Source: a virus. Taken from it: a DNA stretch of 64,000 nt. Made by a program: the position numbers and the translations under genes. This document shows, one piece after another, positions 1-64,000 of this stretch. How positions within the stretch are numbered: the stretch's first letter is position 1; each line of letters starts with the position of its first letter. The notes beneath the pieces are model-generated. The model searched no databases and was not told where the DNA came from. It saw only the letters and a program-made list of their open reading frames with translations. Where the stretch lies: IMG/VR virus record IMGVR_UViG_3300022752_004319, positions 62,001 to 126,000 of that record. One strand, written 5' to 3'.

Positions 1-1509
1 GCAGTATCTACACCATTGATGGTTATTATGGGACTTGGTTCAACAAATTTTGCAGGTACAATTCAAACAAATATTGGTTTTGTGCCTAATTGTTTAGACA
101 ATTTGAATTTAAATTTAGGGACAAGAACTATAATTGGTAATAATGGATTTGGTATAGTACAATTTACAGGAACTGTTACTAATTTAACTTTCACATTTAC
201 ACCACCTAGTGGTTCCACAGGTTCTGCGAGTGACTCGAGAGTTTGGATTTCATTTGGTATTCCATGTACTCCAGTCTCAACCCCTACACCAACACCAACA
301 CTTACACAAACTATTACACCAACTAATACTCAAACACCACCACCATCAGGAACAAACTTCGCAACTCCAACACAAACAAACACTCCGACTATAACTCCAA
401 CGATAAGTGTGAGTAATAGTCCTGATAGTAGTCCAACACCAACTCCAAGTTTAACAAGTACATTAACACCGACAGTGACTAATACACCGACACAAACATC
501 TTCTAGTACTCCAGTACCTACAATAACACCAACCTGTACAGGTTCAACTCAAACATGTTCTACCTACAGGTTATTAGGTGGTGGTGGTGGATTTTCAACA
601 TTTTACACATATTTTGATTGTAGTACTGGTGCTGCCATTTCAGTTGTAGTAACAACAACAACACGTGTTGAAGTTTGTAGTAGATTTGCTCCTGTTTGGG
701 CTGTTGTAAATGGATCCTCAACTGGTATAGTGGTACTAGTTTCATCAGGATGTGGTACATATTGTTCAAGTTTATCCACAACTTTAACCCCAACACCAAC
801 ATCGACTACTACACCAACCACAACTACAACACCGACTAGAACGCCACTATCAACATCCACACCAACACCCACTGTCACAAACACACCAACATTGACAGCT
901 ACAAAAACCCAAACACCAACTCCAACTAGTAGTTTGGGTGCAACACCACAACCAACACCAACTAATACATCTTCACCGACATTAACAATGACTCCGACAC
1001 CATCACCAACAATTGCTGGTTGTACTTGTATTGAGTATTCTATTGTATCACCACCAGCTGGTGAGGCGCCTCTAGAGATTGGTTGGACAAGTTGTTTCAA
1101 TAATTCTAAATTTACATTGAGTAATCCGACCGCTTGGACACTTACATCCGATAAGCCAACCCCGGGTCCGTTTAACTTGTTTGCTTGTGAAGGTTCACTA
1201 TCACTATCGCCAGAAATTTCAAGTATTGAAGCAGTTGGAGAAAACGGTACTTGTAAATGCTTTGAATTCTTTATCAATTCAACTGAATATAATAAAGCGT
1301 GTAGAAATGATGTGTCGGTTTGGTACCAATGTTGTACAGGTGAAATTTTACAATATCAGGTCACAAGTTTGAACTTTACAATATCTGCTTTGAAAATTTA
1401 CAGTGTGATAGGCTTATCTTCTGATTGTGGAACTTATCAATATTTACCAAAATCTGTTTGGGTTGAATTAGGTGACAGTGGAGTAACTGAGTGCGGCACG
1501 GGTTGTTAA
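1..1509 (+). CDS. Partial Thr/Pro-linker, Cys-module adhesin-like tail protein
   Basis: The frame is open to the left edge, so the 5' end lies outside the window. In order it shows a beta-rich segment (codons 1-90), a Thr/Pro/Ser linker (about 91-180), a Cys-rich module ending in CGTYC (about 180-257), a second TPT linker (260-338), and a C-terminal region with paired cysteines (CTC, CKC, CC, CGTYQ; 340-502). The first Cys module has counterparts in the protease-type gene at 12726 and the FISUMP gene at 14678, so all three probably draw on one module pool. I infer a receptor-binding or fibre-decoration role; no enzymatic motif is visible. A strong terminator follows. Low-complexity TPT codons make the opposite strand look open, which is an artefact. 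Confidence 0.75.
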   Translation, partial: AVSTPLMVIMGLGSTNFAGTIQTNIGFVPNCLDNLNLNLGTRTIIGNNGFGIVQFTGTVTNLTFTFTPPSGSTGSASDSRVWISFGIPCTPVSTPTPTPTLTQTITPTNTQTPPPSGTNFATPTQTNTPTITPTISVSNSPDSSPTPTPSLTSTLTPTVTNTPTQTSSSTPVPTITPTCTGSTQTCSTYRLLGGGGGFSTFYTYFDCSTGAAISVVVTTTTRVEVCSRFAPVWAVVNGSSTGIVVLVSSGCGTYCSSLSTTLTPTPTSTTTPTTTTTPTRTPLSTSTPTPTVTNTPTLTATKTQTPTPTSSLGATPQPTPTNTSSPTLTMTPTPSPTIAGCTCIEYSIVSPPAGEAPLEIGWTSCFNNSKFTLSNPTAWTLTSDKPTPGPFNLFACEGSLSLSPEISSIEAVGENGTCKCFEFFINSTEYNKACRNDVSVWYQCCTGEILQYQVTSLNFTISALKIYSVIGLSSDCGTYQYLPKSVWVELGDSGVTECGTGC

Positions 1510-1526
1510 TCAACCCAACTTTAAAG

Positions 1527-1560
1527 AAAATACCCGTTCTAACTAGACGGGTATTTTTTT
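1527..1560 (+). terminator. Intrinsic terminator after the partial adhesin gene
   Basis: A perfect 11-bp stem (AAAATACCCGT paired with ACGGGTATTTT) with an 8-nt loop is followed by a T-run. It sits 17 nt after the stop codon and insulates the DNA polymerase gene. Confidence 0.85.
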
Positions 1561-1575
1561 TACTGTATTTTTTAC

Positions 1576-1583
1576 TATATTTA
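1576..1583 (+). promoter_or_regulatory. TATATTTA promoter-like motif, DNA polymerase
   Basis: TATATTTA lies 21 nt before the polymerase ATG and just after the terminator. It belongs to the window-wide TATTTAT series; its function is inferred. Confidence 0.45.
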
Positions 1584-1604
1584 ACAGGACCAATATAGGT
1601 AAAA

Positions 1605-4361
1605 ATGATCACAACAGAAGAAATCAAAAGTTTTTTAGAGGGTAACGATCCCGAAGAACATATTGTCGCACTTGAGTTCGATTATGCAAGTGAGGATATC
1701 TACAAAATCAAGGAAATCCCCGGTAAAGGTAAACAAATTGTCAGGGATACTTTTATTCCGTTTTGTTGGGTTGGTGATTTACGTAAATTAAACTTTTATG
1801 GTGGATCGAAAGCTCTTCAGAAAGAGGCTATGTCCAAACATAAAATTCTCATTGAAAAACTAGAAACTCACGATAATGAAAGATTAACCCAAGGTCTTAC
1901 GTTCTTGGTGAAATCCTTAAAAGGATATAGAAATCTTATTCAGTTTTTTCGTGATGGTGGTATAGACCCTTGGGGTGATGCGGCAAAAGAACAATTTCTA
2001 TTATTACCACCAGTTGAACAATATTTGATTCAAAAAGAAAAAAGATTATTCAAGGGATATGAAGAATACAACGATATCACTCGATTTGTGTTTGACTTAG
2101 AGACGACCGCACTCGATCCAAAAGATGGTCGCATTTTTATGATTGGTATGAAGACAAATAAAGGTTTTCATCAAGTTATTGAATGTCTCACAGAAGAACA
2201 AGAAAAACAAGGATTGATTGAGTTCTTCAGGACAATACATAAAGTTAATCCAAGTATCATTGGTGGTTACAATAGTTTTAACTTTGACTGGCAATGGATC
2301 ATTGAAAGATCAAAAGCTCTTGGTTTGGATATGAAGAAGATTTGTATCACTCTCAATCCAGAAAGACATTTCTCACAAAAAGAACAATTGCTCAAACTTG
2401 GTAATGAGGTTGAGAAATTCAATCAGATTGGAATGTGGGGTTATAATGTAATTGATATTCTTCATGCTGTAAGACGAGCTCAATCAATCAATTCAAACAT
2501 TAAAAGTGCTGGTCTTAAGTATATCACACAATACTTGGAACTAGAAAGTCCAAATCGTATCTACATAGATCATCAAAACATCGGTAAGATGTACGAAAAA
2601 AAAGAGGAGTATTGGTTAAATATTAACAATGGAAAATATAAAAAAGCTGATATTCCTGAGTTTGCTAATTTAGATCAAAGATTTCCATCAGTTTATGAAA
2701 AAGTTACTGGAGATAAAATTGTTGAGATGTATCTTGACGATGACTTGGATGAAACTTTACGTGTTGATGAAGAGTTCAATCAAGGCTCTTTTCTTCTAGC
2801 ATCACTTGTACCAACGACTTACGAAAGAGTTTCCACAATGGGAACCGCGACGTTATGGAAAATGATTATGCTCGCTTGGTCATACAAACACAACTTAGCA
2901 ATTCCAAAAAAACAAGAAAAAAAGGATTTTGTGGGTGGATTATCACGTCTTATTAAAGTGGGTTATTCTACCAATGTTCTTAAACTCGACTTTAGTTCAC
3001 TTTACCCTTCTATTCAACTTGTACACGAAGTTTTTCCTGATTGTGATGTGACCGGGGTGCTCAGAGGATTTTTGAAGTTTTTCCGTGATTCTCGTATATT
3101 ATACAAACAACTTGCGGAAGAATTACACGAGACAGATCCAAAAAAATCAAAATCATACGATAGAAAACAATTACCTATCAAAATCTTTATCAATAGTATG
3201 TTTGGTGCCCTGTCAGCTCCTCATGTCTTTGCTTGGGGTGATATGTATATGGGAGAACAAATTACCTGTACTGGTAGACAATACCTTCGTCAAATGACAA
3301 AGTTTTTTATGGCACGTGGTTATGAACCACTTGTGATGGATACGGACGGTATTAACTTCTCAGCGCCGAACGGAGTTGAAGATCGAGTTTATATTGGTCG
3401 AGGTAACAATTGGAAAGTTAAAAAGGGTAAAGAGTATAAGGGCGCTGCAGCTGATATTGCTGAGTATAATGATATTTTTATGCGTGGTGAGATGGCGTTG
3501 GAGAACGATGGTGTGTGGCCTAGTTGTATAAACATCGCCAGAAAAAACTACGCACTTCTCACAGAAAAAGGAAAAATCAAGTTGGTTGGGAACACTATTA
3601 AATCAAAAAAATTACCGGGTTATATCGAGGAGTTTCTTGATAGAGGAATTAAATTATTACTTCAAGGTAACGGAAAAGAATTTGTCGAGTTTTATTATGA
3701 ATATCTGACAAAGATCTACAATATGGAAATTCCTTTAGTTAAAGTAGCTCAAAGAGGTAAAATAAAACAAAGTATCTCTGACTATGAAAAAAGATGTAAA
3801 CAAACAACTAAGGCGGGTAATTTGATGGCAAGACAAGCACATATGGAACTTGTAATTCAAAATGGGATGAGTGTGAATTTGGGTGATGTTATTTATTACG
3901 TCAACAATGGAACCAAAATTTCTCAAGGAGATGTGTCCAAAAAGGGTGATACTATTACATTAAATTGTTATTTGGTAAGTCAAAGTGACATCGATAATAA
4001 TCCAAATTTAACAGGTGTTTATAATGTTCCTCGAGCAATCTCAGTATTCAATAAACGTATTGAACCACTTTTGGTTGTGTTTAAACCAGAAGTAAGGGAT
4101 ATTTTGTTGGTCACCAATCCAGAAAAAAGAGAGTTTTTCACAACTTTACAATGTCAACTTGTAAATGGACAACCGTTCAATGAAACCGATCAAGATAATT
4201 TACAAAGAGATGTTTTGGAAATTACCGACCAAGAATTGGAGTATTGGAAAAAAAGGGGTCTTGATCCAAACTACATTTACGATCAAGCTGAAGATGGGTG
4301 GGAAGAGGAATTAAACTACCAAAGTTTAACACCATCAGAAGAAAGTATGTACCAATTGTGA
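1605..4361 (+). CDS. Family B DNA polymerase (T4 gp43-like)
   Basis: This is the replicative DNA polymerase with a 3'-5' proofreading domain; 918 residues compares with about 898 in T4. Exo I shows D164 and E166 (FVFDLETT), and Exo II follows as NSFNFDW. Polymerase motif A is LDFSSLYPS with D462, motif B is KIFINSMFG (about 526-534), and motif C is DTDG with D579 and D581. All catalytic carboxylates expected for proofreading and synthesis are present. The start is the first ATG after the terminator and a promoter-like motif; there is no Shine-Dalgarno sequence. The gene lies about 36 kb from the gp32/uvsX/gp41 cluster, among adhesin genes. Its 3' end overlaps a convergent small gene by 46 nt. 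Confidence 0.97.
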   Translation: MITTEEIKSFLEGNDPEEHIVALEFDYASEDIYKIKEIPGKGKQIVRDTFIPFCWVGDLRKLNFYGGSKALQKEAMSKHKILIEKLETHDNERLTQGLTFLVKSLKGYRNLIQFFRDGGIDPWGDAAKEQFLLLPPVEQYLIQKEKRLFKGYEEYNDITRFVFDLETTALDPKDGRIFMIGMKTNKGFHQVIECLTEEQEKQGLIEFFRTIHKVNPSIIGGYNSFNFDWQWIIERSKALGLDMKKICITLNPERHFSQKEQLLKLGNEVEKFNQIGMWGYNVIDILHAVRRAQSINSNIKSAGLKYITQYLELESPNRIYIDHQNIGKMYEKKEEYWLNINNGKYKKADIPEFANLDQRFPSVYEKVTGDKIVEMYLDDDLDETLRVDEEFNQGSFLLASLVPTTYERVSTMGTATLWKMIMLAWSYKHNLAIPKKQEKKDFVGGLSRLIKVGYSTNVLKLDFSSLYPSIQLVHEVFPDCDVTGVLRGFLKFFRDSRILYKQLAEELHETDPKKSKSYDRKQLPIKIFINSMFGALSAPHVFAWGDMYMGEQITCTGRQYLRQMTKFFMARGYEPLVMDTDGINFSAPNGVEDRVYIGRGNNWKVKKGKEYKGAAADIAEYNDIFMRGEMALENDGVWPSCINIARKNYALLTEKGKIKLVGNTIKSKKLPGYIEEFLDRGIKLLLQGNGKEFVEFYYEYLTKIYNMEIPLVKVAQRGKIKQSISDYEKRCKQTTKAGNLMARQAHMELVIQNGMSVNLGDVIYYVNNGTKISQGDVSKKGDTITLNCYLVSQSDIDNNPNLTGVYNVPRAISVFNKRIEPLLVVFKPEVRDILLVTNPEKREFFTTLQCQLVNGQPFNETDQDNLQRDVLEITDQELEYWKKRGLDPNYIYDQAEDGWEEELNYQSLTPSEESMYQL

Positions 4362-4651
4362 TATATGAAAACTAATTCAATACAAGATCCTTTTTCTATT
4401 TGAATTTCGTCCCAATACTCATCAATTCTATTTTCATCTGGAACGATCAAAACATTGGTCATAGCTTTGATCTTTACTCTATCTGTGGTTTGGTTATTTA
4501 ACTTAATTGTACAAATTTCAACATCTTTTACAACAATAGCGTATTCTCCATTTGTTGTGTACAATTCTTCGGAAACAACAGCTAACTCAGAAGTTTTGAC
4601 TTGTGTTCCGTTAATTATTTTTTCACTCGGTATTGTTCTTATTACTGCCAT
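4316..4651 (-). CDS. Small protein of unknown function, cotranscribed with the neck-like gene
   Basis: The 111-residue product is not recognised. It is rich in short beta-type segments and ends in a hydrophobic/aromatic stretch (YHNWYILSSDG), as often seen in small virion beta proteins. Its ATG follows the stop of the upstream gene (4653-5765) by one base, and that tight coupling is the main reason to accept it. The last 46 nt overlap the end of the convergent DNA polymerase gene. I infer a minor head/neck or fibre-like protein, weakly. Confidence 0.7.
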   Translation of the reverse strand: MAVIRTIPSEKIINGTQVKTSELAVVSEELYTTNGEYAIVVKDVEICTIKLNNQTTDRVKIKAMTNVLIVPDENRIDEYWDEIQIEKGSCIELVFIYHNWYILSSDGVKLW

Positions 4652-4652
4652 T

Positions 4653-5765
4653 TTACACTGTTGTAATCGGTACTGGAAAAGCTCTGTATTGCATTTGTTT
4701 ATTTAGATTTTCAGCAATTTTTGCTTCTCTTTCCATTATAAATTCTGGTCTTAATCTTTCAAGTCTTTTTGTTAATTCTTCTAATAAAATTTGTTTTTCA
4801 TCTTTAGCCTCCGTGGATAGTGATGTATAATCCATTTGAAGTTCACTATCTGGTGTTTTAAGATTTCCACTAAATTTACCTCTTACACGAGCTAAAGTTT
4901 CTTTAGCATAAGCTGTTAACCACCTTCTTACCCATTGTTGAGCAGGATCATTCAGATCTTGCCATGATAGTGCATCTAATGGGATATCGGAGGGTAATTT
5001 TACAATATCGGGATTATCCTTCAGACATTGATCCCTATCCTTATCGTAGGTATCATAATACCAATACCATACTTTTCCTCTATTAAGTTCTGAATTACCA
5101 AAGTCAAATTTACCACCGGGTGTATTATAAAGCATAATCGCTTTTTTTCCGTTAGGAAGTGCTGTAACTCTATATTGTAGATCTGGTTGTATGATTCTTC
5201 TTTTTATGTTGACATCTTGAAGTCGAGCCAAAACATCATAAGATGAAAAGAAAAAGTAACCACCACCACCCCAACCAGGTTGAGCATACCCACCTGGTCC
5301 ACCTATGCCTGGGCCACCTAAGGCCCCGAACGACCAAGGGTCAAAAAGTATGTTACTTTCTTCAGCTGGAGAAAACCATAAAAGTTCATTCAATTCACGT
5401 CCAGCAGGTATTTCGTATATTTGTTGATTCGCCTGTAATTGAATGTAATCTTTTTTTAACACCCACGGTCCTGAATTTTGTAGACCAACAATTTTGGAAT
5501 AAGCGTAAGTATATTGAGTTTCCCAATCTAGTGATCTTCTGACCAATGCATTTGCCACTGATTGTGTTTCTAGGTTTAAACCATATAGGGATGTCCATTG
5601 AGATTCAATCAACCAATCTTGCACATACTGGGTGTAATCACCAATTGATAATTCCATAAGTGAATCCATCATTTCGTCTGTAAGTTCTACAGAACGTAAA
5701 GGTGCTCCTAAGAGGTTATAAATCCTCTTGTACATTCTACTTCTATCTGGTTCAGCTATTATCAT
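4653..5765 (-). CDS. Putative neck / head-tail connector protein
   Basis: The 370-residue product has an alpha-helical N-terminus (residues 1-60), an 'IPAGRELNELLW' beta segment near residue 120, a Gly-rich loop (about 148-170), and a helical basic C-terminal half containing RVRGKFSG and a charged coiled segment (about 320-345). The pattern resembles a conserved virion protein of marine T4-like phages that I associate with the neck, but T4 gp13 homology cannot be shown by eye. Its ATG overlaps the stop of the upstream adhesin gene (TAATG), which implies translational coupling. Proximity to the other probable neck genes (12202, 14678) supports a connector role. Confidence 0.6.
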   Translation of the reverse strand: MIIAEPDRSRMYKRIYNLLGAPLRSVELTDEMMDSLMELSIGDYTQYVQDWLIESQWTSLYGLNLETQSVANALVRRSLDWETQYTYAYSKIVGLQNSGPWVLKKDYIQLQANQQIYEIPAGRELNELLWFSPAEESNILFDPWSFGALGGPGIGGPGGYAQPGWGGGGYFFFSSYDVLARLQDVNIKRRIIQPDLQYRVTALPNGKKAIMLYNTPGGKFDFGNSELNRGKVWYWYYDTYDKDRDQCLKDNPDIVKLPSDIPLDALSWQDLNDPAQQWVRRWLTAYAKETLARVRGKFSGNLKTPDSELQMDYTSLSTEAKDEKQILLEELTKRLERLRPEFIMEREAKIAENLNKQMQYRAFPVPITTV

Positions 5766-8533
5766 TACGTGATATTTACTGACCCATTATAAAACCCTAC
5801 GTTCAATGTTACAAGTCCGACAGGTGGAGGAGCATCCACGCCTATTTCAAGACCATACTCTAGGGCATTATATCCACAAAATACATTTAATGGTGACAAT
5901 CCAGCTTGAAGAGTATTAAATCTCAATTTAAATAGTTCTCCACCTTCAAAGCGAAAACTATTTGCACTGCTCCAGACCATAGCAATAGCTTGACCACTTC
6001 CACAATTCTGTGTAAAACCAGTACAATTGTCTTGGGGTGATGTGAATCCACTCCAAGTATATGTTATTCGAGGGTTTGCACAACTTAACTTAGTTGGGTC
6101 ATAAGTTATTTTCATACCCACAACCGTCATATCAATAGGTTCTTTTACTGTAAAAATGACAGGAACTTCAACAATTGAATTTACTTGCGCAGATACTTTT
6201 CCAATTGTTACAACATTATAACATAACTGTCCCCATCGTGGTTGTTTACTTGGTGTATTCACCCAAGTTGAATTTGCACCCGTGTTAAAGAATGCAGGTT
6301 GGGTTGCAATACTAGAAACACACCAATCACTTAAATCTTGATTAAATAATGTAGCATTTCTAAACATACTTGTCATAGTCATAGTTTCTATTTCGGAAAA
6401 ATCAAAATATCCAATATCTTGATTAAATGCCGTACAACCGTTGAACATATTTCCAAGGTTTAACCCTAAGCTGGCTTTCTTTTCAAATTCCCATCCAACA
6501 ATTGGCTGATTAAATATCGTGCACCCTGAAAATATACTAGATTGATTTCCTAATGTTAGTGTTATACCACTAAATATAGGTGAATTAAAAGATTGGGCAT
6601 TAGTTAAAAAACTATTGATGATTACACTGAAGCGAGTACTATTAGGTTTTAAATTCCAATTAGAAAGATTTGAATTAAATTGATAACAATTTTGAAACAT
6701 CCCACTAAGGGACTCACAAGAATTCATACTCCAACCACTTACATCCCCATTGAATACAAAACAGTCTTTAAACATATTAGTTGTTGATGTAACTTTACCC
6801 ATATCCCACTCATTTAATCTATTAATTGTAGTCAGACTACGACATCCATTGAAAAAATTATTTAGGACAGTTCCCAATATTGGTAAATCAGGACAATCTA
6901 CAGAAATCAAATTAAAACAATTATTAAATTGACCAGTTATAGTTGCACCACCATTTTGAAACAAGTTAACGTTTCCCCATTGTTTAATCTTTTTTAACAT
7001 CAATCGTGAAGTTGGAACGAAAGAAAATGACCATAAATTCAGTGTACCATTTATTACAATGGTATACGTACCATCCGCCGCATAAGTGTGTTGTGCGTTT
7101 ATTGAATTAACCGCTTGAACATTGCCACTTTGACCATCACCCCAACTTACTGTAAAATTATAAGAACCTGTATTCACTAGTGGTAAATAAAATGTACGTA
7201 AACTTGCATTAGCCTCAACCTCAATTATGAATGAATCTGGTGATTCAGCACGTGTTGGCGATACTGTAACTGTGGGTGTTACTGTAGGAGAGACTGATGG
7301 TGATATAGTTGGTGTTGGTGTTATATCTGGTGTTACTGGTGGTGTTGCCCCAAAAGATCTAGAAGTTGTCGGTGATGGTGTATTGGTTGGACTTACAGAA
7401 TTTGTTACCGTTGGTGTTGATGTTGGTTGTGGTGTTGGTTGATTTGGACAATTACTAAAAGTCAAATTAAGATTTCCTTGACAATAATTTGGTTCTTGGT
7501 TGATATACCCACCAGTGTAGTTTACTAGGGTTGCCGCAGAATATTGACCAGAAGGACTAGGAGGTCCTACTATTTTATTAATAAACGTATAAAGAACACC
7601 TGTAGAGGGATCTTGAAAGCCATAACCATTGTCAATATCAGAATTACTAGTTTTTAAGACATAAACATACTTTGCGGTATAAGAACCACCAGACACTGTA
7701 GAACAACAATCTTGAAAAATATTATAAGTAAAATTACTTGTAATTGTTGGTGTAGGCGTTGCAAATGGTGTTGGTTGTACATTAGAACAGTTTTGTATTT
7801 GGGAAATAAATGAACTAGATCCTGCAGAAAAAAATGTTGCATAAATGGGTGTAGAAGGTTCTTGAAGTTGAACATCCATAAACCCTTGCCATCTATTACC
7901 AAAAAACGATATAGGTTGATTTGTTGTTAAATCAAATATTCGATCTCCAGCCACAAGCTGACTCAAAGGTTTTGTTGTGTATCCTACAGGATTTCCATCG
8001 CTTCCCACAAAATTTCGAACCGCAGTACAAAGGAGCCCTGATTGTGTGTATCCTTGGGCAGGGTATTGAGGTCTGAAAACGTTGTATTTGGTTACACCTG
8101 AAGTTGGTGTTATTGTTGGTGTCAAGGTTGGAGTTGTTGTTACTTGAGGTGTTACATTTGAATTTCTGGTTGATGTTGGACTATTTGTTGGATTTGGTGT
8201 AGACCCTAAAGATTTTGTCGGTGTTGCTGTAACAGTATTAGAAGGTGTGTTAGGTGGTGTGGTGGTATTTGTTGGTGTGTTAGATGGTGTTGATCTAGGT
8301 GTACTAGTTGGTAGTGCGGTTCTAGAGGCTGTTAATGGTGGAAACGAATAAGAATCAGTGAATGTTTGTTGTTCTTCCGCTGTTTTTAATGTCCCATCGA
8401 TATACCAAATATTGATAGTTTCACCTGGATTTACCAAATGATTTGGTATAATCATATTATCAGAACATCTTCTATAACTTATAGTACTAATTTTAGATGA
8501 ATTATTAGTTAATGTGGTTTTTTTACAAAACAT
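5765..8533 (-). CDS. Multidomain adhesin: TPT linkers, PKD, DUF285 repeats, cohesin-like C-terminus
   Basis: The product has 922 residues. Reading N to C: a short head (1-65); a Thr/Pro linker (70-145); a module with KPLSQLVAGD and FGNRW (150-250) that recurs in the protease gene at 12726; a Cys-containing beta module (about 265-365); a second TPT linker (370-435); a PKD-like domain with VSWGDG and an HTY strand (about 445-510); a DUF285/BspA-type block with repeated 'MF..C..FN.d.s.W' units (about 550-750); and a cohesin-like beta domain (about 775-922, 'MKITYDPTKLSC'). Such combinations are typical of Bacteroidetes surface proteins. I infer a virion-displayed adhesin. No secretion signal is visible, which fits a tail component. 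A promoter-like motif lies 17 nt upstream. Confidence 0.85.
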   Translation of the reverse strand: MFCKKTTLTNNSSKISTISYRRCSDNMIIPNHLVNPGETINIWYIDGTLKTAEEQQTFTDSYSFPPLTASRTALPTSTPRSTPSNTPTNTTTPPNTPSNTVTATPTKSLGSTPNPTNSPTSTRNSNVTPQVTTTPTLTPTITPTSGVTKYNVFRPQYPAQGYTQSGLLCTAVRNFVGSDGNPVGYTTKPLSQLVAGDRIFDLTTNQPISFFGNRWQGFMDVQLQEPSTPIYATFFSAGSSSFISQIQNCSNVQPTPFATPTPTITSNFTYNIFQDCCSTVSGGSYTAKYVYVLKTSNSDIDNGYGFQDPSTGVLYTFINKIVGPPSPSGQYSAATLVNYTGGYINQEPNYCQGNLNLTFSNCPNQPTPQPTSTPTVTNSVSPTNTPSPTTSRSFGATPPVTPDITPTPTISPSVSPTVTPTVTVSPTRAESPDSFIIEVEANASLRTFYLPLVNTGSYNFTVSWGDGQSGNVQAVNSINAQHTYAADGTYTIVINGTLNLWSFSFVPTSRLMLKKIKQWGNVNLFQNGGATITGQFNNCFNLISVDCPDLPILGTVLNNFFNGCRSLTTINRLNEWDMGKVTSTTNMFKDCFVFNGDVSGWSMNSCESLSGMFQNCYQFNSNLSNWNLKPNSTRFSVIINSFLTNAQSFNSPIFSGITLTLGNQSSIFSGCTIFNQPIVGWEFEKKASLGLNLGNMFNGCTAFNQDIGYFDFSEIETMTMTSMFRNATLFNQDLSDWCVSSIATQPAFFNTGANSTWVNTPSKQPRWGQLCYNVVTIGKVSAQVNSIVEVPVIFTVKEPIDMTVVGMKITYDPTKLSCANPRITYTWSGFTSPQDNCTGFTQNCGSGQAIAMVWSSANSFRFEGGELFKLRFNTLQAGLSPLNVFCGYNALEYGLEIGVDAPPPVGLVTLNVGFYNGSVNIT

Positions 8534-8550
8534 AATTTTCTTATTTTTTG

Positions 8551-8560
8551 ATAAATATAT
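8551..8560 (-). promoter_or_regulatory. ATATATTTAT motif, adhesin/neck operon
   Basis: On the minus strand ATATATTTAT ends 17 nt before the adhesin ATG, in the short gap after the SOD stop. It could let the adhesin and neck genes be expressed apart from the helicase/SOD pair. Confidence 0.45.
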
Positions 8561-8567
8561 TGATATG

Positions 8568-9257
8568 TTATAATCTATCAGCTACGTACTCCCAATCGAC
8601 AACTCTCCAAAAATTTTTTATGTATTCGTCTCTTCTGTTTTGATATTTGAGGTAATATGCGTGTTCCCATACATCCAAACCAAGAATTGGTTTTCCACCA
8701 TCTTTAACAAAACCCATCATTGGATTGTCTTGGTTTGGTGTTGTTATAATTTTTAATTTACCATTATCTTTAAGTATCAACCAAACCCAACCAGAACCAA
8801 ATACAGTTTTTGCCGCCTCGTCAAACTTCTTTTTGAATTCCTTAAGGGTTCCAAAGTTTGAATTTATTCTCGATTCAAGTTTTGTTGGTATTTTTGATGC
8901 GTTAGGTGTCATCATTTCCCAAAATAAAGAATGATTATATGCTCCACCAGCATTATCACGAATTAATTTTTCGTTTTCTTTGACCGATGAAACAATCTCC
9001 TCTAACGACATATTTTCATATCGTTTTCCTTTAGTTGCAAGATTAAGTTTGTCCACATATCCCTTGTAATGTTTTGTATAGTGAACATTCATCGTTGTTG
9101 GATCGATAAACGCTTTTAGTGATGTAAATGAATATGGTAGTGGTTCAACAACAACATTACCGTGTTTAATCTTGGATTTTTTTTGTTCTTCTATTAATCT
9201 TCTACGTTCTTCAATTTTCTGTTCAATTAACTCAATTCTATTTTCCAAATATTTCAT
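8568..9257 (-). CDS. Fe/Mn-family superoxide dismutase, Mn-type signature
   Basis: The product would convert superoxide to H2O2 and O2. Aligning by eye with E. coli SodA/SodB, all four metal ligands are present: H59 (VHYTKHY), H109 (YNHSLFW), D195 and H199 (LDVWEHAYY). The Gly in NAGGAYNH and the Gln in PNQDNPMM are the arrangement of Mn or cambialistic enzymes rather than Fe-type. The FGSGWVWL motif is intact. At 229 residues it is longer than the usual 195-205 because of a charged, probably coiled-coil N-terminal extension (residues 1-35). It lies 36 nt after the SNF2-type helicase on the same strand with no clear promoter of its own, so it is probably cotranscribed. No signal peptide is seen, so it should be cytoplasmic. 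I infer protection of the infected cell against oxidative stress. Confidence 0.95.
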   Translation of the reverse strand: MKYLENRIELIEQKIEERRRLIEEQKKSKIKHGNVVVEPLPYSFTSLKAFIDPTTMNVHYTKHYKGYVDKLNLATKGKRYENMSLEEIVSSVKENEKLIRDNAGGAYNHSLFWEMMTPNASKIPTKLESRINSNFGTLKEFKKKFDEAAKTVFGSGWVWLILKDNGKLKIITTPNQDNPMMGFVKDGGKPILGLDVWEHAYYLKYQNRRDEYIKNFWRVVDWEYVADRL

Positions 9258-9293
9258 ACTCCACCAAGACTTTAGTGTCTCTAATAAGTATTT

Positions 9294-12152
9294 TCAATTT
9301 CTCTTTTGGTTGATAGATTGAAGTATATTTTCAAGTGCATCTCCTTCAAACAACATTGTATCACCCATAACAGTATTAATAATTCTTTTTTTCTTATCTA
9401 GAATGTCATAGATAATTCCTTCGATTGTATTTTCGAATAGAGGGTAATAAACTACTACTGTATTTTTTTGTCCATATCGGTATGCTCTATCTTCTGCTTG
9501 AGAGTGGTCTGATGGTAGAAACGACAAATCGTTCATAATAACAGTTTCGGCGGCAGTTAAAGTTAAACCAACACCCGCGGCTTTGATATTACCAACAAAG
9601 ACTTTAACTTTATCATCGGTTTGGAATTTATCCACAGCATCTTGTCTTTCTCCTTTTGGTGTTGATCCATCAAGTTTTACCGCGACTTTTTTGAAGTGAT
9701 TATAAATTGCGTTAAGAGAATCAGTAAAGTTACAAAAGATGATAACTTTTTTATCTTGATCTAAAATATTTTCACACAGTTCTATTGTTTGTGCAACTTT
9801 TTCATTTGCAATAATTTGTCTGACTTTTGCGATTTTGGAAAATTGCATAGTTAAAGAATTTGACTCACCTCCCTTATCATACCATTCGTAATATTCCCCC
9901 ATAACTTCTTCGTATTCCCGAGATTTCAATCGCATATAAATTGGAGAAATTATTTTTTCAGGTAAGTCTAGTACGTCGTTTTTTAGTCTTCGTAACACAA
10001 AAGGTTTTGTTCTTTCATAAAGTTCTTCCAAATTTGACGCACCACTTACATTCCATATTTTTCTATTACCAGCACGGAACTGATACCCATTACAATAACG
10101 CTTGACATAAGCCATCCAATTCTGAGCAACATTGCAGTCAACTAAATTGAGTAGATTGAAATAATTTATTGGTCGAGATGTCACGGGAGTTCCGGTTAAC
10201 AACCAAGTTCTTTGTGACATTTTACTAATGTCATTTACAAGTTTGGTTCTCTGTGCTTGAACATTACAAATCGCGTGGGCTTCATCAACTATTACCAAAT
10301 CAAATTTTGCGTCACGTATTATTGATTCCGAATCTTTTTCTAATGTGTGGAAATTTTTCAAAATATCGTAGTTGATAATAACGTAATCAGCATCTTCCCA
10401 TTTTTTACCTTCGACAATAGATATGGATTTATCAGAATAATTTTCAATTTCTCTTTTCCAATTTATTTTGAGTGATGCAGGACAAATAACGAGGGTTTTT
10501 TTGGATTGTGCTTCAAGTGACGCAACAACAGCGGTGGTTGTATTGTGTGTAACAATACAATGTTGAGCTACGTATAATTTATCTGGAGCATCTACTGAAA
10601 TACAGGTACAATAATCCTCACCTTGTTTTTCAATTTTACTAATGTATCTACCTGTTCGATATTTTTGCGGCTCGTTGTATCTTTCTGATTTCCTTTTTAA
10701 TCTAAATGGATTCATACCTTTAGGTAGTTTTATGTTCAATCGGTAGGATGGTCTACATTCAATTCTTTCCCCGTTTTTTTTATAAAAACTTTTTCTCTTT
10801 CTTTTACGCACAATTCCGCCCAAAGTATGAACAATTTCACACAAATCATCACAAAGTTTCTCAGATACTGTTGAAAATTCTGTACCACCAAAATTTCCAT
10901 TTTTAGATAACATACAATAACCATCAGTGTCCATCAATCCTTGGAGTATTGCAAGACGATTATTTATAGAGGTATATTTGTATATGTCAGGTATAAATTT
11001 AGTATGTGACCGAGTATGAGATAGTGATAGATTTTTTAATGGTTCACCGATAGAAATGGAACAGGTTCGTTTATTATCGTATTGTTTATTTTCTTTAATC
11101 TTAAAATTACCAAATAATTCATCGAAATCATCTCGATGAGTTTCGAACTTACATGAAATACTTTGGATATGACCGTCTCCTAAAATTAGACCTAATAGAT
11201 AGGGGTCTATTGGTAGTTCATCGTTATTTTCAAACTCAATTGGTTCTACTATGGGTATTTGCCATTTGTTAGCCCCGTTAGACCCTCGATAGTGAGTGTT
11301 TATTGAGTATGTTCTAAAATTATTGTATCCACGACCTTGATCTTGTATAATATGATTTTCATACATTTGTTTTGTGGATAATGTAAGAGTTTTCTTCAAC
11401 CTATTGTTATTGGAGTTTTTACCATGATTAGAAGAAGACACTGACCAAAGATGTGACTCATCGGTAAAGATAAAAAATCCATCGTTGAATGTGACTTTAT
11501 ATGTTTCTCGTATACCCTGAGGAAAAACACCAATCACATTAACTGGTTTTCCGTTTGAGCCAATGACTTTGTCACCAATCATAATATCACCCATTTTTTT
11601 GGTTCCATTTGGTGTGTATATCAAAGTTTGGTTTGACAACGCTTTACCGAGTCCCAAATCATCCGCTAAAATATACTTTTTGTTTTCACACAGAGTTTTT
11701 ACACCTTCTTTTTGATGTTCGAGTAATGGTCGATGGGAGTATTTCTCAAAATCAATTTCTACGTTTTTGATTTTATTATCTTTGATTACCGCAGCTTTTG
11801 GTATCCAAATATCATGTAAACCTTGATTTTCAAAATAATATCCCCACACGTGATAAGCGGTTTCTTTTTCAACTAAAAGTTTTTCTATCCAAATTTGCGT
11901 CGGTACTTCTATAAACATTTTTTCATTTGCAATTTTACTCGCAAAATATGTGTCTAATTGTACCCATTTTTTTGCAACCTTTGGTTCTCTTTTGTGATAT
12001 TTAATCACATATTCGGTTTGAGTTGCGTTAGGAAAAAATTTAGGATTTGAATCCCTTTTGTGTTTTAATTTGAGAATAAAGTTATTCGCACCTTCATAAC
12101 GATCTATAATATCTAAGGCTTGATTTTCTCTTGCGTTTAATTGACTATCCAA
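9294..12152 (-). CDS. SNF2-family DNA helicase/translocase containing an intein
   Basis: This is a superfamily 2 SNF2-like ATPase. The extein shows Walker A DDLGLGK|TTT, split between residues 170 and 538, then DEAH (VIVDEAHAI), the 'LLTGTP' motif III region, and the C-terminal helicase motifs AAGVGLTLTAAE and QAEDRAYRYGQ. Removing the 367-residue intein leaves about 585 residues, a normal size for small phage SNF2 proteins. These may remodel DNA-protein complexes or aid recombination and replication restart; T4 UvsW is a functional comparison only. The N-terminal 140 residues are not recognised. It opens a minus-strand transcription unit from the divergent region 12153-12201, followed by SOD. 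If splicing failed, the ATP site would be destroyed. Confidence 0.93.
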   Translation of the reverse strand: MDSQLNARENQALDIIDRYEGANNFILKLKHKRDSNPKFFPNATQTEYVIKYHKREPKVAKKWVQLDTYFASKIANEKMFIEVPTQIWIEKLLVEKETAYHVWGYYFENQGLHDIWIPKAAVIKDNKIKNVEIDFEKYSHRPLLEHQKEGVKTLCENKKYILADDLGLGKALSNQTLIYTPNGTKKMGDIMIGDKVIGSNGKPVNVIGVFPQGIRETYKVTFNDGFFIFTDESHLWSVSSSNHGKNSNNNRLKKTLTLSTKQMYENHIIQDQGRGYNNFRTYSINTHYRGSNGANKWQIPIVEPIEFENNDELPIDPYLLGLILGDGHIQSISCKFETHRDDFDELFGNFKIKENKQYDNKRTCSISIGEPLKNLSLSHTRSHTKFIPDIYKYTSINNRLAILQGLMDTDGYCMLSKNGNFGGTEFSTVSEKLCDDLCEIVHTLGGIVRKRKRKSFYKKNGERIECRPSYRLNIKLPKGMNPFRLKRKSERYNEPQKYRTGRYISKIEKQGEDYCTCISVDAPDKLYVAQHCIVTHNTTTAVVASLEAQSKKTLVICPASLKINWKREIENYSDKSISIVEGKKWEDADYVIINYDILKNFHTLEKDSESIIRDAKFDLVIVDEAHAICNVQAQRTKLVNDISKMSQRTWLLTGTPVTSRPINYFNLLNLVDCNVAQNWMAYVKRYCNGYQFRAGNRKIWNVSGASNLEELYERTKPFVLRRLKNDVLDLPEKIISPIYMRLKSREYEEVMGEYYEWYDKGGESNSLTMQFSKIAKVRQIIANEKVAQTIELCENILDQDKKVIIFCNFTDSLNAIYNHFKKVAVKLDGSTPKGERQDAVDKFQTDDKVKVFVGNIKAAGVGLTLTAAETVIMNDLSFLPSDHSQAEDRAYRYGQKNTVVVYYPLFENTIEGIIYDILDKKKRIINTVMGDTMLFEGDALENILQSINQKRN
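10542..11642 (-). mobile_element. Intein with LAGLIDADG endonuclease in the SNF2 Walker A motif (class 3 signature)
   Basis: It covers residues 171-537 of the host protein. It begins with Ala (ALSNQTLIYT) instead of the usual Cys/Ser and ends IVTHN, followed by Thr+1. Block B has Trp236 in SHLWSV, block F has Cys517 in CISVDAPDKLYV, and the +1 residue is Thr: this Trp-Cys-Thr set is the published signature of class 3 inteins, which splice without a residue-1 nucleophile. The endonuclease domain has two LAGLIDADG-like helices, YLLGLILGDG (about 318-327) and AILQGLMDTDG (about 401-411), with acidic residues intact, so homing could still be active. Insertion exactly at the GK|T of Walker A is a classic conserved insertion point. 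Confidence 0.9.
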
Positions 12153-12165
12153 AACAAAAATAAAT

Positions 12166-12173
12166 TAAATATA
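12166..12173 (-). promoter_or_regulatory. TATATTTA motif, SNF2/SOD unit
   Basis: On the minus strand TATATTTA lies 13 nt before the helicase ATG, back to back with the plus-strand motif at 12185 in a 49-bp divergent intergenic region. Confidence 0.4.
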
Positions 12174-12184
12174 ATAATATTATG

Positions 12185-12193
12185 AATATTTAT
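12185..12193 (+). promoter_or_regulatory. AATATTTAT motif, 12202 gene
   Basis: AATATTTAT ends 8 nt before the ATG. If it is a -10/-7 type element, the transcript would be leaderless or nearly so. Confidence 0.45.
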
Positions 12194-12201
12194 CAAGAAG
12201 T

Positions 12202-12717
12202 ATGGCACAAAATCAAGTTCCAATCACAAGATTAGGTAAATTTTTCGGTCAAGAAGATTTCGATTTGGATGTTAGTATGGGTCGTGAATGGCTCGATGGT
12301 GATATGAATTTTACCATTGTTGTCTATCGCGTAAACAAACAAAAAACAAATCAAGACGATGTTTATGGTGAGGCGGTACCTCAATCCATAGAGTTTTTAC
12401 CACCAATATCAGTAAACGCTTATTTGCAAATTATGCAACCAGATATGGCTTTCTTGGGTAATTCTAAGGTTATACAAAACGAACCAGGTAATATCAAATT
12501 CGCTATTTACCAAAAAGATTTGGACGACCTACAAGTTTCCATTAGTTTGGGTGATTACATCGGTTATTGGATTACCGAAAATCAAGTAAGATATTATTCA
12601 GTTGTTGATAAGGGGATACCCAATTATGACAACAAACATACTTATGCAGGATATAAACCTTTCTATGTCAGTTACATTGCAACACCAGTAACTGCTAACG
12701 AATTTATGGGGATTTAA
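12202..12717 (+). CDS. Small virion-type protein, possible neck component
   Basis: The 171-residue product has no membrane segment. It is rich in beta-strand-type sequence with a central 'PGNIKFAIYQKDLDDLQVS' segment and a Tyr-rich C-terminal third (YYSVVDKGIPNYDN). I do not recognise the family. It opens the plus-strand unit that leads to the protease-adhesin and the probable neck/tail-terminator protein, and a putative neck gene lies on the opposite strand nearby. A gp14-like neck role is therefore conceivable from position alone. The start is set by the promoter-like motif directly upstream, and the next gene begins 8 nt after the stop. Confidence 0.7.
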   Translation: MAQNQVPITRLGKFFGQEDFDLDVSMGREWLDGDMNFTIVVYRVNKQKTNQDDVYGEAVPQSIEFLPPISVNAYLQIMQPDMAFLGNSKVIQNEPGNIKFAIYQKDLDDLQVSISLGDYIGYWITENQVRYYSVVDKGIPNYDNKHTYAGYKPFYVSYIATPVTANEFMGI

Positions 12718-12725
12718 GATACACG

Positions 12726-14630
12726 ATGAAAACTAAAATAATAAAAGATCTAATTAAAAAATTGTTATCCGAAAATTCAGATACAAACATTATTGGTATT
12801 TCATTCGGAAATAAAATTGTAGATGGAAAGTTTACTTCAGAGTTGGGTATTACATTTTATGTCAATGAAAAAATAAAGTATGAAGATGTAAATCCTGACT
12901 TTTTAATTCCTGAAAAAATTGAATATATGGGGTATGAATTTTCAACGGATGTGTCTACTGTGACAACTCAATTGCTATCAACGTGTCCATCTGATTTTTA
13001 CTCTTGGGAGACAACACCACCCCCAAATAGAGACCTTATTCCTATTTTATCAGGTGGTACTTCAATAATAAATGGTACTTTGGGTGGATTAGTAATTGAT
13101 GATACTAGTTATTCTTTAGCAGGGTTAACAAACGGACATGTTGTTGGATGGCAATTATTAAATTCTGATGTCAATCCATATTTTCCAGTTCAAGGTTTAT
13201 ACCAAAGTACAATATATCAGGGTGAAGTTGAAGATAATCAAGTTTTAGGAATTGTAAAGAATTATTATCCTGCCGAAAATGATCCAGCCAACACATTGAT
13301 TGATGCAGCACTTGTAACAATACCAAGAGAATTGGTAGATTTTGAATCTTCTTATCGTCAGATTGGTCTTACAGGATGGACACAACCTATGGATTTTGCA
13401 ACCACGGAAGAAATCGATGATTTGATTTTTACAAAAGCAAATTTGTATAGCTCGGGAAGAACGACTGGTGCAAAAGGTGAAGGTGAAATGAAGTTAGTGT
13501 GTATGGCAACTAACTATTTTGCTCCTGGTGCTGGTAAAACAATTGATGATTTAATAGTGTATGTTGCTAGTGCTACTACAACACCAATTGGTACTGTATG
13601 CCCATTTCCTGTTTGGTTGGGTGATAGTGGTTCTATAGTATCCGCTGACATTAATGGAACTCGTAAAATAATTGGATTAATCGCAGTGTTTGTTACTTTC
13701 AATAACTTAGACGCTTGTGGTGTTTGTAGAATTGACAATATTCGAAATCTTCTCAAGATTTCACCTTGGACTGGACAAACTGATGTTAATTTTTCAAATT
13801 CAGCTATTACTGAAACTATTTTAACAACTAATAACTATTCTGATCCATATGTTGTCTCAGATTCTAAAACTTTTTGGCAGAGGGGAATTCTACAACCGAC
13901 CGTAACCCCAACAATAACCCCTACACCGACCACTTCCCAATTTTCTACCCCGCAACCAACACCGACACCTTCTTTTACACAAACACCAACAAGAACCTCA
14001 GACCCGAATTGTTTTCCACAAATAAATGCAACTTGTTACACTTGGTCATTACAACTATTACCATTGAATTTCTCTTATTTTTTCTTACCTACAATTGTTG
14101 CATGGGCTAAATATACTGATTGTTATGGAACACCTATTATTAAATTAGTAGAAATTGCCAATAATCAAATTTCATACATATGTTCAAAAGAACGACCTGT
14201 GATCGTTCAAAGTAGAAACGAAGCCAATAACATTTCGAGTGTATCCTTTATTAGTCAATACATAAATATTACCCAACTCTCACCATGTGGTTCATACTGT
14301 GTTAATGTTACTCCAACACCTACATCTACACCTGTAAATTATTTGATTTACGGTTCTTTTAGTCCTATTGTCGGATCTACCACGGCACTTGCCGCTTGTA
14401 ATGCTTTAACCAATGAAACCGCGGTAGTTTATGGATACATTACCAAACCTTTGAGTCAATTGGGTGCTGGAGATGTAATATATGATATAAACACAAATTT
14501 ACCGAAAGAAACTTTCGGAAATAGATATCGTGCTTTTTCAGAATCACCACTACCATTAATAAAATATGTAGCATATTGGCAGGTGAGTGGATCATTAATT
14601 ACTAGTGTTGTTAATTGTAATGAACTTTAA
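12726..14630 (+). CDS. Trypsin-like (Nal1-type) serine protease fused to tail-adhesin modules
   Basis: The 634-residue product has an N-terminal 'GISFGNK..DG..TSELGITFYVNEK' segment (22-50), typical of Nal1-like/S1-fold bacterial peptidases. A trypsin-fold domain follows with His138 (TNGHV), Asp193 (DAALV) and Ser301 in GDSGS, plus SSGRTTGAKGEG (about 242-253). The triad order and spacing fit chymotrypsin-fold enzymes. After about residue 390 come a TPT linker, a Cys module ending CGSYC (about 432-533) shared with the genes at 1 and 14678, and a C-terminal module (about 537-634) with TKPLSQLGAGD and FGNRY, shared with the 922-residue adhesin. There is no signal peptide. I infer a virion-associated protease that either trims host surface proteins or matures tail fibres. 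Confidence 0.85.
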   Translation: MKTKIIKDLIKKLLSENSDTNIIGISFGNKIVDGKFTSELGITFYVNEKIKYEDVNPDFLIPEKIEYMGYEFSTDVSTVTTQLLSTCPSDFYSWETTPPPNRDLIPILSGGTSIINGTLGGLVIDDTSYSLAGLTNGHVVGWQLLNSDVNPYFPVQGLYQSTIYQGEVEDNQVLGIVKNYYPAENDPANTLIDAALVTIPRELVDFESSYRQIGLTGWTQPMDFATTEEIDDLIFTKANLYSSGRTTGAKGEGEMKLVCMATNYFAPGAGKTIDDLIVYVASATTTPIGTVCPFPVWLGDSGSIVSADINGTRKIIGLIAVFVTFNNLDACGVCRIDNIRNLLKISPWTGQTDVNFSNSAITETILTTNNYSDPYVVSDSKTFWQRGILQPTVTPTITPTPTTSQFSTPQPTPTPSFTQTPTRTSDPNCFPQINATCYTWSLQLLPLNFSYFFLPTIVAWAKYTDCYGTPIIKLVEIANNQISYICSKERPVIVQSRNEANNISSVSFISQYINITQLSPCGSYCVNVTPTPTSTPVNYLIYGSFSPIVGSTTALAACNALTNETAVVYGYITKPLSQLGAGDVIYDINTNLPKETFGNRYRAFSESPLPLIKYVAYWQVSGSLITSVVNCNEL

Positions 14631-14663
14631 CACAGACGAAAAACAAATCAATTTTTGATCACT

Positions 14664-14672
14664 AATATTTAT
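14664..14672 (+). promoter_or_regulatory. AATATTTAT motif, FISUMP gene
   Basis: AATATTTAT ends 5 nt before the ATG at 14678, within the 47-nt gap after the protease gene. Confidence 0.45.
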
Positions 14673-14677
14673 TTTAA

Positions 14678-17197
14678 ATGGCTCTACCTAAAAAAGTAAT
14701 ACCAAATATTAATTTAGTTCCTCCAAAAATATTATTGGAGCGAAGAGAACAATTGTTGGAGGATATCACAAACGATGGTACATACCTTCCAAAGAATTTA
14801 GATTATGCTGATCTAGATAGGGGGTTTTTGGATTTTGTAAAAAACGAATTAAAAACAATTGTAGATGGTAAAATAATACCTACTGTTGACATTCTTATCA
14901 CCACACAAAATTGGGCTCAATTTACACAGACGTGGTCTTTTCAAGATTTGAATGGTAACACAGAACCACCCTTTATTACTGTTGTTAGAGTTCCTGAAGT
15001 TAAATATGGTACAAATCCAGCGACACTTTATAATATCCCAAATCAAAAAGAATTCTTTTATGCAGCAGTTCCAACTTGGAATGGTAATATAAAGGGATTA
15101 GACATTTATAAAATTCCCCAACCTGTACCCGTTGATATTTCTTTCAACGTTAAAATAATTTGTAATCGTATGAGAGAACTCAACGAGTTTAATAAAAATG
15201 TAATTCAAACTTTTGCCTCTCGGCAAGCTTACACAAAAGTTAATGGTCATTTTATTCCGATTATAAATTCAAATATTTCTGATGAATCTGTAACTCAAAT
15301 CGACAAACGTAGATTTTACATTCAGAATTATGACTTCACTATGTTGGGATTTATTTTAGATCAAGACAAATTCGAGGTGGCTCCTGCGGTATCAAGAGTA
15401 TTGAATGTTTTCGAAACAAATTTCAAACCAATCAATCGAAAAAGAAAAGTATTCCCTGTAAATGAAGGTGTATTTGATTTAACAGTTCAAGCGGTTAGGA
15501 ATTCTCCTGTAGTTCGTACAATAAATGTTGATTATACAGGAACCTTTACCATATTGTCAACTCAGAATGTTAGTTCATATGATCTATTTGTAAGTTTAAG
15601 TAATAGTTCTGAATTTGATTTTTATGGGACTAATGTAATCAATTTTGAGGTAAATACGGGTGATCGATTGAGATTTGAGATTACCCAACAAAATAATGAT
15701 CCAACCTCAATTATTACTTATGCGGTTTCTTTGATCGGGTCACCTCAAAATTTAACTTTTGATCTTCCAACCCCATCCGTTACACCGAGTAATACTGTTA
15801 CCCCCACAAACACACCAACAAATACTCCAACACCCTCTGTAACACCATCTCAAACATTAACACCAACAAGTTCCATAACTCCTACACCAACCCCCTCGTT
15901 AACATCATCTCCAACATCTACGCAGACAACTACTCCTACTCCTTCTTCTACCTCTACTTCAGGTTGTGAAACTTATACTTATACGTGTTACAATTATCAA
16001 ATTACCAACACATCAAGTTCTGAACAACCTTTATTATTAATATATTCAGCGTGTACATCACAACCAACCGTATTGTCAATATCTTTAACTTCAGGACAAA
16101 CAACTACGATATGTGCCGTGGCATATACGATAGTTGTTGCCGATAGTTATTCTATAGTTTCTTTGGGTACCTGTGGTTCTTTTTGTATTACTTTCACAAA
16201 CATTCTTGTTCATATACCTAACCTGACACCCTCATTGACACCATCTCCAACACTAACACCGACAAGCTCCATAACACCAAGTATTACTCCAACTAAAACA
16301 CCAACACCAACACTAACACCGACAAGCTCCATAACACCAAGTATTACTCCAACTAAAACACCAACACCAACAAGTTCCATAACACCAAGTATTACTCCAA
16401 CAAATACAACATCAGTTACACCAACTAGTTCCATAACTCCTACACCAACACCAACAAACACTCTTCCCCTAGTAACCGACTATGATGGTAATACTTATGA
16501 ACAAATTATAATTGGTAACCGTGTGTGGTTGGGGGGTAATATGAAAACTACTCATTACAACAATGGGGATATAATACCATATAGAGGTTATTTATCTGGT
16601 AACACCGAACCGTTTTGTTCGTTTAGTGGCGAGGGTGCGTGGATGTATACTAAATTGAGTGACAATTTTCCTGAAGACCCTAATTACAATCAGACCGCTG
16701 GTAAACTTTATAATTATTATACAATTACCGATGTACGTGGTATTTGTCCCGTAGGATTCAGACCAGCAGACACTGGCGATTGGTATAATTTAAGTATATC
16801 TTTGGGCGGAGGTATAAGTGGTGGTCAGTCTCCTTCAAACTTTTATCCCATCAATGGGGGGTTGAATGGGGCTCTAGCTCCTTATACAGGTTTTTCACAA
16901 CAAATTAAATCTACTCTAAACCCACCTTATGGTTGGACAATATTAGCTTCTGAACCTATTCCTACAAATTCTTCGAATTTCTCAGCTTATCCTAGTGGAG
17001 GTATTTATGCGGGGATTGAGGATACTTGTAATCCGTTTTTTAATGGTAATAACGAGTGTTGGTGGTGGACCAATAGTTCCAATTTTTACTTACCAGATAC
17101 GATTAACTATGTTTACCTTGGAGGCACCGTCCTTGGAGGGGATTCGGCTCAACCAAATTCGGCACTTTGTATCCGTTGTGTTAGAGATCTTGTCTAA
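14678..17197 (+). CDS. Neck/tail-terminator-like protein with TPT linkers, Cys module and C-terminal FISUMP domain
   Basis: The product has 839 residues. Residues 1-270 form a globular virion domain containing 'NRMRELNEFNKNV' and 'KRRFYIQNYDFTMLGF', which resembles the pattern of T4 gp15-type tail terminators, though this is weak. An Ig-like segment follows (285-365), then a TPT linker, a Cys module ending CGSFC (427-505), a second linker with an exact DNA tandem repeat, and a C-terminal FISUMP domain (about 603-839: DYDGNTYEQIIIGNRVW, GKLYNYYTI, CPVGFRPADTGDWYNL, ECWWWTNSS, CIRCVRD). FISUMP is a Fibrobacter/Bacteroidetes extracellular domain. The gene lies just before the sheath, as gp15 precedes gp18 in T4. 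I infer a tail-neck protein that displays a binding tip, possibly whisker- or collar-fibre-like. Confidence 0.85.
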   Translation: MALPKKVIPNINLVPPKILLERREQLLEDITNDGTYLPKNLDYADLDRGFLDFVKNELKTIVDGKIIPTVDILITTQNWAQFTQTWSFQDLNGNTEPPFITVVRVPEVKYGTNPATLYNIPNQKEFFYAAVPTWNGNIKGLDIYKIPQPVPVDISFNVKIICNRMRELNEFNKNVIQTFASRQAYTKVNGHFIPIINSNISDESVTQIDKRRFYIQNYDFTMLGFILDQDKFEVAPAVSRVLNVFETNFKPINRKRKVFPVNEGVFDLTVQAVRNSPVVRTINVDYTGTFTILSTQNVSSYDLFVSLSNSSEFDFYGTNVINFEVNTGDRLRFEITQQNNDPTSIITYAVSLIGSPQNLTFDLPTPSVTPSNTVTPTNTPTNTPTPSVTPSQTLTPTSSITPTPTPSLTSSPTSTQTTTPTPSSTSTSGCETYTYTCYNYQITNTSSSEQPLLLIYSACTSQPTVLSISLTSGQTTTICAVAYTIVVADSYSIVSLGTCGSFCITFTNILVHIPNLTPSLTPSPTLTPTSSITPSITPTKTPTPTLTPTSSITPSITPTKTPTPTSSITPSITPTNTTSVTPTSSITPTPTPTNTLPLVTDYDGNTYEQIIIGNRVWLGGNMKTTHYNNGDIIPYRGYLSGNTEPFCSFSGEGAWMYTKLSDNFPEDPNYNQTAGKLYNYYTITDVRGICPVGFRPADTGDWYNLSISLGGGISGGQSPSNFYPINGGLNGALAPYTGFSQQIKSTLNPPYGWTILASEPIPTNSSNFSAYPSGGIYAGIEDTCNPFFNGNNECWWWTNSSNFYLPDTINYVYLGGTVLGGDSAQPNSALCIRCVRDLV
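16251..16370 (+). repeat. Exact 60-bp tandem duplication within the TPT linker
   Basis: Positions 16251-16310 and 16311-16370 are identical. A third, partial and diverged unit follows to about 16405. The period of 20 codons keeps the frame, so each unit adds 20 residues to the linker. Confidence 0.95.
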
Positions 17198-17203
17198 GAG
17201 TCT

Positions 17204-17359
17204 TTAATCTTCCCCGTAGATATCTCTTTTCTTAGAACAGTTTTGTTCAATAAGTTTTTCCAAAAACTTATAAATTTTTATTCCATTTTCATCACAATAT
17301 TTTTTTAGTTTGGTATGTGAATCTATTGAAATTTTAATGTTTTTGGTAGTTTTTTTCAT
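17204..17359 (-). CDS. Small ribbon-helix-helix-like protein
   Basis: The 51-residue ORF begins MKKTTKNIKISIDSH and ends SKKRDIYGED. The pattern is a short basic beta strand (KNIKISID) followed by two helices (HTKLKKYCDENG; KIYKFLEKLIEQNC), which suits an RHH (Arc/MetJ-type) DNA-binding fold. It lies antisense between the FISUMP gene (ends 17197) and the sheath gene (starts 17476). Its own upstream motif (TTATTTATA, 33 nt before the ATG) diverges from the sheath promoter motif. I infer a transcriptional regulator, perhaps of the adjacent late genes. Confidence 0.75.
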   Translation of the reverse strand: MKKTTKNIKISIDSHTKLKKYCDENGIKIYKFLEKLIEQNCSKKRDIYGED

Positions 17360-17392
17360 AAAAGATAAAAAAAGATAATTTTTACTTACTAA

Positions 17393-17401
17393 TATAAATA
17401 A
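17393..17401 (-). promoter_or_regulatory. TTATTTATA motif, RHH gene
   Basis: On the minus strand it lies 33 nt upstream of the small RHH-like gene. It is palindrome-related to TATAAATA on the plus strand, so orientation cannot be fixed by sequence alone. Confidence 0.35.
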
Positions 17402-17436
17402 GTTTTTTAAAAAAAAAATACTTTATCAATTGAGAT

Positions 17437-17445
17437 AATATTTAT
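17437..17445 (+). promoter_or_regulatory. AATATTTAT motif, tail sheath
   Basis: It lies 30 nt before the sheath ATG in an AT-rich intergenic region, with an A-rich leader (AAAAAAATTACATAGT) leading to the start. Confidence 0.5.
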
Positions 17446-17475
17446 ATCAATAAAACCTAAAAAAAATTACATAGT

Positions 17476-20400
17476 ATGGCAACTACCAATAAAATATTTG
17501 TTTCCCCTGGTGTTTATACATCCGAGAGGGATTTGAGTTTTGTAGCACAGAGTGTTGGTGTTACAACTTTGGGTTTGGTTGGTGAAACTCTTACGGGCCC
17601 AGCCTTCGAACCTATTTTCATAACTTCTTATGATGAATTTGAAGCATTTTTCGGAGGTACACTCCCTGAAAAATTTGTAAATACACAGATACCAAAATAT
17701 GAATTAGCTTATATTGCTAAATCATATTTACAACAATCAAATCAATTGTTTGTAACTCGTGTATTGGGACTTTCAGGGTACGATGCTGGACCAAGTTGGT
17801 CGTTATTAACTGTGGCTAATGTTGACGGGACTACTGTGGATTTTGCAAGAACAAACAATATCATTCAAAATCAAACGTGGACTCTTAATTTTGTTGCAAC
17901 ACAAGGCGGAACTGTTTCAATAGCACCTTCTGGGAATAGTTTGGTTAATCAAAATTTAAATAATGTTTTCACTTTATTAAATGGTAATCAATCGTCGATT
18001 TCAGCACAATTGACCAATCAAATTTTAGGTGTGGTAAATTCTTCAGGTGCCACACAAAATAATACTGTGTATTTTTTTGGAACCGTACCCGAGGCTACAT
18101 ATCAAGTTTTAACATCTTACACCGCACAAACAAATGTATTTGGTGTTTCTGGTTTAACTGATTTCAATGCTGATTTCTCATCACCAGATAATGATGCTTG
18201 GTATTACGCAAACTTCAACGAACCAGCAAATGCTCCTTATTCTGGATATTCGTTTTTTTCTGTTGTAACTAGTTTTGTTAATAATGGTTCAGGAACTTAC
18301 ACAGGTACATTATCAGGTGTTACTTTCAATTATAGCGGTAAATCTTTTGCCGATTATGATGAAATTTGTATAGCTACTTTGAGGTCTCGTGGTATTTCCA
18401 CATATGGCTCTGGTCAGGGAGGTCCTCAATATCAAGTAACAGGTTTAACATCAGTTGGATTGAATTTAATTGGTACTTATTCGGCGGCAACACAAAACCC
18501 TTTTGCACGTTTTGCTATAACAGGTGTTACCGACGGCGCTGATACACCTGAAAATTTTTCTTTACTTGTATCTTTTTCTCAAACCGACCAAAATTATTTG
18601 CCGTCTGTTATGGGACGTACAAACTTTGGTAAGAGTAGGTTTGAAATCCCACTTTTTGTTGAGGAGATTTACCCTTCGTTTTTGACCTATGCATACAATA
18701 AAGGTTATATCAGAGGAATAAAACCTCAAATTTTATCAGCTCCAGGGTTACGTTATGGAAACATTCTCCCGACACCTACAACACAAAATAATATATCAGC
18801 ACAATCAATGGCTAATTATTTAGAAAGATATAGATCGGGAGAATCCCCTTGGGTAGTTTCTCAACTTCGTGGTAGTACTGTAGACAGACTTTTCAAGGTT
18901 CTTACGATTTCTGATGGAGATAGTTCGAATGTACAAGTCAAAATTTCAATTCAAAATATATCTTTTGGTAATCTATCATTTGATTTGGGTGTTAGAGATT
19001 TTTACGATACTGACACAAATCCTGTTTATTTAGAAAAGTTTACTAACTGTTCTATGGATCCAAGTTCTAACAGTTACATTGGTGTTAAGATTGGTACATC
19101 AGATGGTGAGTATGCTCTCAATTCAAAATATATTATGCTTGAATTGAACGCTGACGCACCTGTGACTTCACTACCTTGTGGATTTGAAGGATATGAAGCT
19201 CGTAACGTGCCAGGTTTCCAACCAGCTTACCCGATTTACAAATTGAGTTATAACTATCCCGGTGAGGTTATTTACAATCCTCCTTTTGGTTCTATGACAG
19301 GACCAACATCATCTCGTGGAATGTCAAACGCAATTATGAGTCAAGGCGATAAAGTCCGTACAACATTTTTGGGTATTTCAAGTCAAATAGGGTATGACGT
19401 TGATTTTTATCAATATAAAGGAGCTAAAGCACCTCTTGATATTTGTACAAGTGAATTTGCGTTACCTTATGATTATCAAACACAAGGTTTCCATATGGAT
19501 TCAGGAGCGACTGTAGTTCAGATCGTATTTGGACCAACAGCAGGAACTCCCGCCTTTTTATGTGGTAATGCCACGTTCCAATCTGATCCAGATTCACCTT
19601 CTAATCCTTATTATCAAATTCAAGCTCGTAAGTTTACTTTCTTGGTTCAAAAGGGTTATGATGGTTGGGATATCTATCGTGAGTATCGTACAAATGGTGA
19701 TCAATTTGTTTTGGGTGGTTCAGGATATCAGAGAGGTGCATGTGCATCTACAAGATATCCAAACGCAACAGGATGGGGCGCGTTTAAACCAATTAGTATT
19801 TCAAATTTCACGGATTATACTAATACGGATTACTATGCTTACTTACTAGGTATAAGTACTTTTAATAATCCAGAATCAACTAATATCAATGTTTTTGCAA
19901 CCCCGGGTATTGATTACGTTAACAATTCTAATTTAGTGGAAGATGCGATTTCAATGATTACCTATCAAAGAGCGGATTCAATTTATATTGCAACCACCCC
20001 TGATTGCAATGTGTTCTTACCTACCAATATAGATAATTTTATTTATCCAACCGAAGCGGTAGACAATTTGGATGAAGTTGGTATTGATTCAAACTACACA
20101 GCTACTTACTATCCTTGGATCTTGGTAAGAGATACTGTGAATAACACACAGATTTACATTCCCCCAACAAATGAAGTTTGTAGAAACTTGGCTCTAACGG
20201 ATAATATTTCATTCCCTTGGTTTGCTACCGCTGGTTACACTCGTGGTTTGGTCAACGCTATCAAAGCTCGTAAGAAACTTACACAAGAAGATAGAGACAC
20301 TTTGTATCAGGGCCGTATTAATCCTATCGCTACGTTCTCTGATGTTGGAACTGTGATTTGGGGTAACAAAACTCTTCAGATTGCTGATACAGCATTGAAT

Positions 20401-20709
20401 AGAATTAATGTGAGAAGATTGTTACTACAAGCTAGAAAACTTATCTCCGCAGTTGCCGTTAGGTTATTGTTCGAACAAAACGATGCCAAGGTACGTCAGG
20501 ACTTCTTAGACAGCGTCAATCCTATTTTGGATGCCATCAGAAGAGACAGAGGTCTTTATGACTTCAGAGTGACTGTAAGCAGTTCTCCTGAGGATTTAGA
20601 CAGAAACACACTCACAGGTAAAATCTATCTGAAACCTACTAAAGCGTTAGAATTTATCGATATAGAGTTCTTGATTACACCAACTGGAGCATCTTTTGAG
20701 AATATCTAA
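17476..20709 (+). CDS. Tail sheath protein (T4 gp18-like)
   Basis: This is the contractile tail sheath subunit. The N-terminus (FVSPGVYTSERDLS) and following 'TTLGLVGETLTGPAFEPIFI' segment are the characteristic sheath start. The C-terminal domain carries 'TRGLVNAIKARKKL', 'FSDVGTVIWGNKTLQ', 'INVRRLLLQARKLI' and an ending in 'FIDIEFLITPTGAS', as in T4-like sheaths, where the termini donate strands to neighbours. At 1077 residues it is much longer than T4 gp18 (659), so the middle (about 150-650) must hold extra surface domains. A terminator follows at once, consistent with a strong single-gene transcript. The tube gene is separated from it by two inserted genes. Confidence 0.97.
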   Translation: MATTNKIFVSPGVYTSERDLSFVAQSVGVTTLGLVGETLTGPAFEPIFITSYDEFEAFFGGTLPEKFVNTQIPKYELAYIAKSYLQQSNQLFVTRVLGLSGYDAGPSWSLLTVANVDGTTVDFARTNNIIQNQTWTLNFVATQGGTVSIAPSGNSLVNQNLNNVFTLLNGNQSSISAQLTNQILGVVNSSGATQNNTVYFFGTVPEATYQVLTSYTAQTNVFGVSGLTDFNADFSSPDNDAWYYANFNEPANAPYSGYSFFSVVTSFVNNGSGTYTGTLSGVTFNYSGKSFADYDEICIATLRSRGISTYGSGQGGPQYQVTGLTSVGLNLIGTYSAATQNPFARFAITGVTDGADTPENFSLLVSFSQTDQNYLPSVMGRTNFGKSRFEIPLFVEEIYPSFLTYAYNKGYIRGIKPQILSAPGLRYGNILPTPTTQNNISAQSMANYLERYRSGESPWVVSQLRGSTVDRLFKVLTISDGDSSNVQVKISIQNISFGNLSFDLGVRDFYDTDTNPVYLEKFTNCSMDPSSNSYIGVKIGTSDGEYALNSKYIMLELNADAPVTSLPCGFEGYEARNVPGFQPAYPIYKLSYNYPGEVIYNPPFGSMTGPTSSRGMSNAIMSQGDKVRTTFLGISSQIGYDVDFYQYKGAKAPLDICTSEFALPYDYQTQGFHMDSGATVVQIVFGPTAGTPAFLCGNATFQSDPDSPSNPYYQIQARKFTFLVQKGYDGWDIYREYRTNGDQFVLGGSGYQRGACASTRYPNATGWGAFKPISISNFTDYTNTDYYAYLLGISTFNNPESTNINVFATPGIDYVNNSNLVEDAISMITYQRADSIYIATTPDCNVFLPTNIDNFIYPTEAVDNLDEVGIDSNYTATYYPWILVRDTVNNTQIYIPPTNEVCRNLALTDNISFPWFATAGYTRGLVNAIKARKKLTQEDRDTLYQGRINPIATFSDVGTVIWGNKTLQIADTALNRINVRRLLLQARKLISAVAVRLLFEQNDAKVRQDFLDSVNPILDAIRRDRGLYDFRVTVSSSPEDLDRNTLTGKIYLKPTKALEFIDIEFLITPTGASFENI

Positions 20710-20728
20710 TAGTTTTTTTTCTCTTTTT

Positions 20729-20761
20729 AAAACCCTCTAATTTTTTTTTAGGGGGTTTTTT
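20729..20761 (+). terminator. Intrinsic terminator after the tail sheath gene
   Basis: The stem AAAACCCTCTA / TAGGGGGTTTT, with one wobble, has a T-rich loop and a following T-run, beginning 20 nt after the sheath stop. Confidence 0.8.
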
Positions 20762-20774
20762 CATTATATTTGTT

Positions 20775-20783
20775 TATATTTAT
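20775..20783 (+). promoter_or_regulatory. TATATTTAT motif, homing endonuclease
   Basis: It lies 40 nt before the preferred ATG at 20824. It falls inside the longer TTG-initiated frame, which argues that the upstream codons are leader, not protein. Confidence 0.4.
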
Positions 20784-20823
20784 GTGTAGAGAAGTTCTCA
20801 TTAAATTAAACTATATTTTACCA

Positions 20824-22350
20824 ATGAAGATAGAATTGTCATGTAAGAATTGTGATAAATTATTCACTACTGATTTTAAACACAGGGACAAACAATTTTG
20901 TAATAGATCCTGTTATTTTGAATTTGCAAGAAAAAACAACTTATTAGGTAAAGAAAAGGATCAATCTATTAGAGAGACTAGAAAATGTTTACAATGTGGT
21001 GTTGAATTTGTAGAAAGAAAAAAACACAAAAAAAATATTTGTTCCGATGAATGTCGGGGTTTATGGGGTTCAAATAAAGACAATATAAAAAAAAGAATAG
21101 AAAAATCTCAGAAAGTTTTATTGGAGAAGTACGGGTACAATTCAATTTTCAAAATTAATGGTTTCCGAGAGAATATGAAGCAAATTTTCCAGAAAAAGTA
21201 TGGTGCAGATCATCCTATGGGTTGTAAAGTAATTGTGGACAAATTGAAAAATACCGTCAAAGAGAAACACATTATAAATTTATTAACGAGATTAAAAAAA
21301 CATAATATTATCTTGTTAGACGACTATAAAACTAATAAAAACGGCAATACTACCTATCCTTATAATTTTCGATGTGATGTCTGTAACAACGTATTTTCGA
21401 GTACTCTTCTAGGTTCTGGTAAAGTACCTATATGTCGGAAATGTTACCCCATAACTAAAAATTCTAAATTGGAGACTATCATTAAGGATTTTTTGAATGA
21501 GAAAAATGTTAAACATTTAGATAATGATAGGAAATTACTTAGTGGTAAAGAGATTGATATTTTTTTACCTGATTATAATTTGGGTATAGAACTTAATGGG
21601 AATTATTTTCATTCCGAGGTTTCTGGTAACAAAGACAAATATTATCATTTGAATAAAATGATTTTGGCTTCATCAAAAAATTTAAAACTTTTGCATTTTT
21701 TTGAGGATGAAATAATATTAAAAAAAGAAATTGTTTTTTCGCGTTTATCTAATCTTCTAAATCTTAATAGAGTAATTTATGCTAGAAATTGTTTAATAAA
21801 AGAAGTAATCAAGAAAGAGTCTTCAGATTTTTTAAATACAAATCATCTACAAGGAAATTCTGTTGATAAAATTAGATACGGATTATACCATAATGACATA
21901 TTGGTTTCAATTATGACTTTTGGAAAAAAAAGAAAGTCGTTGGGTCACAATCAATCAGGGGTTGATGATTATGAACTTGTTAGGTATTGTAATATTTTGA
22001 ACCACAATATTGTTGGTGGTTTCAGTAAATTATTGAATTTTTTTATTAAAACCCATTCACCGAGAATTATTGAAACGTATGCTGATATCAGATGGTCGGG
22101 ATTAAACCCAATCAATACTGTATATTCAAAAAATGGTTTCGTTTTTAAAAAACAAACACCCCCAAATTATTGGTACATAAAAAACGGCGATTCATTACAC
22201 CGAAGTCATAGATTTACATTCAGAAAAAATGTTTTAGTCCAAGAGGGGCATTCCAAAGAAAAAACTGAATGGGAAATAATGAAAGAGAAGGGGTATGATA
22301 GAATTTGGGATTGTGGTTCTATGAAATTTGAATTGACTCCTATCAAATAA
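20824..22350 (+). CDS. Free-standing homing endonuclease, Vsr/EDxHD-like, with zinc-finger N-terminus
   Basis: The 508-residue product has three Cys-pair elements near the N-terminus (CKNC..CNRSC, CLQCG..CSDEC) and a further CDVC..CRKC pair (about 195-220). A nuclease core follows (about 225-330) with KEIDIFLPDYNLGIELNG, HSE and YHLNKM..LLHFFEDE. This arrangement matches the Vsr-like family of phage mobile endonucleases (I-Bth0305I relatives). The C-terminal part is a GNAT-like or unknown domain. It lies between sheath and tube genes that are adjacent in T4, which supports recent insertion. I chose ATG 20824 over the TTG at 20770 because the upstream 18 codons are promoter-like and hydrophobic. 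Confidence 0.85.
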   Translation: MKIELSCKNCDKLFTTDFKHRDKQFCNRSCYFEFARKNNLLGKEKDQSIRETRKCLQCGVEFVERKKHKKNICSDECRGLWGSNKDNIKKRIEKSQKVLLEKYGYNSIFKINGFRENMKQIFQKKYGADHPMGCKVIVDKLKNTVKEKHIINLLTRLKKHNIILLDDYKTNKNGNTTYPYNFRCDVCNNVFSSTLLGSGKVPICRKCYPITKNSKLETIIKDFLNEKNVKHLDNDRKLLSGKEIDIFLPDYNLGIELNGNYFHSEVSGNKDKYYHLNKMILASSKNLKLLHFFEDEIILKKEIVFSRLSNLLNLNRVIYARNCLIKEVIKKESSDFLNTNHLQGNSVDKIRYGLYHNDILVSIMTFGKKRKSLGHNQSGVDDYELVRYCNILNHNIVGGFSKLLNFFIKTHSPRIIETYADIRWSGLNPINTVYSKNGFVFKKQTPPNYWYIKNGDSLHRSHRFTFRKNVLVQEGHSKEKTEWEIMKEKGYDRIWDCGSMKFELTPIK

Positions 22351-22368
22351 TTTTTTTTATTATTTCAA

Positions 22369-22377
22369 GTATTTATA
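22369..22377 (+). promoter_or_regulatory. GTATTTATA motif, HAD gene
   Basis: It lies 44 nt before ATG 22422, after the endonuclease stop at 22350. Confidence 0.4.
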
Positions 22378-22421
22378 ATTCAGTAAGTCTAAATTGTACA
22401 TTATTGAGATTGTTTTTTTTT

Positions 22422-23243
22422 ATGAGAATAACGAAATATACGTTAAAGGAAGGTTTTGACATTGAAGGTACCCCCGATTTGAAGTATTATGCTTTTGACT
22501 GGGATGATAATATTCTTCAGATGCCAACAAAAATTATGTTGGTTGATGCTGGGGGTAATGAAGTTGGTATGTCAACAGAGGACTTTGCAAAATTCCGATC
22601 TAAAATTGGAAGTGGGGAATTTGAATACGAAGGACATAAAATTGTTGGGTATGCGGAAGATCCTTTTAGATTTTTTAGGACACTAGGTGATAAAAAGTTT
22701 TTGTTCGATGCAATGCAGGCAAAACCTGGACCAGCCTGGTCAGATTTTATTGAAGCCATCAACAACGGATCTATTTTTTCTATCATCACAGCTAGAGGAC
22801 ATAACCCAAGAACAATTAGAGAAGCTATCTACAATATGATCATACAAAATCATATGGGTATCAACAGAGATTTACTTGTTAAAAACCTTAAGAAGTATAG
22901 AAAGATTACCAAGGAAGGTCCAACAAATACAAAAGATCTTGTTAATTACTACTTGGATTTGAACAAATATTATCCTGTTTCCTTTGGAGATGAGGGAAGT
23001 GCTTCAAATCCTGAAGAACTCAAAGTGAAAGCTCTTAGAGAATTCATTAACTATGTTAAACAACATGCAAAGAAGTTAAAAAAGAAACTCTATTTGAAAG
23101 ATGAAATAAGTAATAGATTTATACCTACAATTGGGTTTTCAGATGATGATATAAAGAACTTAGAAAGAATTAAACAAGAATTTATTAAAGAACCTTTATT
23201 AAAAACTTATAACACTTCATCAGGAACTAAAACCAAATTCTAA
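22422..23243 (+). CDS. HAD-superfamily phosphatase-like protein
   Basis: The 273-residue product has the HAD motif I YYAFDWDDN (nucleophile D26, general acid D28), motif II IITARGH (about 123-129) and an acidic motif IV GFSDDD near residue 240, with lysines in the central region. All catalytic positions are present. In phages HAD proteins include nucleotide 5'-phosphatases and the T4 PseT 3'-phosphatase half, but there is no kinase domain here and the substrate cannot be told. The start is ATG 22422; a TTG six codons upstream precedes a poly-T stretch and is unlikely. It lies between the homing endonuclease and the tail tube gene, and its stop abuts a 112-bp tandem repeat. Confidence 0.85.
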   Translation: MRITKYTLKEGFDIEGTPDLKYYAFDWDDNILQMPTKIMLVDAGGNEVGMSTEDFAKFRSKIGSGEFEYEGHKIVGYAEDPFRFFRTLGDKKFLFDAMQAKPGPAWSDFIEAINNGSIFSIITARGHNPRTIREAIYNMIIQNHMGINRDLLVKNLKKYRKITKEGPTNTKDLVNYYLDLNKYYPVSFGDEGSASNPEELKVKALREFINYVKQHAKKLKKKLYLKDEISNRFIPTIGFSDDDIKNLERIKQEFIKEPLLKTYNTSSGTKTKF

Positions 23244-23466
23244 AAAAAATTTAAATAAGATGTTATTAAGAACTTCTTTAAGAACATATAATGTTTTTTT
23301 AGAAAAAAACCAAATTCATAAAAACAATATCACATTAAAAATAAAAGTAAATAGAAAAATTTTTAAATAAGAAATTTATAAGAACTTCTTTAAGAACTTA
23401 TAACGTTTTTTTAACAAAAAACCAAATTCATATACAGAGTACCAGATTAAAAATAAAAGTAAATAG
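23243..23466 (+). repeat. Two tandem 112-bp imperfect direct repeats in the gap before the tail tube gene
   Basis: Copy 1 (23243-23354) and copy 2 (23355-23466) share blocks TTAAATAAG, TAAGAACTTCTTTAAGAAC, AACCAAATTCATA and ATTAAAAATAAAAGTAAATAG at a constant 112-nt offset. No ORF of note crosses them. The stretch AAGAACTTCTTTAAGAAC is itself partly palindromic (AAGAAnTTCTT). This fills most of the 269-bp gene-free stretch. Confidence 0.9.
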
Positions 23467-23483
23467 AAAAAAATTCAAAAGCT

Positions 23484-23493
23484 AATATTTATA
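23484..23493 (+). promoter_or_regulatory. AATATTTATA motif, tail tube
   Basis: It lies 19 nt before the tube ATG, just downstream of the 112-bp repeats. Confidence 0.5.
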
Positions 23494-23512
23494 AACAAAA
23501 AACAAAAAAGTT

Positions 23513-24001
23513 ATGGCTGATTTACTAATGAAAATGCCCGTTCCGTATGAACCGAAAAGGGTAAACCGATTTATACTTAGATTTGATTCAACGTTGGGTA
23601 TTAACGAATGGTATGTTGAATCTACTGATAGACCTTCAATTGATATTGCATCTGTTGCAATTCCATTTTTGAATACAGAAACGTATGTGGCTGGAAGATT
23701 TAAATGGAATGCTATGAACGTGGTATTCAGAGACCCTATCGGGCCTTCGGCCACACAAGCACTCATGGAGTGGGTTCGTCTTCATGCGGAATCAGTTACT
23801 GGTCGTATGGGGTATGCCGCTGGATATAAAAAGAACGTTGATTTAGAAATGTTAGATCCAACAGGTGTAGTTGTTGAAAAATGGATTTTGGATTCATGTA
23901 TGATAACTAAATCAGCATGGAACCAAGCACAGTATGGTCAAGACGGACTTGCAACACTCTCAGTTACACTCCAACCAGATCGTTGTATATTGGTCTACTA
24001 A
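23513..24001 (+). CDS. Tail tube protein (T4 gp19-like)
   Basis: The 162-residue product matches the size (163 in T4) and pattern of gp19 tube subunits: an N-terminal 'PKRVNRFILRF' strand, 'WYVESTDRPS', a central 'GRFKWNAMNVVFRDPIGPSATQALMEW', and a C-terminal 'ILDSCMITKSAWNQAQYGQDGLATLSVTLQPDRC'. Hexameric rings of this protein stack under the sheath to form the DNA channel. It has its own promoter-like motif and terminator, so it is probably a strongly expressed monocistronic unit like the sheath gene. Confidence 0.96.
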   Translation: MADLLMKMPVPYEPKRVNRFILRFDSTLGINEWYVESTDRPSIDIASVAIPFLNTETYVAGRFKWNAMNVVFRDPIGPSATQALMEWVRLHAESVTGRMGYAAGYKKNVDLEMLDPTGVVVEKWILDSCMITKSAWNQAQYGQDGLATLSVTLQPDRCILVY

Positions 24002-24023
24002 AAATTATTAAACCTTCATTATT

Positions 24024-24057
24024 AAAAAATCCTGTATATTAATATACGGGATTTTTT
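24024..24057 (+). terminator. Intrinsic terminator after the tail tube gene
   Basis: A long hairpin, AAAAAATCCTGTATATT paired with AATATACGGGATTTTTT (one G-U), ends in a T-run. Confidence 0.88.
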
Positions 24058-24090
24058 GTTTACTTACCAATAATATGAACTATAAATTAT

Positions 24091-24100
24091 AGTATTTAAT
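24091..24100 (+). promoter_or_regulatory. AGTATTTAAT motif, gp26-like gene
   Basis: It lies 5 nt before the ATG at 24106 and follows the tube terminator. Confidence 0.4.
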
Positions 24101-24105
24101 TAATT

Positions 24106-24855
24106 ATGGATGAAAATTTGATGAAATACGGTCAAGAGAATTTTTCTCTACCGCACGATGTTGTAAAGTTACCTAGTGGAGGTAAGTTTTACCCAAATAA
24201 GAAAAAATCAGTGAAAGTAGGTTATTTGACCGCTAATGATGAAAATTTATTGATGGCTTCTAATTCAGATGATCTGATCATTAATCTTTTGAGATCCAAA
24301 GTATACGAACCAGATCTAAGACCAGATGAAATGATTAATGGAGATCTAGAAGCTATTCTTATATTTCTGAGAAACACATCATTTGGACACGAATACAATA
24401 TTAGTGTAAATGATCCAACCACAGGTAAACCTTTCAAAGCTGTGATTGGGTTAGACGAACTCGAGTTTAGAAAACCAAACATAGAGCCAGATGATAACGG
24501 AACTTGGACTGTTACACTACCAAAGTCACAAACATCTGTTACCATACGTCCATTGTTGTATAAAGAAATTACAGAAATTAATCGTCAAGCTGATTCTTAT
24601 CCACAAGGACGAGTTGCTCCAAAAGTCACTTGGAGATTACAAAAACAAATTGTTTCAATCAATGGTGACAGCCAGAATCAAACAATTGCTAAGTTCATAG
24701 ACACACTTCCAATTATGGATTCCAAGTTTATCAGGAATTTCTTGGATGAGAATGAACCAAAGATTGATCTAAAAAGAACAATTACAGCCCCGTCAGGAAG
24801 TAAGGTCGATGTAGAAGTCACCTTTGGGGTGGAATTTTTTCGTGTATTCTTCTGA
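24106..24855 (+). CDS. T4 gp26-like baseplate/tail-assembly protein (T4_baseplate family)
   Basis: The 249-residue product carries 'VVKLPSGGKFYP' near residue 20, the LPS.G.FYP motif of the T4 baseplate family (gp26-like), followed by 'VGYLTANDENLL' and a 'L..IL..LR....G.....Y.I' core. T4 gp26 (208 residues) acts at the baseplate hub. In other contractile phages proteins in this position, directly before the tape measure, act as tail assembly chaperones. The last 14 nt overlap a small ORF in the +1 frame at a TTTTTTC run. Its C-terminus (VEFFRVFF) fits a natural end for the family. It is upstream of the tape measure in the same unit. Confidence 0.85.
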   Translation: MDENLMKYGQENFSLPHDVVKLPSGGKFYPNKKKSVKVGYLTANDENLLMASNSDDLIINLLRSKVYEPDLRPDEMINGDLEAILIFLRNTSFGHEYNISVNDPTTGKPFKAVIGLDELEFRKPNIEPDDNGTWTVTLPKSQTSVTIRPLLYKEITEINRQADSYPQGRVAPKVTWRLQKQIVSINGDSQNQTIAKFIDTLPIMDSKFIRNFLDENEPKIDLKRTITAPSGSKVDVEVTFGVEFFRVFF

Positions 24856-24982
24856 TTATAGAGCGTACCAAGTTGACGAGTTCTTTCTTCTGAATCAAAG
24901 ATGTAATGTATCTTATTCAGATTATTTGAAAATGCCAATTTTTTGGAGAAAAAGATTATTGGATAAAATTTCCAATTTGTAA
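24842..24982 (+). CDS. Small overlapping ORF before the tape measure (gp51-like or frameshifted chaperone tail)
   Basis: From a GTG at 24842 the frame encodes 46 residues: it starts YSSDYRAYQVDEFF and ends KMPIFWRKRLLDKISNL. The frame is open from 24815, just after a TAG. It overlaps the end of the gp26-like gene in the +1 frame next to the TTTTTTC run (24835-24841). Its 'Y..Y..MP.FWR..LLDKI' ending resembles the small second product of tail-assembly chaperone pairs, and T4 places gene 51 after 26. Either independent GTG initiation by coupling or a +1 frameshift would express it; the sequence does not decide. Confidence 0.6.
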   Translation: MYSSDYRAYQVDEFFLLNQRCNVSYSDYLKMPIFWRKRLLDKISNL

Positions 24983-24997
24983 AAACTTTAAATTTTG

Positions 24998-25005
24998 ATA
25001 TTTAC
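24998..25005 (+). promoter_or_regulatory. ATATTTAC motif, tape measure
   Basis: A variant of the series, 14 nt before the tape measure ATG. Confidence 0.35.
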
Positions 25006-25019
25006 TATAAAAAAATATT

Positions 25020-27173
25020 ATGGCGGACGCTGACTTAGGCCCACAATCAATTTCTGATTATTTTAAGAGTGTAAAAGACCAAATAACCAGAGGACTGGAA
25101 GGGTTGGAAGAAGATATAATAAAAGCATCAAGTAACTTAATGCTTGAAGTTGTGTCGTACAATACTCAATTAGCAGGATCCTTTGGTAGAACACAAGCCG
25201 CAGTAATTGGTTTAAGAAAAGAATTTGTAAGTGCCGTACCAGCTATTGTCGCATTAGGCGGCACGTCTCAAGATGTTTTTAACATTATAAAAGAAACATC
25301 AAAAAGTCTTGGAACAAATAGAATATTACTTTCTGAAACAACAACAGACTTATTCACGGCGGGTAAAGCTTTAGGTCTCTCCTCAGAAAGTATGGGGGCT
25401 GTTGTTTTAGATTTTGAGAACGCTGGTATACAAACAGGATTAATCAGAGATAGAATGCAACAAACAGCGAACATAGCTCGAGTTGTTGCGGCAAACTCAA
25501 ATGCCGTGTTTTCACAAGTACAACAAAACTTAGGTGCACTCAACAAGTATGGATTTAAAGATGGGGTTGAAGGATTATCTAGAATGGCAGCAAAAGCAGT
25601 ATCATTAAGAACTAATATGTATGAAATCTTTGATTTTGCTGAAAGAGTATTTTCACCAGAAGGTGCTATAGAGGCTGTAGCTGGATTTCAGAGAATGGGA
25701 GTTGCCGTAGGTGATTTAGCAGATCCTTTTAGATTGTTATATTTGGCACAGGAAGATGTGGAAGGGTTATATGATGGTATTCTCAAAGCGACAGAAAAAT
25801 TTTCATATTTAGACGAGAAAACTGGTGAAGTAAAAATACTATCCAACGCCAAAAGAGATTTAAGAGACATAGCGCAAGTAGCTGGTATTAGCCAAGATAC
25901 TCTTACAAAAAATGTATTAGCGATGGGTAAAATGAACAAATTTGCTTCAGAATTTAAGTTCATGAATGTAACAGAAGAAGACAAATTGATGATTTCAAAT
26001 TTAGCCGAATTTGATAAGACAAGTAAAGAATACAAAGTAAAAGTTGGAACTGAAACAAAACTTATATCTCAACTAAGTAGGGAAGACATTGAATATCTAA
26101 GAGGAAGACCTGAAACTGTTGAAGAAATTGCTCAAGCTCAATTAACAGAAGATGAATTGATCAGAGCAAATACGGATTCAATCGTAAAGATGTTGGGCGG
26201 AATATCAGCGGGATCAAAACCAATGGGTGATATCCAACAACTTATCAGGGCTGGTATTGAAGGTACTAATATTGGTGTTGTAAGGGGTGGTCGAAGACTA
26301 AAACCAGCAATTGAAAGAGTTGACGAAGGATATGCTAAACTACCAAAATTATTCAAAGAAATTGCTGATGATTTTAAAAGTGGAAATGTTGACGTAGAAA
26401 AATGGTGGAAAAAAATAACTACAGCGTCCACAGAGTACGCTGAGGAACTCAAAAAACTAGGAAAAGAAATTCAAGGTTTCGATCTACTAGGTGAAATGAA
26501 AAAAAGAATTAGTAAGGATAATTTATTTGCTCAAGGTGGTGGTGTTTTATTAGACTTCACAAACCAAAGTATAAGTAATCTAAAAACAAATTTTCTCGAT
26601 CCATTAAAAGAAAGTATTTCAGAAACTCAAAAAAATTTAAATAATTTTAACACCACTAATCAGACTGGTAATGGTAATTTAGCAACAAACACAGAACTAG
26701 CAACCAAAAATTTATATGATTTCCAAGCTATTTTAAGTCAAATTAACGATAATTTCAAAAATTTTAAATTTGAAAAAACAGCAAGTCGAGATATACCAAA
26801 CCCTCAAGTAAGTTTAGCACAACTAGCAAACACTATATCACAATTAAATGGAGAAATAAATTTATTAACAACGACACAAAGTAACGAACTTAGACCAATG
26901 GTAAATAATGATCAAAAAATTGAAGTAGCAAGTATTGAACCGCCAGCATCAAAACAATTACCAATACAACAAAATCCTACTATGTCGTTTTCTCCACTTA
27001 ATGGAAAGATAGATGTTAGAGTTACACGCGAAGATGGTGGACCAAGTGTTGATCTGACAAGTCAAGTTGTGGCAAGTGCGGTTTTTCAAAGAGAAGTTTT
27101 AAGACTTATCGATGGAAAAATACAACAACCAAATTATTCAGATATAGCCAATTCAACAAGTACTTCAAGTTAG
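25020..27173 (+). CDS. Tail tape measure protein (position and composition like T4 gp29)
   Basis: The 717-residue, mostly alpha-helical protein has repeated heptad-like segments (about 20-330), an Ala-rich stretch with 'GAVVLDFENAG' and 'AAKAVSLRTNMYEIFDFAERVFSPEG', a charged helical region (330-520), and a low-complexity Asn/Gln/Thr-rich region (about 540-690). This composition and its place right after the gp26-like protein and its overlapping ORF identify the tape measure. At about 1.5 A per helical residue the helix-rich length would give a tail near 100 nm, similar to T4 (gp29, 590 residues). No lytic domain is visible. Confidence 0.85.
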   Translation: MADADLGPQSISDYFKSVKDQITRGLEGLEEDIIKASSNLMLEVVSYNTQLAGSFGRTQAAVIGLRKEFVSAVPAIVALGGTSQDVFNIIKETSKSLGTNRILLSETTTDLFTAGKALGLSSESMGAVVLDFENAGIQTGLIRDRMQQTANIARVVAANSNAVFSQVQQNLGALNKYGFKDGVEGLSRMAAKAVSLRTNMYEIFDFAERVFSPEGAIEAVAGFQRMGVAVGDLADPFRLLYLAQEDVEGLYDGILKATEKFSYLDEKTGEVKILSNAKRDLRDIAQVAGISQDTLTKNVLAMGKMNKFASEFKFMNVTEEDKLMISNLAEFDKTSKEYKVKVGTETKLISQLSREDIEYLRGRPETVEEIAQAQLTEDELIRANTDSIVKMLGGISAGSKPMGDIQQLIRAGIEGTNIGVVRGGRRLKPAIERVDEGYAKLPKLFKEIADDFKSGNVDVEKWWKKITTASTEYAEELKKLGKEIQGFDLLGEMKKRISKDNLFAQGGGVLLDFTNQSISNLKTNFLDPLKESISETQKNLNNFNTTNQTGNGNLATNTELATKNLYDFQAILSQINDNFKNFKFEKTASRDIPNPQVSLAQLANTISQLNGEINLLTTTQSNELRPMVNNDQKIEVASIEPPASKQLPIQQNPTMSFSPLNGKIDVRVTREDGGPSVDLTSQVVASAVFQREVLRLIDGKIQQPNYSDIANSTSTSS

Positions 27174-27189
27174 AAAAAAAACAAGGGTA

Positions 27190-27199
27190 AGTATTTATT
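27190..27199 (+). promoter_or_regulatory. AGTATTTATT motif, large baseplate protein
   Basis: It lies 12 nt before the ATG at 27212. Confidence 0.45.
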
Positions 27200-27211
27200 G
27201 GTGTAGATTAT

Positions 27212-30200
27212 ATGCCATCCCAACTAACTTTTGCCGCAACATCAGCTATTCGTAATAGTTTAATAGGTCGTAACCTGAAACCGTATATCAAACCTGGTGC
27301 GTTTGTGTATTCGGTATCTAACCTACCAAATCAATACGAACCAAGTCAATATTCAGTAATTGATTCACCAGATCAACTCATAGATCTAGCCCCATTTGCA
27401 GATGGTTTATATTTAAACAATGAATTTGGTCCAGAGGGCGGTTTTAAAAAAGATATTTCAGGATTAATTAGTGTTTCACAAAACCCAACAAATAGAGGAC
27501 CATATGGACCGTTCCCCCCATATACTGACGCACTTAAATTATTTTCCACAACATTCCAAAAGAAAGGACAGATCAAAAATGAATATTCACCAAGAGATGG
27601 TTTCATAAGATATTATGATATCGGTGATATTGTTAAAGTACAAAAAAATGCAACGTATTGGGATCCCCCTAGTTTTAGACCTTCATCGTATTCGCCATTT
27701 AGTGTCTTATTACAAGAAATCCCAACAGGTTCAAATGGTAATGTACTTCAAGATTCAGAATTAGCACAACTTGGTGTTGAGTTTCTTAAAAAAGCATACC
27801 AACAAAGAATAGACCAGAACGTTCGAACAGAAACGTTAGGTCGCGTTAATATTTTAAATGGTTTACAAGATCCAATTAACTTATCATTAATTGTTGCTGG
27901 TAAAAGACCCCTTATCTTCAGAGATTATAAAATCACCTCTGGAGGTGGTAATATTTTATCACAAGGACAAGATATTGTTCAAAGAATAGCTGGGTTCACA
28001 TTTCCATTTTCACCAATACCTGGAGATTATTTTACTGTTGATAACGAACAACGAACGATTAATTCAACACAATCATTAGCAAGATCTAGTGAAGGTGGAA
28101 GAAGAGGGGGTGTATTTGGATTATTTGGAAGTCGACCAACATCACCTTCACAATTATTTTTAGATTATACTGGTGAAGGACAAAGAGCACAATTAACCAA
28201 TAATTTAGATTATAATAGATATAGACCTAGATATAATACTGGAGGACGTGGGGTTATATCTGTACTTGGAGAGGCAATATTTGGTTCACAAGTACAGGAC
28301 TTGGGCCAAGGATTATATTATGTTGGATCTCCAGACAGAGAACCGATTTACCTTAATTCACCACCGGGTTTAGTACCAATTAACGAATTTGGTGAAGAAA
28401 TTTTAGCTCCAGTATATGGATCACAAGTTTTAGGTAAAGAATATGAGGGACAAGAACTTTCCGAAAGGTTAAACTTTGGTTTTGTAGGCACAACATACCA
28501 AAGTCAGGGTGATATAAGTGGGGGTTTAAGTTGGACTAATACCAAGGATTCACCTAATGCGGGCAAAAGAGTAAGACCTAATGGCTCTGCAGGATCACAA
28601 GATCCAGATTTTTCAGCAATATCAGATCAATTTGGAAGTAGTGAATCTATCAATTATAGATTTAAAGCGGGCTCAATTTTAGATGACACACAAAGACTTG
28701 TTGATTCAATGCCACTTGACGGTCGTAGGTATTCACATGTCGGAAATGCAATCAATCAAATTAGTAAAATTTTTGATGATGGTTATAAACAAATAACTAA
28801 AGGATCACGAGTTATAGGTTTTACCCCAAACCAACTCAACACCCCACTTGAATATTGTAGAGTGTTTACCAAAGATACACCTTACATTTCATATACCGAT
28901 TTACAGAAATCAGATGGTAATATTAGAAAAGCATCGTATTCAATCCTTGACAAAACATATCAACTTAATATTGCACCAGAAAAAGGTGGAGATTCAATAT
29001 TACGTGGAGAAGGTGGTGTGAAAAAATATATGTTCTCTATTGAGAACTTAGCGTGGAGAACATCATCTAGACCAGGTTTAAGATATCAAGATTTACCAAA
29101 ATGTGAACAAGGTCCAAATGGTGGTAGAATTATGTGGTTTCCACCTTATGATTTGGACTTCAGTGAGGATACAAGACCTTCATTTAATGAAACTACTTTC
29201 TTGGGAAGACCAGAACCAATTTATACTTATAAAAACACAAGTAGATCTGGAACGTTAAAATGGAAGATCCTTGTGGATCATCCCTCAGTTTTAAATCTAG
29301 TTGCTCAAAAAGTATTAGCAAACGAAGGGTCGAGGGGGGTGGCAGACCAAGTAATCAATTCATTTTTCGCTGGTTGTAAAAAATATGATCTTTATGAATT
29401 GGCAGAAAAATTTAATAATGTCCCACTGTCAGACCTTCAAGCTTATCAAGAATTAGTCAATAATCCAAATGTAACACCAGAACAATATTCAGATGCCCTG
29501 TCAAACATCAAACCAGATCCTGAAACAGTTTCAATTCAGACTACAACACCACCAACAACACCTTCATTTGATGAGTATGTAAACTTTGGTTTTTATTTTG
29601 ACAATGACATACCTAAACAATCACAACAAGATTTCCAACCATTGTACAATACATACGTTTCACAAAACAATAAAGAATTATACCGAACAAACACAAAACC
29701 AACAACTGAAGTTCAACCTGTTCAAGAATTTTTTACCCAAGTTGTTGAAGGAAATTATAATAAAATCAAAGAATTTTCTAAAAAATTATATGATTTATTA
29801 TCCCAAGACGAAACAGCTATTGTAAAAATTACACTTTTTTCAGCCGCATCATCACCAGGAAGTATACCATATAATTTATCATTGTCACAAAAACGCAATG
29901 AATCCGCATTGAAATTCTTTCAAAATTATTTAATTGACGGGAATAAAACATTGTCAGATTTTATTGGATCTAGAATTGTTATCAATGGGATCGCACAAGG
30001 AGAAACAACTGTTGTAAACCCAAAAAGTGGTGTGGGTGATAATGTTTGCTTAAATAGCGTTGACTGCTCTCAAGTGTTGAATGGGTCTGCGAAAATTTAC
30101 TCTGTAGCAGCAATGGCGTGCAGAGTATCAAATATACAAAGTATATCAGTTACAACAACACCAATAAACCCAGAACCAGCAAATACTGGTTCAAATATTG

Positions 30201-32131
30201 TGTTGACACAAGACGGAAGACCGAACCAAACAAGACCAAGCAATAATAACAATAATAATCAACCACAAGTACAAAAAGATTTGTACAAAGGAGCTTCAAA
30301 AAAATTATTGAGATTACTTTTGAATGAGTGTGATTATTTTGAAGTGTTAAAAGAAACTGACTTTTTTGCATACAACTCAATCAAAAATAAATTGAAATAT
30401 TTTAGTCCGAGTTTTCATTCTATGACACCAGAAGGATTGAACTCGAGATTAACCTTTCTACAACAATGTGCAAGACCAGGAGATACAATACCAACCATTG
30501 GGCCTGATGGACGACCAATATACAATGATGCGCTCAATACTTCATTTGGAGCACCACCAGTTCTGGTTCTAAGAGTAGGTGATTTCTATAATACCAAAAT
30601 AATACCAACATCTTTTAATATTACGTACGAAAAACTTTATGATATGAATCCTGAAGGTATTGGGTTTCAGCCTATGATAGCAAACGTGTCAATGGGATTT
30701 AATTTCATTGGGGGTTCAGGTCTTGCAAAACCAATCGAAACATTACAAAATGCCTTGTCATTTAATTACTATGCAAATACTGAGGTTTATGATGAAAGAG
30801 CTGAATCCACAGATACGTCTTTTAACGCTTTAGACCAAACAATTATAGAAAAACTTCAAAATAGATTACCTACCGTTGGTATCTCTAATTTTGACCCACA
30901 ACTACAAAATTTAGGTGGGGATACTATAGGGATACTCGTCCAAACAGGATCTAACCTTTCAGGTATTACAGGTAATTTAGATTACACAAAATTTGTAGAT
31001 CAATTCTTGACACTCACACAAAACTATTTTACAGCAACAATAATGTTTTTAGATAATGTATTGAAAAAGTATGGGTATGGAATGCTTACACTATTAAACA
31101 CCAAATATAATGGAAATTTGGGATATCACCAAGGTGTATTAATTGTAAATCCAGTTTATATTTATGGTAAACCTTTACTTTATCAATTAAATGTTGATAA
31201 AATATTCGAAATATTATCCGTTTATATTTTGAATGAAACTATTGAAATTTTCACAGTAGTTTCACCTGATGGTACTATGTATAGTGCTGGACTTATGAGT
31301 AATCAATCGGTGACACAAACACAAAAAGATATATTCAAGGGAAATTATGAAAGATTTATTCAAACATATAGAACAAATTTCATAAACGATTTAACAGATT
31401 TGGTATCACAATTGGTACAAATCGAACAAAATTATGTTTATGAAATCGATAAAACAACCTTTCTTGGGAAGAATTTATCAGATGGAAAAATTAATTCAAA
31501 AGGAGCTCCTGTAGTTTATAATTTTGTTGGTGATCCGACACCACAAAATAGACTTGTAAATGATTTACAATCTATATCAGCCGATCTAAACTATTTTTTA
31601 ATTTCGTTATATGATGGAAGATTATACAACGATATGTATTTTCAATCCGATTTAGAAAAACCACTAAACGATCCATTTTCGTCTTTTGTCTATTACACAC
31701 CAAATGAGTTGGGAGCTTCAAATGCCCTAAAAACTTCACCACAACAAGTGGAGTATTTACTACTTGCAAAAATATACACAAATCAAACAACACTACAACA
31801 ATTCTTGAGAGATCTTTCAGAAGGGTTAGATCCATTTGTTAGAGATATTGTTTATCGTTACTATGGAACTTTATTAAAAAACACTTATGATAGATTAAAT
31901 ACAAATTGTATAAATCTTTTAGATACATATAAACAAACATTTGGTAAAAATTTTGTAAATTTTACACCAACGTTTCAGTCCAACACTGGACCACAAATAC
32001 AAAGAACAATAGATTTCCAAGAAAATTTTTCTCCGTCAGATGTTGTTAAAACACAATTGACAAATTTATATTCACCGAATAATATTGACATAAATCCAAG
32101 TACCTTCAATCTTAAAAAGAAATTTAATTAA
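27212..32131 (+). CDS. Giant baseplate protein with an OmpA-like domain
   Basis: The product has 1639 residues. Residues 1-600 are beta-rich and unrecognised. A conserved-looking core near 610-710 reads 'IENLAWRTSSRPG', 'GRIMWFPPYDLDF', 'FLGRPEPIYTYKNTSRSGTLKW' and 'VDHPSVLN', of the kind seen in baseplate proteins that bind the tube/hub. Residues about 791-935 resemble an OmpA C-terminal domain (FYFDNDIP; PYNLSLSQKRNESALKFF; NGIAQGET). The Arg of OmpA is kept (QKRN), but the Asp of the usual 'TD' is not obvious, so peptidoglycan binding is uncertain. An Asn/Gln-rich linker (about 995-1025) precedes a C-terminal half with 'PTSFNITYEKLYDMNPEGIGFQPMIANVSMGF', typical of hub/wedge folds. It is coupled to the next gene by a TAATG overlap. 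Confidence 0.8.
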   Translation: MPSQLTFAATSAIRNSLIGRNLKPYIKPGAFVYSVSNLPNQYEPSQYSVIDSPDQLIDLAPFADGLYLNNEFGPEGGFKKDISGLISVSQNPTNRGPYGPFPPYTDALKLFSTTFQKKGQIKNEYSPRDGFIRYYDIGDIVKVQKNATYWDPPSFRPSSYSPFSVLLQEIPTGSNGNVLQDSELAQLGVEFLKKAYQQRIDQNVRTETLGRVNILNGLQDPINLSLIVAGKRPLIFRDYKITSGGGNILSQGQDIVQRIAGFTFPFSPIPGDYFTVDNEQRTINSTQSLARSSEGGRRGGVFGLFGSRPTSPSQLFLDYTGEGQRAQLTNNLDYNRYRPRYNTGGRGVISVLGEAIFGSQVQDLGQGLYYVGSPDREPIYLNSPPGLVPINEFGEEILAPVYGSQVLGKEYEGQELSERLNFGFVGTTYQSQGDISGGLSWTNTKDSPNAGKRVRPNGSAGSQDPDFSAISDQFGSSESINYRFKAGSILDDTQRLVDSMPLDGRRYSHVGNAINQISKIFDDGYKQITKGSRVIGFTPNQLNTPLEYCRVFTKDTPYISYTDLQKSDGNIRKASYSILDKTYQLNIAPEKGGDSILRGEGGVKKYMFSIENLAWRTSSRPGLRYQDLPKCEQGPNGGRIMWFPPYDLDFSEDTRPSFNETTFLGRPEPIYTYKNTSRSGTLKWKILVDHPSVLNLVAQKVLANEGSRGVADQVINSFFAGCKKYDLYELAEKFNNVPLSDLQAYQELVNNPNVTPEQYSDALSNIKPDPETVSIQTTTPPTTPSFDEYVNFGFYFDNDIPKQSQQDFQPLYNTYVSQNNKELYRTNTKPTTEVQPVQEFFTQVVEGNYNKIKEFSKKLYDLLSQDETAIVKITLFSAASSPGSIPYNLSLSQKRNESALKFFQNYLIDGNKTLSDFIGSRIVINGIAQGETTVVNPKSGVGDNVCLNSVDCSQVLNGSAKIYSVAAMACRVSNIQSISVTTTPINPEPANTGSNIVLTQDGRPNQTRPSNNNNNNQPQVQKDLYKGASKKLLRLLLNECDYFEVLKETDFFAYNSIKNKLKYFSPSFHSMTPEGLNSRLTFLQQCARPGDTIPTIGPDGRPIYNDALNTSFGAPPVLVLRVGDFYNTKIIPTSFNITYEKLYDMNPEGIGFQPMIANVSMGFNFIGGSGLAKPIETLQNALSFNYYANTEVYDERAESTDTSFNALDQTIIEKLQNRLPTVGISNFDPQLQNLGGDTIGILVQTGSNLSGITGNLDYTKFVDQFLTLTQNYFTATIMFLDNVLKKYGYGMLTLLNTKYNGNLGYHQGVLIVNPVYIYGKPLLYQLNVDKIFEILSVYILNETIEIFTVVSPDGTMYSAGLMSNQSVTQTQKDIFKGNYERFIQTYRTNFINDLTDLVSQLVQIEQNYVYEIDKTTFLGKNLSDGKINSKGAPVVYNFVGDPTPQNRLVNDLQSISADLNYFLISLYDGRLYNDMYFQSDLEKPLNDPFSSFVYYTPNELGASNALKTSPQQVEYLLLAKIYTNQTTLQQFLRDLSEGLDPFVRDIVYRYYGTLLKNTYDRLNTNCINLLDTYKQTFGKNFVNFTPTFQSNTGPQIQRTIDFQENFSPSDVVKTQLTNLYSPNNIDINPSTFNLKKKFN

Positions 32132-32451
32132 TGGACCAATATTATAACCGCTATGAACAATTCGTAATTAACGGACAACAGACAGTTGTTCCATTTGTTA
32201 CTTTGCCGTCCAAAGGTACGGATCAGAGGTTCATCTATAAAACAGCAGTAAGTAGGTTAGATAAAGTATCACAACAATATTACAATACACCTTTTTTTGG
32301 GTGGTTAATACTCCAAGGAAACCCACAATACGGAGGTTTAGAATGGAATATACCAGATAATTCAATTATACGAATTCCCTTTCCATTAATAACTTCGTTA
32401 CAAGACTATCAAAACGCCTTGAATACTCACTTCTTTTATTATGGCAGATAA
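32131..32451 (+). CDS. LysM-like baseplate protein (T4 gp53 / tail protein X type)
   Basis: The 106-residue product reads as a LysM-type fold: 'SRLDKVSQQYYNTPFFGWLILQGN...IPDNSIIRIP' follows the usual 'rLD.Ia..yYg....W.I...N.......i..G..i.IP' pattern of T4 gp53 and P2 gpX. In T4 gp53 joins wedges in the baseplate. The start codon shares a base with the previous stop (TAATG), and the stop overlaps the next gene by 11 nt. The three genes are therefore translationally coupled, and their products probably assemble together. Confidence 0.88.
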   Translation: MDQYYNRYEQFVINGQQTVVPFVTLPSKGTDQRFIYKTAVSRLDKVSQQYYNTPFFGWLILQGNPQYGGLEWNIPDNSIIRIPFPLITSLQDYQNALNTHFFYYGR

Positions 32452-35400
32452 TTTTCCCAAAACTAATGAAGATGTTTTTGTTATAAAAGATGTCGATAAT
32501 ATTATAATTGTTGACCCAAACAAAACAATATCTAAGGATGGTATTGTGAGTGAACGAGGGATCAATCAAGAAAACTTTGTTATGTACGCTAACTTAGAAG
32601 CTCAAATGCTACCAAGAACTAAGTTAATACAAGGACAAGATCTAGAAAATACAGTACAAACTCAAACCCTAGCCTCAATAAATTTCTTGAGACCGGGAGG
32701 AAGAACTTTTTTAGATAACACATATACAGATCAATTTACAGGACAGGACACATTAATTGGAAAAGGAATCAATCAACCGAGTGTTGATCAATTGAGTAAA
32801 CCTAATAAAACTGATGAATTTTATTCCAAACAAAATACTCAAAACTCACAAGACACTGGACTTTTGGGTATTGAATCAATAGGGATAAAAAATACAAGGT
32901 CTTTCACACCAGTAGTTGATATGGTTCTCATAGATACTATGGGACGTGCCCTTTTTGAAAAGGGAGATAAATCAGAATACGCTTTCTTTTTTAATCTACC
33001 GTATCCCACCTTTTATTTAACAATCAAAGGTTATTATGGTAAAGCAATAAAGTATCAACTTATTCTTTCAAAGTTTTCAGCGGCATTCGAAGCGGCAACT
33101 GGAAACTATAGAATAACGTTACAATTCTATTCGTACAAGTATACAATATTAGCTGAAACACAAATTGGTGCTTTATTTGCCACACCCTTCATGTATACGA
33201 ATGATTTTAAAATCACTCAAGAAATACCTCCGGGATCTGCTGCGGCTCAAACTTCTGTTGGAGATGATAAAACAACCGTAAGAGAAGTAAGAACTACAAG
33301 AGGTAGACAATTTATTTCGGATGTTTATAAAAAATATAAAGCCCTTGGTTTGATTGATGAAAATTTTCCAGAAATTACTTTTCCTGAATTAAGAGCACAA
33401 CTCCAAGCTCTACAAAAAAATTTAGAAACTACCTTTGGCCAAACAGATTTTTCACCATTAACGGACTGCGAGGATTATTTTGCAATACTAGATGAATATA
33501 GAAATTCAATTACAGATACCACAAATCCTTCTAGTTGGATTAGTAAATCAATAGATCCCAACAAAGTATTTTATTTGAAATCAACAGACAATAGTAAACC
33601 TACCAAGGCTTATATTTTTAACCAAGCTCTTAGATCTAATAACCAGTTAGCTGAAAATGCACTTGGAAGTTTACAAAAAACGGTAACTGATTTCGAAACT
33701 CCATTGTTAAAAAATAAAACTTTGGGTTTGGATGGAAAATATAAAATTGGAAATAATGCTCCGACACCGAGTGAAATTAAAAAAATACAAGAAATTGATG
33801 CTAGTAAGAGTAATGACTTGGCTATTGTAAAATCAAACAGTTTTGTTAAACCTATTACACCTGACGGAGTTGATTGGGCATTGACATTCGAGTTAAGAAA
33901 CAAACGTAAACCAGTTAACGAGGCTGAGGTCACTTCGTTACAAGCCGATGAACAACAATTTTTTTATACAATATTGTCGGAACTGGATGAAGAGGTGGCC
34001 TACCCAACCTATGTTTTTGTTTTTGATGGTCCAGGTCAATTTGAGGATATAATTGATAAATCCCTTGAAGAATTAGATCAGAAAAAAACAGAGATTGTTG
34101 AAAAAATGAGTGAATTTTTATCCAAAAAAATAGAAGGCCCTAATGGTCTAGGCTTCAAACCAACGATGAGAAATATAATGGCTATTATTTTTGCATCCAC
34201 TGAGGCTTTTTATCGATTACTTAATTTGGTACATAGAGACGCGTGGGCGGTAAGAAACAATAGTATAAGACAACTAGCGTGTTATGGGGATGATAAAGAC
34301 TCTCCAGACATCAAACAAAATATTAGAGATATTAACCAAAACGGACAAATTAATCAAGAGGTTTATCCTTGGCCCTTATACTTGAAACCAGAAATTGACG
34401 AAAACAAAATTCAACGATACGTAGCAATGTATCCCGGGGAACAATCAGAAATATCTAAAACTCGAGCGTCGGATTACCAAATTTGGCCAGAAGTACAATT
34501 TGTTGAAGAATACATTAGAGGCCTTACCAAAAGTCAAAGTATAAGTCAACAATCAGGTAACCCAGCAGAAAACGATGTTGGTCGACTTGTAAACAGAATT
34601 ACTGTTAATGCTGTAGATTTCCCAACAACAAATAAAATTTTTGCAGATCTACAAGATGTTAAATTTCTTTATGAAATTTATGAAAGAGTGTATCTTCAAA
34701 CTTACTGGGATCGATTATCCAGACCCACAGCACAGAATTCTGAAGTCATGACTAGCCTTTCTGAAATGGAAGTTATCAATATAAGAAAAGCTCTAAATAC
34801 TTTTGGAAATCCTAGTTTGATCAAGTTACTTAAAAATACTGCGTTCAGGGCCTCCAATTATTTACAAGTACTTCGTAATATTTCAAACGAAGGTGTGGGT
34901 ATTTCTTGGCAACAATTTATACGTGGTATATTCACTTCTGATTATTTAAGAGTTGAAACTCAAAAAGATTTTTCAATTTTCCCGTCAACCACAATAAGTT
35001 CTGGGTTTCAATTTTCAGATATAGATACTTCCGTATTAAGTAAAGTATCAGAATATGTAAAAAATAGTTCATCATCATCCATTGATTTTTTAGACTTATA
35101 TCCTTTTATAGATCCAATTTGGGTAAATTATAATTTGTCTAATATAACCCAACGACCAATAGGTTATAATAGTACAACTAAAAGTTTGTTTTTGAATCAA
35201 AGTTTGAACTTCATTACTAATTTTGAAAAGACAGCAAATGTAGAACTGGATATTAATAGACCACTTGTTAATAATTCATACAAAAAATACACTCAACCTG
35301 AAATAGAACTTATATCAAATATTCAACAAACAGGCGCAAACACTCCAATTGGGTTTAATACGTACTATGAAAATAAGATAAAAGAAAATAAGTTTTTGAT

Positions 35401-38400
35401 TACAGAGGGTGTTGTATCATACAATGGAAATACTGGTAATTTAGCATCAAATCAAACAGTTTCGATGTTAAACACCCCTTTCTTTGTAAACGCTTTTATA
35501 GAAGGAGTTAAAAATGACAGAGATGATTTGAATTACCCATATCTAAAAGCTGCTTATCTTTTTATAAATAGTTTACCTCTATCAACATTACGAGAACCTC
35601 TCAAAAATATAATTGACGCAGAAGATAATTCTAAAAATCCAGCTAATGATTATTTATACGCAACACTTACAAAATTTGGTGCCGTTCATAGGTTACCGTA
35701 TGCTTGGATAATAAAGTATGGTTCGATTTGGCATCGATATAAAAAGTTCATTGAAACAGGCGAAGATATCTTAGATTCCGTTTGGAAAAATGTTGATGTT
35801 TCCAAAATATATTATCCAATAGGAAACAATTTAGGACATAACTATAAGACTAAAGATTTAAATGGTAATAATATTAGTTTGTATGGTCAAACTACGGTGA
35901 CAATATCTGGTTCGATTGAATCAATTAAAAGGAAGTATGTTGGTTTTTATCCTGGATTAATAAATGATGTTTTGTTTTTTTTCACAGGACAAAATTACTT
36001 CTCTGATTATGGAGATGTTAATTTGGATACGGTTGTTGCTGAAGGTTTGGATATTGGACTTTCGAGTTCCGTTATGAGACTACCAAGAGGGTATGACCCT
36101 ACACTCGCCAACCTCAACACTTCTTTAGATTTTGCGGGATGGTACACAGCATTCAATGTAAAAGAATCACCCAAGTTCAATTCAAATATGAGAGGAAAAA
36201 CAATTATTTTACCCAGTTTTGGAACCAACTATAATCAAGTACAATTTGAGTGTTTTAGACTTTTAGGAACAAGTTTAATTCAAAACCAAGAAATTTTTAA
36301 CAATAATGCGGTAAATGACGGGTCTGTTAGATTTTTCTGGGGGTGTTCTAATTTTGGATATTTTGATTTGAGCTCTATAGAAAAACCTAGATATGATGAG
36401 TATTTTAATATCATATCATCAACAGAACTAAATTCAAAAGCATTCAATCTAAGTGACACATATTCGAACATAGAAGAAATATTCGGCGTGTTTAAAACAG
36501 AAATTTTAGACGCATTCGAGTTGGAGTTTTTAAAATTCAGTAGATCTTCAAGACAATTGGATGAAAGTGATTTAGCTGACGATAACGTAGCAAATAGAAC
36601 ATTTCAACAAATTTTTGCAAATTGTTTAGTTGTTGACAAATCTGTAGTTAATCAGAATACAGCAGGGGGGACACAGACTGACTATTTAACAGCATTGAGT
36701 AATGAACAAGGTAGGTCAATCACTCAAGCTTTACAAACATTTTTGAATTATAATTTAGCGTTTAGATATGGTAATCCCGGAAATTATGATCGTAGATTGT
36801 TTGGTAGTATAACAACCAATCAACGAAATAGAGTTTTTGATTCGTATGAGTTTGAACCCTACGTGACTGGTACATTACCTGGTGATGGATCAAATATTGC
36901 TTTTAGTATTTCATATTTACAAAATACCCAAGCGTGGAATACCTTACTGACGTACGTAGGGTTTGCTACTAATCCAAATTTAGAATATACAGATGACGGT
37001 AGTTTTTTTACAGATTTCTTTATTACGATGAATGTTAAATTTACATCTGAAAATATAAAAACCGTAGCCCCACTTGTTAAACTTTTTGGAAAACAAAAAC
37101 TATTTGCAACAAATTACAACTATACAAGAAATGATTTCGTAAATGATATAAATGAATTTTACAATCAAAAAGAAAATTTTCTTAATGTTACCCTTAATGC
37201 TTTGTTTGATAAACTTCAAAAAGAATTACCACAAGTACAAGAAACGGCAACTAAACCACTTTTATCCGTAATTGATGGTTTACCACCAAAATTGGATTTA
37301 TGGGAAGCTTTCAAATCTTTTAATGATAAATGGATAGCTGGATCAAATTTTGATGAAAAAATATTGTTTCAAGAAGTTTTGTTTTTGGATAGAGCAAACA
37401 GGGACATAGGTGATGTTTTAGTAGACCCATTCAAACTTTTAAATTTCATAAATTCACCTTCAACCCTCAATGCTAGAGTTATAGATTATGTAAGTCAAAT
37501 TTTGGCCGACAATAAATTTTTTATGATGCCAATACCTGCATACATAAATTGGTGGGGTGACGGAGAGGTTCAAAATGGAATAGAACCCAAAAGTCAAAAC
37601 GTTTATGACGTTGCCAATAATTTATTTGGAATATATCAAAATGTTGATGTGAGATACTCGCAACCAGCATTTTTGTGTTATTATGTTGGTAACCCCAGTC
37701 AACACTTAGATTTCAAAACAAATCCTAATTATTTGTGGAAATCAGATAGTTTTGATTTGACTTCGGATCAAGTTCCTGTATCAGTTCCAATTAACGACAA
37801 AAAAGATTGGGCTAACTCAAATAGAGTGGTTGGTTTTGACGTTGATTTTGGAACAAGAAATCAAAACATATTTAGTTCAATAAATTTAGATCAGATAATT
37901 GGGGCATCTACTTCAGAGGCCAATAAGGTTATTACTGAAATAGCAATTCAAGCGGGTGGTGCAAAATCTAGTTTAGGTAGTGTAAGTCTTTACAATCTAT
38001 ACAAAACTAGAAGTTATACAGTTAGGGTAGAAGCTTTGGGTTGTGCATTACTTCAACCCACAATGTATTTTAATCTAAGGAATGTTCCAATGTTTAATGG
38101 GTCTTATCAAATCCAATCAGTAGAACATAGAATAGAAGCTGGTTCTTTCAGGACTTATTTTGAAGGAATACGGATACCATTCTACTCACTACCAAAAATT
38201 GATAAACAATTAATATCAGTTAATAATAATCTTTTAGGGGAACTACTCAAATCAATAAGACGACTTAAACAAACTAGTGTGATATCATCGGCAGAAACTA
38301 CCAATAGTATTACAATAGCGGATTCAATTCAACAGAATCTCAATTATACAACAACAAGCCCTGTTTTGTGTAGGACAAGTATTGAATCAGCAGAAACACC

Positions 38401-39007
38401 TTATAATGAGTGGGTTGGTGGAGAAGGATTCACCACTGGTATTACATTTAATAATTTTTCAACAATATTAAAACAAAAAACAAGAAATATACCAGCTAGT
38501 TTTGTTTCAAAAGTAAGAGCTATGGTATTCTATACCGCATATATGAATGGACATGATACCACCAAATTTAAAACTTATAATTTTGATCTTGGAGGTACGC
38601 CTATTGCTGGTTATCCGTCAATTCCAAATATAAATTATGGAGGGTTAAACAAATATTTACAACCAACTTATGTGTGTAAACAATTATCTTCTGGTGTTCG
38701 TATTCCTTTTGGATCCTTTGAAAATTTTGATAAGTCAATAGACTTCATACTAAATTTATGGTTTACAACAGAAAGGAGTAATTTATTACTCACAAATAAA
38801 AATATAAACTATTCCAATATATGGCAAAGTGAGGCAGATTACGCGGTCAATATGTTTACATTGTGGTCTTATTACTGGCCTAGAAAAAGATTTCAGACAC
38901 CAAATGATTTTGAAAAATGGATAACGACCAATAGGTCATCATATGAACAATTTATGGCCTTAGGTAGAGAAGTTTATCAAAAACTAAAGGAATTTAAATT
39001 GATTTAA
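32441..39007 (+). CDS. Giant baseplate hub-type protein (2188 residues)
   Basis: This is the largest gene in the window. An N-terminal tube-like domain is suggested near residues 145-250 ('RSFTPVVDMVLIDTMGRALFE', 'YPTFYLTIKGYYGKAIKYQLIL', 'NYRITLQFYSYKYTIL'). A long insertion-rich middle (about 300-1750) is unrecognised. Residues about 1840-1930 show a gp27/GpD hub-like end ('SYTVRVEALGCALLQPTMYFNL', 'GSYQIQSVEHRIEAGSFRTYFEGIRIP'). The final 220 residues, after a Ser/Thr linker, form a separate domain ('YNFDLGGTP', 'VRIPFGSFENFDKSIDFIL') whose layout recalls glucosaminidase/lysozyme-like domains, without a catalytic Glu I could assign. A hub with a C-terminal wall-degrading tip would parallel T4 gp27-gp5; this is inference. 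Confidence 0.8.
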   Translation: MADNFPKTNEDVFVIKDVDNIIIVDPNKTISKDGIVSERGINQENFVMYANLEAQMLPRTKLIQGQDLENTVQTQTLASINFLRPGGRTFLDNTYTDQFTGQDTLIGKGINQPSVDQLSKPNKTDEFYSKQNTQNSQDTGLLGIESIGIKNTRSFTPVVDMVLIDTMGRALFEKGDKSEYAFFFNLPYPTFYLTIKGYYGKAIKYQLILSKFSAAFEAATGNYRITLQFYSYKYTILAETQIGALFATPFMYTNDFKITQEIPPGSAAAQTSVGDDKTTVREVRTTRGRQFISDVYKKYKALGLIDENFPEITFPELRAQLQALQKNLETTFGQTDFSPLTDCEDYFAILDEYRNSITDTTNPSSWISKSIDPNKVFYLKSTDNSKPTKAYIFNQALRSNNQLAENALGSLQKTVTDFETPLLKNKTLGLDGKYKIGNNAPTPSEIKKIQEIDASKSNDLAIVKSNSFVKPITPDGVDWALTFELRNKRKPVNEAEVTSLQADEQQFFYTILSELDEEVAYPTYVFVFDGPGQFEDIIDKSLEELDQKKTEIVEKMSEFLSKKIEGPNGLGFKPTMRNIMAIIFASTEAFYRLLNLVHRDAWAVRNNSIRQLACYGDDKDSPDIKQNIRDINQNGQINQEVYPWPLYLKPEIDENKIQRYVAMYPGEQSEISKTRASDYQIWPEVQFVEEYIRGLTKSQSISQQSGNPAENDVGRLVNRITVNAVDFPTTNKIFADLQDVKFLYEIYERVYLQTYWDRLSRPTAQNSEVMTSLSEMEVINIRKALNTFGNPSLIKLLKNTAFRASNYLQVLRNISNEGVGISWQQFIRGIFTSDYLRVETQKDFSIFPSTTISSGFQFSDIDTSVLSKVSEYVKNSSSSSIDFLDLYPFIDPIWVNYNLSNITQRPIGYNSTTKSLFLNQSLNFITNFEKTANVELDINRPLVNNSYKKYTQPEIELISNIQQTGANTPIGFNTYYENKIKENKFLITEGVVSYNGNTGNLASNQTVSMLNTPFFVNAFIEGVKNDRDDLNYPYLKAAYLFINSLPLSTLREPLKNIIDAEDNSKNPANDYLYATLTKFGAVHRLPYAWIIKYGSIWHRYKKFIETGEDILDSVWKNVDVSKIYYPIGNNLGHNYKTKDLNGNNISLYGQTTVTISGSIESIKRKYVGFYPGLINDVLFFFTGQNYFSDYGDVNLDTVVAEGLDIGLSSSVMRLPRGYDPTLANLNTSLDFAGWYTAFNVKESPKFNSNMRGKTIILPSFGTNYNQVQFECFRLLGTSLIQNQEIFNNNAVNDGSVRFFWGCSNFGYFDLSSIEKPRYDEYFNIISSTELNSKAFNLSDTYSNIEEIFGVFKTEILDAFELEFLKFSRSSRQLDESDLADDNVANRTFQQIFANCLVVDKSVVNQNTAGGTQTDYLTALSNEQGRSITQALQTFLNYNLAFRYGNPGNYDRRLFGSITTNQRNRVFDSYEFEPYVTGTLPGDGSNIAFSISYLQNTQAWNTLLTYVGFATNPNLEYTDDGSFFTDFFITMNVKFTSENIKTVAPLVKLFGKQKLFATNYNYTRNDFVNDINEFYNQKENFLNVTLNALFDKLQKELPQVQETATKPLLSVIDGLPPKLDLWEAFKSFNDKWIAGSNFDEKILFQEVLFLDRANRDIGDVLVDPFKLLNFINSPSTLNARVIDYVSQILADNKFFMMPIPAYINWWGDGEVQNGIEPKSQNVYDVANNLFGIYQNVDVRYSQPAFLCYYVGNPSQHLDFKTNPNYLWKSDSFDLTSDQVPVSVPINDKKDWANSNRVVGFDVDFGTRNQNIFSSINLDQIIGASTSEANKVITEIAIQAGGAKSSLGSVSLYNLYKTRSYTVRVEALGCALLQPTMYFNLRNVPMFNGSYQIQSVEHRIEAGSFRTYFEGIRIPFYSLPKIDKQLISVNNNLLGELLKSIRRLKQTSVISSAETTNSITIADSIQQNLNYTTTSPVLCRTSIESAETPYNEWVGGEGFTTGITFNNFSTILKQKTRNIPASFVSKVRAMVFYTAYMNGHDTTKFKTYNFDLGGTPIAGYPSIPNINYGGLNKYLQPTYVCKQLSSGVRIPFGSFENFDKSIDFILNLWFTTERSNLLLTNKNINYSNIWQSEADYAVNMFTLWSYYWPRKRFQTPNDFEKWITTNRSSYEQFMALGREVYQKLKEFKLI

Positions 39008-39017
39008 TTAAAATATC

Positions 39018-39030
39018 GTATATTTATAAT
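39018..39030 (+). promoter_or_regulatory. GTATATTTATAAT motif, 39041 gene
   Basis: Positions 39018-39030 read GTATATTTATAAT, 10 nt before the ATG at 39041. Confidence 0.45.
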
Positions 39031-39040
39031 AAAAAAAATT

Positions 39041-39265
39041 ATGGAACTACAAAATATTTTGGACAACTATTTGGGTAAAAGAACACGATACACCCAAAAA
39101 CAAGTTGGTAATGGTTTTAGCGAAGTTTGTGACTTGGACACTGGAGATTGTTATACTGTAAGAGAAAGAGATGGGTTAATTGAAAGAGTAGATAATACTA
39201 TGAGAACAAATAGAAAAATTCAAGTTGAGACATCTCATGGAATAAAACAACTTTTAAATGGATAA
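39041..39265 (+). CDS. Small hypothetical protein
   Basis: The 74-residue product is not recognised. It is charged and probably soluble, with 'VCDLDTGDCYTVRERDGLIERVD' in the middle, where two Cys flank a DTGD turn. It has its own promoter-like motif and sits 3 nt before the next gene, forming a two-gene unit that ends at the terminator near 40000. The position after the hub gene suggests a minor virion or assembly protein; nothing in the sequence fixes this. Confidence 0.75.
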   Translation: MELQNILDNYLGKRTRYTQKQVGNGFSEVCDLDTGDCYTVRERDGLIERVDNTMRTNRKIQVETSHGIKQLLNG

Positions 39266-39268
39266 AAT

Positions 39269-39967
39269 ATGTCTATAGATAAAAAAATAATTCAAGAAAT
39301 TAAACGTCACTATCAAATCAACAAATATGTGACGGAACAAGAGGCACCACCAGCATTACCCGAAGTCCCAGCGGATCAAAATGCACCACTACCAGGGGTA
39401 CCAACCGATCCAAATGCTTTAGGTCAAACACCACTACCCGGAGCACCTACGGATCCTACTTTACCACAAGAAGCACCAACCCCAGAAGTAATTGACGTTG
39501 CTCAAGACGCTGAAGTTGAAAAAATCGGATCTGATGGTGAAAATATGGAAACAGAGTCAGGTTCAGAAGAACTTGATATAACGGATCTTGTCAACACACA
39601 AAAAGGAATTGAAAGTAAACAAGAAGAATATTTTGACAAGATGTTCAAACAATTAGATACACTTCAATCTAAAGTCGGTGAAATGGATCAACTTATTGAC
39701 AAAATTAATTCATTGGAAATGAAAGTTGAGAAGTACAGACCAAAAACTGCACAAGAAAAATTAGAGTTGAGAAGTCTAGACTCTGGCCCATTTAATCAAA
39801 AACTTACAGACTTTTTTGATGAGAAAGAAGAAGACCTTGAAAAGTCGGGAAAAAATGAGTATATTTTAACTTCTGATGAGGTTGAGAACATTGTACCATC
39901 TGATGTGAAGAAAAGTTTTGACATTACTTTACCACCACCTCCCTCAAATTTCAGATCCTATTATTGA
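39269..39967 (+). CDS. Hypothetical protein with Pro-rich linker and coiled coil
   Basis: The 232-residue product has a short basic N-terminal helix (1-20). A Pro/Ala-rich stretch (25-75) with near-repeats of 'PLPG.PTDPN' follows, then an acidic segment (75-110), a coiled coil (about 112-158, 'FKQLDTLQSKVGEMDQLIDK') and an acidic C-terminal third. No enzymatic motif is visible. It resembles head-associated or scaffold-like acidic coiled-coil proteins in composition only. It follows the preceding gene by 3 nt and a terminator follows 25 nt after the stop. Confidence 0.75.
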   Translation: MSIDKKIIQEIKRHYQINKYVTEQEAPPALPEVPADQNAPLPGVPTDPNALGQTPLPGAPTDPTLPQEAPTPEVIDVAQDAEVEKIGSDGENMETESGSEELDITDLVNTQKGIESKQEEYFDKMFKQLDTLQSKVGEMDQLIDKINSLEMKVEKYRPKTAQEKLELRSLDSGPFNQKLTDFFDEKEEDLEKSGKNEYILTSDEVENIVPSDVKKSFDITLPPPPSNFRSYY

Positions 39968-39992
39968 TTTTTTGAAATACTTGTTTATATTA

Positions 39993-40017
39993 AAAGGGTC
40001 ACAAAGACCCTTTTTTT
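39993..40017 (+). terminator. Intrinsic terminator between tail block and replication block
   Basis: A perfect 9-bp stem, AAAAGGGTC / GACCCTTTT, with a 5-nt ACAAA loop and T-run separates the structural unit from the gp32-led unit. Confidence 0.9.
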
Positions 40018-40056
40018 ATTTTATATTTTTAACCAACTTAAATTTTTACAAACAAC

Positions 40057-40887
40057 ATGATGAGTTCATTAGACGCCGTATTGGCACAGTACGAGAAAAA
40101 CCAATCAGGAGATGGTCTATCTCAAGAGGAAAAAATGAAGAAATACTTCGCTTGTATCCTCCCACAAAATTCGTCCACAGGACAAAAACGAGTTAGGATT
40201 CTTCCTACAACAGATGGATCTTCACCATTTAAAGAAGTATATTATCACGAACTACAAGTTGGTGGTAAATGGGTTAAACTTTTTGACCCAGGTAAAAACG
40301 ACAACGAAAGATCTCCGTTGAATGAACTCTATGAAGAGTTGAGAGCTACAGGCAAAGAATCTGATAAAGAGTTGGCAAAACAATATAACTCTAGGAAGTT
40401 TTATATCGTGAAGGTGATTGATCGTGATGCTGAAGAAGAAGGTGTAAAGTTCTGGAGGTTCAAACACAATTACAAAAACGATGGTATTCTCGATAAAATT
40501 ATTCCAATCTGGAGACAGAAGGGTGATATTACAGATCCAAAAAAAGGTCGTGATTTGATTATCGAACTCAGAAAAGAAAAATCTAACACTGGTAAAGAAT
40601 ACACAGCAATTCAAACCATTATGCACGACGATCCAAGTCCTCTACACAGTGATGCTCAAATTCAAAAAGAGTGGTTGGCAGATGAATTGACTTGGAGTGA
40701 TGTATACTCAAAAAAACCAATTGAGTATCTTGAGGCCATTTCTCGAGGTGAAACACCAAAGTGGGATTCTAATCAAAATAAGTATGTATATGGTAACTCC
40801 ACTGAAGCTGAAACTTCAATGGGAGGAGCACCAGCATACGAAGACCCTCAAGTTAATGCAGAACCAGACGAAGATCTACCTTTCTAA
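40057..40887 (+). CDS. Single-stranded DNA-binding protein (T4 gp32-like)
   Basis: The 276-residue product has an N-terminal basic/helical segment (LDAVLAQYEKNQ), then an OB-fold core with 'RVRILPTTDGSSPFKEVYYHEL', 'RKFYIVKVIDRD', 'VKFWRFKHNYKNDGILDKI' and 'GRDLIIELRKE', as in gp32 proteins. The zinc-binding His/Cys set of T4 gp32 is missing: only one Cys is present. The C-terminus is acidic and ends DEDLPF, very like the bacterial SSB tip (DDDIPF) that recruits partners. It leads the replication unit with RpiB 9 nt downstream. ATG 40057 and the following ATG are both possible starts. Confidence 0.92.
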   Translation: MMSSLDAVLAQYEKNQSGDGLSQEEKMKKYFACILPQNSSTGQKRVRILPTTDGSSPFKEVYYHELQVGGKWVKLFDPGKNDNERSPLNELYEELRATGKESDKELAKQYNSRKFYIVKVIDRDAEEEGVKFWRFKHNYKNDGILDKIIPIWRQKGDITDPKKGRDLIIELRKEKSNTGKEYTAIQTIMHDDPSPLHSDAQIQKEWLADELTWSDVYSKKPIEYLEAISRGETPKWDSNQNKYVYGNSTEAETSMGGAPAYEDPQVNAEPDEDLPF

Positions 40888-40896
40888 CAAAAAAAC

Positions 40897-41343
40897 ATGT
40901 CAAAGATATACATTGCATCAGACCACGCGGGTGTTGATTTAAAAGCACTCCTCGTGAATAGAATACAATCGAATGGTTTAGTTGTTGAGGATCTGGGCCC
41001 CGACACCTATGAAGCGGTCGATTACCCAGATTATGCTCACAAGGTAGGTAAAAAAATCTCAAATGAACCCGATAACATCGGTATCCTACTCTGTGGATCT
41101 GGCAATGGTGTATCAATTACATCCAACAAATGGAAAAATGTACGGGCGGCAATTTGTTGGAACTCAGAGATAGCGACCTTGGCAAGGTTACATAATAACG
41201 CAAATGTTTTGTGTATACCTTCCAGGTTCGTCTCTGTAGAAGATGCTATAGACATCTTAGATTATTTCTTAGAGACCAAGTTCGAAGGTGGAAGACACGA
41301 ACGTAGGGTTAACAAAATTCATATTCCAACAAATTTAATTTAA
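40897..41343 (+). CDS. rpiB: Ribose-5-phosphate isomerase B
   Basis: The enzyme interconverts ribulose-5-phosphate and ribose-5-phosphate in the pentose phosphate pathway. The 148-residue protein aligns by eye, without numbering shift, with E. coli RpiB: D9-H10 (SDHAG), the catalytic Cys66 in CGSGNG, H99 in LARLHN, and R133 and R137 in GGRHERRV. 'DYPDYA' and 'NKWKNVRAAIC' are also typical. It lies 9 nt after gp32 and 4 nt before uvsX, so it is expressed with the replication genes. I infer an auxiliary metabolic gene that raises ribose-5-phosphate for nucleotide synthesis, in line with nrdA/nrdB downstream. A sugar-modifying role (RpiB/LacAB relatives) is the main alternative. Confidence 0.95.
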   Translation: MSKIYIASDHAGVDLKALLVNRIQSNGLVVEDLGPDTYEAVDYPDYAHKVGKKISNEPDNIGILLCGSGNGVSITSNKWKNVRAAICWNSEIATLARLHNNANVLCIPSRFVSVEDAIDILDYFLETKFEGGRHERRVNKIHIPTNLI

Positions 41344-41347
41344 TTTT

Positions 41348-42364
41348 ATGGCAATTAAGAAAAAAGATTTTTCTGATATTAAGAAAAAATTCTCAACTTC
41401 AGCAAAATACAAACAACAAGAATATTTCGATTTAGGTCGTGAGTTCTTGGATGCTGTGGGACTTCCTGGTCCTGCGATCGGACATATTAATATGTTTTTA
41501 GGACACTCCGATACGGGTAAAACGACAGCGTTGATTAAGTCGGCAATAGATGCTCAGAAAAGAAATGTTCTACCTGTCTTCATTATCACAGAACAAAAAT
41601 GGGATTTTGGACACGCCAAAATGATGGGGTTCGAATGTGAAGAAGTTGTGGATGAATCAACTGGTGAAATAGACTGGGAAGGATTTTTCCTATTCAATAA
41701 TAACTTTCAATACATTGAACAGATCACAGATTACATCAATGAATTACTTGATGCACAAGAAAAAGGTGAGATTGATTACGATTTAGTTTTTCTTTGGGAT
41801 AGTGTCGGTTCGGTACCTTGTAAAATGACATTTGACGGTAAAGGTGGTAAACAACATAATGCATCCGTTCTTTCAGATAAGATTGGTATGGGTATTAACC
41901 AAAGAATCTCAGGATCGAGAAAAGCGGAATCCAAGTTCCAAAATACACTTATAATCGTTGCCCAACCTTGGGTAGAACTCCCAGATAATCCATTTGGCCA
42001 ACCTAAAATTAAAAGTAAAGGTGGTGAATCCATTTGGTTGAATTCCTCGATTGTCTTTCTATTTGGGAACCAAAAAGGTGCTGGTACTACCAAGATTACT
42101 GCTACAAAAGACAAAAGAACAGTGAAATTTGCATCTAGAACCAAAATTTCTGTTTTGAAAAATCATATCAATGGATTAGGATATGAAGATGGAAAAATTA
42201 TTGTAACACCTCATGGGTTTATTTCAGGAAAAGATACTGCAGAAGAAAAAGCATCGGTTGAGAAATACAAAAAAGAATATGCTGATTATTGGAAAGAAAT
42301 TCTAGGTCTAGATGGTGAGTTTACACTCAAGGAAGAAACAGAAGTTGAACATGAACAAGAGTGA
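41348..42364 (+). CDS. uvsX: UvsX-like RecA family recombinase
   Basis: This is the phage strand-exchange protein. The 338-residue product has Walker A GHSDTGKT (residues 52-59), Walker B 'YDLVFLWDSVGS' (about 140-150), and an L1/L2 region around 'SDKIGMGINQRIS..RKAES' and 'IIVAQPWVELP'. The C-terminus is acidic (ETEVEHEQE), as in UvsX and RecA. It should act with the gp32-like SSB in recombination-dependent replication. It overlaps the next gene (GTGA), which implies coupled translation of recombinase and nuclease. Confidence 0.93.
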   Translation: MAIKKKDFSDIKKKFSTSAKYKQQEYFDLGREFLDAVGLPGPAIGHINMFLGHSDTGKTTALIKSAIDAQKRNVLPVFIITEQKWDFGHAKMMGFECEEVVDESTGEIDWEGFFLFNNNFQYIEQITDYINELLDAQEKGEIDYDLVFLWDSVGSVPCKMTFDGKGGKQHNASVLSDKIGMGINQRISGSRKAESKFQNTLIIVAQPWVELPDNPFGQPKIKSKGGESIWLNSSIVFLFGNQKGAGTTKITATKDKRTVKFASRTKISVLKNHINGLGYEDGKIIVTPHGFISGKDTAEEKASVEKYKKEYADYWKEILGLDGEFTLKEETEVEHEQE

Positions 42365-43368
42365 AAACATTATTGATCGATGGAGATAATTTATTCAATC
42401 TCGGATTCTATGGTGTCAGAGAATTTTTTGTCGATGGAAATCACATCGGAGGACTTTTCCACTTCATCAACGCAATTCGAAAACAACTGGACGAACACGA
42501 TTACGACAAAGTCTTCGTGGTCTGGGATGGTGACCATAACTCACAACGACGTAGAGAATTATACCCAGACTACAAGTTAAACCGTAAAGAGCGCCTCAAT
42601 GAGTTTCAAAAAGAATCATTCAACATTCAACGAAACAAAGTTCAAAATTATCTAGAAGAATTTTTTATTCGACAATTAAGGGTGTCGTACAATGAGGGAG
42701 ATGATTTAATTTCGTATTATTGTCATAGGGCAACCAAAGAAACCATTACCATTTTTTCTTCAGATAAAGACCTCCTGCAGCTTTTAAGTCCTCGGGTGAG
42801 TGTGTACTCACCAATTCATAAAAAGTACTTCCACGAAGACGACAAGGTCAAATTAGACCATATTGAAGTTCCACATTGTAATCTATTGCTGGTGAAAATT
42901 TTACTCGGAGACAAATCGGATAATGTTTTTGGTATAATGAACTTTGGAGAAAAAAAACTTGTAAAATTTTTTCCAGAGGTACTTGAAATCCCGACCTCAA
43001 TTGACGATATTTTGTCAAAAGCAAAACAAATTTGTGAAACAAAAAAAGTTATAGGACTTGAAAATTTAATCAATGGAACCTGTAAAAAAGAAACGAGTGG
43101 TGAACAATATTTTATCAAAAGAAAATTGATTATGGATTTACAAGATCCGATGATCACACAAGAAGCGAAAGATCTTGTGGACGAACACATTCGAGAAAAC
43201 ATAGATCCAGAGGGAAGGAGTTATAAGAACGTAATCAGAATGATGACCCAAGATGGGTTTTTTAAATACATACCCAAATCAGACGAAGGATTTGTTGAGT
43301 TCATTCGTCCCTTTATGAAACTCACTCGTAAAGAAAAAAGAAAATTCAACAGAGAACAAAATAATTAA
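42361..43368 (+). CDS. 5'-3' exonuclease / RNase H of the FEN family (T4 Rnh-like)
   Basis: The 335-residue product has the full acid set of FEN-type nucleases: LLIDGDN (D7, D9), VVWDGD, NEGDDLI, SSDKDLLQL and LLGDKSDNVFG, the last preceding the helix-hairpin region. T4 RNase H removes RNA primers from lagging-strand fragments and interacts with gp32. The GTG start overlaps the uvsX stop by four bases (GTGA); no ATG is available near. The C-terminal 60 residues are basic, as in T4 Rnh. Confidence 0.92.
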   Translation: MKTLLIDGDNLFNLGFYGVREFFVDGNHIGGLFHFINAIRKQLDEHDYDKVFVVWDGDHNSQRRRELYPDYKLNRKERLNEFQKESFNIQRNKVQNYLEEFFIRQLRVSYNEGDDLISYYCHRATKETITIFSSDKDLLQLLSPRVSVYSPIHKKYFHEDDKVKLDHIEVPHCNLLLVKILLGDKSDNVFGIMNFGEKKLVKFFPEVLEIPTSIDDILSKAKQICETKKVIGLENLINGTCKKETSGEQYFIKRKLIMDLQDPMITQEAKDLVDEHIRENIDPEGRSYKNVIRMMTQDGFFKYIPKSDEGFVEFIRPFMKLTRKEKRKFNREQNN

Positions 43369-43398
43369 CAAAAAATTTGAAAAACCAAAAAAAAACCT

Positions 43399-43406
43399 TA
43401 TATTTA
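43399..43406 (+). promoter_or_regulatory. TATATTTA motif, 43424 gene
   Basis: It lies 17 nt before the ATG, in the 55-nt gap after the RNase H gene. Confidence 0.4.
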
Positions 43407-43423
43407 ATTAAATCAAAGAAATT

Positions 43424-43873
43424 ATGAAAGAACAAGAATTAGTAAAGTTAGAATTTTTGATTACACTTAATAACAATATTGTAATTCAAAGATATTTTAA
43501 CGTGAAAAATTACAACCAAAATGCCGAGAGGTCTATGGATGTCTATGAATATCTTAAAGATTTTTCTCATGAGTTTTTACTCGATCAAAAAATGAGAACA
43601 ACTGTTTATATGATGGATCTAGCTAATGAAATAATGGAGGATCCATCTATACTAGAAACCTCTATGACCGAAGGCCCAGAAGTGTTTCACTTTAAAATTT
43701 TAAAAGATAATATGACAATTTGTCATAGATCGTTAGATGCGAAAATTTTCCCACCTAAAATAAGATACACCGTAGACATACGCCAGCAAGTAAAAAGTGT
43801 ACTTCGAGACCTAACTGACATATTTTCATCTGAAGAATTAGAGACAAATTACCTTGACTATAGTCTAGTTTGA
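43424..43873 (+). CDS. Hypothetical protein in the replication cluster
   Basis: The 149-residue product is not recognised. The first 30 residues form beta strands (KLEFLITLNNNIVIQRYF), then helices (VYEYLKDFSHEFLLDQKMR; MDLANEIMED), then a beta/helix end with 'RYTVDIRQQVKSVLRDLTDIFSS'. It is acidic and has no membrane segment. It has its own promoter-like motif and precedes the gp41-like helicase by 33 nt. A replisome accessory role is possible from position only. Confidence 0.8.
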   Translation: MKEQELVKLEFLITLNNNIVIQRYFNVKNYNQNAERSMDVYEYLKDFSHEFLLDQKMRTTVYMMDLANEIMEDPSILETSMTEGPEVFHFKILKDNMTICHRSLDAKIFPPKIRYTVDIRQQVKSVLRDLTDIFSSEELETNYLDYSLV

Positions 43874-43875
43874 TT

Positions 43876-43883
43876 GTATTTAT
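43876..43883 (+). promoter_or_regulatory. GTATTTAT motif, gp41-like helicase
   Basis: It lies 23 nt before the helicase ATG, only 2 nt after the stop of the previous gene. Confidence 0.4.
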
Positions 43884-43906
43884 CAAAACACAAAAACATA
43901 TAAAGC

Positions 43907-45289
43907 ATGTCAAGGAACTTCGAATATTTAGGTGAAACATTTCAAATACAACTCATAAATCAACTGATTGTAGAAAAAGAATTTTCACATACCATCCTTG
44001 ATGTTTTAGAGCCAACACACTTCGAAAACAAGTATTTCAAAACACTTGTTCAACTCATCAAAGAATACTACATAAAGTATGAGTGTTCACCATCATTTGA
44101 AACTTTGTTTCAAATAGTGAAGAGTGAATTTCCTCAAGAGTTGATGTTGAAAATCTTAAATGACACAATCACTAAGATCCAAAAAGCACCAAGTGATGGT
44201 ACCGCGTTTGTTCAAGAAAAAGCTCTTAAGTTTTGTAAACAACAAGAACTCCAAAAAGCTATCACAAAATCACAAAAGATTTTGGATAGTGGAGAATTTG
44301 AAAACTACGACAAGTTAGAAGAACTAATCAAAGCAGCACTTCAAGTAGGTGAAAATAACAAAAATGTTTCTGATGTCTTCAATGATTTGGATGATCTTCT
44401 CAGAGAAGACTTTAGACACCCAATTCCGATGGGAATACCTGGATTAGATAATCTTTTGAAGGGTGGTTTATCTAAAGGTGAGTTGGGTGTTATATTGGCC
44501 CCTACTGGGGTTGGGAAGACCTCGATTCTCACAAAAATAGCAAATACCGCATTTAATTTAGGTTATAATGTACTCCAGATATTTTTTGAAGATAATCCGA
44601 AGGTCATACAAAGAAAACATTTTACTATATGGACAGGTATTGCACCTGATGATTTACCAAATCACAAAGAAGAAGTTTTAGCTAAAGCAGATGAAATTAA
44701 AAACAATTTCCAAAACAATTTGTATATCAAAAAATTGGCTTCGGATACGTATACAATGACACAAATCAAAGGTATGGTTCGGAAAATGATAGCGGATGGT
44801 AACCCTGTTGATATGATTGTTTTAGATTATGTTGACTGTGTGGTTCCAGACAAAAACTTGGGGGATGAGTGGAAAAGTGAGGGATCTGTAATGCGAGGAT
44901 ATGAAGCTATGTGTCATGAGGTCGGTGTTGCTGGCTGGACTGCCACACAAGGAAATAGAAGTAGTATTTCATCCGAAATCGTAACCACTGATCAAATGGG
45001 CGGTTCAATCAAGAAAGCTCAAGTTGGTCACGTGATCATCACAGTTGCAAAAACTCTTCAACAAAAAGAAGCAGGACTTGCAACAATAGCTGTGACCAAA
45101 TCAAGAATTGGTAAAGATGGTGTTGTGTTTGAGAATTGTAAATTTGATAACGAAATGCTCATTATTGATACAGAAAACTCGGTGACTTTCTTAGGTTTTG
45201 AAGAAAACAAAGAAGAGAAAAAACGTGATAGAATTAAAGAACTGATGGAACAAAGACAACAAAGATTGTCAGAAAAAACAAAAAACTAA
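43907..45289 (+). CDS. Replicative DNA helicase (DnaB / T4 gp41-like)
   Basis: The 460-residue product has a helical N-terminal domain (about 1-140) and a RecA-fold motor domain: '[31 protein letters not shown]' contains Walker A (APTGVGKT, about 199-206), Walker B is '[10 protein letters not shown]' (about 303-312), and '[10 protein letters not shown]' holds the sensor Gln. This is the hexameric 5'-3' helicase that opens the fork for the gp43-like polymerase. No primase gene (gp61-like) is seen in the window. It is 16 nt upstream of nrdB. Confidence 0.94.
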
Positions 45290-45305
45290 ACTAAATTTAT
45301 TAACT

Positions 45306-46268
45306 ATGGAAAAGATTTTAACAGAAAATCCAAATCGTTTTGTCCTATTCCCAATCCAACATGAGGATTTGTGGAAATTGTATAAACAAGCCCAATCTTG
45401 TTTTTGGACAGCGGAAGAAATTGATCTTCAACAAGATCTAACAGATTGGGAAAGATTAAACGATGGCGAGAAATACTTTGTCAAGAATGTATTGGCATTT
45501 TTCGCGGCATCAGATGGGATTGTAAACGAAAACCTTGCGGAGAATTTTCTTAAGGAAGTTCAGTACACCGAGGCTAAGTTCTTTTACGGTTTTCAAATAA
45601 TGATGGAGAATATCCATTCAGAAACATATTCGCTATTGATTGACACATATATCAAAGATAAAGAAGAACAAAATACATTGTTCAATGCGATTGACACAAT
45701 TCCCGCAGTGGCGAAAAAAGCGGAATGGGCATTGAAATGGATTAGTTCAGCTTCGTTCACCGAACGATTGATTGCATTTGCGGCGGTTGAAGGAATTTTC
45801 TTCTCTGGTTCATTCTGTTCAATTTTTTGGTTGAAGAGACGTGGACTTATGCCAGGGTTAAGTTTTTCGAACGAATTGATTTCTCGTGACGAAGGTCTAC
45901 ATACAAACTTTGCAGTTCATCTGTATCGTCATCATATTGAAGATCAACTATCCAAAGAAAGAGTTTTGGAAATTCTTACCTCAGCACTAACAATTGAAAA
46001 AGAATTTATTACCGAATCACTTCCAGTGGATCTTATTGGTATGAATTCAAAATTGATGTGTCAATATTTGGAATACGTCACAGACAGATTGCTAGTTGAT
46101 TTAGGTATTGGTAAGGTTTATAATTCTGAAAACCCATTTGATTTTATGCAGAATATCGCTTTGGAAAATAAGACAAACTTCTTCGAGAAGAGAGTTTCAG
46201 ACTATTCCAAAAGAGGTGTGGGTGATGTGATTGAAAACAAAGAATTAAATTTTGAAGAAGATTTTTAA
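45306..46268 (+). CDS. nrdB: Ribonucleotide reductase class Ia, small (beta) subunit
   Basis: The 320-residue product carries the diiron ligands D70 (ASDGI), E101 and H104 ([10 protein letters not shown]), E162 (VEGIFF), E196 and H199 (DEGLHTNF). The radical Tyr is present at Y108 within the same MENIHSETY motif, so this is a tyrosyl-radical enzyme. The sequence resembles the eukaryotic/Bacteroidetes-type R2 more than E. coli NrdB. It generates the radical that NrdA uses to make deoxynucleotides. It precedes nrdA by 11 nt and the two must be cotranscribed. Confidence 0.96.
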
Positions 46269-46279
46269 AATTGAAAATA

Positions 46280-48739
46280 ATGGAAGTTGTAAAAAGAGAC
46301 GGTACTAGAGAATACGTGAAGTTTGAAAAAATTTCATCAAGAATTAAAAAGCAAACCTATGGTTTGAACGAAGACTATGTTGACTATTTTGAAGTATCCA
46401 AAAAAGTAATTGCTGGTTTGTATGATGGGGTCACAACCGAAGAACTAGATAGATTAGCAGCTGAAACCTCAGCCTCATTGGTGACCAGTCACCCAGACTA
46501 TTCAACACTAGCTGCTCGTATTGCGATCACCTCGTTGTACAAAAGGGTTGATAAAAGATTCACCGAAACAGCTGACAAATTATACCACTACATCAATCCA
46601 AAAACTGGTGAAAAGGCTGGTATGATTTCAGATGATGTATACAAAGTAATTGTAAAGAACGCAAAAGAGTTGGATGCTATGGTAGTACATGATCGAGACT
46701 TCAACTTTGACTACTTTGGTTTTAAAACATTGGAGAAGAGTTACTTGTTAAAAATGTTTGGCGAGGTCGCAGAAACTCCTCAACATTTATACATGCGAGT
46801 TGCTGTAGGTATCTGGCTTGACGATTTGGAAATGGTTCAAAAGACCTACGATATGTTGTCACAAGGATTGTTTACTCACGCAACACCAACACTTTTTAAT
46901 GCTGGGACAAAAAGACCACAACTAAGTTCGTGTTTTTTGTTAGATATTGACGATGACTCAATTCCTGGAATTTATAAAACATTGTCAGACTGTGCGGTAA
47001 TTTCTCAAAATGCTGGGGGTATTGGAGTTAATATCCACAAAATTAGAGCCAAAGGTTCTTATATCAAAGGTACAAATGGAAGTTCAAATGGTATTGTACC
47101 GATGTTAAAGGTCTTTAATGAAACCGCCCGTTATGTTGACCAAGGGGGCGGTAGGAGAAAAGGATCAATTGCGGTCTATCTTGAACCTTGGCACGCTGAT
47201 GTATTCGACTTTTTGGACTTGAGAAAAAACCATGGAAAAGAAGAAATGCGGGCACGTGATTTGTTTTTAGCGATGTGGACACCAAATCTGTTTATGGAAA
47301 GGGTCGAGTCCGATGGTTTATGGTCGTTGTTCTCTCCAGATGAAGTGCCAGGTTTGATTGATGCTTATGACTCACCTGAAGATAAAAAATTCACCGAACT
47401 CTATACCAAATATGAAAGAGATGGTAAGGCTATCAAAACGATCAAAGCTCGAGAACTTTGGGAGAAGATTTTGGATTCACAAATTGAAACAGGCACTCCG
47501 TATATGTTATACAAAGACGCTGTAAACTACAAATCCAATCAAAAAAATCTAGGAACTATAAAGAGCGGAAATTTATGCTGCGAAATAGTACAATTTACCA
47601 GTAAAGATGAGATTGCGGTTTGTAATTTAGCATCTGTAGCACTACCAAAATTTATTGACATTCCTTCAGGGAAAGTTCGAGAAAAAAATAAAAAACTTAG
47701 AACTTACAATTTTAAAAAATTGTACGAGGTTGTATATCAAATGACAAATAATTTGAACAGAGTTATTGATATTAATTATTACCCAACACCTGAAACTAAA
47801 AATTCAAATTTGAGACACCGTCCGATTGGTCTTGGGGTTCAAGGTTTAGCCGATACTTTTGCTATGTTATCTATACCATTTGAAAGTCCCGAAGCACAAA
47901 AATTGAATAAAGAAATTTTTGAGACAATTTACTTTGCAGCTCTTACGGCATCCAATGATCTAGCAAAAAGAGATGGTACCTACGCTTCTTATTATGGTTC
48001 ACCAGCTTCATTCGGTAAATTACAGTTTGAATTTTGGGGTGTGGATGTTGATCAACTATCAGGTCTATGGGACTGGTATGGACTTAAAGAGTCAATCAAA
48101 GAACACGGATTACGTAACTCTTTGTTAGTAGCTCCAATGCCTACCGCAAGTACTGCACAAATTCTAGGGAACAATGAATGTTTTGAACCGTTCACAACAA
48201 ATCTTTATAAAAGAAATGTATTAAGTGGTGAGTTTGTAATTATCAACAAACATTTAGTTGATGATTTAGTTAACATTGGAATGTGGAACGACAGAATTAG
48301 ATTGAAGTTATTTGATGGAAATGGTTCAGTCCAAAATATTGAAGAAATACCTGCAGACATCAGAGAAGTTTACAAAACCGTTTGGGAAATGAAAGGTAAA
48401 ACAATTTTGGATATGGCACGTGATCGAGCTGCTTTTATTGATCAGTCACAATCACTCAACTTGTTTATGCAGGATGTTACACCCTCAAAACTATCTTCAG
48501 CGCATATGTATGGTTGGAAATTAGGTCTCAAAACAGGTATGTATTACTTGAGAACCAAAGCTAAAGCCGCGGCCATTAAAGGTTTAGGTGTTGATATGTC
48601 TCAATTAAATTCTTTGGAAACGGAAGAAAAAACCACACCAAAAATTAAAATTGAAAACAACAACCTAAATATTTCAGAAGAAATGTTGAATAAAGTTTGC
48701 TCGTTAGATGATCCAGATTGTTTGACTTGTAGTTCTTAA
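46280..48739 (+). CDS. nrdA: Ribonucleotide reductase class I, large (alpha) subunit
   Basis: The 819-residue product has an N-terminal ATP-cone (VVKRDGTREYVKFEKISSRI), the active-site Cys of 'QLSSCFLL', the N-x-C-x-E set in 'SGNLCCEIVQF' with the partner Cys in 'EIAVCNLAS', 'PMPTASTAQILGNNECFEP', and a C-terminal redox pair 'DCLTCSS'. All catalytic cysteines are present. ATG 46280 is chosen over a TTG three codons earlier. It reduces ribonucleoside diphosphates. No thioredoxin or glutaredoxin gene is in the window, so the C-terminal pair is probably recharged by the host. Confidence 0.96.
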   Translation: MEVVKRDGTREYVKFEKISSRIKKQTYGLNEDYVDYFEVSKKVIAGLYDGVTTEELDRLAAETSASLVTSHPDYSTLAARIAITSLYKRVDKRFTETADKLYHYINPKTGEKAGMISDDVYKVIVKNAKELDAMVVHDRDFNFDYFGFKTLEKSYLLKMFGEVAETPQHLYMRVAVGIWLDDLEMVQKTYDMLSQGLFTHATPTLFNAGTKRPQLSSCFLLDIDDDSIPGIYKTLSDCAVISQNAGGIGVNIHKIRAKGSYIKGTNGSSNGIVPMLKVFNETARYVDQGGGRRKGSIAVYLEPWHADVFDFLDLRKNHGKEEMRARDLFLAMWTPNLFMERVESDGLWSLFSPDEVPGLIDAYDSPEDKKFTELYTKYERDGKAIKTIKARELWEKILDSQIETGTPYMLYKDAVNYKSNQKNLGTIKSGNLCCEIVQFTSKDEIAVCNLASVALPKFIDIPSGKVREKNKKLRTYNFKKLYEVVYQMTNNLNRVIDINYYPTPETKNSNLRHRPIGLGVQGLADTFAMLSIPFESPEAQKLNKEIFETIYFAALTASNDLAKRDGTYASYYGSPASFGKLQFEFWGVDVDQLSGLWDWYGLKESIKEHGLRNSLLVAPMPTASTAQILGNNECFEPFTTNLYKRNVLSGEFVIINKHLVDDLVNIGMWNDRIRLKLFDGNGSVQNIEEIPADIREVYKTVWEMKGKTILDMARDRAAFIDQSQSLNLFMQDVTPSKLSSAHMYGWKLGLKTGMYYLRTKAKAAAIKGLGVDMSQLNSLETEEKTTPKIKIENNNLNISEEMLNKVCSLDDPDCLTCSS

Positions 48740-48740
48740 A

Positions 48741-48770
48741 AATATATCACAAAATTCAAGGTGATATATT
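48741..48770 (+). repeat. Perfect 10-bp inverted repeat between nrdA and gp25
   Basis: AATATATCAC and GTGATATATT flank a 10-nt AAAATTCAAG loop. The right arm overlaps the promoter-like motif of the gp25 gene. There is no T-run, so it may be an operator or an RNA hairpin, not a standard terminator. Confidence 0.85.
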
Positions 48771-48773
48771 TAT
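48764..48773 (+). promoter_or_regulatory. ATATATTTAT motif, gp25-gp6 unit
   Basis: It ends 4 nt before the gp25 ATG and overlaps the right arm of the inverted repeat. Confidence 0.45.
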
Positions 48774-48777
48774 TTAC

Positions 48778-49239
48778 ATGGCGCAAGGAAAGACATATGG
48801 AATAAGTTTTCCATTCGTGGATAGTATTGAAGGTAAGTATTTGGAGTTAACCGAATATGCAACCGAAGAAATTCGAACAAATCTTATTCATCTTCTTTTG
48901 ACAAGAAAAGGTAGTCGTTACTTTCTTCCAAATTTTGGGACAAGATTATACGAATACATTTTCCAACCTATGGATGGGCCAACATTTGCCGAGATTGAAT
49001 CTGAAATTCGTGACTCAGTCCAACAATTCCTACCTAATTTACAGATTACAAATATAGTTATACGAGCAGCTTCTGATGAGGCTGCTGGTATGACTGTAAC
49101 CACTGCTGGTAATGTTGTAAATCCAGAACTCACACTTCCCAATCAAAATGTGTCCGAATATACAGCAAAAGTTAGAATTGATTATGCTATTTCTAATGAT
49201 GTATTTAATTCTAAAGACTTTGTAATTATTAATATCTAA
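48778..49239 (+). CDS. Baseplate wedge protein (gp25-like)
   Basis: The 153-residue product contains the gp25/GPW family pattern: 'IRTNLIHLLLTRKGSRYFLPNFGTRLYEYIF' followed by 'IESEIRDSVQQFLPNLQITNI', including the invariant 'G.R...P.FG..L'. In contractile tails gp25 forms the core wedge bundle and contacts the sheath, starting its polymerisation. An unusual C-terminal insertion (about 105-135) is present. It is followed by gp6 after 1 nt, as expected for wedge partners. Confidence 0.94.
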   Translation: MAQGKTYGISFPFVDSIEGKYLELTEYATEEIRTNLIHLLLTRKGSRYFLPNFGTRLYEYIFQPMDGPTFAEIESEIRDSVQQFLPNLQITNIVIRAASDEAAGMTVTTAGNVVNPELTLPNQNVSEYTAKVRIDYAISNDVFNSKDFVIINI

Positions 49240-49240
49240 T

Positions 49241-51082
49241 ATGGCTGAAAGAAAAATATCATACACGGCAAGGGATTTTGTGACAATTCGACAAGAACTC
49301 ATCGATTACACTAGGACATACTATCCTGATTTAATTGATAATTTTAATGATGCTGCAATATTTTCAGTGTTCTTAGATTTAAATGCCGCAGTTGCGGACA
49401 ATCTTCATTATAATATTGATAGAAGTATTCAAGAAACCGTATTACAATTTGCACAACAAAGATCTTCTATCTACAATATTGCAAGGACTTATGGACTCAA
49501 AATACCTGGACAAAGACCTTCCGTGGCTTTGGTTGATTTTTCAATAACAGTACCAGCATTTGGAGATAAAGAGGATGAGAGATATTTAGGAACACTAAGG
49601 AGAGGAAGTCAAGTCATAGGTGCTGGACAAATATTCGAAACCGTTTATGATGTAAATTTTGCATCACCGTTTAATGTTGATGGGGTACCTAATAGGTTAA
49701 AAATTCCTAATTTTGATACAAATAATAATTTAATTAATTATACAATTACAAAGAGAGAGACGGTAGTAAATGGAATAACTAAAGTATACAAAAGAACAAT
49801 ATTACCAAATGATGTAACACCTTTCTTCAGTTTCTTTTTACCAGAAAAAAATGTATTGGGTATAACATCTATGATACAAAAACCCGGTACCGCATATTCA
49901 AATGTTCCTTCAGATCAAGAGTTTTTGGGTCTACAAGGTAGATGGTATGAAGTTCCAGCACTTGCTGAAAGTAGAATTTTTGTAGAAGACCCATCAAAAC
50001 CATCAGATGACCCAGCGATTAAAGTCGGTGTCTATGTAGAAACACAACAGAGGTTTATCACAGAATATACACCAGAAGGTTTTTATAAAATAACTTTTGG
50101 TGGTGGAACTAATACAGCCGACGATCAACTAAGAGAATTTACAGCACTTGATGTCCCACTCAAAATTCAACGGTATCAAAACAATTCATTAGCTCTAGGT
50201 TCTATTCCTCAAGCTAACACTACATTATTTATTCAGTACAGAATTGGTGGTGGCCTTGGGACAAACTTAGGTGTGAATGTTATTAATCAAATTGGAACTG
50301 TAAATTTCTTTGTAAATGGTCCATCAGAAACTGTAAATAATCAAGTGGTAAATTCATTGGTTTGTAATAATCCCGTAGCAGCAATTGGTGGTGCGGGTTA
50401 TCCATCAACAGAGGAAGTTCGTAATTATGTTACCTATAATTTTAGTGCTCAAAATAGGGCTGTTACCATTCAGGATTATGAAGCTGTTTTAAGAAATATG
50501 CCACCACAATTTGGAGCTCCAGCAAAAGTTTCAGTGACAGAAAATAATAATAAAATAAATGTTAATATCCTTTCATATAATCAAGACGGTAGGTTGGTAT
50601 CAGAAGTTTCTCAAACTTTAAAAAATAATATTGCAGAATACTTGTCAAATTACAGAATGATTAATGATTATGTAAATGTTGGTAGCGCTCAAGTTATTGA
50701 TGTTGCGGTGGATACGTCAGTTGTTTTGGATGCATCACAAAATCAAGGTGTTGTGATTACTAACATAATTGATAAAATTACAACTTTTTTCAGTCCAGCT
50801 TTCAGAGGAATGGGTCAGAACATTGTACTATCTGAACTTTACAGAATAATCCAAAATGAAAATGGTGTTTTAAGTGTCAACGAAATTTCAATCTTTGGTA
50901 AAGTCGGTGGACAATATTCATCCGCACAAACATCAATGCCTTATTCTGACCCAGAAACAAAAAAAATATCTTTAGTTGACAATACAATATTTGCAGAACC
51001 AAATCAAATATATCAAGTCAGGTTTCCAAATAGGGATATTACTGTGAGAACAAAGAATTATCAATCTATAATTTTTACTTAA
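49241..51082 (+). CDS. Baseplate wedge protein (gp6-like, baseplate J family)
   Basis: The 613-residue product begins 'ISYTARDFVTIRQELIDYTRTYYPD..DNFNDAAIFSVFLDLNAAVADNLHYNIDR', the signature N-terminus of gp6 wedge proteins, and has 'IQDYEAVLRNMPPQFGAPAKVSV' in the baseplate-J core (about 405-440). T4 gp6 has 660 residues. It dimerises around the hub with gp25 and gp7 to build the inner baseplate ring. Start and spacing show coupling with gp25. Confidence 0.94.
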   Translation: MAERKISYTARDFVTIRQELIDYTRTYYPDLIDNFNDAAIFSVFLDLNAAVADNLHYNIDRSIQETVLQFAQQRSSIYNIARTYGLKIPGQRPSVALVDFSITVPAFGDKEDERYLGTLRRGSQVIGAGQIFETVYDVNFASPFNVDGVPNRLKIPNFDTNNNLINYTITKRETVVNGITKVYKRTILPNDVTPFFSFFLPEKNVLGITSMIQKPGTAYSNVPSDQEFLGLQGRWYEVPALAESRIFVEDPSKPSDDPAIKVGVYVETQQRFITEYTPEGFYKITFGGGTNTADDQLREFTALDVPLKIQRYQNNSLALGSIPQANTTLFIQYRIGGGLGTNLGVNVINQIGTVNFFVNGPSETVNNQVVNSLVCNNPVAAIGGAGYPSTEEVRNYVTYNFSAQNRAVTIQDYEAVLRNMPPQFGAPAKVSVTENNNKINVNILSYNQDGRLVSEVSQTLKNNIAEYLSNYRMINDYVNVGSAQVIDVAVDTSVVLDASQNQGVVITNIIDKITTFFSPAFRGMGQNIVLSELYRIIQNENGVLSVNEISIFGKVGGQYSSAQTSMPYSDPETKKISLVDNTIFAEPNQIYQVRFPNRDITVRTKNYQSIIFT

Positions 51083-51132
51083 CAATTTATTTCCTAATTC
51101 AGTCAACTACATTTTGAAAAATAGTACTATTA

Positions 51133-51140
51133 CTATTTAT
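51133..51140 (+). promoter_or_regulatory. CTATTTAT motif, gp7-position gene
   Basis: It lies 16 nt before the ATG at 51157. Confidence 0.4.
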
Positions 51141-51156
51141 TCAAAAAGGGATTTTT

Positions 51157-54100
51157 ATGTCCAATAGTTACAGAATTAGAACACAAGTAGGTGTAGACAA
51201 ACAAATTAATTTACAGTTGGATCAAGACTTTGACCAATTGGAAATACTATCTTTAAAAATAAGACAACAAGATGTCTATCCACGTTTTTGTGCTGACTAT
51301 GGAGTTGTTACTGGTCGAGTTGTTGTTAATGATGGGTTTGGTGTTCCAAATGTTAAGATTAGTGTATTTGTTCCTTTGGACCAAGTTGACCAAAACAACG
51401 AGATAATTTCAAACTTATATCCTTACAGAAATATTACTGATATAAATGATGATGGTTATAGATATAATTTATTACCATATCAAAAACAACACGGTGGTCA
51501 CACACCAACAGGTACATTTCCTTCCAAACAAGACATTGTCACTAATCCAGCTCTAGTTGAGATTTATGATAAATATTACAAATATACAGTCAAAACTAAT
51601 GGAAGTGGTGACTTTATGATAACAGGTGTTCCATTAGGTGAATGGCAACTTGTAATGGATTGTGATTTATCAGATATTGGACCATTTTCGGTCTCACCAC
51701 AAGATTTAGTCGACATTGGATTAGCAACACCAGAACAAATTGATGGAAATAAATTCCCATCATCATCAAACTTATTACAATTACCTCAAATTATTAATCA
51801 AATTCAAACAATACAAGTTTTACCATTTTGGGGCGATCCAACAACATGTCAAATAAGAATTACAAGACAAGATTTTGATTTACAAGACTCTGGTGTTCGG
51901 ATAAAACCAACCGCCTTATTTATGGGGTCTTTGTTCACTAATGTGGATGAACAGAGTTTAAGTAAAAGATGTAGACCAACTAAAGGAATTGGTAATTTAT
52001 GTAATTTGACCACAGGTTATGGTGAAATAATTGCTGTAAGACAAACAATATTTAATGATGACGACGGGTACCCAATACTTGAACAAGCAACATTACCAGC
52101 GGGTGGCAAAGTAATTGACGAAGATGGTACGTTTCTTTTGAACGTTCCAATGAACATGGACTATGTAACAACAAATGAATTCGGAGAACAAATTATAAGT
52201 TTGGACCCAACTGTCGGAATTCCAACTACAGGGAAATATAGATTTAAAATTAAATACGATCAACCTTCCACGTTTCAAAAAAGAGAAATAAGAAGAGGGT
52301 ATTTTTTAGTACCAAATATAAAAGAATATGGTTGGACAGATGCTGATAAAGACCCTGCGTACCAAATATTAAATAATAATTCCACAAATCAAAAACATTA
52401 TAAAATGTTCCAAAGTTCGTACTATTTTGGTTTGGATTGGAGCGGTTACACAAATGGTTTTAACCAAAATGAATTAAATGACAGGGTTAGTGAAATAATA
52501 AATTGTAAAGACACTTTTTATCAAATGAGATTTAATAAAGTGTACACTACTGCACAATTAATCGATAATTTTAAAAGTGGAGTCAATTACAATAGATTTG
52601 TTGCAATAAAAGATATTTCAGATCAAACTTGCGAAAGTGAAATAAATAAATTTCCAGCTACTGACGCCAACTACAAATTTGATTTTTTGTATTTTATAGT
52701 GAATCTTTTTATTAGTAATTTTAGTTTACTATTATTTGTTTTAATTCCACTGATACACATGGTTTCACTTTTACTAACTTTAGTAAGAGAAATTTTTATT
52801 CTGATCATACTCCCAATTGCAAATTTAGTTTACAAATTATGTGGATGGGCACGCAAAGCTGGATTTAGGGTAAAATGTAAAAAACCACCAACAGCTAGAG
52901 AAATAAGAAAAAGATTTCCAACATTGAAAAAAATCAAAGTACCAATATTAACATATCCAGATTGTGAGGCCTGTGATTGTGCTGGTGAAAATATAGATGG
53001 TACTGGTGATTTTATAGATCTAAGTTGTAATGCTGACCTAAACAACTCGACTAGTTGGTCAGCACCCCAACCTAGAAACGATAACGATGATAGGAATACG
53101 ATCGAACTTGACAGAATACAATATATGTGGTCAGGATGGGCATGGGACGATGTTGAGGAGCGAGGATTTAGATTTGAACAAAGATTACCATTAGCATCAA
53201 AAGTAGATGGTCGTATTCGAGATTGGAAATATTTTGTGAACTGTTTACCGCCTTGGGAAATCATAAATAAATTTTCTTTAAAAGGAAATTATTTTGACAA
53301 CCTACAGGGTATTCCGGGTATTAGTAGAATTGATGTAAAATTCAACCCAGACTATAACCAAGGAACAGGTCATTCCGACAATGTTGTTGCGTTACTTGTT
53401 GATGAACAATGTTTCAGTTCATTGTCAGGACAAACATTACTTTCATTTCAGAATCCTAACTTATCAAAAGATGTAAATGCTGCAAATGTTATTTCAGGGA
53501 ACACTTTGACAAATGGTTCAATATCAGTCACATATGCTAACCCAACAAATATTATAGGATCAGCCTTGACAACAAATTATATTATTGGAAGTGGAGGTAC
53601 ACCGACATTTAGTGCCTCAAGTTATTATTTCTCTTCAGATATAGAATATTTTCAAGTAATTACAGGTATTTCCTACAATCAATTTTACAATCAAAACGTG
53701 GATACTCGTGATGTTGATAGTTTAGGAAAACAACTTACAAAAAAATTTACGCTATTTTGGGATCCAGAAGGACGACAATCAGGGGCACCATTTTTTGATG
53801 ATACTTTAAATAATTACCTAAATTATTATAAAGGTGAACAACTTTATATCGTATTTATGGTAAGAGGTGTGGATCCTTTTAGTGGAAAACACAAGGTAAG
53901 ATATGATATTTCCAGACTGTTTGGATATCGATCCAAAAACCAAGTTGTAGTTGAAGGTAATTATTATTTGAATGTTCCGATCCAGCCAGGTGGAAGATGT
54001 GTGAGACACGATCAACTTACGACTAATGATTCAGTACAAAATGATTGGGTCAACCCTAGTTTTAATTTCGGTCAACCAAACATTAAAATATATTTTGAAT

Positions 54101-56127
54101 CATATTGTTTCACAGCAGGTACCGAGTATAATTCATATGATACTGATCTACATTTATATTATTCATCACTTGATACTGATCAAATTGATAGGTTCCAACC
54201 ACCAGATTTTACACGCCAAACTTTCGGAAATAACCCACTAATCCCATCTAACTTTTTTTATCTTAATTATGGTGTCGGACCAACTGGTGCATCGTCATAT
54301 CTAAGCACAAATCAGGATACAACCCAAAACGCATACCTCCAATACGGCGAATATATTGAAGGGGGATCATACATACGATACGCTACTGCAAGTGGTTTCA
54401 ATGGTAATGTCAAACCGACAGCATACTTTGGTCCATCATACATTAATGGAGCGTATTCAACAACAGTAAATACAACAAACAGACCACTATTGAGAATGTC
54501 TAATTCATTAAGATTGGTTATGCGAACAGACAGATTACCAACAGGTACTGATTTAGATACATTGGGAACCAACACATTTTCATTTCAGTGTAGTACATCT
54601 TTAGGATATTATTTTATAGATGAATTTGGCACCACAAACGTTATTTTAGGTGATTTAATACCAGACCCAAATAATGAAGACTCTGGAGATGACGTTGTAA
54701 CAGGTAACACTACTCAACAAATTTTAGGAAGTTTAACTTGTAAAGGGTTAAGGGATTTAGATTGTTATGAACTAAACTCATCTACTGGTGCACTGACAAT
54801 TTTACCACCAGATAACCCCTGTAATACAAACACTGCAAAAAATTTACCAGTAGTTGTAGATGGTTGTTATAGTTTTGTCAATGAACCATTTTTTTCTCTA
54901 TTTGGTCGTAATAATGATTTTGCAATTTTACAAGAATGGAAGGTGAGATTGAGGTCAACTTTTGCTTTATGTAGAGGTTTAGTATCACAAAGTTTTGTTA
55001 ATTCTTGGATAAATGGATCTTTGTTTGCATTTCCGTTTAGCTCAAATATTTTTTTCGATAGTCAAAATAAACCTTATGTAAGGAAAGAATTAAATATTTT
55101 TACCAATTTAGGACAAGATGTCGAGTACGCTTTTTGTGGTGTACAAATTGCATATGATGAACAATCGAGTAATTTTTATTATAGATCAAGTCCATTCAAC
55201 TTAACAAATGGATTTATAGGGTCTAGATATGATTTTTTTAATAGGCAATTTAATAGTAAATACTTGAAATATCCAACAACAATGGTTGACTTAGGTCCCC
55301 AATATAGTTGGACAAAAGATGTTTATTATTCTGATGAATATTTTGGGTATATTATGAATGAACTAGATCCTACAACTTATACCCCAACAGAAAATTTAAA
55401 TTCAATTTTTGCGTTGTCTAGGATTGTAAACGCCCAAATACTTTTTTCTGTTGGTGTTGCTCAAGCCCTATTTTCGAGACCCAGAAACAGAGTAGACGGT
55501 GACTATGCTCAAATGCTTCAGATTAATTCTCAATATGGAATAAACCCTTTCGATCCTGAAAATTATCCAGATATATCTGGTACTAGTTCACCTATTTATA
55601 TTGAGGTTACTGCTAGAAGTGGTCAAGCTATTGCAACACAAAATGCAGTTTTTGGAATTTTCTATTCAGGTAATACTTTTGATAGAGATTTAATATCACC
55701 AAAAAGAATAGACTACTCATTTAGTGGTAGTATTGTTAATTTTAAAAGTGATAAATTACCAACAAAAAATCAAAATGTGCCTTTTTATGTTTGGCGTAAT
55801 TTTGGTTATGATTCCAATCCTTCACGATCTATTTTTGGAAATGAAAGAAATAATTGGGTGACCGATAAAGATATATTCTCACCCTATGAGTATCAGACAA
55901 TTGACAGATTTTATTTTCCTTCTTTTATTGGTGCTAACCAACAAGTTCAGAACTCCCTAGGGTATATTTTTCAAACAGATCAAACTGGTGCAAATAATCC
56001 ACAAGTACAACCGGGAACCTCTAATTATGAAACATTGACATCGGGTCCATACTATTTCTATTTTGGAATAAAAAATGGGGCAACGGCAATTGATAAATTT
56101 AGACAAAAATACATACCGACAGAATAA
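51157..56127 (+). CDS. Giant baseplate wedge-type protein (gp7 position) with a hydrophobic hairpin
   Basis: The product has 1656 residues (T4 gp7 has 1032). The N-terminus (about 50-170) contains a Cna-B/carboxypeptidase-regulatory-like beta domain ('VTGRVVVNDGFGVPNVKISVFVP', 'FMITGVPLGEWQLVMDC'). Residues about 507-565 are strongly hydrophobic ('FIVNLFISNFSLLLFVLIPLI', then 'IFILIILPIANLVY'), enough for two membrane segments, followed by a basic stretch and a Cys cluster (CEACDC). The rest is a long Tyr/Asn-rich beta protein. Position after gp25 and gp6 matches T4 gene 7, but identity is positional. The next gene starts right after the stop. Confidence 0.8.
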   Translation: MSNSYRIRTQVGVDKQINLQLDQDFDQLEILSLKIRQQDVYPRFCADYGVVTGRVVVNDGFGVPNVKISVFVPLDQVDQNNEIISNLYPYRNITDINDDGYRYNLLPYQKQHGGHTPTGTFPSKQDIVTNPALVEIYDKYYKYTVKTNGSGDFMITGVPLGEWQLVMDCDLSDIGPFSVSPQDLVDIGLATPEQIDGNKFPSSSNLLQLPQIINQIQTIQVLPFWGDPTTCQIRITRQDFDLQDSGVRIKPTALFMGSLFTNVDEQSLSKRCRPTKGIGNLCNLTTGYGEIIAVRQTIFNDDDGYPILEQATLPAGGKVIDEDGTFLLNVPMNMDYVTTNEFGEQIISLDPTVGIPTTGKYRFKIKYDQPSTFQKREIRRGYFLVPNIKEYGWTDADKDPAYQILNNNSTNQKHYKMFQSSYYFGLDWSGYTNGFNQNELNDRVSEIINCKDTFYQMRFNKVYTTAQLIDNFKSGVNYNRFVAIKDISDQTCESEINKFPATDANYKFDFLYFIVNLFISNFSLLLFVLIPLIHMVSLLLTLVREIFILIILPIANLVYKLCGWARKAGFRVKCKKPPTAREIRKRFPTLKKIKVPILTYPDCEACDCAGENIDGTGDFIDLSCNADLNNSTSWSAPQPRNDNDDRNTIELDRIQYMWSGWAWDDVEERGFRFEQRLPLASKVDGRIRDWKYFVNCLPPWEIINKFSLKGNYFDNLQGIPGISRIDVKFNPDYNQGTGHSDNVVALLVDEQCFSSLSGQTLLSFQNPNLSKDVNAANVISGNTLTNGSISVTYANPTNIIGSALTTNYIIGSGGTPTFSASSYYFSSDIEYFQVITGISYNQFYNQNVDTRDVDSLGKQLTKKFTLFWDPEGRQSGAPFFDDTLNNYLNYYKGEQLYIVFMVRGVDPFSGKHKVRYDISRLFGYRSKNQVVVEGNYYLNVPIQPGGRCVRHDQLTTNDSVQNDWVNPSFNFGQPNIKIYFESYCFTAGTEYNSYDTDLHLYYSSLDTDQIDRFQPPDFTRQTFGNNPLIPSNFFYLNYGVGPTGASSYLSTNQDTTQNAYLQYGEYIEGGSYIRYATASGFNGNVKPTAYFGPSYINGAYSTTVNTTNRPLLRMSNSLRLVMRTDRLPTGTDLDTLGTNTFSFQCSTSLGYYFIDEFGTTNVILGDLIPDPNNEDSGDDVVTGNTTQQILGSLTCKGLRDLDCYELNSSTGALTILPPDNPCNTNTAKNLPVVVDGCYSFVNEPFFSLFGRNNDFAILQEWKVRLRSTFALCRGLVSQSFVNSWINGSLFAFPFSSNIFFDSQNKPYVRKELNIFTNLGQDVEYAFCGVQIAYDEQSSNFYYRSSPFNLTNGFIGSRYDFFNRQFNSKYLKYPTTMVDLGPQYSWTKDVYYSDEYFGYIMNELDPTTYTPTENLNSIFALSRIVNAQILFSVGVAQALFSRPRNRVDGDYAQMLQINSQYGINPFDPENYPDISGTSSPIYIEVTARSGQAIATQNAVFGIFYSGNTFDRDLISPKRIDYSFSGSIVNFKSDKLPTKNQNVPFYVWRNFGYDSNPSRSIFGNERNNWVTDKDIFSPYEYQTIDRFYFPSFIGANQQVQNSLGYIFQTDQTGANNPQVQPGTSNYETLTSGPYYFYFGIKNGATAIDKFRQKYIPTE

Positions 56128-56128
56128 T

Positions 56129-57883
56129 ATGGATATTCAAAACTATTTGGTAGTCAAACCTGAATTATTAAATGCTTCAGCACCACAGACTGACATTGGG
56201 ATCAATGTACAATTGAATGAAAGTCAAACTCAAATTGTTGAATATGATCAAACATCCAACATTAATTTATTCGATGTTTTTTATAATGAAAGACAAAAAT
56301 CTACAATTTTCAGACCGATAGTTAAAATATCGTACGTGTATGATAATAATATTATTGGATATTGTCCAAATCCAAGTTGGTCTAATTATCGAAATAATTT
56401 ATATTACATAAATCCTCCACAATCTATAATTTCAGGACAATGGAGTGGATTACCATCGTATCAAGAATTTGAATTTATAAGAACGGATATAAATAATACA
56501 CAACTAAATAACACAAATTTCCAAGGATTTATTGTTAAAAGTTCATCAACTTATAATTGGGCTGTTAGACTTTCTTACCCTTTCGAAAATCTATCTAATG
56601 TTGAGATGTCTTACAATTTCAAACAGACATCAATCAACTGGATTGCTAGTGCTGGGATACCTTTTATAATATCAATTGGTACTGATAATGGATTACAAAT
56701 ACTACAATTCAATTGTCCAGTCAAACATAACCTTTTAATTGGGGATTATGTGGAGTTACTTTCACCGATATCTGGTCAAACTTTTATGTATAATAGTGGT
56801 AATACTTACCAAGTTTATAGTTTGGGTAACAACACGTATGGGTCTGATGAATACATTTTCAATTTATACAATTTGGGATATACTGGTAATACTTTTTTTT
56901 CAGGTAAAACTGGTACTTTCAAAAGAATTATAGATATCAACAATCCACAAGAATCTAAATCTAGATATTATGTAAAAAATCATAGAATTTTGACTAACGC
57001 TCAAGATACTATGATAACAAGAAGTGGGTATGAAGAAAATTCGTATGCAAATGGCGCGGTCTACCAGTTGTCAGGGGCGACACCAAATGGGAAAGCAAAT
57101 ATTTTTACGTATCAAAGTTCATACGCATACAATGCAACATTTGAAAGAGATTTCAACATTGAAAATAGATTAGATAATAACGGTAAACCAATTTCAGAAA
57201 TTTTTGTATCGTTTCAATGGTGTGGGTATATGGGGTGGCATAATCAACTACAAAGGGGTTGGCAATTTAATATGACAAGTGGAACAACCAATTCATGGTT
57301 TGATACTCGCAATTCAAATTCGTTTGAAAGTAATTCACTGGTTCAATATACACAAAACGAAAGTTCACAACCAACTCAACCATCAAATATTTTTCAGTTC
57401 AAAGTAAATTTACCTAAAAATAGTGGTGATACAATATATGGTGATTTTTGTGAATACAATGACATAGAACAACTAGAAAGAGTTATATCACCATATATGA
57501 ATAAATTTTCATATAACCAAGCTTTGTTCACAACGGATGTAAGTGCTAATCAAACGAACCCAAATGGGTTCTATTATCAGGTACATTTTCCGATTAAGAT
57601 AAGAGTTTTCTCTTCGTATTTAGAAACTGCACCACAACCAGCAATAAACTCTGTACCAAATTATGCATATTTTTCAGAAAATCAAAATGAATGGATTTGG
57701 AGAGATTTATATGATTATGGATTTATAGACGCACAAGGTGTTGGTCTTGATATACCGTTTTTAAATGAGGCACATTATCCATACAAGAATGTGATTTTCA
57801 AATTATATTCAGATGAATCATCATTTGTAATACCTGATTTTTATCAGATAACGATTGAACCTTTAACTGATCCCTGTGAATAA
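56129..57883 (+). CDS. Hypothetical baseplate/fibre protein
   Basis: The 584-residue product is beta-rich with many Tyr, Asn and Gly and no recognised domain. The N-terminus 'YLVVKPELLNASAPQTDIGI' is followed by repeated strand-turn segments, including 'HNLLIGDYVELLSP' (about 205-220), typical of structural beta domains. ATG 56129, one base after the stop of the previous gene, is preferred over an in-frame start 54 nt upstream that would overlap that gene. Position after the gp7-position gene suggests a gp8-like wedge role; this is not shown by sequence. Confidence 0.8.
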   Translation: MDIQNYLVVKPELLNASAPQTDIGINVQLNESQTQIVEYDQTSNINLFDVFYNERQKSTIFRPIVKISYVYDNNIIGYCPNPSWSNYRNNLYYINPPQSIISGQWSGLPSYQEFEFIRTDINNTQLNNTNFQGFIVKSSSTYNWAVRLSYPFENLSNVEMSYNFKQTSINWIASAGIPFIISIGTDNGLQILQFNCPVKHNLLIGDYVELLSPISGQTFMYNSGNTYQVYSLGNNTYGSDEYIFNLYNLGYTGNTFFSGKTGTFKRIIDINNPQESKSRYYVKNHRILTNAQDTMITRSGYEENSYANGAVYQLSGATPNGKANIFTYQSSYAYNATFERDFNIENRLDNNGKPISEIFVSFQWCGYMGWHNQLQRGWQFNMTSGTTNSWFDTRNSNSFESNSLVQYTQNESSQPTQPSNIFQFKVNLPKNSGDTIYGDFCEYNDIEQLERVISPYMNKFSYNQALFTTDVSANQTNPNGFYYQVHFPIKIRVFSSYLETAPQPAINSVPNYAYFSENQNEWIWRDLYDYGFIDAQGVGLDIPFLNEAHYPYKNVIFKLYSDESSFVIPDFYQITIEPLTDPCE

Positions 57884-58694
57884 AGTTCAAATATTGTTAA
57901 ACAATAGACCAAAAGAAATTGTGATTCCTTTAGAATCGACATGGGATATGTACGGACAACAAGACGGTATTGAGCAGTATGAAGCCAGTATGATTGAAGA
58001 AATTTTAAATACTGATCAGGATTTTGAAGTTTCAAGATTTGAACACAAATCTTATCCCACACAAACAAAAGAAGCGACCTCAATTCATTATGAATTTTGG
58101 CTTTATAACCCAACATTGGTTAACACCGCATCAACTATAACAGCGATATCTGGAACTTGGGAAAATTCATACACGACAAAATTTTCGAAGAATGAAATAT
58201 ATTTTCAGAGAGCTAATTTCAAAAAATCTTTTTGGAAACTTGATTTATATGATTCACCAAGTTCAATACAACAACAAAATTATATTACAATTATTTTACC
58301 TACACATCAAGGATTACTTCAAACTACACAAATTGGATTTTTCCCAAATATTCTAATAAAAAAACCAAAGTATGTTTTGGATTATATTGGTGATAAAGAA
58401 GGTTTTTTTATTTATTGGTTGAAAAAAAGAAATTATTTGGATCTTGATACATTTTATATGTCCGCAAAATTCTTTGATGCTGATATTGGACAATTTATAA
58501 GGATGATGAATACACCACAAACAAATTTAAGTAATACATCCAATCCATTCACTTTCGATCAAGAACAATATTTCTACTATAAAGTAAAATTAGATTACTT
58601 AACTCAAAAATATGAGGTTTTTACTTACCCAGGTATAGCTAGAGTTGGTACAGAGACAGCACCCATAAAATGGTATGAATATGTAAATCCTTGA
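57876..58694 (+). CDS. Hypothetical baseplate/fibre protein
   Basis: The 272-residue product is not recognised. It begins 'KVQILLNNRPKEIVIPLESTWDMYGQ' and contains 'YEFWLYNP' and 'SYTTKFSKNEIYFQRANFKKSFWKLDLYDS', a beta-sandwich-like pattern. The GTG start overlaps the previous stop by 8 nt, and no ATG is available near, so coupled initiation is assumed. The next gene follows after 4 nt, placing it firmly in the baseplate operon. Confidence 0.75.
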   Translation: MNKVQILLNNRPKEIVIPLESTWDMYGQQDGIEQYEASMIEEILNTDQDFEVSRFEHKSYPTQTKEATSIHYEFWLYNPTLVNTASTITAISGTWENSYTTKFSKNEIYFQRANFKKSFWKLDLYDSPSSIQQQNYITIILPTHQGLLQTTQIGFFPNILIKKPKYVLDYIGDKEGFFIYWLKKRNYLDLDTFYMSAKFFDADIGQFIRMMNTPQTNLSNTSNPFTFDQEQYFYYKVKLDYLTQKYEVFTYPGIARVGTETAPIKWYEYVNP

Positions 58695-58698
58695 AATT

Positions 58699-59817
58699 AT
58701 GGAATCTCAAACTATGAAAATTAACATTTCTCCAGAATTTTTAATTACCAACAAATTTATTGTACAAGTTTCTGGTGAAACTTATGGGGTATATTCTGGT
58801 ATTACACAAATGTTGACAAGTGGACCAACTAACCAAATTACAGGTAGACCTACATCACTTTTTACTGGATTTACATTTCCAATTTTACTCACACAAACAA
58901 TTGTTGATATCGGATACTATTCTGTATTTGATGGTGCTATATCTCAATTGAATGTTGTAACTAATTTTATTTTTTCATCGACAACAAATTCAGGATATAC
59001 ATGGACTATTTTTAATACATCTGATGTTGAATTTAAAACTTATTTATCGATAGCAAATTATATTGTTGATTGGGGTGACGGGTCACCACTTGAAGTTGTA
59101 TCCGCATACACACCAAATGGTATTGTTCATACATATCCGACTAATCCAAGTGGGTATACGATAACACTACAACAAATAAGTATGTTTGGTATCAATACAA
59201 TCCTCAAACAAATTCAAACACCATACCAAATTGTGCCGATGTTAGATCCAACTGGTGAGGCTTTTTTTACACCTATGGTCGGAAGTTGGACTGGAACACC
59301 TATATCTTATAATTTTATTTTTAGTGGAGATGCGGTCAACACGGTGTCAGCCCAAGTAAGTTCGGCATATACAAACGTTCCATTTACTGTAAGTGGTGTT
59401 ACAAAATCAAGATTAAAAGAATTATACATATATGGTCCACCACCAAACTATAAAGTTGGTGTTGATATAAATCAAAATGGGGAGTTTTTTGGACGGGTAA
59501 TAGACATCAATGCAACTTACACTGAATATATTATCCAAGATGTTACTTATTTTGATTATGTTGGTAAAGGTTTTGGGGATGTGGGTATTACTCTATATTT
59601 CTTACCGTCAAGTGGTTTAACCGCAAATCATCTAGTTGCTGAACCACTTGTGAAAGACGAACTTTTACTTGGGATTGTTTCTGAACCAGAAGTTCAAGCT
59701 GATATTTTTATAGATCGAGGTAGGAATTCAGCATTTGAAAGAGTACAACGACTTGGAGAGGTTGATAGTCTTAGAGACTTAACAACTTACGGATACGGTT
59801 TTTTTGATCTTTCCTAA
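58699..59817 (+). CDS. Virion protein with a PKD-like domain
   Basis: The 372-residue product carries a PKD-like segment near residues 112-160 ('YIVDWGDGSPLEVV', then 'VHTYP', then 'YTITLQ'), of the same type as that in the adhesin at 5765. The C-terminal third has 'KVGVDINQNGEFFGRVID' and an ending 'EVQADIFIDRGRNSAFERVQRLGEVDSLRDL', a polar helical tail that could dock onto the baseplate. PKD-type domains in tails usually serve as spacers. It lies in a tightly packed baseplate operon. Confidence 0.8.
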   Translation: MESQTMKINISPEFLITNKFIVQVSGETYGVYSGITQMLTSGPTNQITGRPTSLFTGFTFPILLTQTIVDIGYYSVFDGAISQLNVVTNFIFSSTTNSGYTWTIFNTSDVEFKTYLSIANYIVDWGDGSPLEVVSAYTPNGIVHTYPTNPSGYTITLQQISMFGINTILKQIQTPYQIVPMLDPTGEAFFTPMVGSWTGTPISYNFIFSGDAVNTVSAQVSSAYTNVPFTVSGVTKSRLKELYIYGPPPNYKVGVDINQNGEFFGRVIDINATYTEYIIQDVTYFDYVGKGFGDVGITLYFLPSSGLTANHLVAEPLVKDELLLGIVSEPEVQADIFIDRGRNSAFERVQRLGEVDSLRDLTTYGYGFFDLS

Positions 59818-59828
59818 ACTAAAATTTC

Positions 59829-59838
59829 GATATTTATT
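59829..59838 (+). promoter_or_regulatory. GATATTTATT motif, 59852 gene
   Basis: It lies 13 nt before ATG 59852. Its presence supports that start over an in-frame ATG at 59804 that would overlap the previous gene and include the motif. Confidence 0.45.
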
Positions 59839-59851
59839 AAAAAAACTAAAA

Positions 59852-60760
59852 ATGGCAATAGGAACATACGGAACAATAAGACCTGCGGATTGCTCTCCTG
59901 AGGATGTAGAAATTCTTATGAATTATACACCGTCAAGGGATGTAACAAATGATTTTGTACTTACAAAATTGGATGCTAGTCAAATTTTAAGACCATATTT
60001 TAATAACGCTCAAACTGGTGGAAACACAAATGAGATATTAGGAGGACTATACAATTTGAGATTACCATCAGAAACCTTTACACAATTAGGTATTTATACT
60101 TTGTATATTAGACCTGCACAAATCAGAACAATAATTACCGATTGTAATGTTTTATCAGCCTTACCAAATGTAAAAGGTCTCATAATAGATCTTTCTAATG
60201 TACCTTCTCAATTTGTTAATAAGTTTCAAGCTCAAGGTTTGGTTGGGTTCAGGGTTGAGTATTTGGATAACAACGGAAGTAAAATTCCAAATTTCTTTAG
60301 GATTATCACATCTAATTTCTTTTGTGAAGCAATTGTACAAAACTTAACAAATACATCACAAAAAGCAATTCGTTATCGTTATAGTGAGGGTCAAACAAAC
60401 TTGGTATTTTGTACTTTATCACCTAGTTCATCTCCAAGTAATAACCCAGCAGCAACACCATTTATTGGCCAACCTGGACAAAATATAATTTTATCAAACA
60501 CATTTTTCAACCCACTTACTGTTGAGGTTCAAGTTACGCAGTATGATTTGGAAACTTTGAATATTGCTTTCTATGGTAATCAAACAAAATCGATGGAAGA
60601 TGGTATTTACACAATTTACGATCCACAAAACAACATTTATTCACAATTTAATCTTTACGAAATTAAAGATGAATTTGATAACCCATTGTATGAGGTTAAA
60701 CAAAATAGAGGTGAAAATATTGATTTCAGTAAATCATTTCAACTAATTACAACACAGTAA
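59852..60760 (+). CDS. Hypothetical baseplate protein
   Basis: The 302-residue product is not recognised. It begins 'AIGTYGTIRPADCSPEDVEILMNYTPSRD' and contains 'LDASQILRPYFN' and 'LPSETFTQLGIYTLYIRPAQI', a mixed alpha/beta N-terminal half that looks like a conserved wedge-associated fold. The C-terminal half holds a Ser/Pro/Asn-rich link (about 205-220) and 'LTVEVQVTQYDLETLNIAFYGNQTKS'. It is 4 nt upstream of the tail protein I-like gene and probably forms a complex with it. Confidence 0.8.
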   Translation: MAIGTYGTIRPADCSPEDVEILMNYTPSRDVTNDFVLTKLDASQILRPYFNNAQTGGNTNEILGGLYNLRLPSETFTQLGIYTLYIRPAQIRTIITDCNVLSALPNVKGLIIDLSNVPSQFVNKFQAQGLVGFRVEYLDNNGSKIPNFFRIITSNFFCEAIVQNLTNTSQKAIRYRYSEGQTNLVFCTLSPSSSPSNNPAATPFIGQPGQNIILSNTFFNPLTVEVQVTQYDLETLNIAFYGNQTKSMEDGIYTIYDPQNNIYSQFNLYEIKDEFDNPLYEVKQNRGENIDFSKSFQLITTQ

Positions 60761-60764
60761 GTTA

Positions 60765-63260
60765 ATGGTAAGAAGATTTTTTAGGACAAACGGAGCCTCA
60801 GGTGCGGACACGCCATTTGATAATATTGTTGGTTTACAGACAGTAACTGGTGGTGGTTTAACTCAAGGTAATTTCCAATTTGATGTTTCGTTATCCGAAA
60901 AAAATAATAGAACATTTAATATAGGTGTATTTAGTGATCCAATATCTTTAGATAGTTTAGGACTTGTTTCAGTCGATGAATCGAGAGAATTACAAGCTAA
61001 AGAGTATCGTGTATTTCCAAACATTGACCTTTCATTAGTTACAAATTTCACATTGTATGGGTCATTGAGAAAAAGACTAGAAGTTTCAGTTCAAAAAATA
61101 TTAGGATATTTTCCAGCAGGTATTGTCATAGATTTTTATAATTTAGATTTAACAACAGGGAATACCGCATATAACATTTCATATAATGCAATTTCTGATC
61201 TTACAACTTTGACGATCAACGTTGAGAAAATACAAAATCCATTTTCGATTGATTATAGTTCAAAATCAAAAATTAATTTACAAAATAGAGAATCCGAATT
61301 CTCACCAATCAGAGATTTAACAAACAGATTTAGAGATTATGTTTTGGTTGTTGATTCAAAACCTTATACTTTAATAGATTTCAGGCCTTCAAATAGTTTA
61401 CTATCAGGTACAATAACGTTAAAGGTTTCAGGTAGACCATTCTTGAATACGATATCAAATTCAAATCTAGTAATTAGACCAAATGATTTTTTAGTTGAAA
61501 AAACATTTTCTGAAGAGTTTGACGAAGTTGTTCAGTTTTTACTTAATCGTTTAGTCATTCCAAAATATACAGCAACATTTGTTGTTCCGATAGAAGGTAA
61601 TGATGGTATTGTAGCACTAGAAACTCAAAGTGTTAGTTTTCCGTTGGATGGAAATTGGAATCTAGATATAAGAACAAACAACTTTGCAAATTATTTAGAA
61701 AAACTAAATAAAATAGGCGAACAATTTGATCAATTTAAAACTAATTTAGTCACAAGATTTTTAACAACTAATTCATTTTTGGAATTCGATACCATTGATC
61801 AAAAAGTTTTTAAAATACTTCAAATATATGGTAGAAGTTTTGATCAAATAAAATTATACATCTCAGCTCTAGCTAATATGACAAGTGTACAATACCAATT
61901 AGGTGATACAATACCTGATGAACTATTGAAATATTTAGCTGAAACTTTGGGTTGGAAAATTAATGTATCACCAATTGTTCAACAAGGATATCTAGAGTCA
62001 ACTTTATCAGTAACTGGTGTAAGTCAATATGCTGGGTATTCTAGAGAATTGACTGATAATGAAATCAATTATCAATTTTATCAAAATTTAATTATTAATT
62101 CAGCTTATTTGTACAAATCAAAAGGAACACGAAAATCAATTGAATTTTTATTGAATTTTTTAGGGATACCTCAAGCAATTACTGAATTTAATGAATTCAT
62201 TTATGTTGCCGATCAAAGAATTGATATGAATGAATTTTATAGTCAACTTTTTGAAATTACTGGAGGAACTTATGTTCAAGAAATTACGGTTCCAGCAACA
62301 GATGATGTTTATAGATTATATGGGGTATCATACACAGGTTTTAGTTCATCCACGATCGTTGAGTCTGTAAATGTAAATTTCGATAATTATGCTGTTGATG
62401 AATTTGGGTATCCGTACGCACCGATTGAAACCGATGATTATTTTTTTGAAAAAGGTTCAGGGTGGTTTGAATCGACACCACAACACAGAAGCCCTGAAGT
62501 TGTCGTACCAACCACGTCAGTATTTACAGGATCAAGTCCTTTTGTTCAAACAGTATTACAACCTTTTACATATGGACAAGAATATTTTTCAAAATGGAGA
62601 TCATTTCCTTATATGAATTTAGGTTTTAATTTGACATTGGTTAGAGATAACAGAAAATCGTGGCAACCACCCATAATAAGAAAAAGCACAAACGCTAATT
62701 TTAATGCATATTATATTGTTGAAAATGATAAATTGGCTATAAATGTAAAAAATATAGAAATTTTTTTAAATCCAGGACAAGGACTTTTATATGATGTTTG
62801 GTACATGTCAAGGAACTTCGACTATCCAATACCTAATTCTGGAATGACGCCAGCATATCCAAGTTTAGGTAGTTACAATTGGAGTTTTATTAATCCAGAA
62901 GCAAATAAAAAAACTTTTTTTGAGTTTCAAATAGATTTTATTCGTTCAACAATAAATGTAAGAGATAGGTGGTATAGTACTGATGGTAAAACAAGTGGGT
63001 ATTCATCATTACTTGATATTTTTTACAATTTTTTACAATCTCAACAAGTCGGTGTTCCAAATTTTGGTTTCACTTATCAAAAATTGATAGATTATTCTGA
63101 GGGTGTCGGACCTAATTGGGTGAGATTAATTGAACAATTTGTCCCTGCAACCACAATATGGCAAACAGGTATTAGATATGAAAATTCACCAATGCAAAGA
63201 CAAAAATTTGTTTGGAAAAAACAACAACTTTGTTATTTAGTATCAGCATCACCAATATAA
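60765..63260 (+). CDS. Baseplate protein with a tail protein I-like (P2 gpI) domain
   Basis: The 831-residue product has a beta-rich N-terminal third and a central region (about 335-490) with 'VQYQLGDTIPDELLKYLAETLGW', 'YQNLIINSAYLYKSKGTRKSIEFLLNFLGIPQA', the pattern of the P2 tail protein I family, which links the baseplate wedge to tail fibres. The C-terminal third is Tyr/Phe-rich and ends in 'VRLIEQFVPATTIWQTGIRYENSPMQRQKF', often seen at the end of this class in T4-like metagenomic phages. It probably anchors the receptor-binding proteins encoded just downstream (63301, 63805). Confidence 0.85.
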   Translation: MVRRFFRTNGASGADTPFDNIVGLQTVTGGGLTQGNFQFDVSLSEKNNRTFNIGVFSDPISLDSLGLVSVDESRELQAKEYRVFPNIDLSLVTNFTLYGSLRKRLEVSVQKILGYFPAGIVIDFYNLDLTTGNTAYNISYNAISDLTTLTINVEKIQNPFSIDYSSKSKINLQNRESEFSPIRDLTNRFRDYVLVVDSKPYTLIDFRPSNSLLSGTITLKVSGRPFLNTISNSNLVIRPNDFLVEKTFSEEFDEVVQFLLNRLVIPKYTATFVVPIEGNDGIVALETQSVSFPLDGNWNLDIRTNNFANYLEKLNKIGEQFDQFKTNLVTRFLTTNSFLEFDTIDQKVFKILQIYGRSFDQIKLYISALANMTSVQYQLGDTIPDELLKYLAETLGWKINVSPIVQQGYLESTLSVTGVSQYAGYSRELTDNEINYQFYQNLIINSAYLYKSKGTRKSIEFLLNFLGIPQAITEFNEFIYVADQRIDMNEFYSQLFEITGGTYVQEITVPATDDVYRLYGVSYTGFSSSTIVESVNVNFDNYAVDEFGYPYAPIETDDYFFEKGSGWFESTPQHRSPEVVVPTTSVFTGSSPFVQTVLQPFTYGQEYFSKWRSFPYMNLGFNLTLVRDNRKSWQPPIIRKSTNANFNAYYIVENDKLAINVKNIEIFLNPGQGLLYDVWYMSRNFDYPIPNSGMTPAYPSLGSYNWSFINPEANKKTFFEFQIDFIRSTINVRDRWYSTDGKTSGYSSLLDIFYNFLQSQQVGVPNFGFTYQKLIDYSEGVGPNWVRLIEQFVPATTIWQTGIRYENSPMQRQKFVWKKQQLCYLVSASPI

Positions 63261-63300
63261 ACTGATTTACATATACACAAAAAAAATTTCAAAACATAAT

Positions 63301-63801
63301 ATGAGAATTGTAAATCCGAACAACCGAGTTTTTATTCTTAATTACAATAGTGCTGCGACAGGACAATTATTTTCTTTTAATTGTAATTATCAATATGTAA
63401 CTACAAATATATTCCCTTGGACGACAACAACATTGGGAGCAACATCTTTCTCTGATGTACTTTTTATTATTTTAAACAATTATCTTTCAGAACAAGGAAT
63501 TATATTGAGTAATTGTTTGACAAGTTCCGTAAATTCATTGTGGTATGTAGATATTTCGATAAACAATACAACTTTAGTTAAGTTCCCGTTTTTTAATGGT
63601 TATGGTACTACACAAGTACCTAATGATAATCAGTGGAGATCAGCGGTTAATTCGGCACTTTCACAATTATTAAATTTTAGTTATTATTATTTTTTTGTTG
63701 GTGATGTTGTAACAATTTATAATCTTTTGTGTCCAGATACACAAGCTTTAGTAAATGTTGACATTAATGTTGGAATAAATTTCTCGATCGAATGTAATTA
63801 A
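63301..63801 (+). CDS. Hypothetical fibre-associated protein
   Basis: The 166-residue product is not recognised. It has an N-terminal strand (RIVNPNNRVFILNYN), a Thr-rich middle and a hydrophobic C-terminal half ('LNFSYYYFFVGDVVTIYNLL'). It lies between the tail protein I-like gene and a SprB-like gene and ends 3 nt before the latter, so the pair are likely cotranscribed. No promoter-like TATTTAT motif is seen directly upstream. Confidence 0.7.
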   Translation: MRIVNPNNRVFILNYNSAATGQLFSFNCNYQYVTTNIFPWTTTTLGATSFSDVLFIILNNYLSEQGIILSNCLTSSVNSLWYVDISINNTTLVKFPFFNGYGTTQVPNDNQWRSAVNSALSQLLNFSYYYFFVGDVVTIYNLLCPDTQALVNVDINVGINFSIECN

Positions 63802-63804
63802 AGT

Positions 63805-64000
63805 ATGGCACAACTATCACTTATTTATTCTGTAACTGGAACATGTCAAACAATAAACCCTGGGTCTATTCAAGTTTTTGCGTCAGGAGGTATTGAGCCA
63901 TATTTTTATACTTGGTTAGATCCTATACAATTCACAGGTGCCACTTTAACAGGATTAGGACCAGGATCATACAATGTGTTAGTTAATGATAGTGCGGCAC
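63805..64000 (+). CDS. Partial SprB-repeat-like adhesin (3' end outside window)
   Basis: Only the first 65 codons are present: MAQLSLIYSVTGTC, then 'GSIQVFASGGIEPYFYTWLDP' and 'LTGLGPGSYNVLVNDSA'. The pattern 'G.I.v.a.GG..PY.Y.W......l.gL..G.Y.V.V.D' is that of SprB repeats from Flavobacterium gliding adhesins. It is the last of the baseplate series, a position where tail fibre genes usually lie. I infer a receptor-binding fibre built from such repeats. The end of the window truncates it. Confidence 0.75.
   Translation, partial: MAQLSLIYSVTGTCQTINPGSIQVFASGGIEPYFYTWLDPIQFTGATLTGLGPGSYNVLVNDSAA

What the first reader, a model, noticed from the sequence alone, without database searches (positions are those of the whole stretch)
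10542..11642. Class 3-type intein (Trp-Cys-Thr) splitting the Walker A of a SNF2 helicase
Seen: the intein starts with Ala instead of Cys/Ser, has Trp in block B (SHLWSV), Cys in block F (CISVDAPD) and Thr at +1, and two LAGLIDADG-like helices. Known: class 3 inteins are a small group that splice from an internal block F Cys. Inference: the endonuclease is still active, given intact acidic residues, so this may be a recently acquired element in a T4-like phage SNF2 gene.
Basis: partly seen in the sequence, partly recalled or inferred. Interest (0 to 1): 0.78.

Follow-up and report, generated by a model that had tools for sequence, protein, structure and literature searches.

The report
Class 3 intein in phage SNF2 helicase
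A T4-like phage's DNA-remodelling helicase gene carries a self-splicing, gene-homing protein insert of a known but unusual mechanistic type (class 3) exactly in its ATP-binding loop, and near-identical relatives without it or with swapped versions show that it belongs to a mobile, recombining family.

Summary
Confirmed, with one correction. The 952-aa minus-strand gene at 9294-12152 is a SNF2 helicase. It is interrupted between Lys and Thr of Walker A (GLGK|T) by a 367-aa intein at 10542-11642, with Ala1, His64 (B:10), Trp66 (B:12), Cys347 (F:4), Thr365-His366-Asn367 (G:5-G:7), Thr+1 and two intact LAGLIDADG motifs. The published "T" of Trp-Cys-Thr is Thr G:5, not Thr+1; both are present. Intein-free alleles with about 98% identical upstream DNA lack exactly this insert. 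Across 46 distinct SNF2-site inteins, F:4 Cys, B:10 His, G:5 Thr, Asn, Thr+1 and both catalytic Asp are invariant, while residue 1 is A/G/F/C/L/M/S (16 changes on the tree), as a class 3 mechanism predicts. AlphaFold2 plus Foldseek give a Hint domain with a LAGLIDADG endonuclease. Purifying selection, transfer between diverged phages and allele replacement support a mobile family. "Recently acquired" is not supported for the window's own clade, where intein and extein divergence match. New member of a known kind: class 3 inteins at P-loop K|T, and one in a Deinococcus Snf2 protein, are published. A Trp-to-Phe clade, mosaic alleles and a splicing-dead free-standing derivative are more interesting. 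Splicing and cleavage remain untested.

The parts
9294..12152 (-). SNF2-family helicase gene with in-frame intein (952 aa precursor; 585 aa after splicing)
   Evidence: ORF; Pfam PF00176 and PF00271; intein-free homologues of about 585-600 aa
11643..12152 (-). N-extein, 170 aa, ending ...ILADDLGLGK (Walker A up to Lys)
   Evidence: alignment with intein-free alleles
10542..11642 (-). Class 3-type intein, 367 aa: Hint splicing domain with inserted LAGLIDADG homing endonuclease
   Evidence: sequence, family alignment, exact absence in L010/L021, AF2 model and Foldseek
11445..11447 (-). Trp66 (B:12), two residues after His64 (B:10)
   Evidence: alignment with class 3 structure 6rix; 38/46 Trp, 8/46 Phe
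11175..11177 (-). Asp156, catalytic acidic residue of LAGLIDADG motif 1 (LLGLILGDG)
   Evidence: 46/46 conserved
10923..10925 (-). Asp240, catalytic acidic residue of LAGLIDADG motif 2 (LQGLMDTDG)
   Evidence: 46/46 conserved
10602..10604 (-). Cys347 (F:4), presumed branch-point nucleophile
   Evidence: aligns with the block F Cys of 6rix; 46/46
10542..10550 (-). Thr365-His366-Asn367 (G:5-G:7), C-terminal splice junction
   Evidence: 46/46 conserved
9294..10541 (-). C-extein, 415 aa plus stop, starting TTTAVV (Thr+1 completes the GKT of Walker A)
   Evidence: alignment with intein-free alleles

Best explanation
It is a full-length class 3 intein: a Hint splicing domain with an inserted two-motif LAGLIDADG homing endonuclease, sitting between Lys and Thr of the Walker A loop of a SNF2 helicase of a T4-like phage. 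Inferred splicing: Cys347 (F:4), set up by His64 and Thr365, attacks the Lys(-1)-Ala1 bond to form an internal branched thioester; Thr+1 takes over the acyl chain; Asn367 cyclises and releases the intein; the restored GKTT P-loop gives a 67.7 kDa helicase. At the DNA level the endonuclease would cut intein-free SNF2 alleles at the Walker A codons and repair would copy the intein in. Shown here: anatomy, predicted fold, exact empty alleles, purifying selection, conservation pattern, and horizontal transfer and allele replacement in the family. Inferred: the chemistry and the DNA cleavage.
For: All class 3 signature residues are present. In 46 distinct inteins at this site, Cys F:4, His B:10, Thr G:5, His G:6, Asn G:7, Thr+1, Lys-1 and both catalytic Asp are 46/46, while residue 1 is 17A/10G/9F/5C/2L/2M/1S with 16 changes on the tree; F:4 has 0 changes in 49 class 3-type rows. 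Profile and fold match class 3 DnaB inteins 6rix and 6bs8 and the Hint+LAGLIDADG enzyme PI-SceI. Empty alleles L010 and L021. dN/dS window versus L005: intein 0.085 (splicing part 0.063, HEN 0.108), exteins 0.03-0.07. Transfer within the family: L134/L137 exteins 57% nt upstream while the intein is 92-98% nt from codon 140 on; L108/L111 exteins 69-72% aa, intein 95% aa.
Against: [quoted passage not shown] all data are sequence and a predicted model. Overall Hint similarity to class 1 gp41-1 is as high as to class 3 DnaB inteins. Five of 46 relatives have Cys1 and one Ser1, so position 1 alone does not exclude a class 1 route in them. Transfer and swap evidence comes from relatives, not from the window's own copy.
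Confidence: 0.9

Rival explanations
1. [quoted passage not shown]
For: Ala1 and a +1 nucleophile are compatible with both routes; sequence alone does not show which residue attacks.
Against: Cys F:4 is 46/46 and Thr G:5 46/46 while residue 1 drifts; the Trp B:12/Cys F:4/Thr G:5 triplet marks class 3 (PMC5222942; PMC5050341).
Confidence: 0.05
2. Splicing-dead or decaying intein, as in Arthrobacter Arth_1007: residues kept by chance, helicase not made.
For: No expression data; a splicing-dead free-standing derivative of the same family exists (L135/L136).
Against: Intact frame, all catalytic residues present, dN/dS 0.085 in the intein and 0.03-0.07 in the exteins against L005; the insert would otherwise destroy Walker A of a gene under strong purifying selection.
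Confidence: 0.04
3. Functional splicing element whose endonuclease no longer cuts (post-homing state), spread only by general recombination between phages.
For: Intein and extein divergence match between window and L005, so no recent homing is visible in this clade; mosaic alleles in the family point to general recombination.
Against: Both catalytic Asp intact in 46/46 and HEN dN/dS about 0.10; close relatives are polymorphic for presence.
Confidence: 0.25

Closest known systems
Deinococcus radiodurans Snf2 intein (Brace et al. 2010; known here through citations in PMC3196547 and PMC5222942, paper not held)
   Same: Class 3, SNF2-family host protein; its title reports detection of the block F branched intermediate
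   Different: Bacterial host; its sequence could not be fetched here, so site identity and relatedness were not tested
Class 3 DnaB inteins of mycobacteria (6rix, 6riy, 6bs8)
   Same: WCT residues align; Hint fold matches over about 70 residues at 1.1-1.3 A
   Different: Solved chains of 139-146 residues in DnaB without this endonuclease; 36-38% identity over the N-terminal part only
Class 3-type inteins in named phage helicases (Alice gp175, Papperlapapp helicase)
   Same: Inserted at GK|S or GK|T with Trp B:12, Cys F:4 and THN; about 33% identical over the whole intein
   Different: Distant; other phage groups and divergent helicases
gp41-1 intein (class 1)
   Same: Closest PDB sequence over the N-terminal Hint part
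   Different: Class 1; the top hit 6riz is an engineered C1A/F65W/D107C version, so the wild type has Cys1 and Asp at F:4 (PMC7664689)
PI-SceI (yeast VMA1 intein)
   Same: Whole-length fold match, Hint plus two-motif LAGLIDADG endonuclease (E=1.7e-19)
   Different: Class 1 (own knowledge), 15% identity

Membership tests
Class 3 intein | No required N-terminal nucleophile (residue 1 not Cys/Ser/Thr) | tested here: met
   Ala1; residue 1 drifts A/G/F/C/L/M/S in the family, 16 changes on the tree
Class 3 intein | Trp at B:12 | tested here: met
   Trp66, two residues after His64; aligns with the block B Trp of 6rix. 38 of 46 relatives Trp, 8 Phe
Class 3 intein | Cys at F:4 | tested here: met
   Cys347 aligns with the block F Cys of 6rix; 46 of 46
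Class 3 intein | Thr at G:5 | tested here: met
   Thr365 in VTHN; 46 of 46
Class 3 intein | Ser or Thr at +1 and Asn at G:7 | tested here: met
   Thr+1 and Asn367; 46 of 46
Class 3 intein | Splicing abolished when F:4 Cys is mutated; block F branched intermediate | not testable with these tools
   needs expression and mutagenesis
Class 3 intein | Groups with class 3 inteins in phylogeny | tested here: inconclusive
   Tree of the SNF2-site group with other class 3-type inteins was made, but without a proper class 1 set; the one gp41-1 row is short and on a long branch
LAGLIDADG homing endonuclease | Two LAGLIDADG motifs with catalytic acidic residues and matching fold | tested here: met
   Asp156 and Asp240, 46 of 46; Foldseek to PI-SceI and I-DmoI
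LAGLIDADG homing endonuclease | Cleaves the intein-free allele | not testable with these tools
   only indirect signs: empty alleles, transfer in the family, purifying selection
SNF2-family helicase (extein) | SNF2 ATPase and Helicase_C domains | tested here: met
   Pfam PF00176 1.3e-30, PF00271 1.4e-18; intein-free homologues of about 585-600 aa

The most novel reading that the evidence does not exclude
The SNF2-site class 3 inteins of T4-like environmental phages form a population that evolves by exchange of two separate cassettes, codons 1-65 (with the non-catalytic residue 1) and about 136-235 (first half of the endonuclease), by recombination between intein-bearing alleles. Intein types are then replaced in near-identical helicase genes without ordinary homing, which an occupied site should block.
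Probability: 0.4. Interest if true: 0.55.

Novelty: new member of a known kind. Interest (0 to 1): 0.38.

Why it matters
The element itself is expected biology: class 3 inteins and P-loop K|T insertion sites are known. Its family is useful as a natural experiment. Residue 1 varies freely while F:4 Cys never changes, which tests the class 3 mechanism by evolution. A Trp-to-Phe clade tests how necessary the signature Trp is. Empty, occupied and swapped alleles of almost the same gene would make intein homing, loss and recombination in phage populations measurable.

Tried and rejected
Bethlehem accession NC_009878 is not in the collection, so its DnaB intein could not be aligned. The three founding class 3 papers are not held. 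The genome-contig scan gave only L161, L162 and the class 1-type L163, not Deinococcus. 'Recently acquired' was rejected for this clade: window-L005 intein dS equals extein dS. The idea that Phe at B:12 is an ancestral link to class 1 gp41-1 was weakened: Phe arises twice inside Trp-bearing rows, though the root is uncertain. Assembly chimerism as the cause of swapped alleles was checked: L089=L090 over the whole intein and L083=L113 over 921 bases are identical between separate records, which argues against it for that pair; L101/L107 and L108/L112 were not checked that way on both sides. The Salmonella 'intein-containing helicase' (L165) did not give a comparable class 3 alignment.

Full report
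Observation. The minus-strand ORF 9294-12152 (TTG start, 952 aa) is a SNF2-family helicase interrupted by a 367-aa in-frame segment at 10542-11642. The break lies between Lys and Thr of Walker A: ILADDLGLGK|ALSNQT...CISVDAPDKLYVAQHCIVTHN|TTTAVV. In the intein's own numbering: Ala1, His64 (B:10), Trp66 (B:12), Asp156 and Asp240 of the two LAGLIDADG motifs, Cys347 (F:4), Thr365-His366-Asn367 (G:5-G:7), then Thr+1. In the literature it is Thr G:5 (PMC5222942; PMC5050341), with Ser/Thr+1 a further feature. Both are present. The predicted spliced product is 67.7 kDa.

Empty alleles. A scan of viral contigs with the whole protein gave 79 loci. Intein-bearing relatives are L002-L004 (96%), L005 (87%) and L006/L007/L009/L016 (56-59%); L008 is a partial one. 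Most others have an uninterrupted GLGK|T. L010 and L021 match window 11640-12717 at 98.0% and resume at 10544 with six bases of overlap; in L010 the last 36 bases upstream of the site equal the window's. The insert is therefore exact. Some close intein-free alleles carry changes at the site (GVGKTIT in L011/L015, GLGKTMT in L012-L014). Whether they resist homing is unknown.

Family. Nearly all readable ones are inserted after GK, most in SNF2-like helicases, others in other P-loop proteins. In 46 distinct SNF2-site inteins (under 98.5% identical to each other), His B:10, Cys F:4, Thr G:5, His G:6, Asn G:7, Lys-1, Thr+1, Asp156, Asp238 and Asp240 are all 46/46. Trp B:12 is 38 Trp, 8 Phe. Residue 1 is 17 Ala, 10 Gly, 9 Phe, 5 Cys, 2 Leu, 2 Met, 1 Ser, with 16 changes on the intein tree. 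On a tree with other class 3-type inteins, F:4 has no change and B:12 two. The loci were partly found by similarity to the window's intein, so the sample is not random; but the search patterns did not include block F or residue 1. Freedom at residue 1 with an unchanging F:4 Cys is what the class 3 mechanism predicts, and class 1, which needs a nucleophile at residue 1, does not.

Fold. An AlphaFold2 model from 35 of the family's own sequences has mean pLDDT 89.1 and pTM 0.88. Foldseek gives PI-SceI over the whole length (E=1.7e-19). For the Hint part it gives class 3 DnaB inteins (6rix, 6bs8; 1.1-1.3 A over about 70 residues) and gp41-1, and for the endonuclease part I-DmoI. The best sequence hit in PDB, 6riz, is an engineered gp41-1 with C1A/F65W/D107C; wild-type gp41-1 is class 1. 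So the overall resemblance of the Hint domain does not decide the class; the signature residues do (PMC7664689).

Selection and mobility. Window versus L005: dN/dS 0.072 (N-extein), 0.085 (intein), 0.029 (C-extein); inside the intein, splicing part 0.063 and endonuclease 0.108. dS of intein (1.33) and exteins (1.37-1.57) are about equal and near saturation, so the data do not support a recent arrival in this clade. It is either old with later losses, or was gained in parallel from close sources. In the wider family, intein and extein trees disagree. L134 and L137 have upstream exteins 57% identical in DNA but inteins 92-98% identical from about codon 140 on. L108 and L111 have exteins 69-72% and inteins 95% identical in protein.

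Swapped alleles. Some almost identical helicase genes carry different inteins: L083/L089 (flanks mostly 94-100% per 50 bases over some 2 kb, intein 78.5% aa, Phe1 against Gly1), L101/L107 (C-extein 100%, intein 85%, Gly1 against Leu1) and L108/L112 (exteins 90-99%, intein 77%, Phe1 against Ser1). The differences are concentrated in codons 1-65 and about 136-235. In L101/L107 synonymous differences are 0.48 and 0.34-0.36 there, against 0.00-0.05 elsewhere. Codon permutation reached the observed heterogeneity in 0 of 2000 runs for each of these pairs and for L132/L134. L083/L113 and L089/L090 are identical between separate records, which argues against one-off chimeric assembly for that pair. 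The pairs were picked after inspection and the number is small, so this is a lead, not a result. An occupied site should be immune to its own endonuclease, so such replacement more likely runs through general recombination, or through loss and re-invasion (inference).

Context. The window is 62001-126000 of a 131,753-base virus record. UvsX-like recombinase, SSB, DnaB-type helicase, exonuclease, NrdA/B, baseplate wedge proteins and a family B polymerase make it T4-like.

Known. Class 3 inteins shown to splice include Bethlehem DnaB, Dra Snf2 and Catera Gp206 (PMC3196547); 1701 were counted in 2020, 82.5% with LAGLIDADG motifs, with rare deviations at Trp (6.1%) (PMC7891396). The K|T P-loop site is called classic (PMC5050341). 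This is a new member of a known kind. The family's residue-1 drift, the Phe clade, mosaic alleles and a splicing-dead free-standing derivative are the parts worth following.

Noticed in passing
L135 about 1350-2504 and L136 about 2459-3613: Free-standing ORF derived from this intein family, with Cys F:4 replaced by Gly and the final Asn by Asp but both LAGLIDADG motifs kept, directly downstream of an intein-free SNF2 gene (GLGK|SLSS): an intein that seems to have become a stand-alone endonuclease gene. The two records are almost identical.
   Followed up: partly
L101, L107, L108, L119 (C-extein, helicase motif VI): A second, class 1-type intein (Cys1, VYDLSV in block F, HN|C) in motif VI (EDR|...|CYRIGQ) of the same SNF2 gene that carries the class 3-type intein in Walker A.
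   Followed up: partly
L083/L089, L101/L107, L108/L112, L132/L134: Mosaic intein alleles: divergence concentrated in codons 1-65 and/or about 136-235, high identity elsewhere.
   Followed up: partly
L006, L007, L009, L016, L109, L130, L132-L134, L137: Trp B:12 replaced by Phe with the rest of the class 3 signature intact.
   Followed up: partly
window 8568-9257 (-): Fe/Mn superoxide dismutase gene (Sod_Fe_C 3.9e-41, Sod_Fe_N 3.3e-20) next to the SNF2 gene in a phage genome.
   Followed up: no
window 5765-8533 (-) and 12726-14630 (+): Large proteins with Thr/Pro-rich repeat stretches (TPTPT type) on either side of the SNF2-SOD block.
   Followed up: no
L011, L015, L012-L014: Close intein-free alleles with amino acid changes right at the insertion site (GVGKTIT, GLGKTMT), possibly homing-resistant.
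   Followed up: no

What the first reader, a model, noticed from the sequence alone, without database searches (positions are those of the whole stretch)
12726..14630. Trypsin-fold Nal1-type protease built into a tail-adhesin chain
H138, D193 and S301 in GDSGS form a full triad, with the N-terminal 'GIS.GNK..DG' segment and GRTTG motif of Nal1-like peptidases. The same polypeptide carries TPT linkers and two modules shared with neighbouring adhesins. A virion protease could cut host surface proteins (for example gliding adhesins or S-layer-like proteins) or process the other adhesins.
Basis: partly seen in the sequence, partly recalled or inferred. Interest (0 to 1): 0.72.

Follow-up and report, generated by a model that had tools for sequence, protein, structure and literature searches.

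The report
Phage protease paired with C-terminal tag
A large uncultivated phage carries, in its tail genes, an enzyme built like a plant leaf-width protease; its many relatives in other viruses usually follow a gene whose protein ends in the same short peptide tag, which suggests the protease is docked onto phage surface proteins.

Summary
ORF 12726-14630 (634 aa) has H138/D193/S301 where stated, its first 390 residues are predicted with the whole fold of rice NARROW LEAF 1 (NAL1; Z 29.1 over 304 residues), and 110 of 115 distinct relatives keep all three triad residues. The few catalytically dead copies sit beside intact ones. The gene is cargo placed between two conserved structural genes just upstream of the tail sheath.

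New and stronger: in IMG/VR viruses the gene directly upstream of this protease family usually ends in a short C-terminal tag, about N-T-[IVL]-[FYW]-x-x-[FIYW]. It is found in 36 of 48 hold-out neighbours against 13 of 504 other ORFs, across many unrelated upstream proteins. Family members carry the tag themselves almost only when followed by another family gene. A blind DNA search for one tag form led back to the protease.

Best reading: the NAL1-type core docks on tagged phage structural or adhesin proteins, displaying the protease on the virion. Docking, virion location and activity are inferred. In this window the tag is an atypical, internal copy in the downstream gene, so the link is weaker here.

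The parts
12726..14630 (+). NAL1-type serine protease gene, 634 aa, with C-terminal modules
12726..12965 (+). N-terminal domain (residues 1-80), NAL1_N-like; one helix and two beta hairpins in the model
   Evidence: Pfam NAL1_N E 0.055, below cut-off; 25 of 58 family members match at E<=0.1, best 6.1e-7; model
13041..13775 (+). Trypsin-fold barrel, residues 106-350
   Evidence: alpha-lytic-type proteases align at about 106-350, Z about 19-20
13137..13139 (+). H138, predicted catalytic histidine
13302..13304 (+). D193, predicted catalytic aspartate
13626..13628 (+). S301 in GDSGS, predicted nucleophile
13902..13997 (+). TPT-rich linker, residues 393-424
   Evidence: sequence
14004..14306 (+). 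Cys-containing module, residues 427-527, weakly like the module before the tag in the next gene
14337..14627 (+). C-terminal module, residues 538-634, shared with ORF 5765-8533 (-)
   Evidence: 37% over 97 residues, E 1.3e-12
12202..12717 (+). Conserved structural (neck-like) gene; upstream border of the cargo slot; carries no tag
   Evidence: function inferred from position only
14678..17197 (+). Conserved protein next to the sheath (core 1-350), here extended by TPT linkers, Cys module, internal tag and Fib_succ_major domain
16196..16225 (+). Internal tag-like peptide TNILVHIPNL (residues 507-516); the strict tag pattern does not match it
   Evidence: seen in the translation, placed; homologues
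17476..20709 (+). Tail sheath gene, anchor of the structural cluster
   Evidence: Pfam and PHROG sheath matches

Best explanation
ORF 12726-14630 encodes a catalytically competent serine protease of the NAL1 type (N-terminal helix-plus-hairpin domain and a trypsin-fold barrel), carried as cargo in the tail structural cluster of a large T4-like contractile-tailed phage. Members of this family are recruited to phage structural or adhesin-like proteins through a short beta-strand tag (consensus N-T-[IVL]-[FYW]-x-x-[FIYW], often followed by PN). The tag usually closes the protein encoded just upstream and binds the NAL1-type core of the next protein. The core stays at the N-terminus while optional C-terminal modules are displayed. 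In this window the likely partner is the sheath-adjacent protein 14678-17197, whose extension holds an internal tag-like peptide. The displayed protease then acts on protein at the host surface or on neighbouring phage adhesins. Shown by computation: fold, triad conservation, tag-protease linkage, cargo position. Inferred: physical docking, virion location, activity, substrate.
For: Enzyme: a family profile finds NAL1 in the PDB at E 2.4e-7. AF2 model pLDDT 86, pTM 0.89. Foldseek ranks 1-33 are all NAL1 chains, best E 5.3e-15; VIA Z 29.1, 304 aligned, rmsd 3.0, model residues 1-355. Triad kept in 110 of 115. Tag: strict pattern in 40 of 60 first-set upstream ORFs against 8 of 387 others. Hold-out with the pattern fixed beforehand: 36 of 48 against 13 of 504, Fisher 3e-35. 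All 76 tags have T at position 1 although the pattern allowed V or L, with four different Thr codons and gaps of -41 to 27 nt to the protease, so the conservation is at protein level. Upstream ORFs form 25 sequence clusters, 20 with the tag; by the 120 residues before the tag, 64 clusters, 46 with it. Reverse search with only a tag-coding DNA pattern: 37 stretches; of 6 that end a plausible gene, 5 are followed at once by the protease and the sixth contig stops 47 nt after the tag. Family proteins carry a tag when another family gene follows in 6 of 7, otherwise in 1 of 107 (broad pattern made after seeing the data). Binding rather than cutting: degenerate proteases lacking H, D and S still follow proteins ending in tag variants. 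Slot: the neck-like gene runs straight into the 14678-type core in 60 of 83 distinct pairs. L228, with a core 100% identical to the window's, lacks both the protease and the Cys-module/tag segment.
Against: In the window itself the gene upstream of the protease (12202) has no tag, and the tag-like peptide lies inside the downstream protein with N where T is otherwise invariant. L243 has such a peptide in its 14678 homologue but the neck-like gene, not a protease, lies upstream (fragment of 5.7 kb). 32 of 108 upstream ORFs miss the strict pattern, though many are near variants; the two tags in front of dead proteases also miss it. In one tandem pair (L080/L203) the upstream protease is untagged. 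In the AF2 model of a protease with its own tag (L001c) the tag is a strand of a C-terminal hairpin at pLDDT about 60; it gives no docking site. No complex, proteomics or assay.
Confidence: 0.5

Rival explanations
1. Maturation protease: the tag marks the upstream structural protein as substrate, and the protease trims it (or activates on binding it, as DegS does with OMP C-termini) during assembly, without staying on the virion.
For: Same tag-protease linkage; triad strongly kept; 83 of 124 distinct family ORFs are the bare core under 460 aa, without displayed modules. DegS and DegP appear lower in the fold list, and one listed DegS entry holds an activating DNRLGLVYQF peptide.
Against: Catalytically dead family members still follow proteins ending in tag variants; many cores are fused to large C-terminal modules; the tag has no conserved cleavage-like residue beyond its strand pattern.
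Confidence: 0.25
2. Soluble intracellular protease against a host protein, merely encoded next to structural genes.
For: No signal peptide is apparent by eye; most members are compact single-core proteins.
Against: Does not explain the tag on the upstream protein, the fusion to modules shared with adhesin-like proteins or the repeated place beside giant TPT-rich proteins.
Confidence: 0.12
3. The trypsin fold is used only as a binding or structural module and is not catalytic.
For: Degenerate copies exist: L017|8795, L025|4042 and the second domain of L001 8598-11285.
Against: 110 of 115 keep H, D and S.
Confidence: 0.08
4. The tag reflects a nucleotide signal (translation coupling or a recombination junction), not a peptide function.
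For: It lies at the gene junction, with gaps mostly 1-21 nt.
Against: Varied synonymous codons, varied gaps, invariant Thr; a tag-like peptide also occurs inside proteins far from a gene start (L012, window ORF 14678-17197).
Confidence: 0.05

Closest known systems
Rice NARROW LEAF 1 (NAL1; PDB 7y77, 8pmm and others), a plant serine protease that degrades TOPLESS-type corepressors
   Same: Whole-core fold including the N-terminal domain, TN-x-HV and GDSGS segments, profile E 2.4e-7. For the activity of the maize orthologue I saw passages of PMC12915138.
   Different: About 17% identity; Pfam NAL1_N below cut-off in the window protein; Nal1_C found weakly in 1 of 58; phage structural setting, upstream tag and C-terminal modules.
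PHROG 20754 'protease'
   Same: Window protein matches over residues 18-197, E 5.5e-11.
   Different: A 324-position profile; members not listed by the tools; no tag or adhesin context known from the label.
Aeropyrum coil-shaped virus ORF 25-326 'putative serine protease'
   Same: The only match in isolate records: 22.9% identity, E 7e-3, to family member L163 (region).
   Different: Archaeal ssDNA virus; gene neighbours mostly hypothetical; whether it is a virion protein was not tested.
Alpha-lytic protease / Streptomyces proteases and HtrA/Deg proteases
   Same: Trypsin-fold barrel, Z about 20 and about 14.
   Different: They match the barrel region, not the NAL1 N-domain; recalled: secreted pro-enzymes or PDZ-bearing proteases.

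Membership tests
NAL1-type proteases | Whole-core fold including the N-terminal domain | tested here: met
   Z 29.1, 304 aligned, rmsd 3.0, model 1-355 to chain 92-454
NAL1-type proteases | His-Asp-Ser triad, Ser in GDSGS | tested here: met
   triad distances not measured because coordinates are not given by the tool
NAL1-type proteases | Pfam NAL1_N (PF25608) above its curated cut-off | tested here: not met
   13.7 bits against 27 for the window protein; best family member E 6.1e-7. So it is called NAL1-type by fold and profile, not filed as a Pfam NAL1_N member
NAL1-type proteases | Pfam Nal1_C (PF25819) | tested here: inconclusive
   1 of 58 members at E 0.081
NAL1-type proteases | Oligomeric assembly as in the NAL1 crystal and cryo-EM entries | not testable with these tools
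   monomer prediction only
Trypsin/chymotrypsin-fold serine peptidases | Two-barrel fold with triad order His, Asp, Ser | tested here: met
HtrA/Deg proteases | C-terminal PDZ domain | tested here: not met
   no PDZ family among Pfam matches of the window protein or the 58 cores
Phage prohead maturation proteases | Match to a prohead protease family | tested here: not met
   no such match in Pfam, PHROGs or NCBIfam
Virion-associated enzymes of phages | Presence in purified virions | not testable with these tools
   uncultivated virus; gene position only

The most novel reading that the evidence does not exclude
Large uncultivated phages use an assembly code in which a C-terminal beta-strand tag of one surface protein is captured by the NAL1-type protease core of the next. 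Catalytic proteases, dead proteases and adhesive modules can then be strung head to tail on the virion: up to six family ORFs in one contig (IMGVR_UViG_3300016472_000307), each tagged one followed by its acceptor.
Probability: 0.4. Interest if true: 0.85.

Novelty: new variant of a known kind. Interest (0 to 1): 0.7.

Why it matters
If right, phages carry proteases on their surface by a modular peptide tag, which would give a simple way to recognise such proteases and their partners by sequence and a test of how protein-coated hosts are breached. It also places a protease type studied in cereal leaf and flowering traits as a common, fast-diversifying cargo of environmental viruses, and offers a tag-receptor pair that can be checked with a peptide binding assay.

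Tried and rejected
Direct sequence searches that gave nothing: PDB phmmer with the full protein; tblastn of P0001, L001d, L086 and ORF 14678-17197 in isolate phages; two scans of 84,980 bacterial and archaeal genomes with alignments A1 and A4 (pattern-based, so distant relatives could be missed); NCBIfam on 58 cores (only chance-level matches).

The 14678 core (36 sequences) had no meaningful PDB or PHROG match, so calling it a tail terminator, or 12202 a neck protein, would rest on gene order and my recall of T4-like order; I do not claim either.

I first clustered upstream proteins with a loose mask, which fused 45 of 60 through TPT linkers; replaced by a stricter mask. The strict tag pattern was written by eye from part of the first set, hence the hold-out; the hold-out loci can still be related to the first set. 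The broad pattern was made after seeing the tandem cases. The gap limits (-60 to 120 nt) and the choice of the longest upstream ORF were fixed. Dropped before counts: duplicate upstream C-termini, proteases truncated at the locus start, and proteases with no upstream ORF in range (2).

AF2 of L001c was meant to show where the tag sits; it gave a low-confidence hairpin and no site. The active-site geometry could not be measured. The fold searches list only what Foldseek ranked.

Paper searches for NAL1 proteases, a phage NAL1-type protease, virion protease or tag docking (search listings only) listed nothing on a phage NAL1-type protease or such a tag; the library lacks most subscription papers. 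PMC7824862 (jumbo phage overview) was seen as passages: it names prohead, ClpP, XkdF-type and NlpC/P60 peptidases; 'trypsin' does not occur in it.

Full report
OBSERVATION. The virus record is 131,753 bases and has one copy of the protease; a second match is only the C-terminal module in ORF 5765-8533 (-). Neighbours include a tail sheath, a tail-tube match, a baseplate match, a UvsX-like recombinase and ribonucleotide reductase, so this is a large T4-like contractile-tailed phage. The best isolate match of its sheath is Microcystis phage Mel-JY01 at 30% identity.

WHAT THE ENZYME IS. Pfam sees only a sub-threshold NAL1_N match and PHROG 20754 'protease' matches residues 18-197 at 5.5e-11. A profile of 58 relatives finds rice NARROW LEAF 1 in the PDB at E 2.4e-7 over the N-domain and the TN-x-HV segment. 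The AF2 model of residues 1-390 (pLDDT 86, pTM 0.89) matches NAL1 in Foldseek ranks 1-33 and in the second aligner at Z 29.1 over 304 residues, rmsd 3.0, with alpha-lytic-type proteases at Z about 20 over the barrel only. The N-domain and barrel are thus shared with NAL1. In 115 distinct complete family ORFs, 110 keep H138, D193 and S301. Two of the five exceptions, L017|8795 and L025|4042, have lost all three and sit in arrays next to intact copies. A further degenerate domain, fused behind an intact one in L001 8598-11285, has by eye lost the histidine and the GD of GDSGS (sequence).

WHERE IT SITS. In related viruses the gene 12202 runs straight into the 14678-type gene (gap under 100 nt) in 60 of 83 distinct pairs, and 14678 is followed by the sheath within 400 nt in 84 of 86. 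The protease is cargo in that slot in the window and in L002-L005; other ORFs fill it elsewhere. Most 14678 homologues are 345-356 aa with no TPT extension. In contig 3300016472_000307 six family ORFs surround the 14678 gene. Elsewhere the family lies beside giant TPT-rich or Thr-rich proteins. 83 of 124 distinct family ORFs are under 460 aa, the bare core; the rest are longer. The core starts within the first 60 residues in all but ten.

THE TAG. Reading the neighbours I saw that the protein encoded just upstream often ends alike: TVFLYIPNN, TVFIHIPNLL, NTLFVHYPN, NTIYTHFEAL, NTIWIKFNPVTPA. A pattern fixed hits 40 of 60 distinct upstream ORFs against 8 of 387 other ORFs in the same loci. On new loci from two further scans it hits 36 of 48 against 13 of 504; several of the 12 misses are close variants such as NTIYVHTP and ESIFMFIPNL. 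In all, 76 of 108 upstream ORFs match; they fall into 25 sequence clusters of which 20 have the tag, or 64 clusters by the 120 residues before the tag of which 46 have it. All 76 start with Thr, coded by four codons, and the distance to the protease start varies. Members of the family carry a tag in 6 of 7 cases when another member follows and in 1 of 107 otherwise (broad pattern). Searching all viral contigs for a DNA pattern of one tag form gave 37 stretches; 31 are short or internal frames, and of the 6 that end a plausible gene 5 are followed at once by the protease while the last contig stops too soon to tell.

THE WINDOW CASE. Here the upstream gene 12202 has no tag. The tag-like peptide TNILVHIPNL is inside the downstream protein, behind a Cys module and before TPT linkers. 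L228 has the same 14678 core at 100% identity, keeps the Fib_succ_major end, but lacks the Cys module and tag, and in it gene 12202 leads directly into 14678 with no protease. L236-L242 (core 90-92%) lack both extension and protease. L231-L233 and L235 have both; L234 is cut before the core but shows the protease's C-terminal part. L243 has the peptide but no adjacent protease, which is a counterexample unless the protease is elsewhere in that genome. L230 has proteases but its 14678 gene is split and shows no HIPN peptide.

MECHANISM. The tag alternates hydrophobic residues like an edge strand. It precedes both live and dead family cores, and the core stays N-terminal while other modules hang from its C-terminus. 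That fits a docking role: tag of protein n in the core of protein n+1. The protease then sits on a phage surface structure. What it cuts is unknown; I think host surface protein the likelier target, and processing of the partner is the main rival. AF2 of a tagged protease shows the tag as a strand, at low confidence and without a docking site.

NOVELTY. The fold is known; its use as a tag-linked cargo family of phages was not found in the papers searched. Three family queries and the 14678 protein gave no isolate-phage match (22) and a fourth family query only an archaeal virus at E 7e-3; bacterial and archaeal genomes gave none.

Noticed in passing
9294-12152 (-): DNA-helicase gene apparently interrupted near its Walker A site by an intein-like insert (matches to terminase and primase profiles at residues about 140-540). 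The L001 homologue ORF is 507 aa against 874 in L003, consistent with an empty site; the intein reading is by eye.
   Followed up: no
20770-22350 (+): HNH homing endonuclease (PHROG 3339, E 2e-106) between the sheath and gene 22404; in L002 and L003 a gene like 22404 follows the sheath directly (by eye).
   Followed up: no
L017 / L226 / L229 (contig 3300016472_000307): Six protease-family ORFs in tandem around the 14678 gene, one of them with two protease domains, the second degenerate.
   Followed up: partly
L025 1515-1536: The 14678 homologue is split into two ORFs (350 and 383 aa); a frameshift, real or an assembly error. The Fib_succ_major end of 14678 is instead fused to a dead protease in L025 4042-6096.
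   Followed up: no
L421 (record bases 20001-40000): Several ORFs look by eye like sugar-nucleotide dehydratase/epimerase and dehydrogenase genes, as in a surface-glycan cluster; not searched.
   Followed up: no
L073, L081, L089, L090, L091, L092, L093, L094: Subgroup with a longer, different N-terminal region before the barrel; seven of the eight upstream proteins pass the strict tag pattern and the eighth ends in a near variant.
   Followed up: partly
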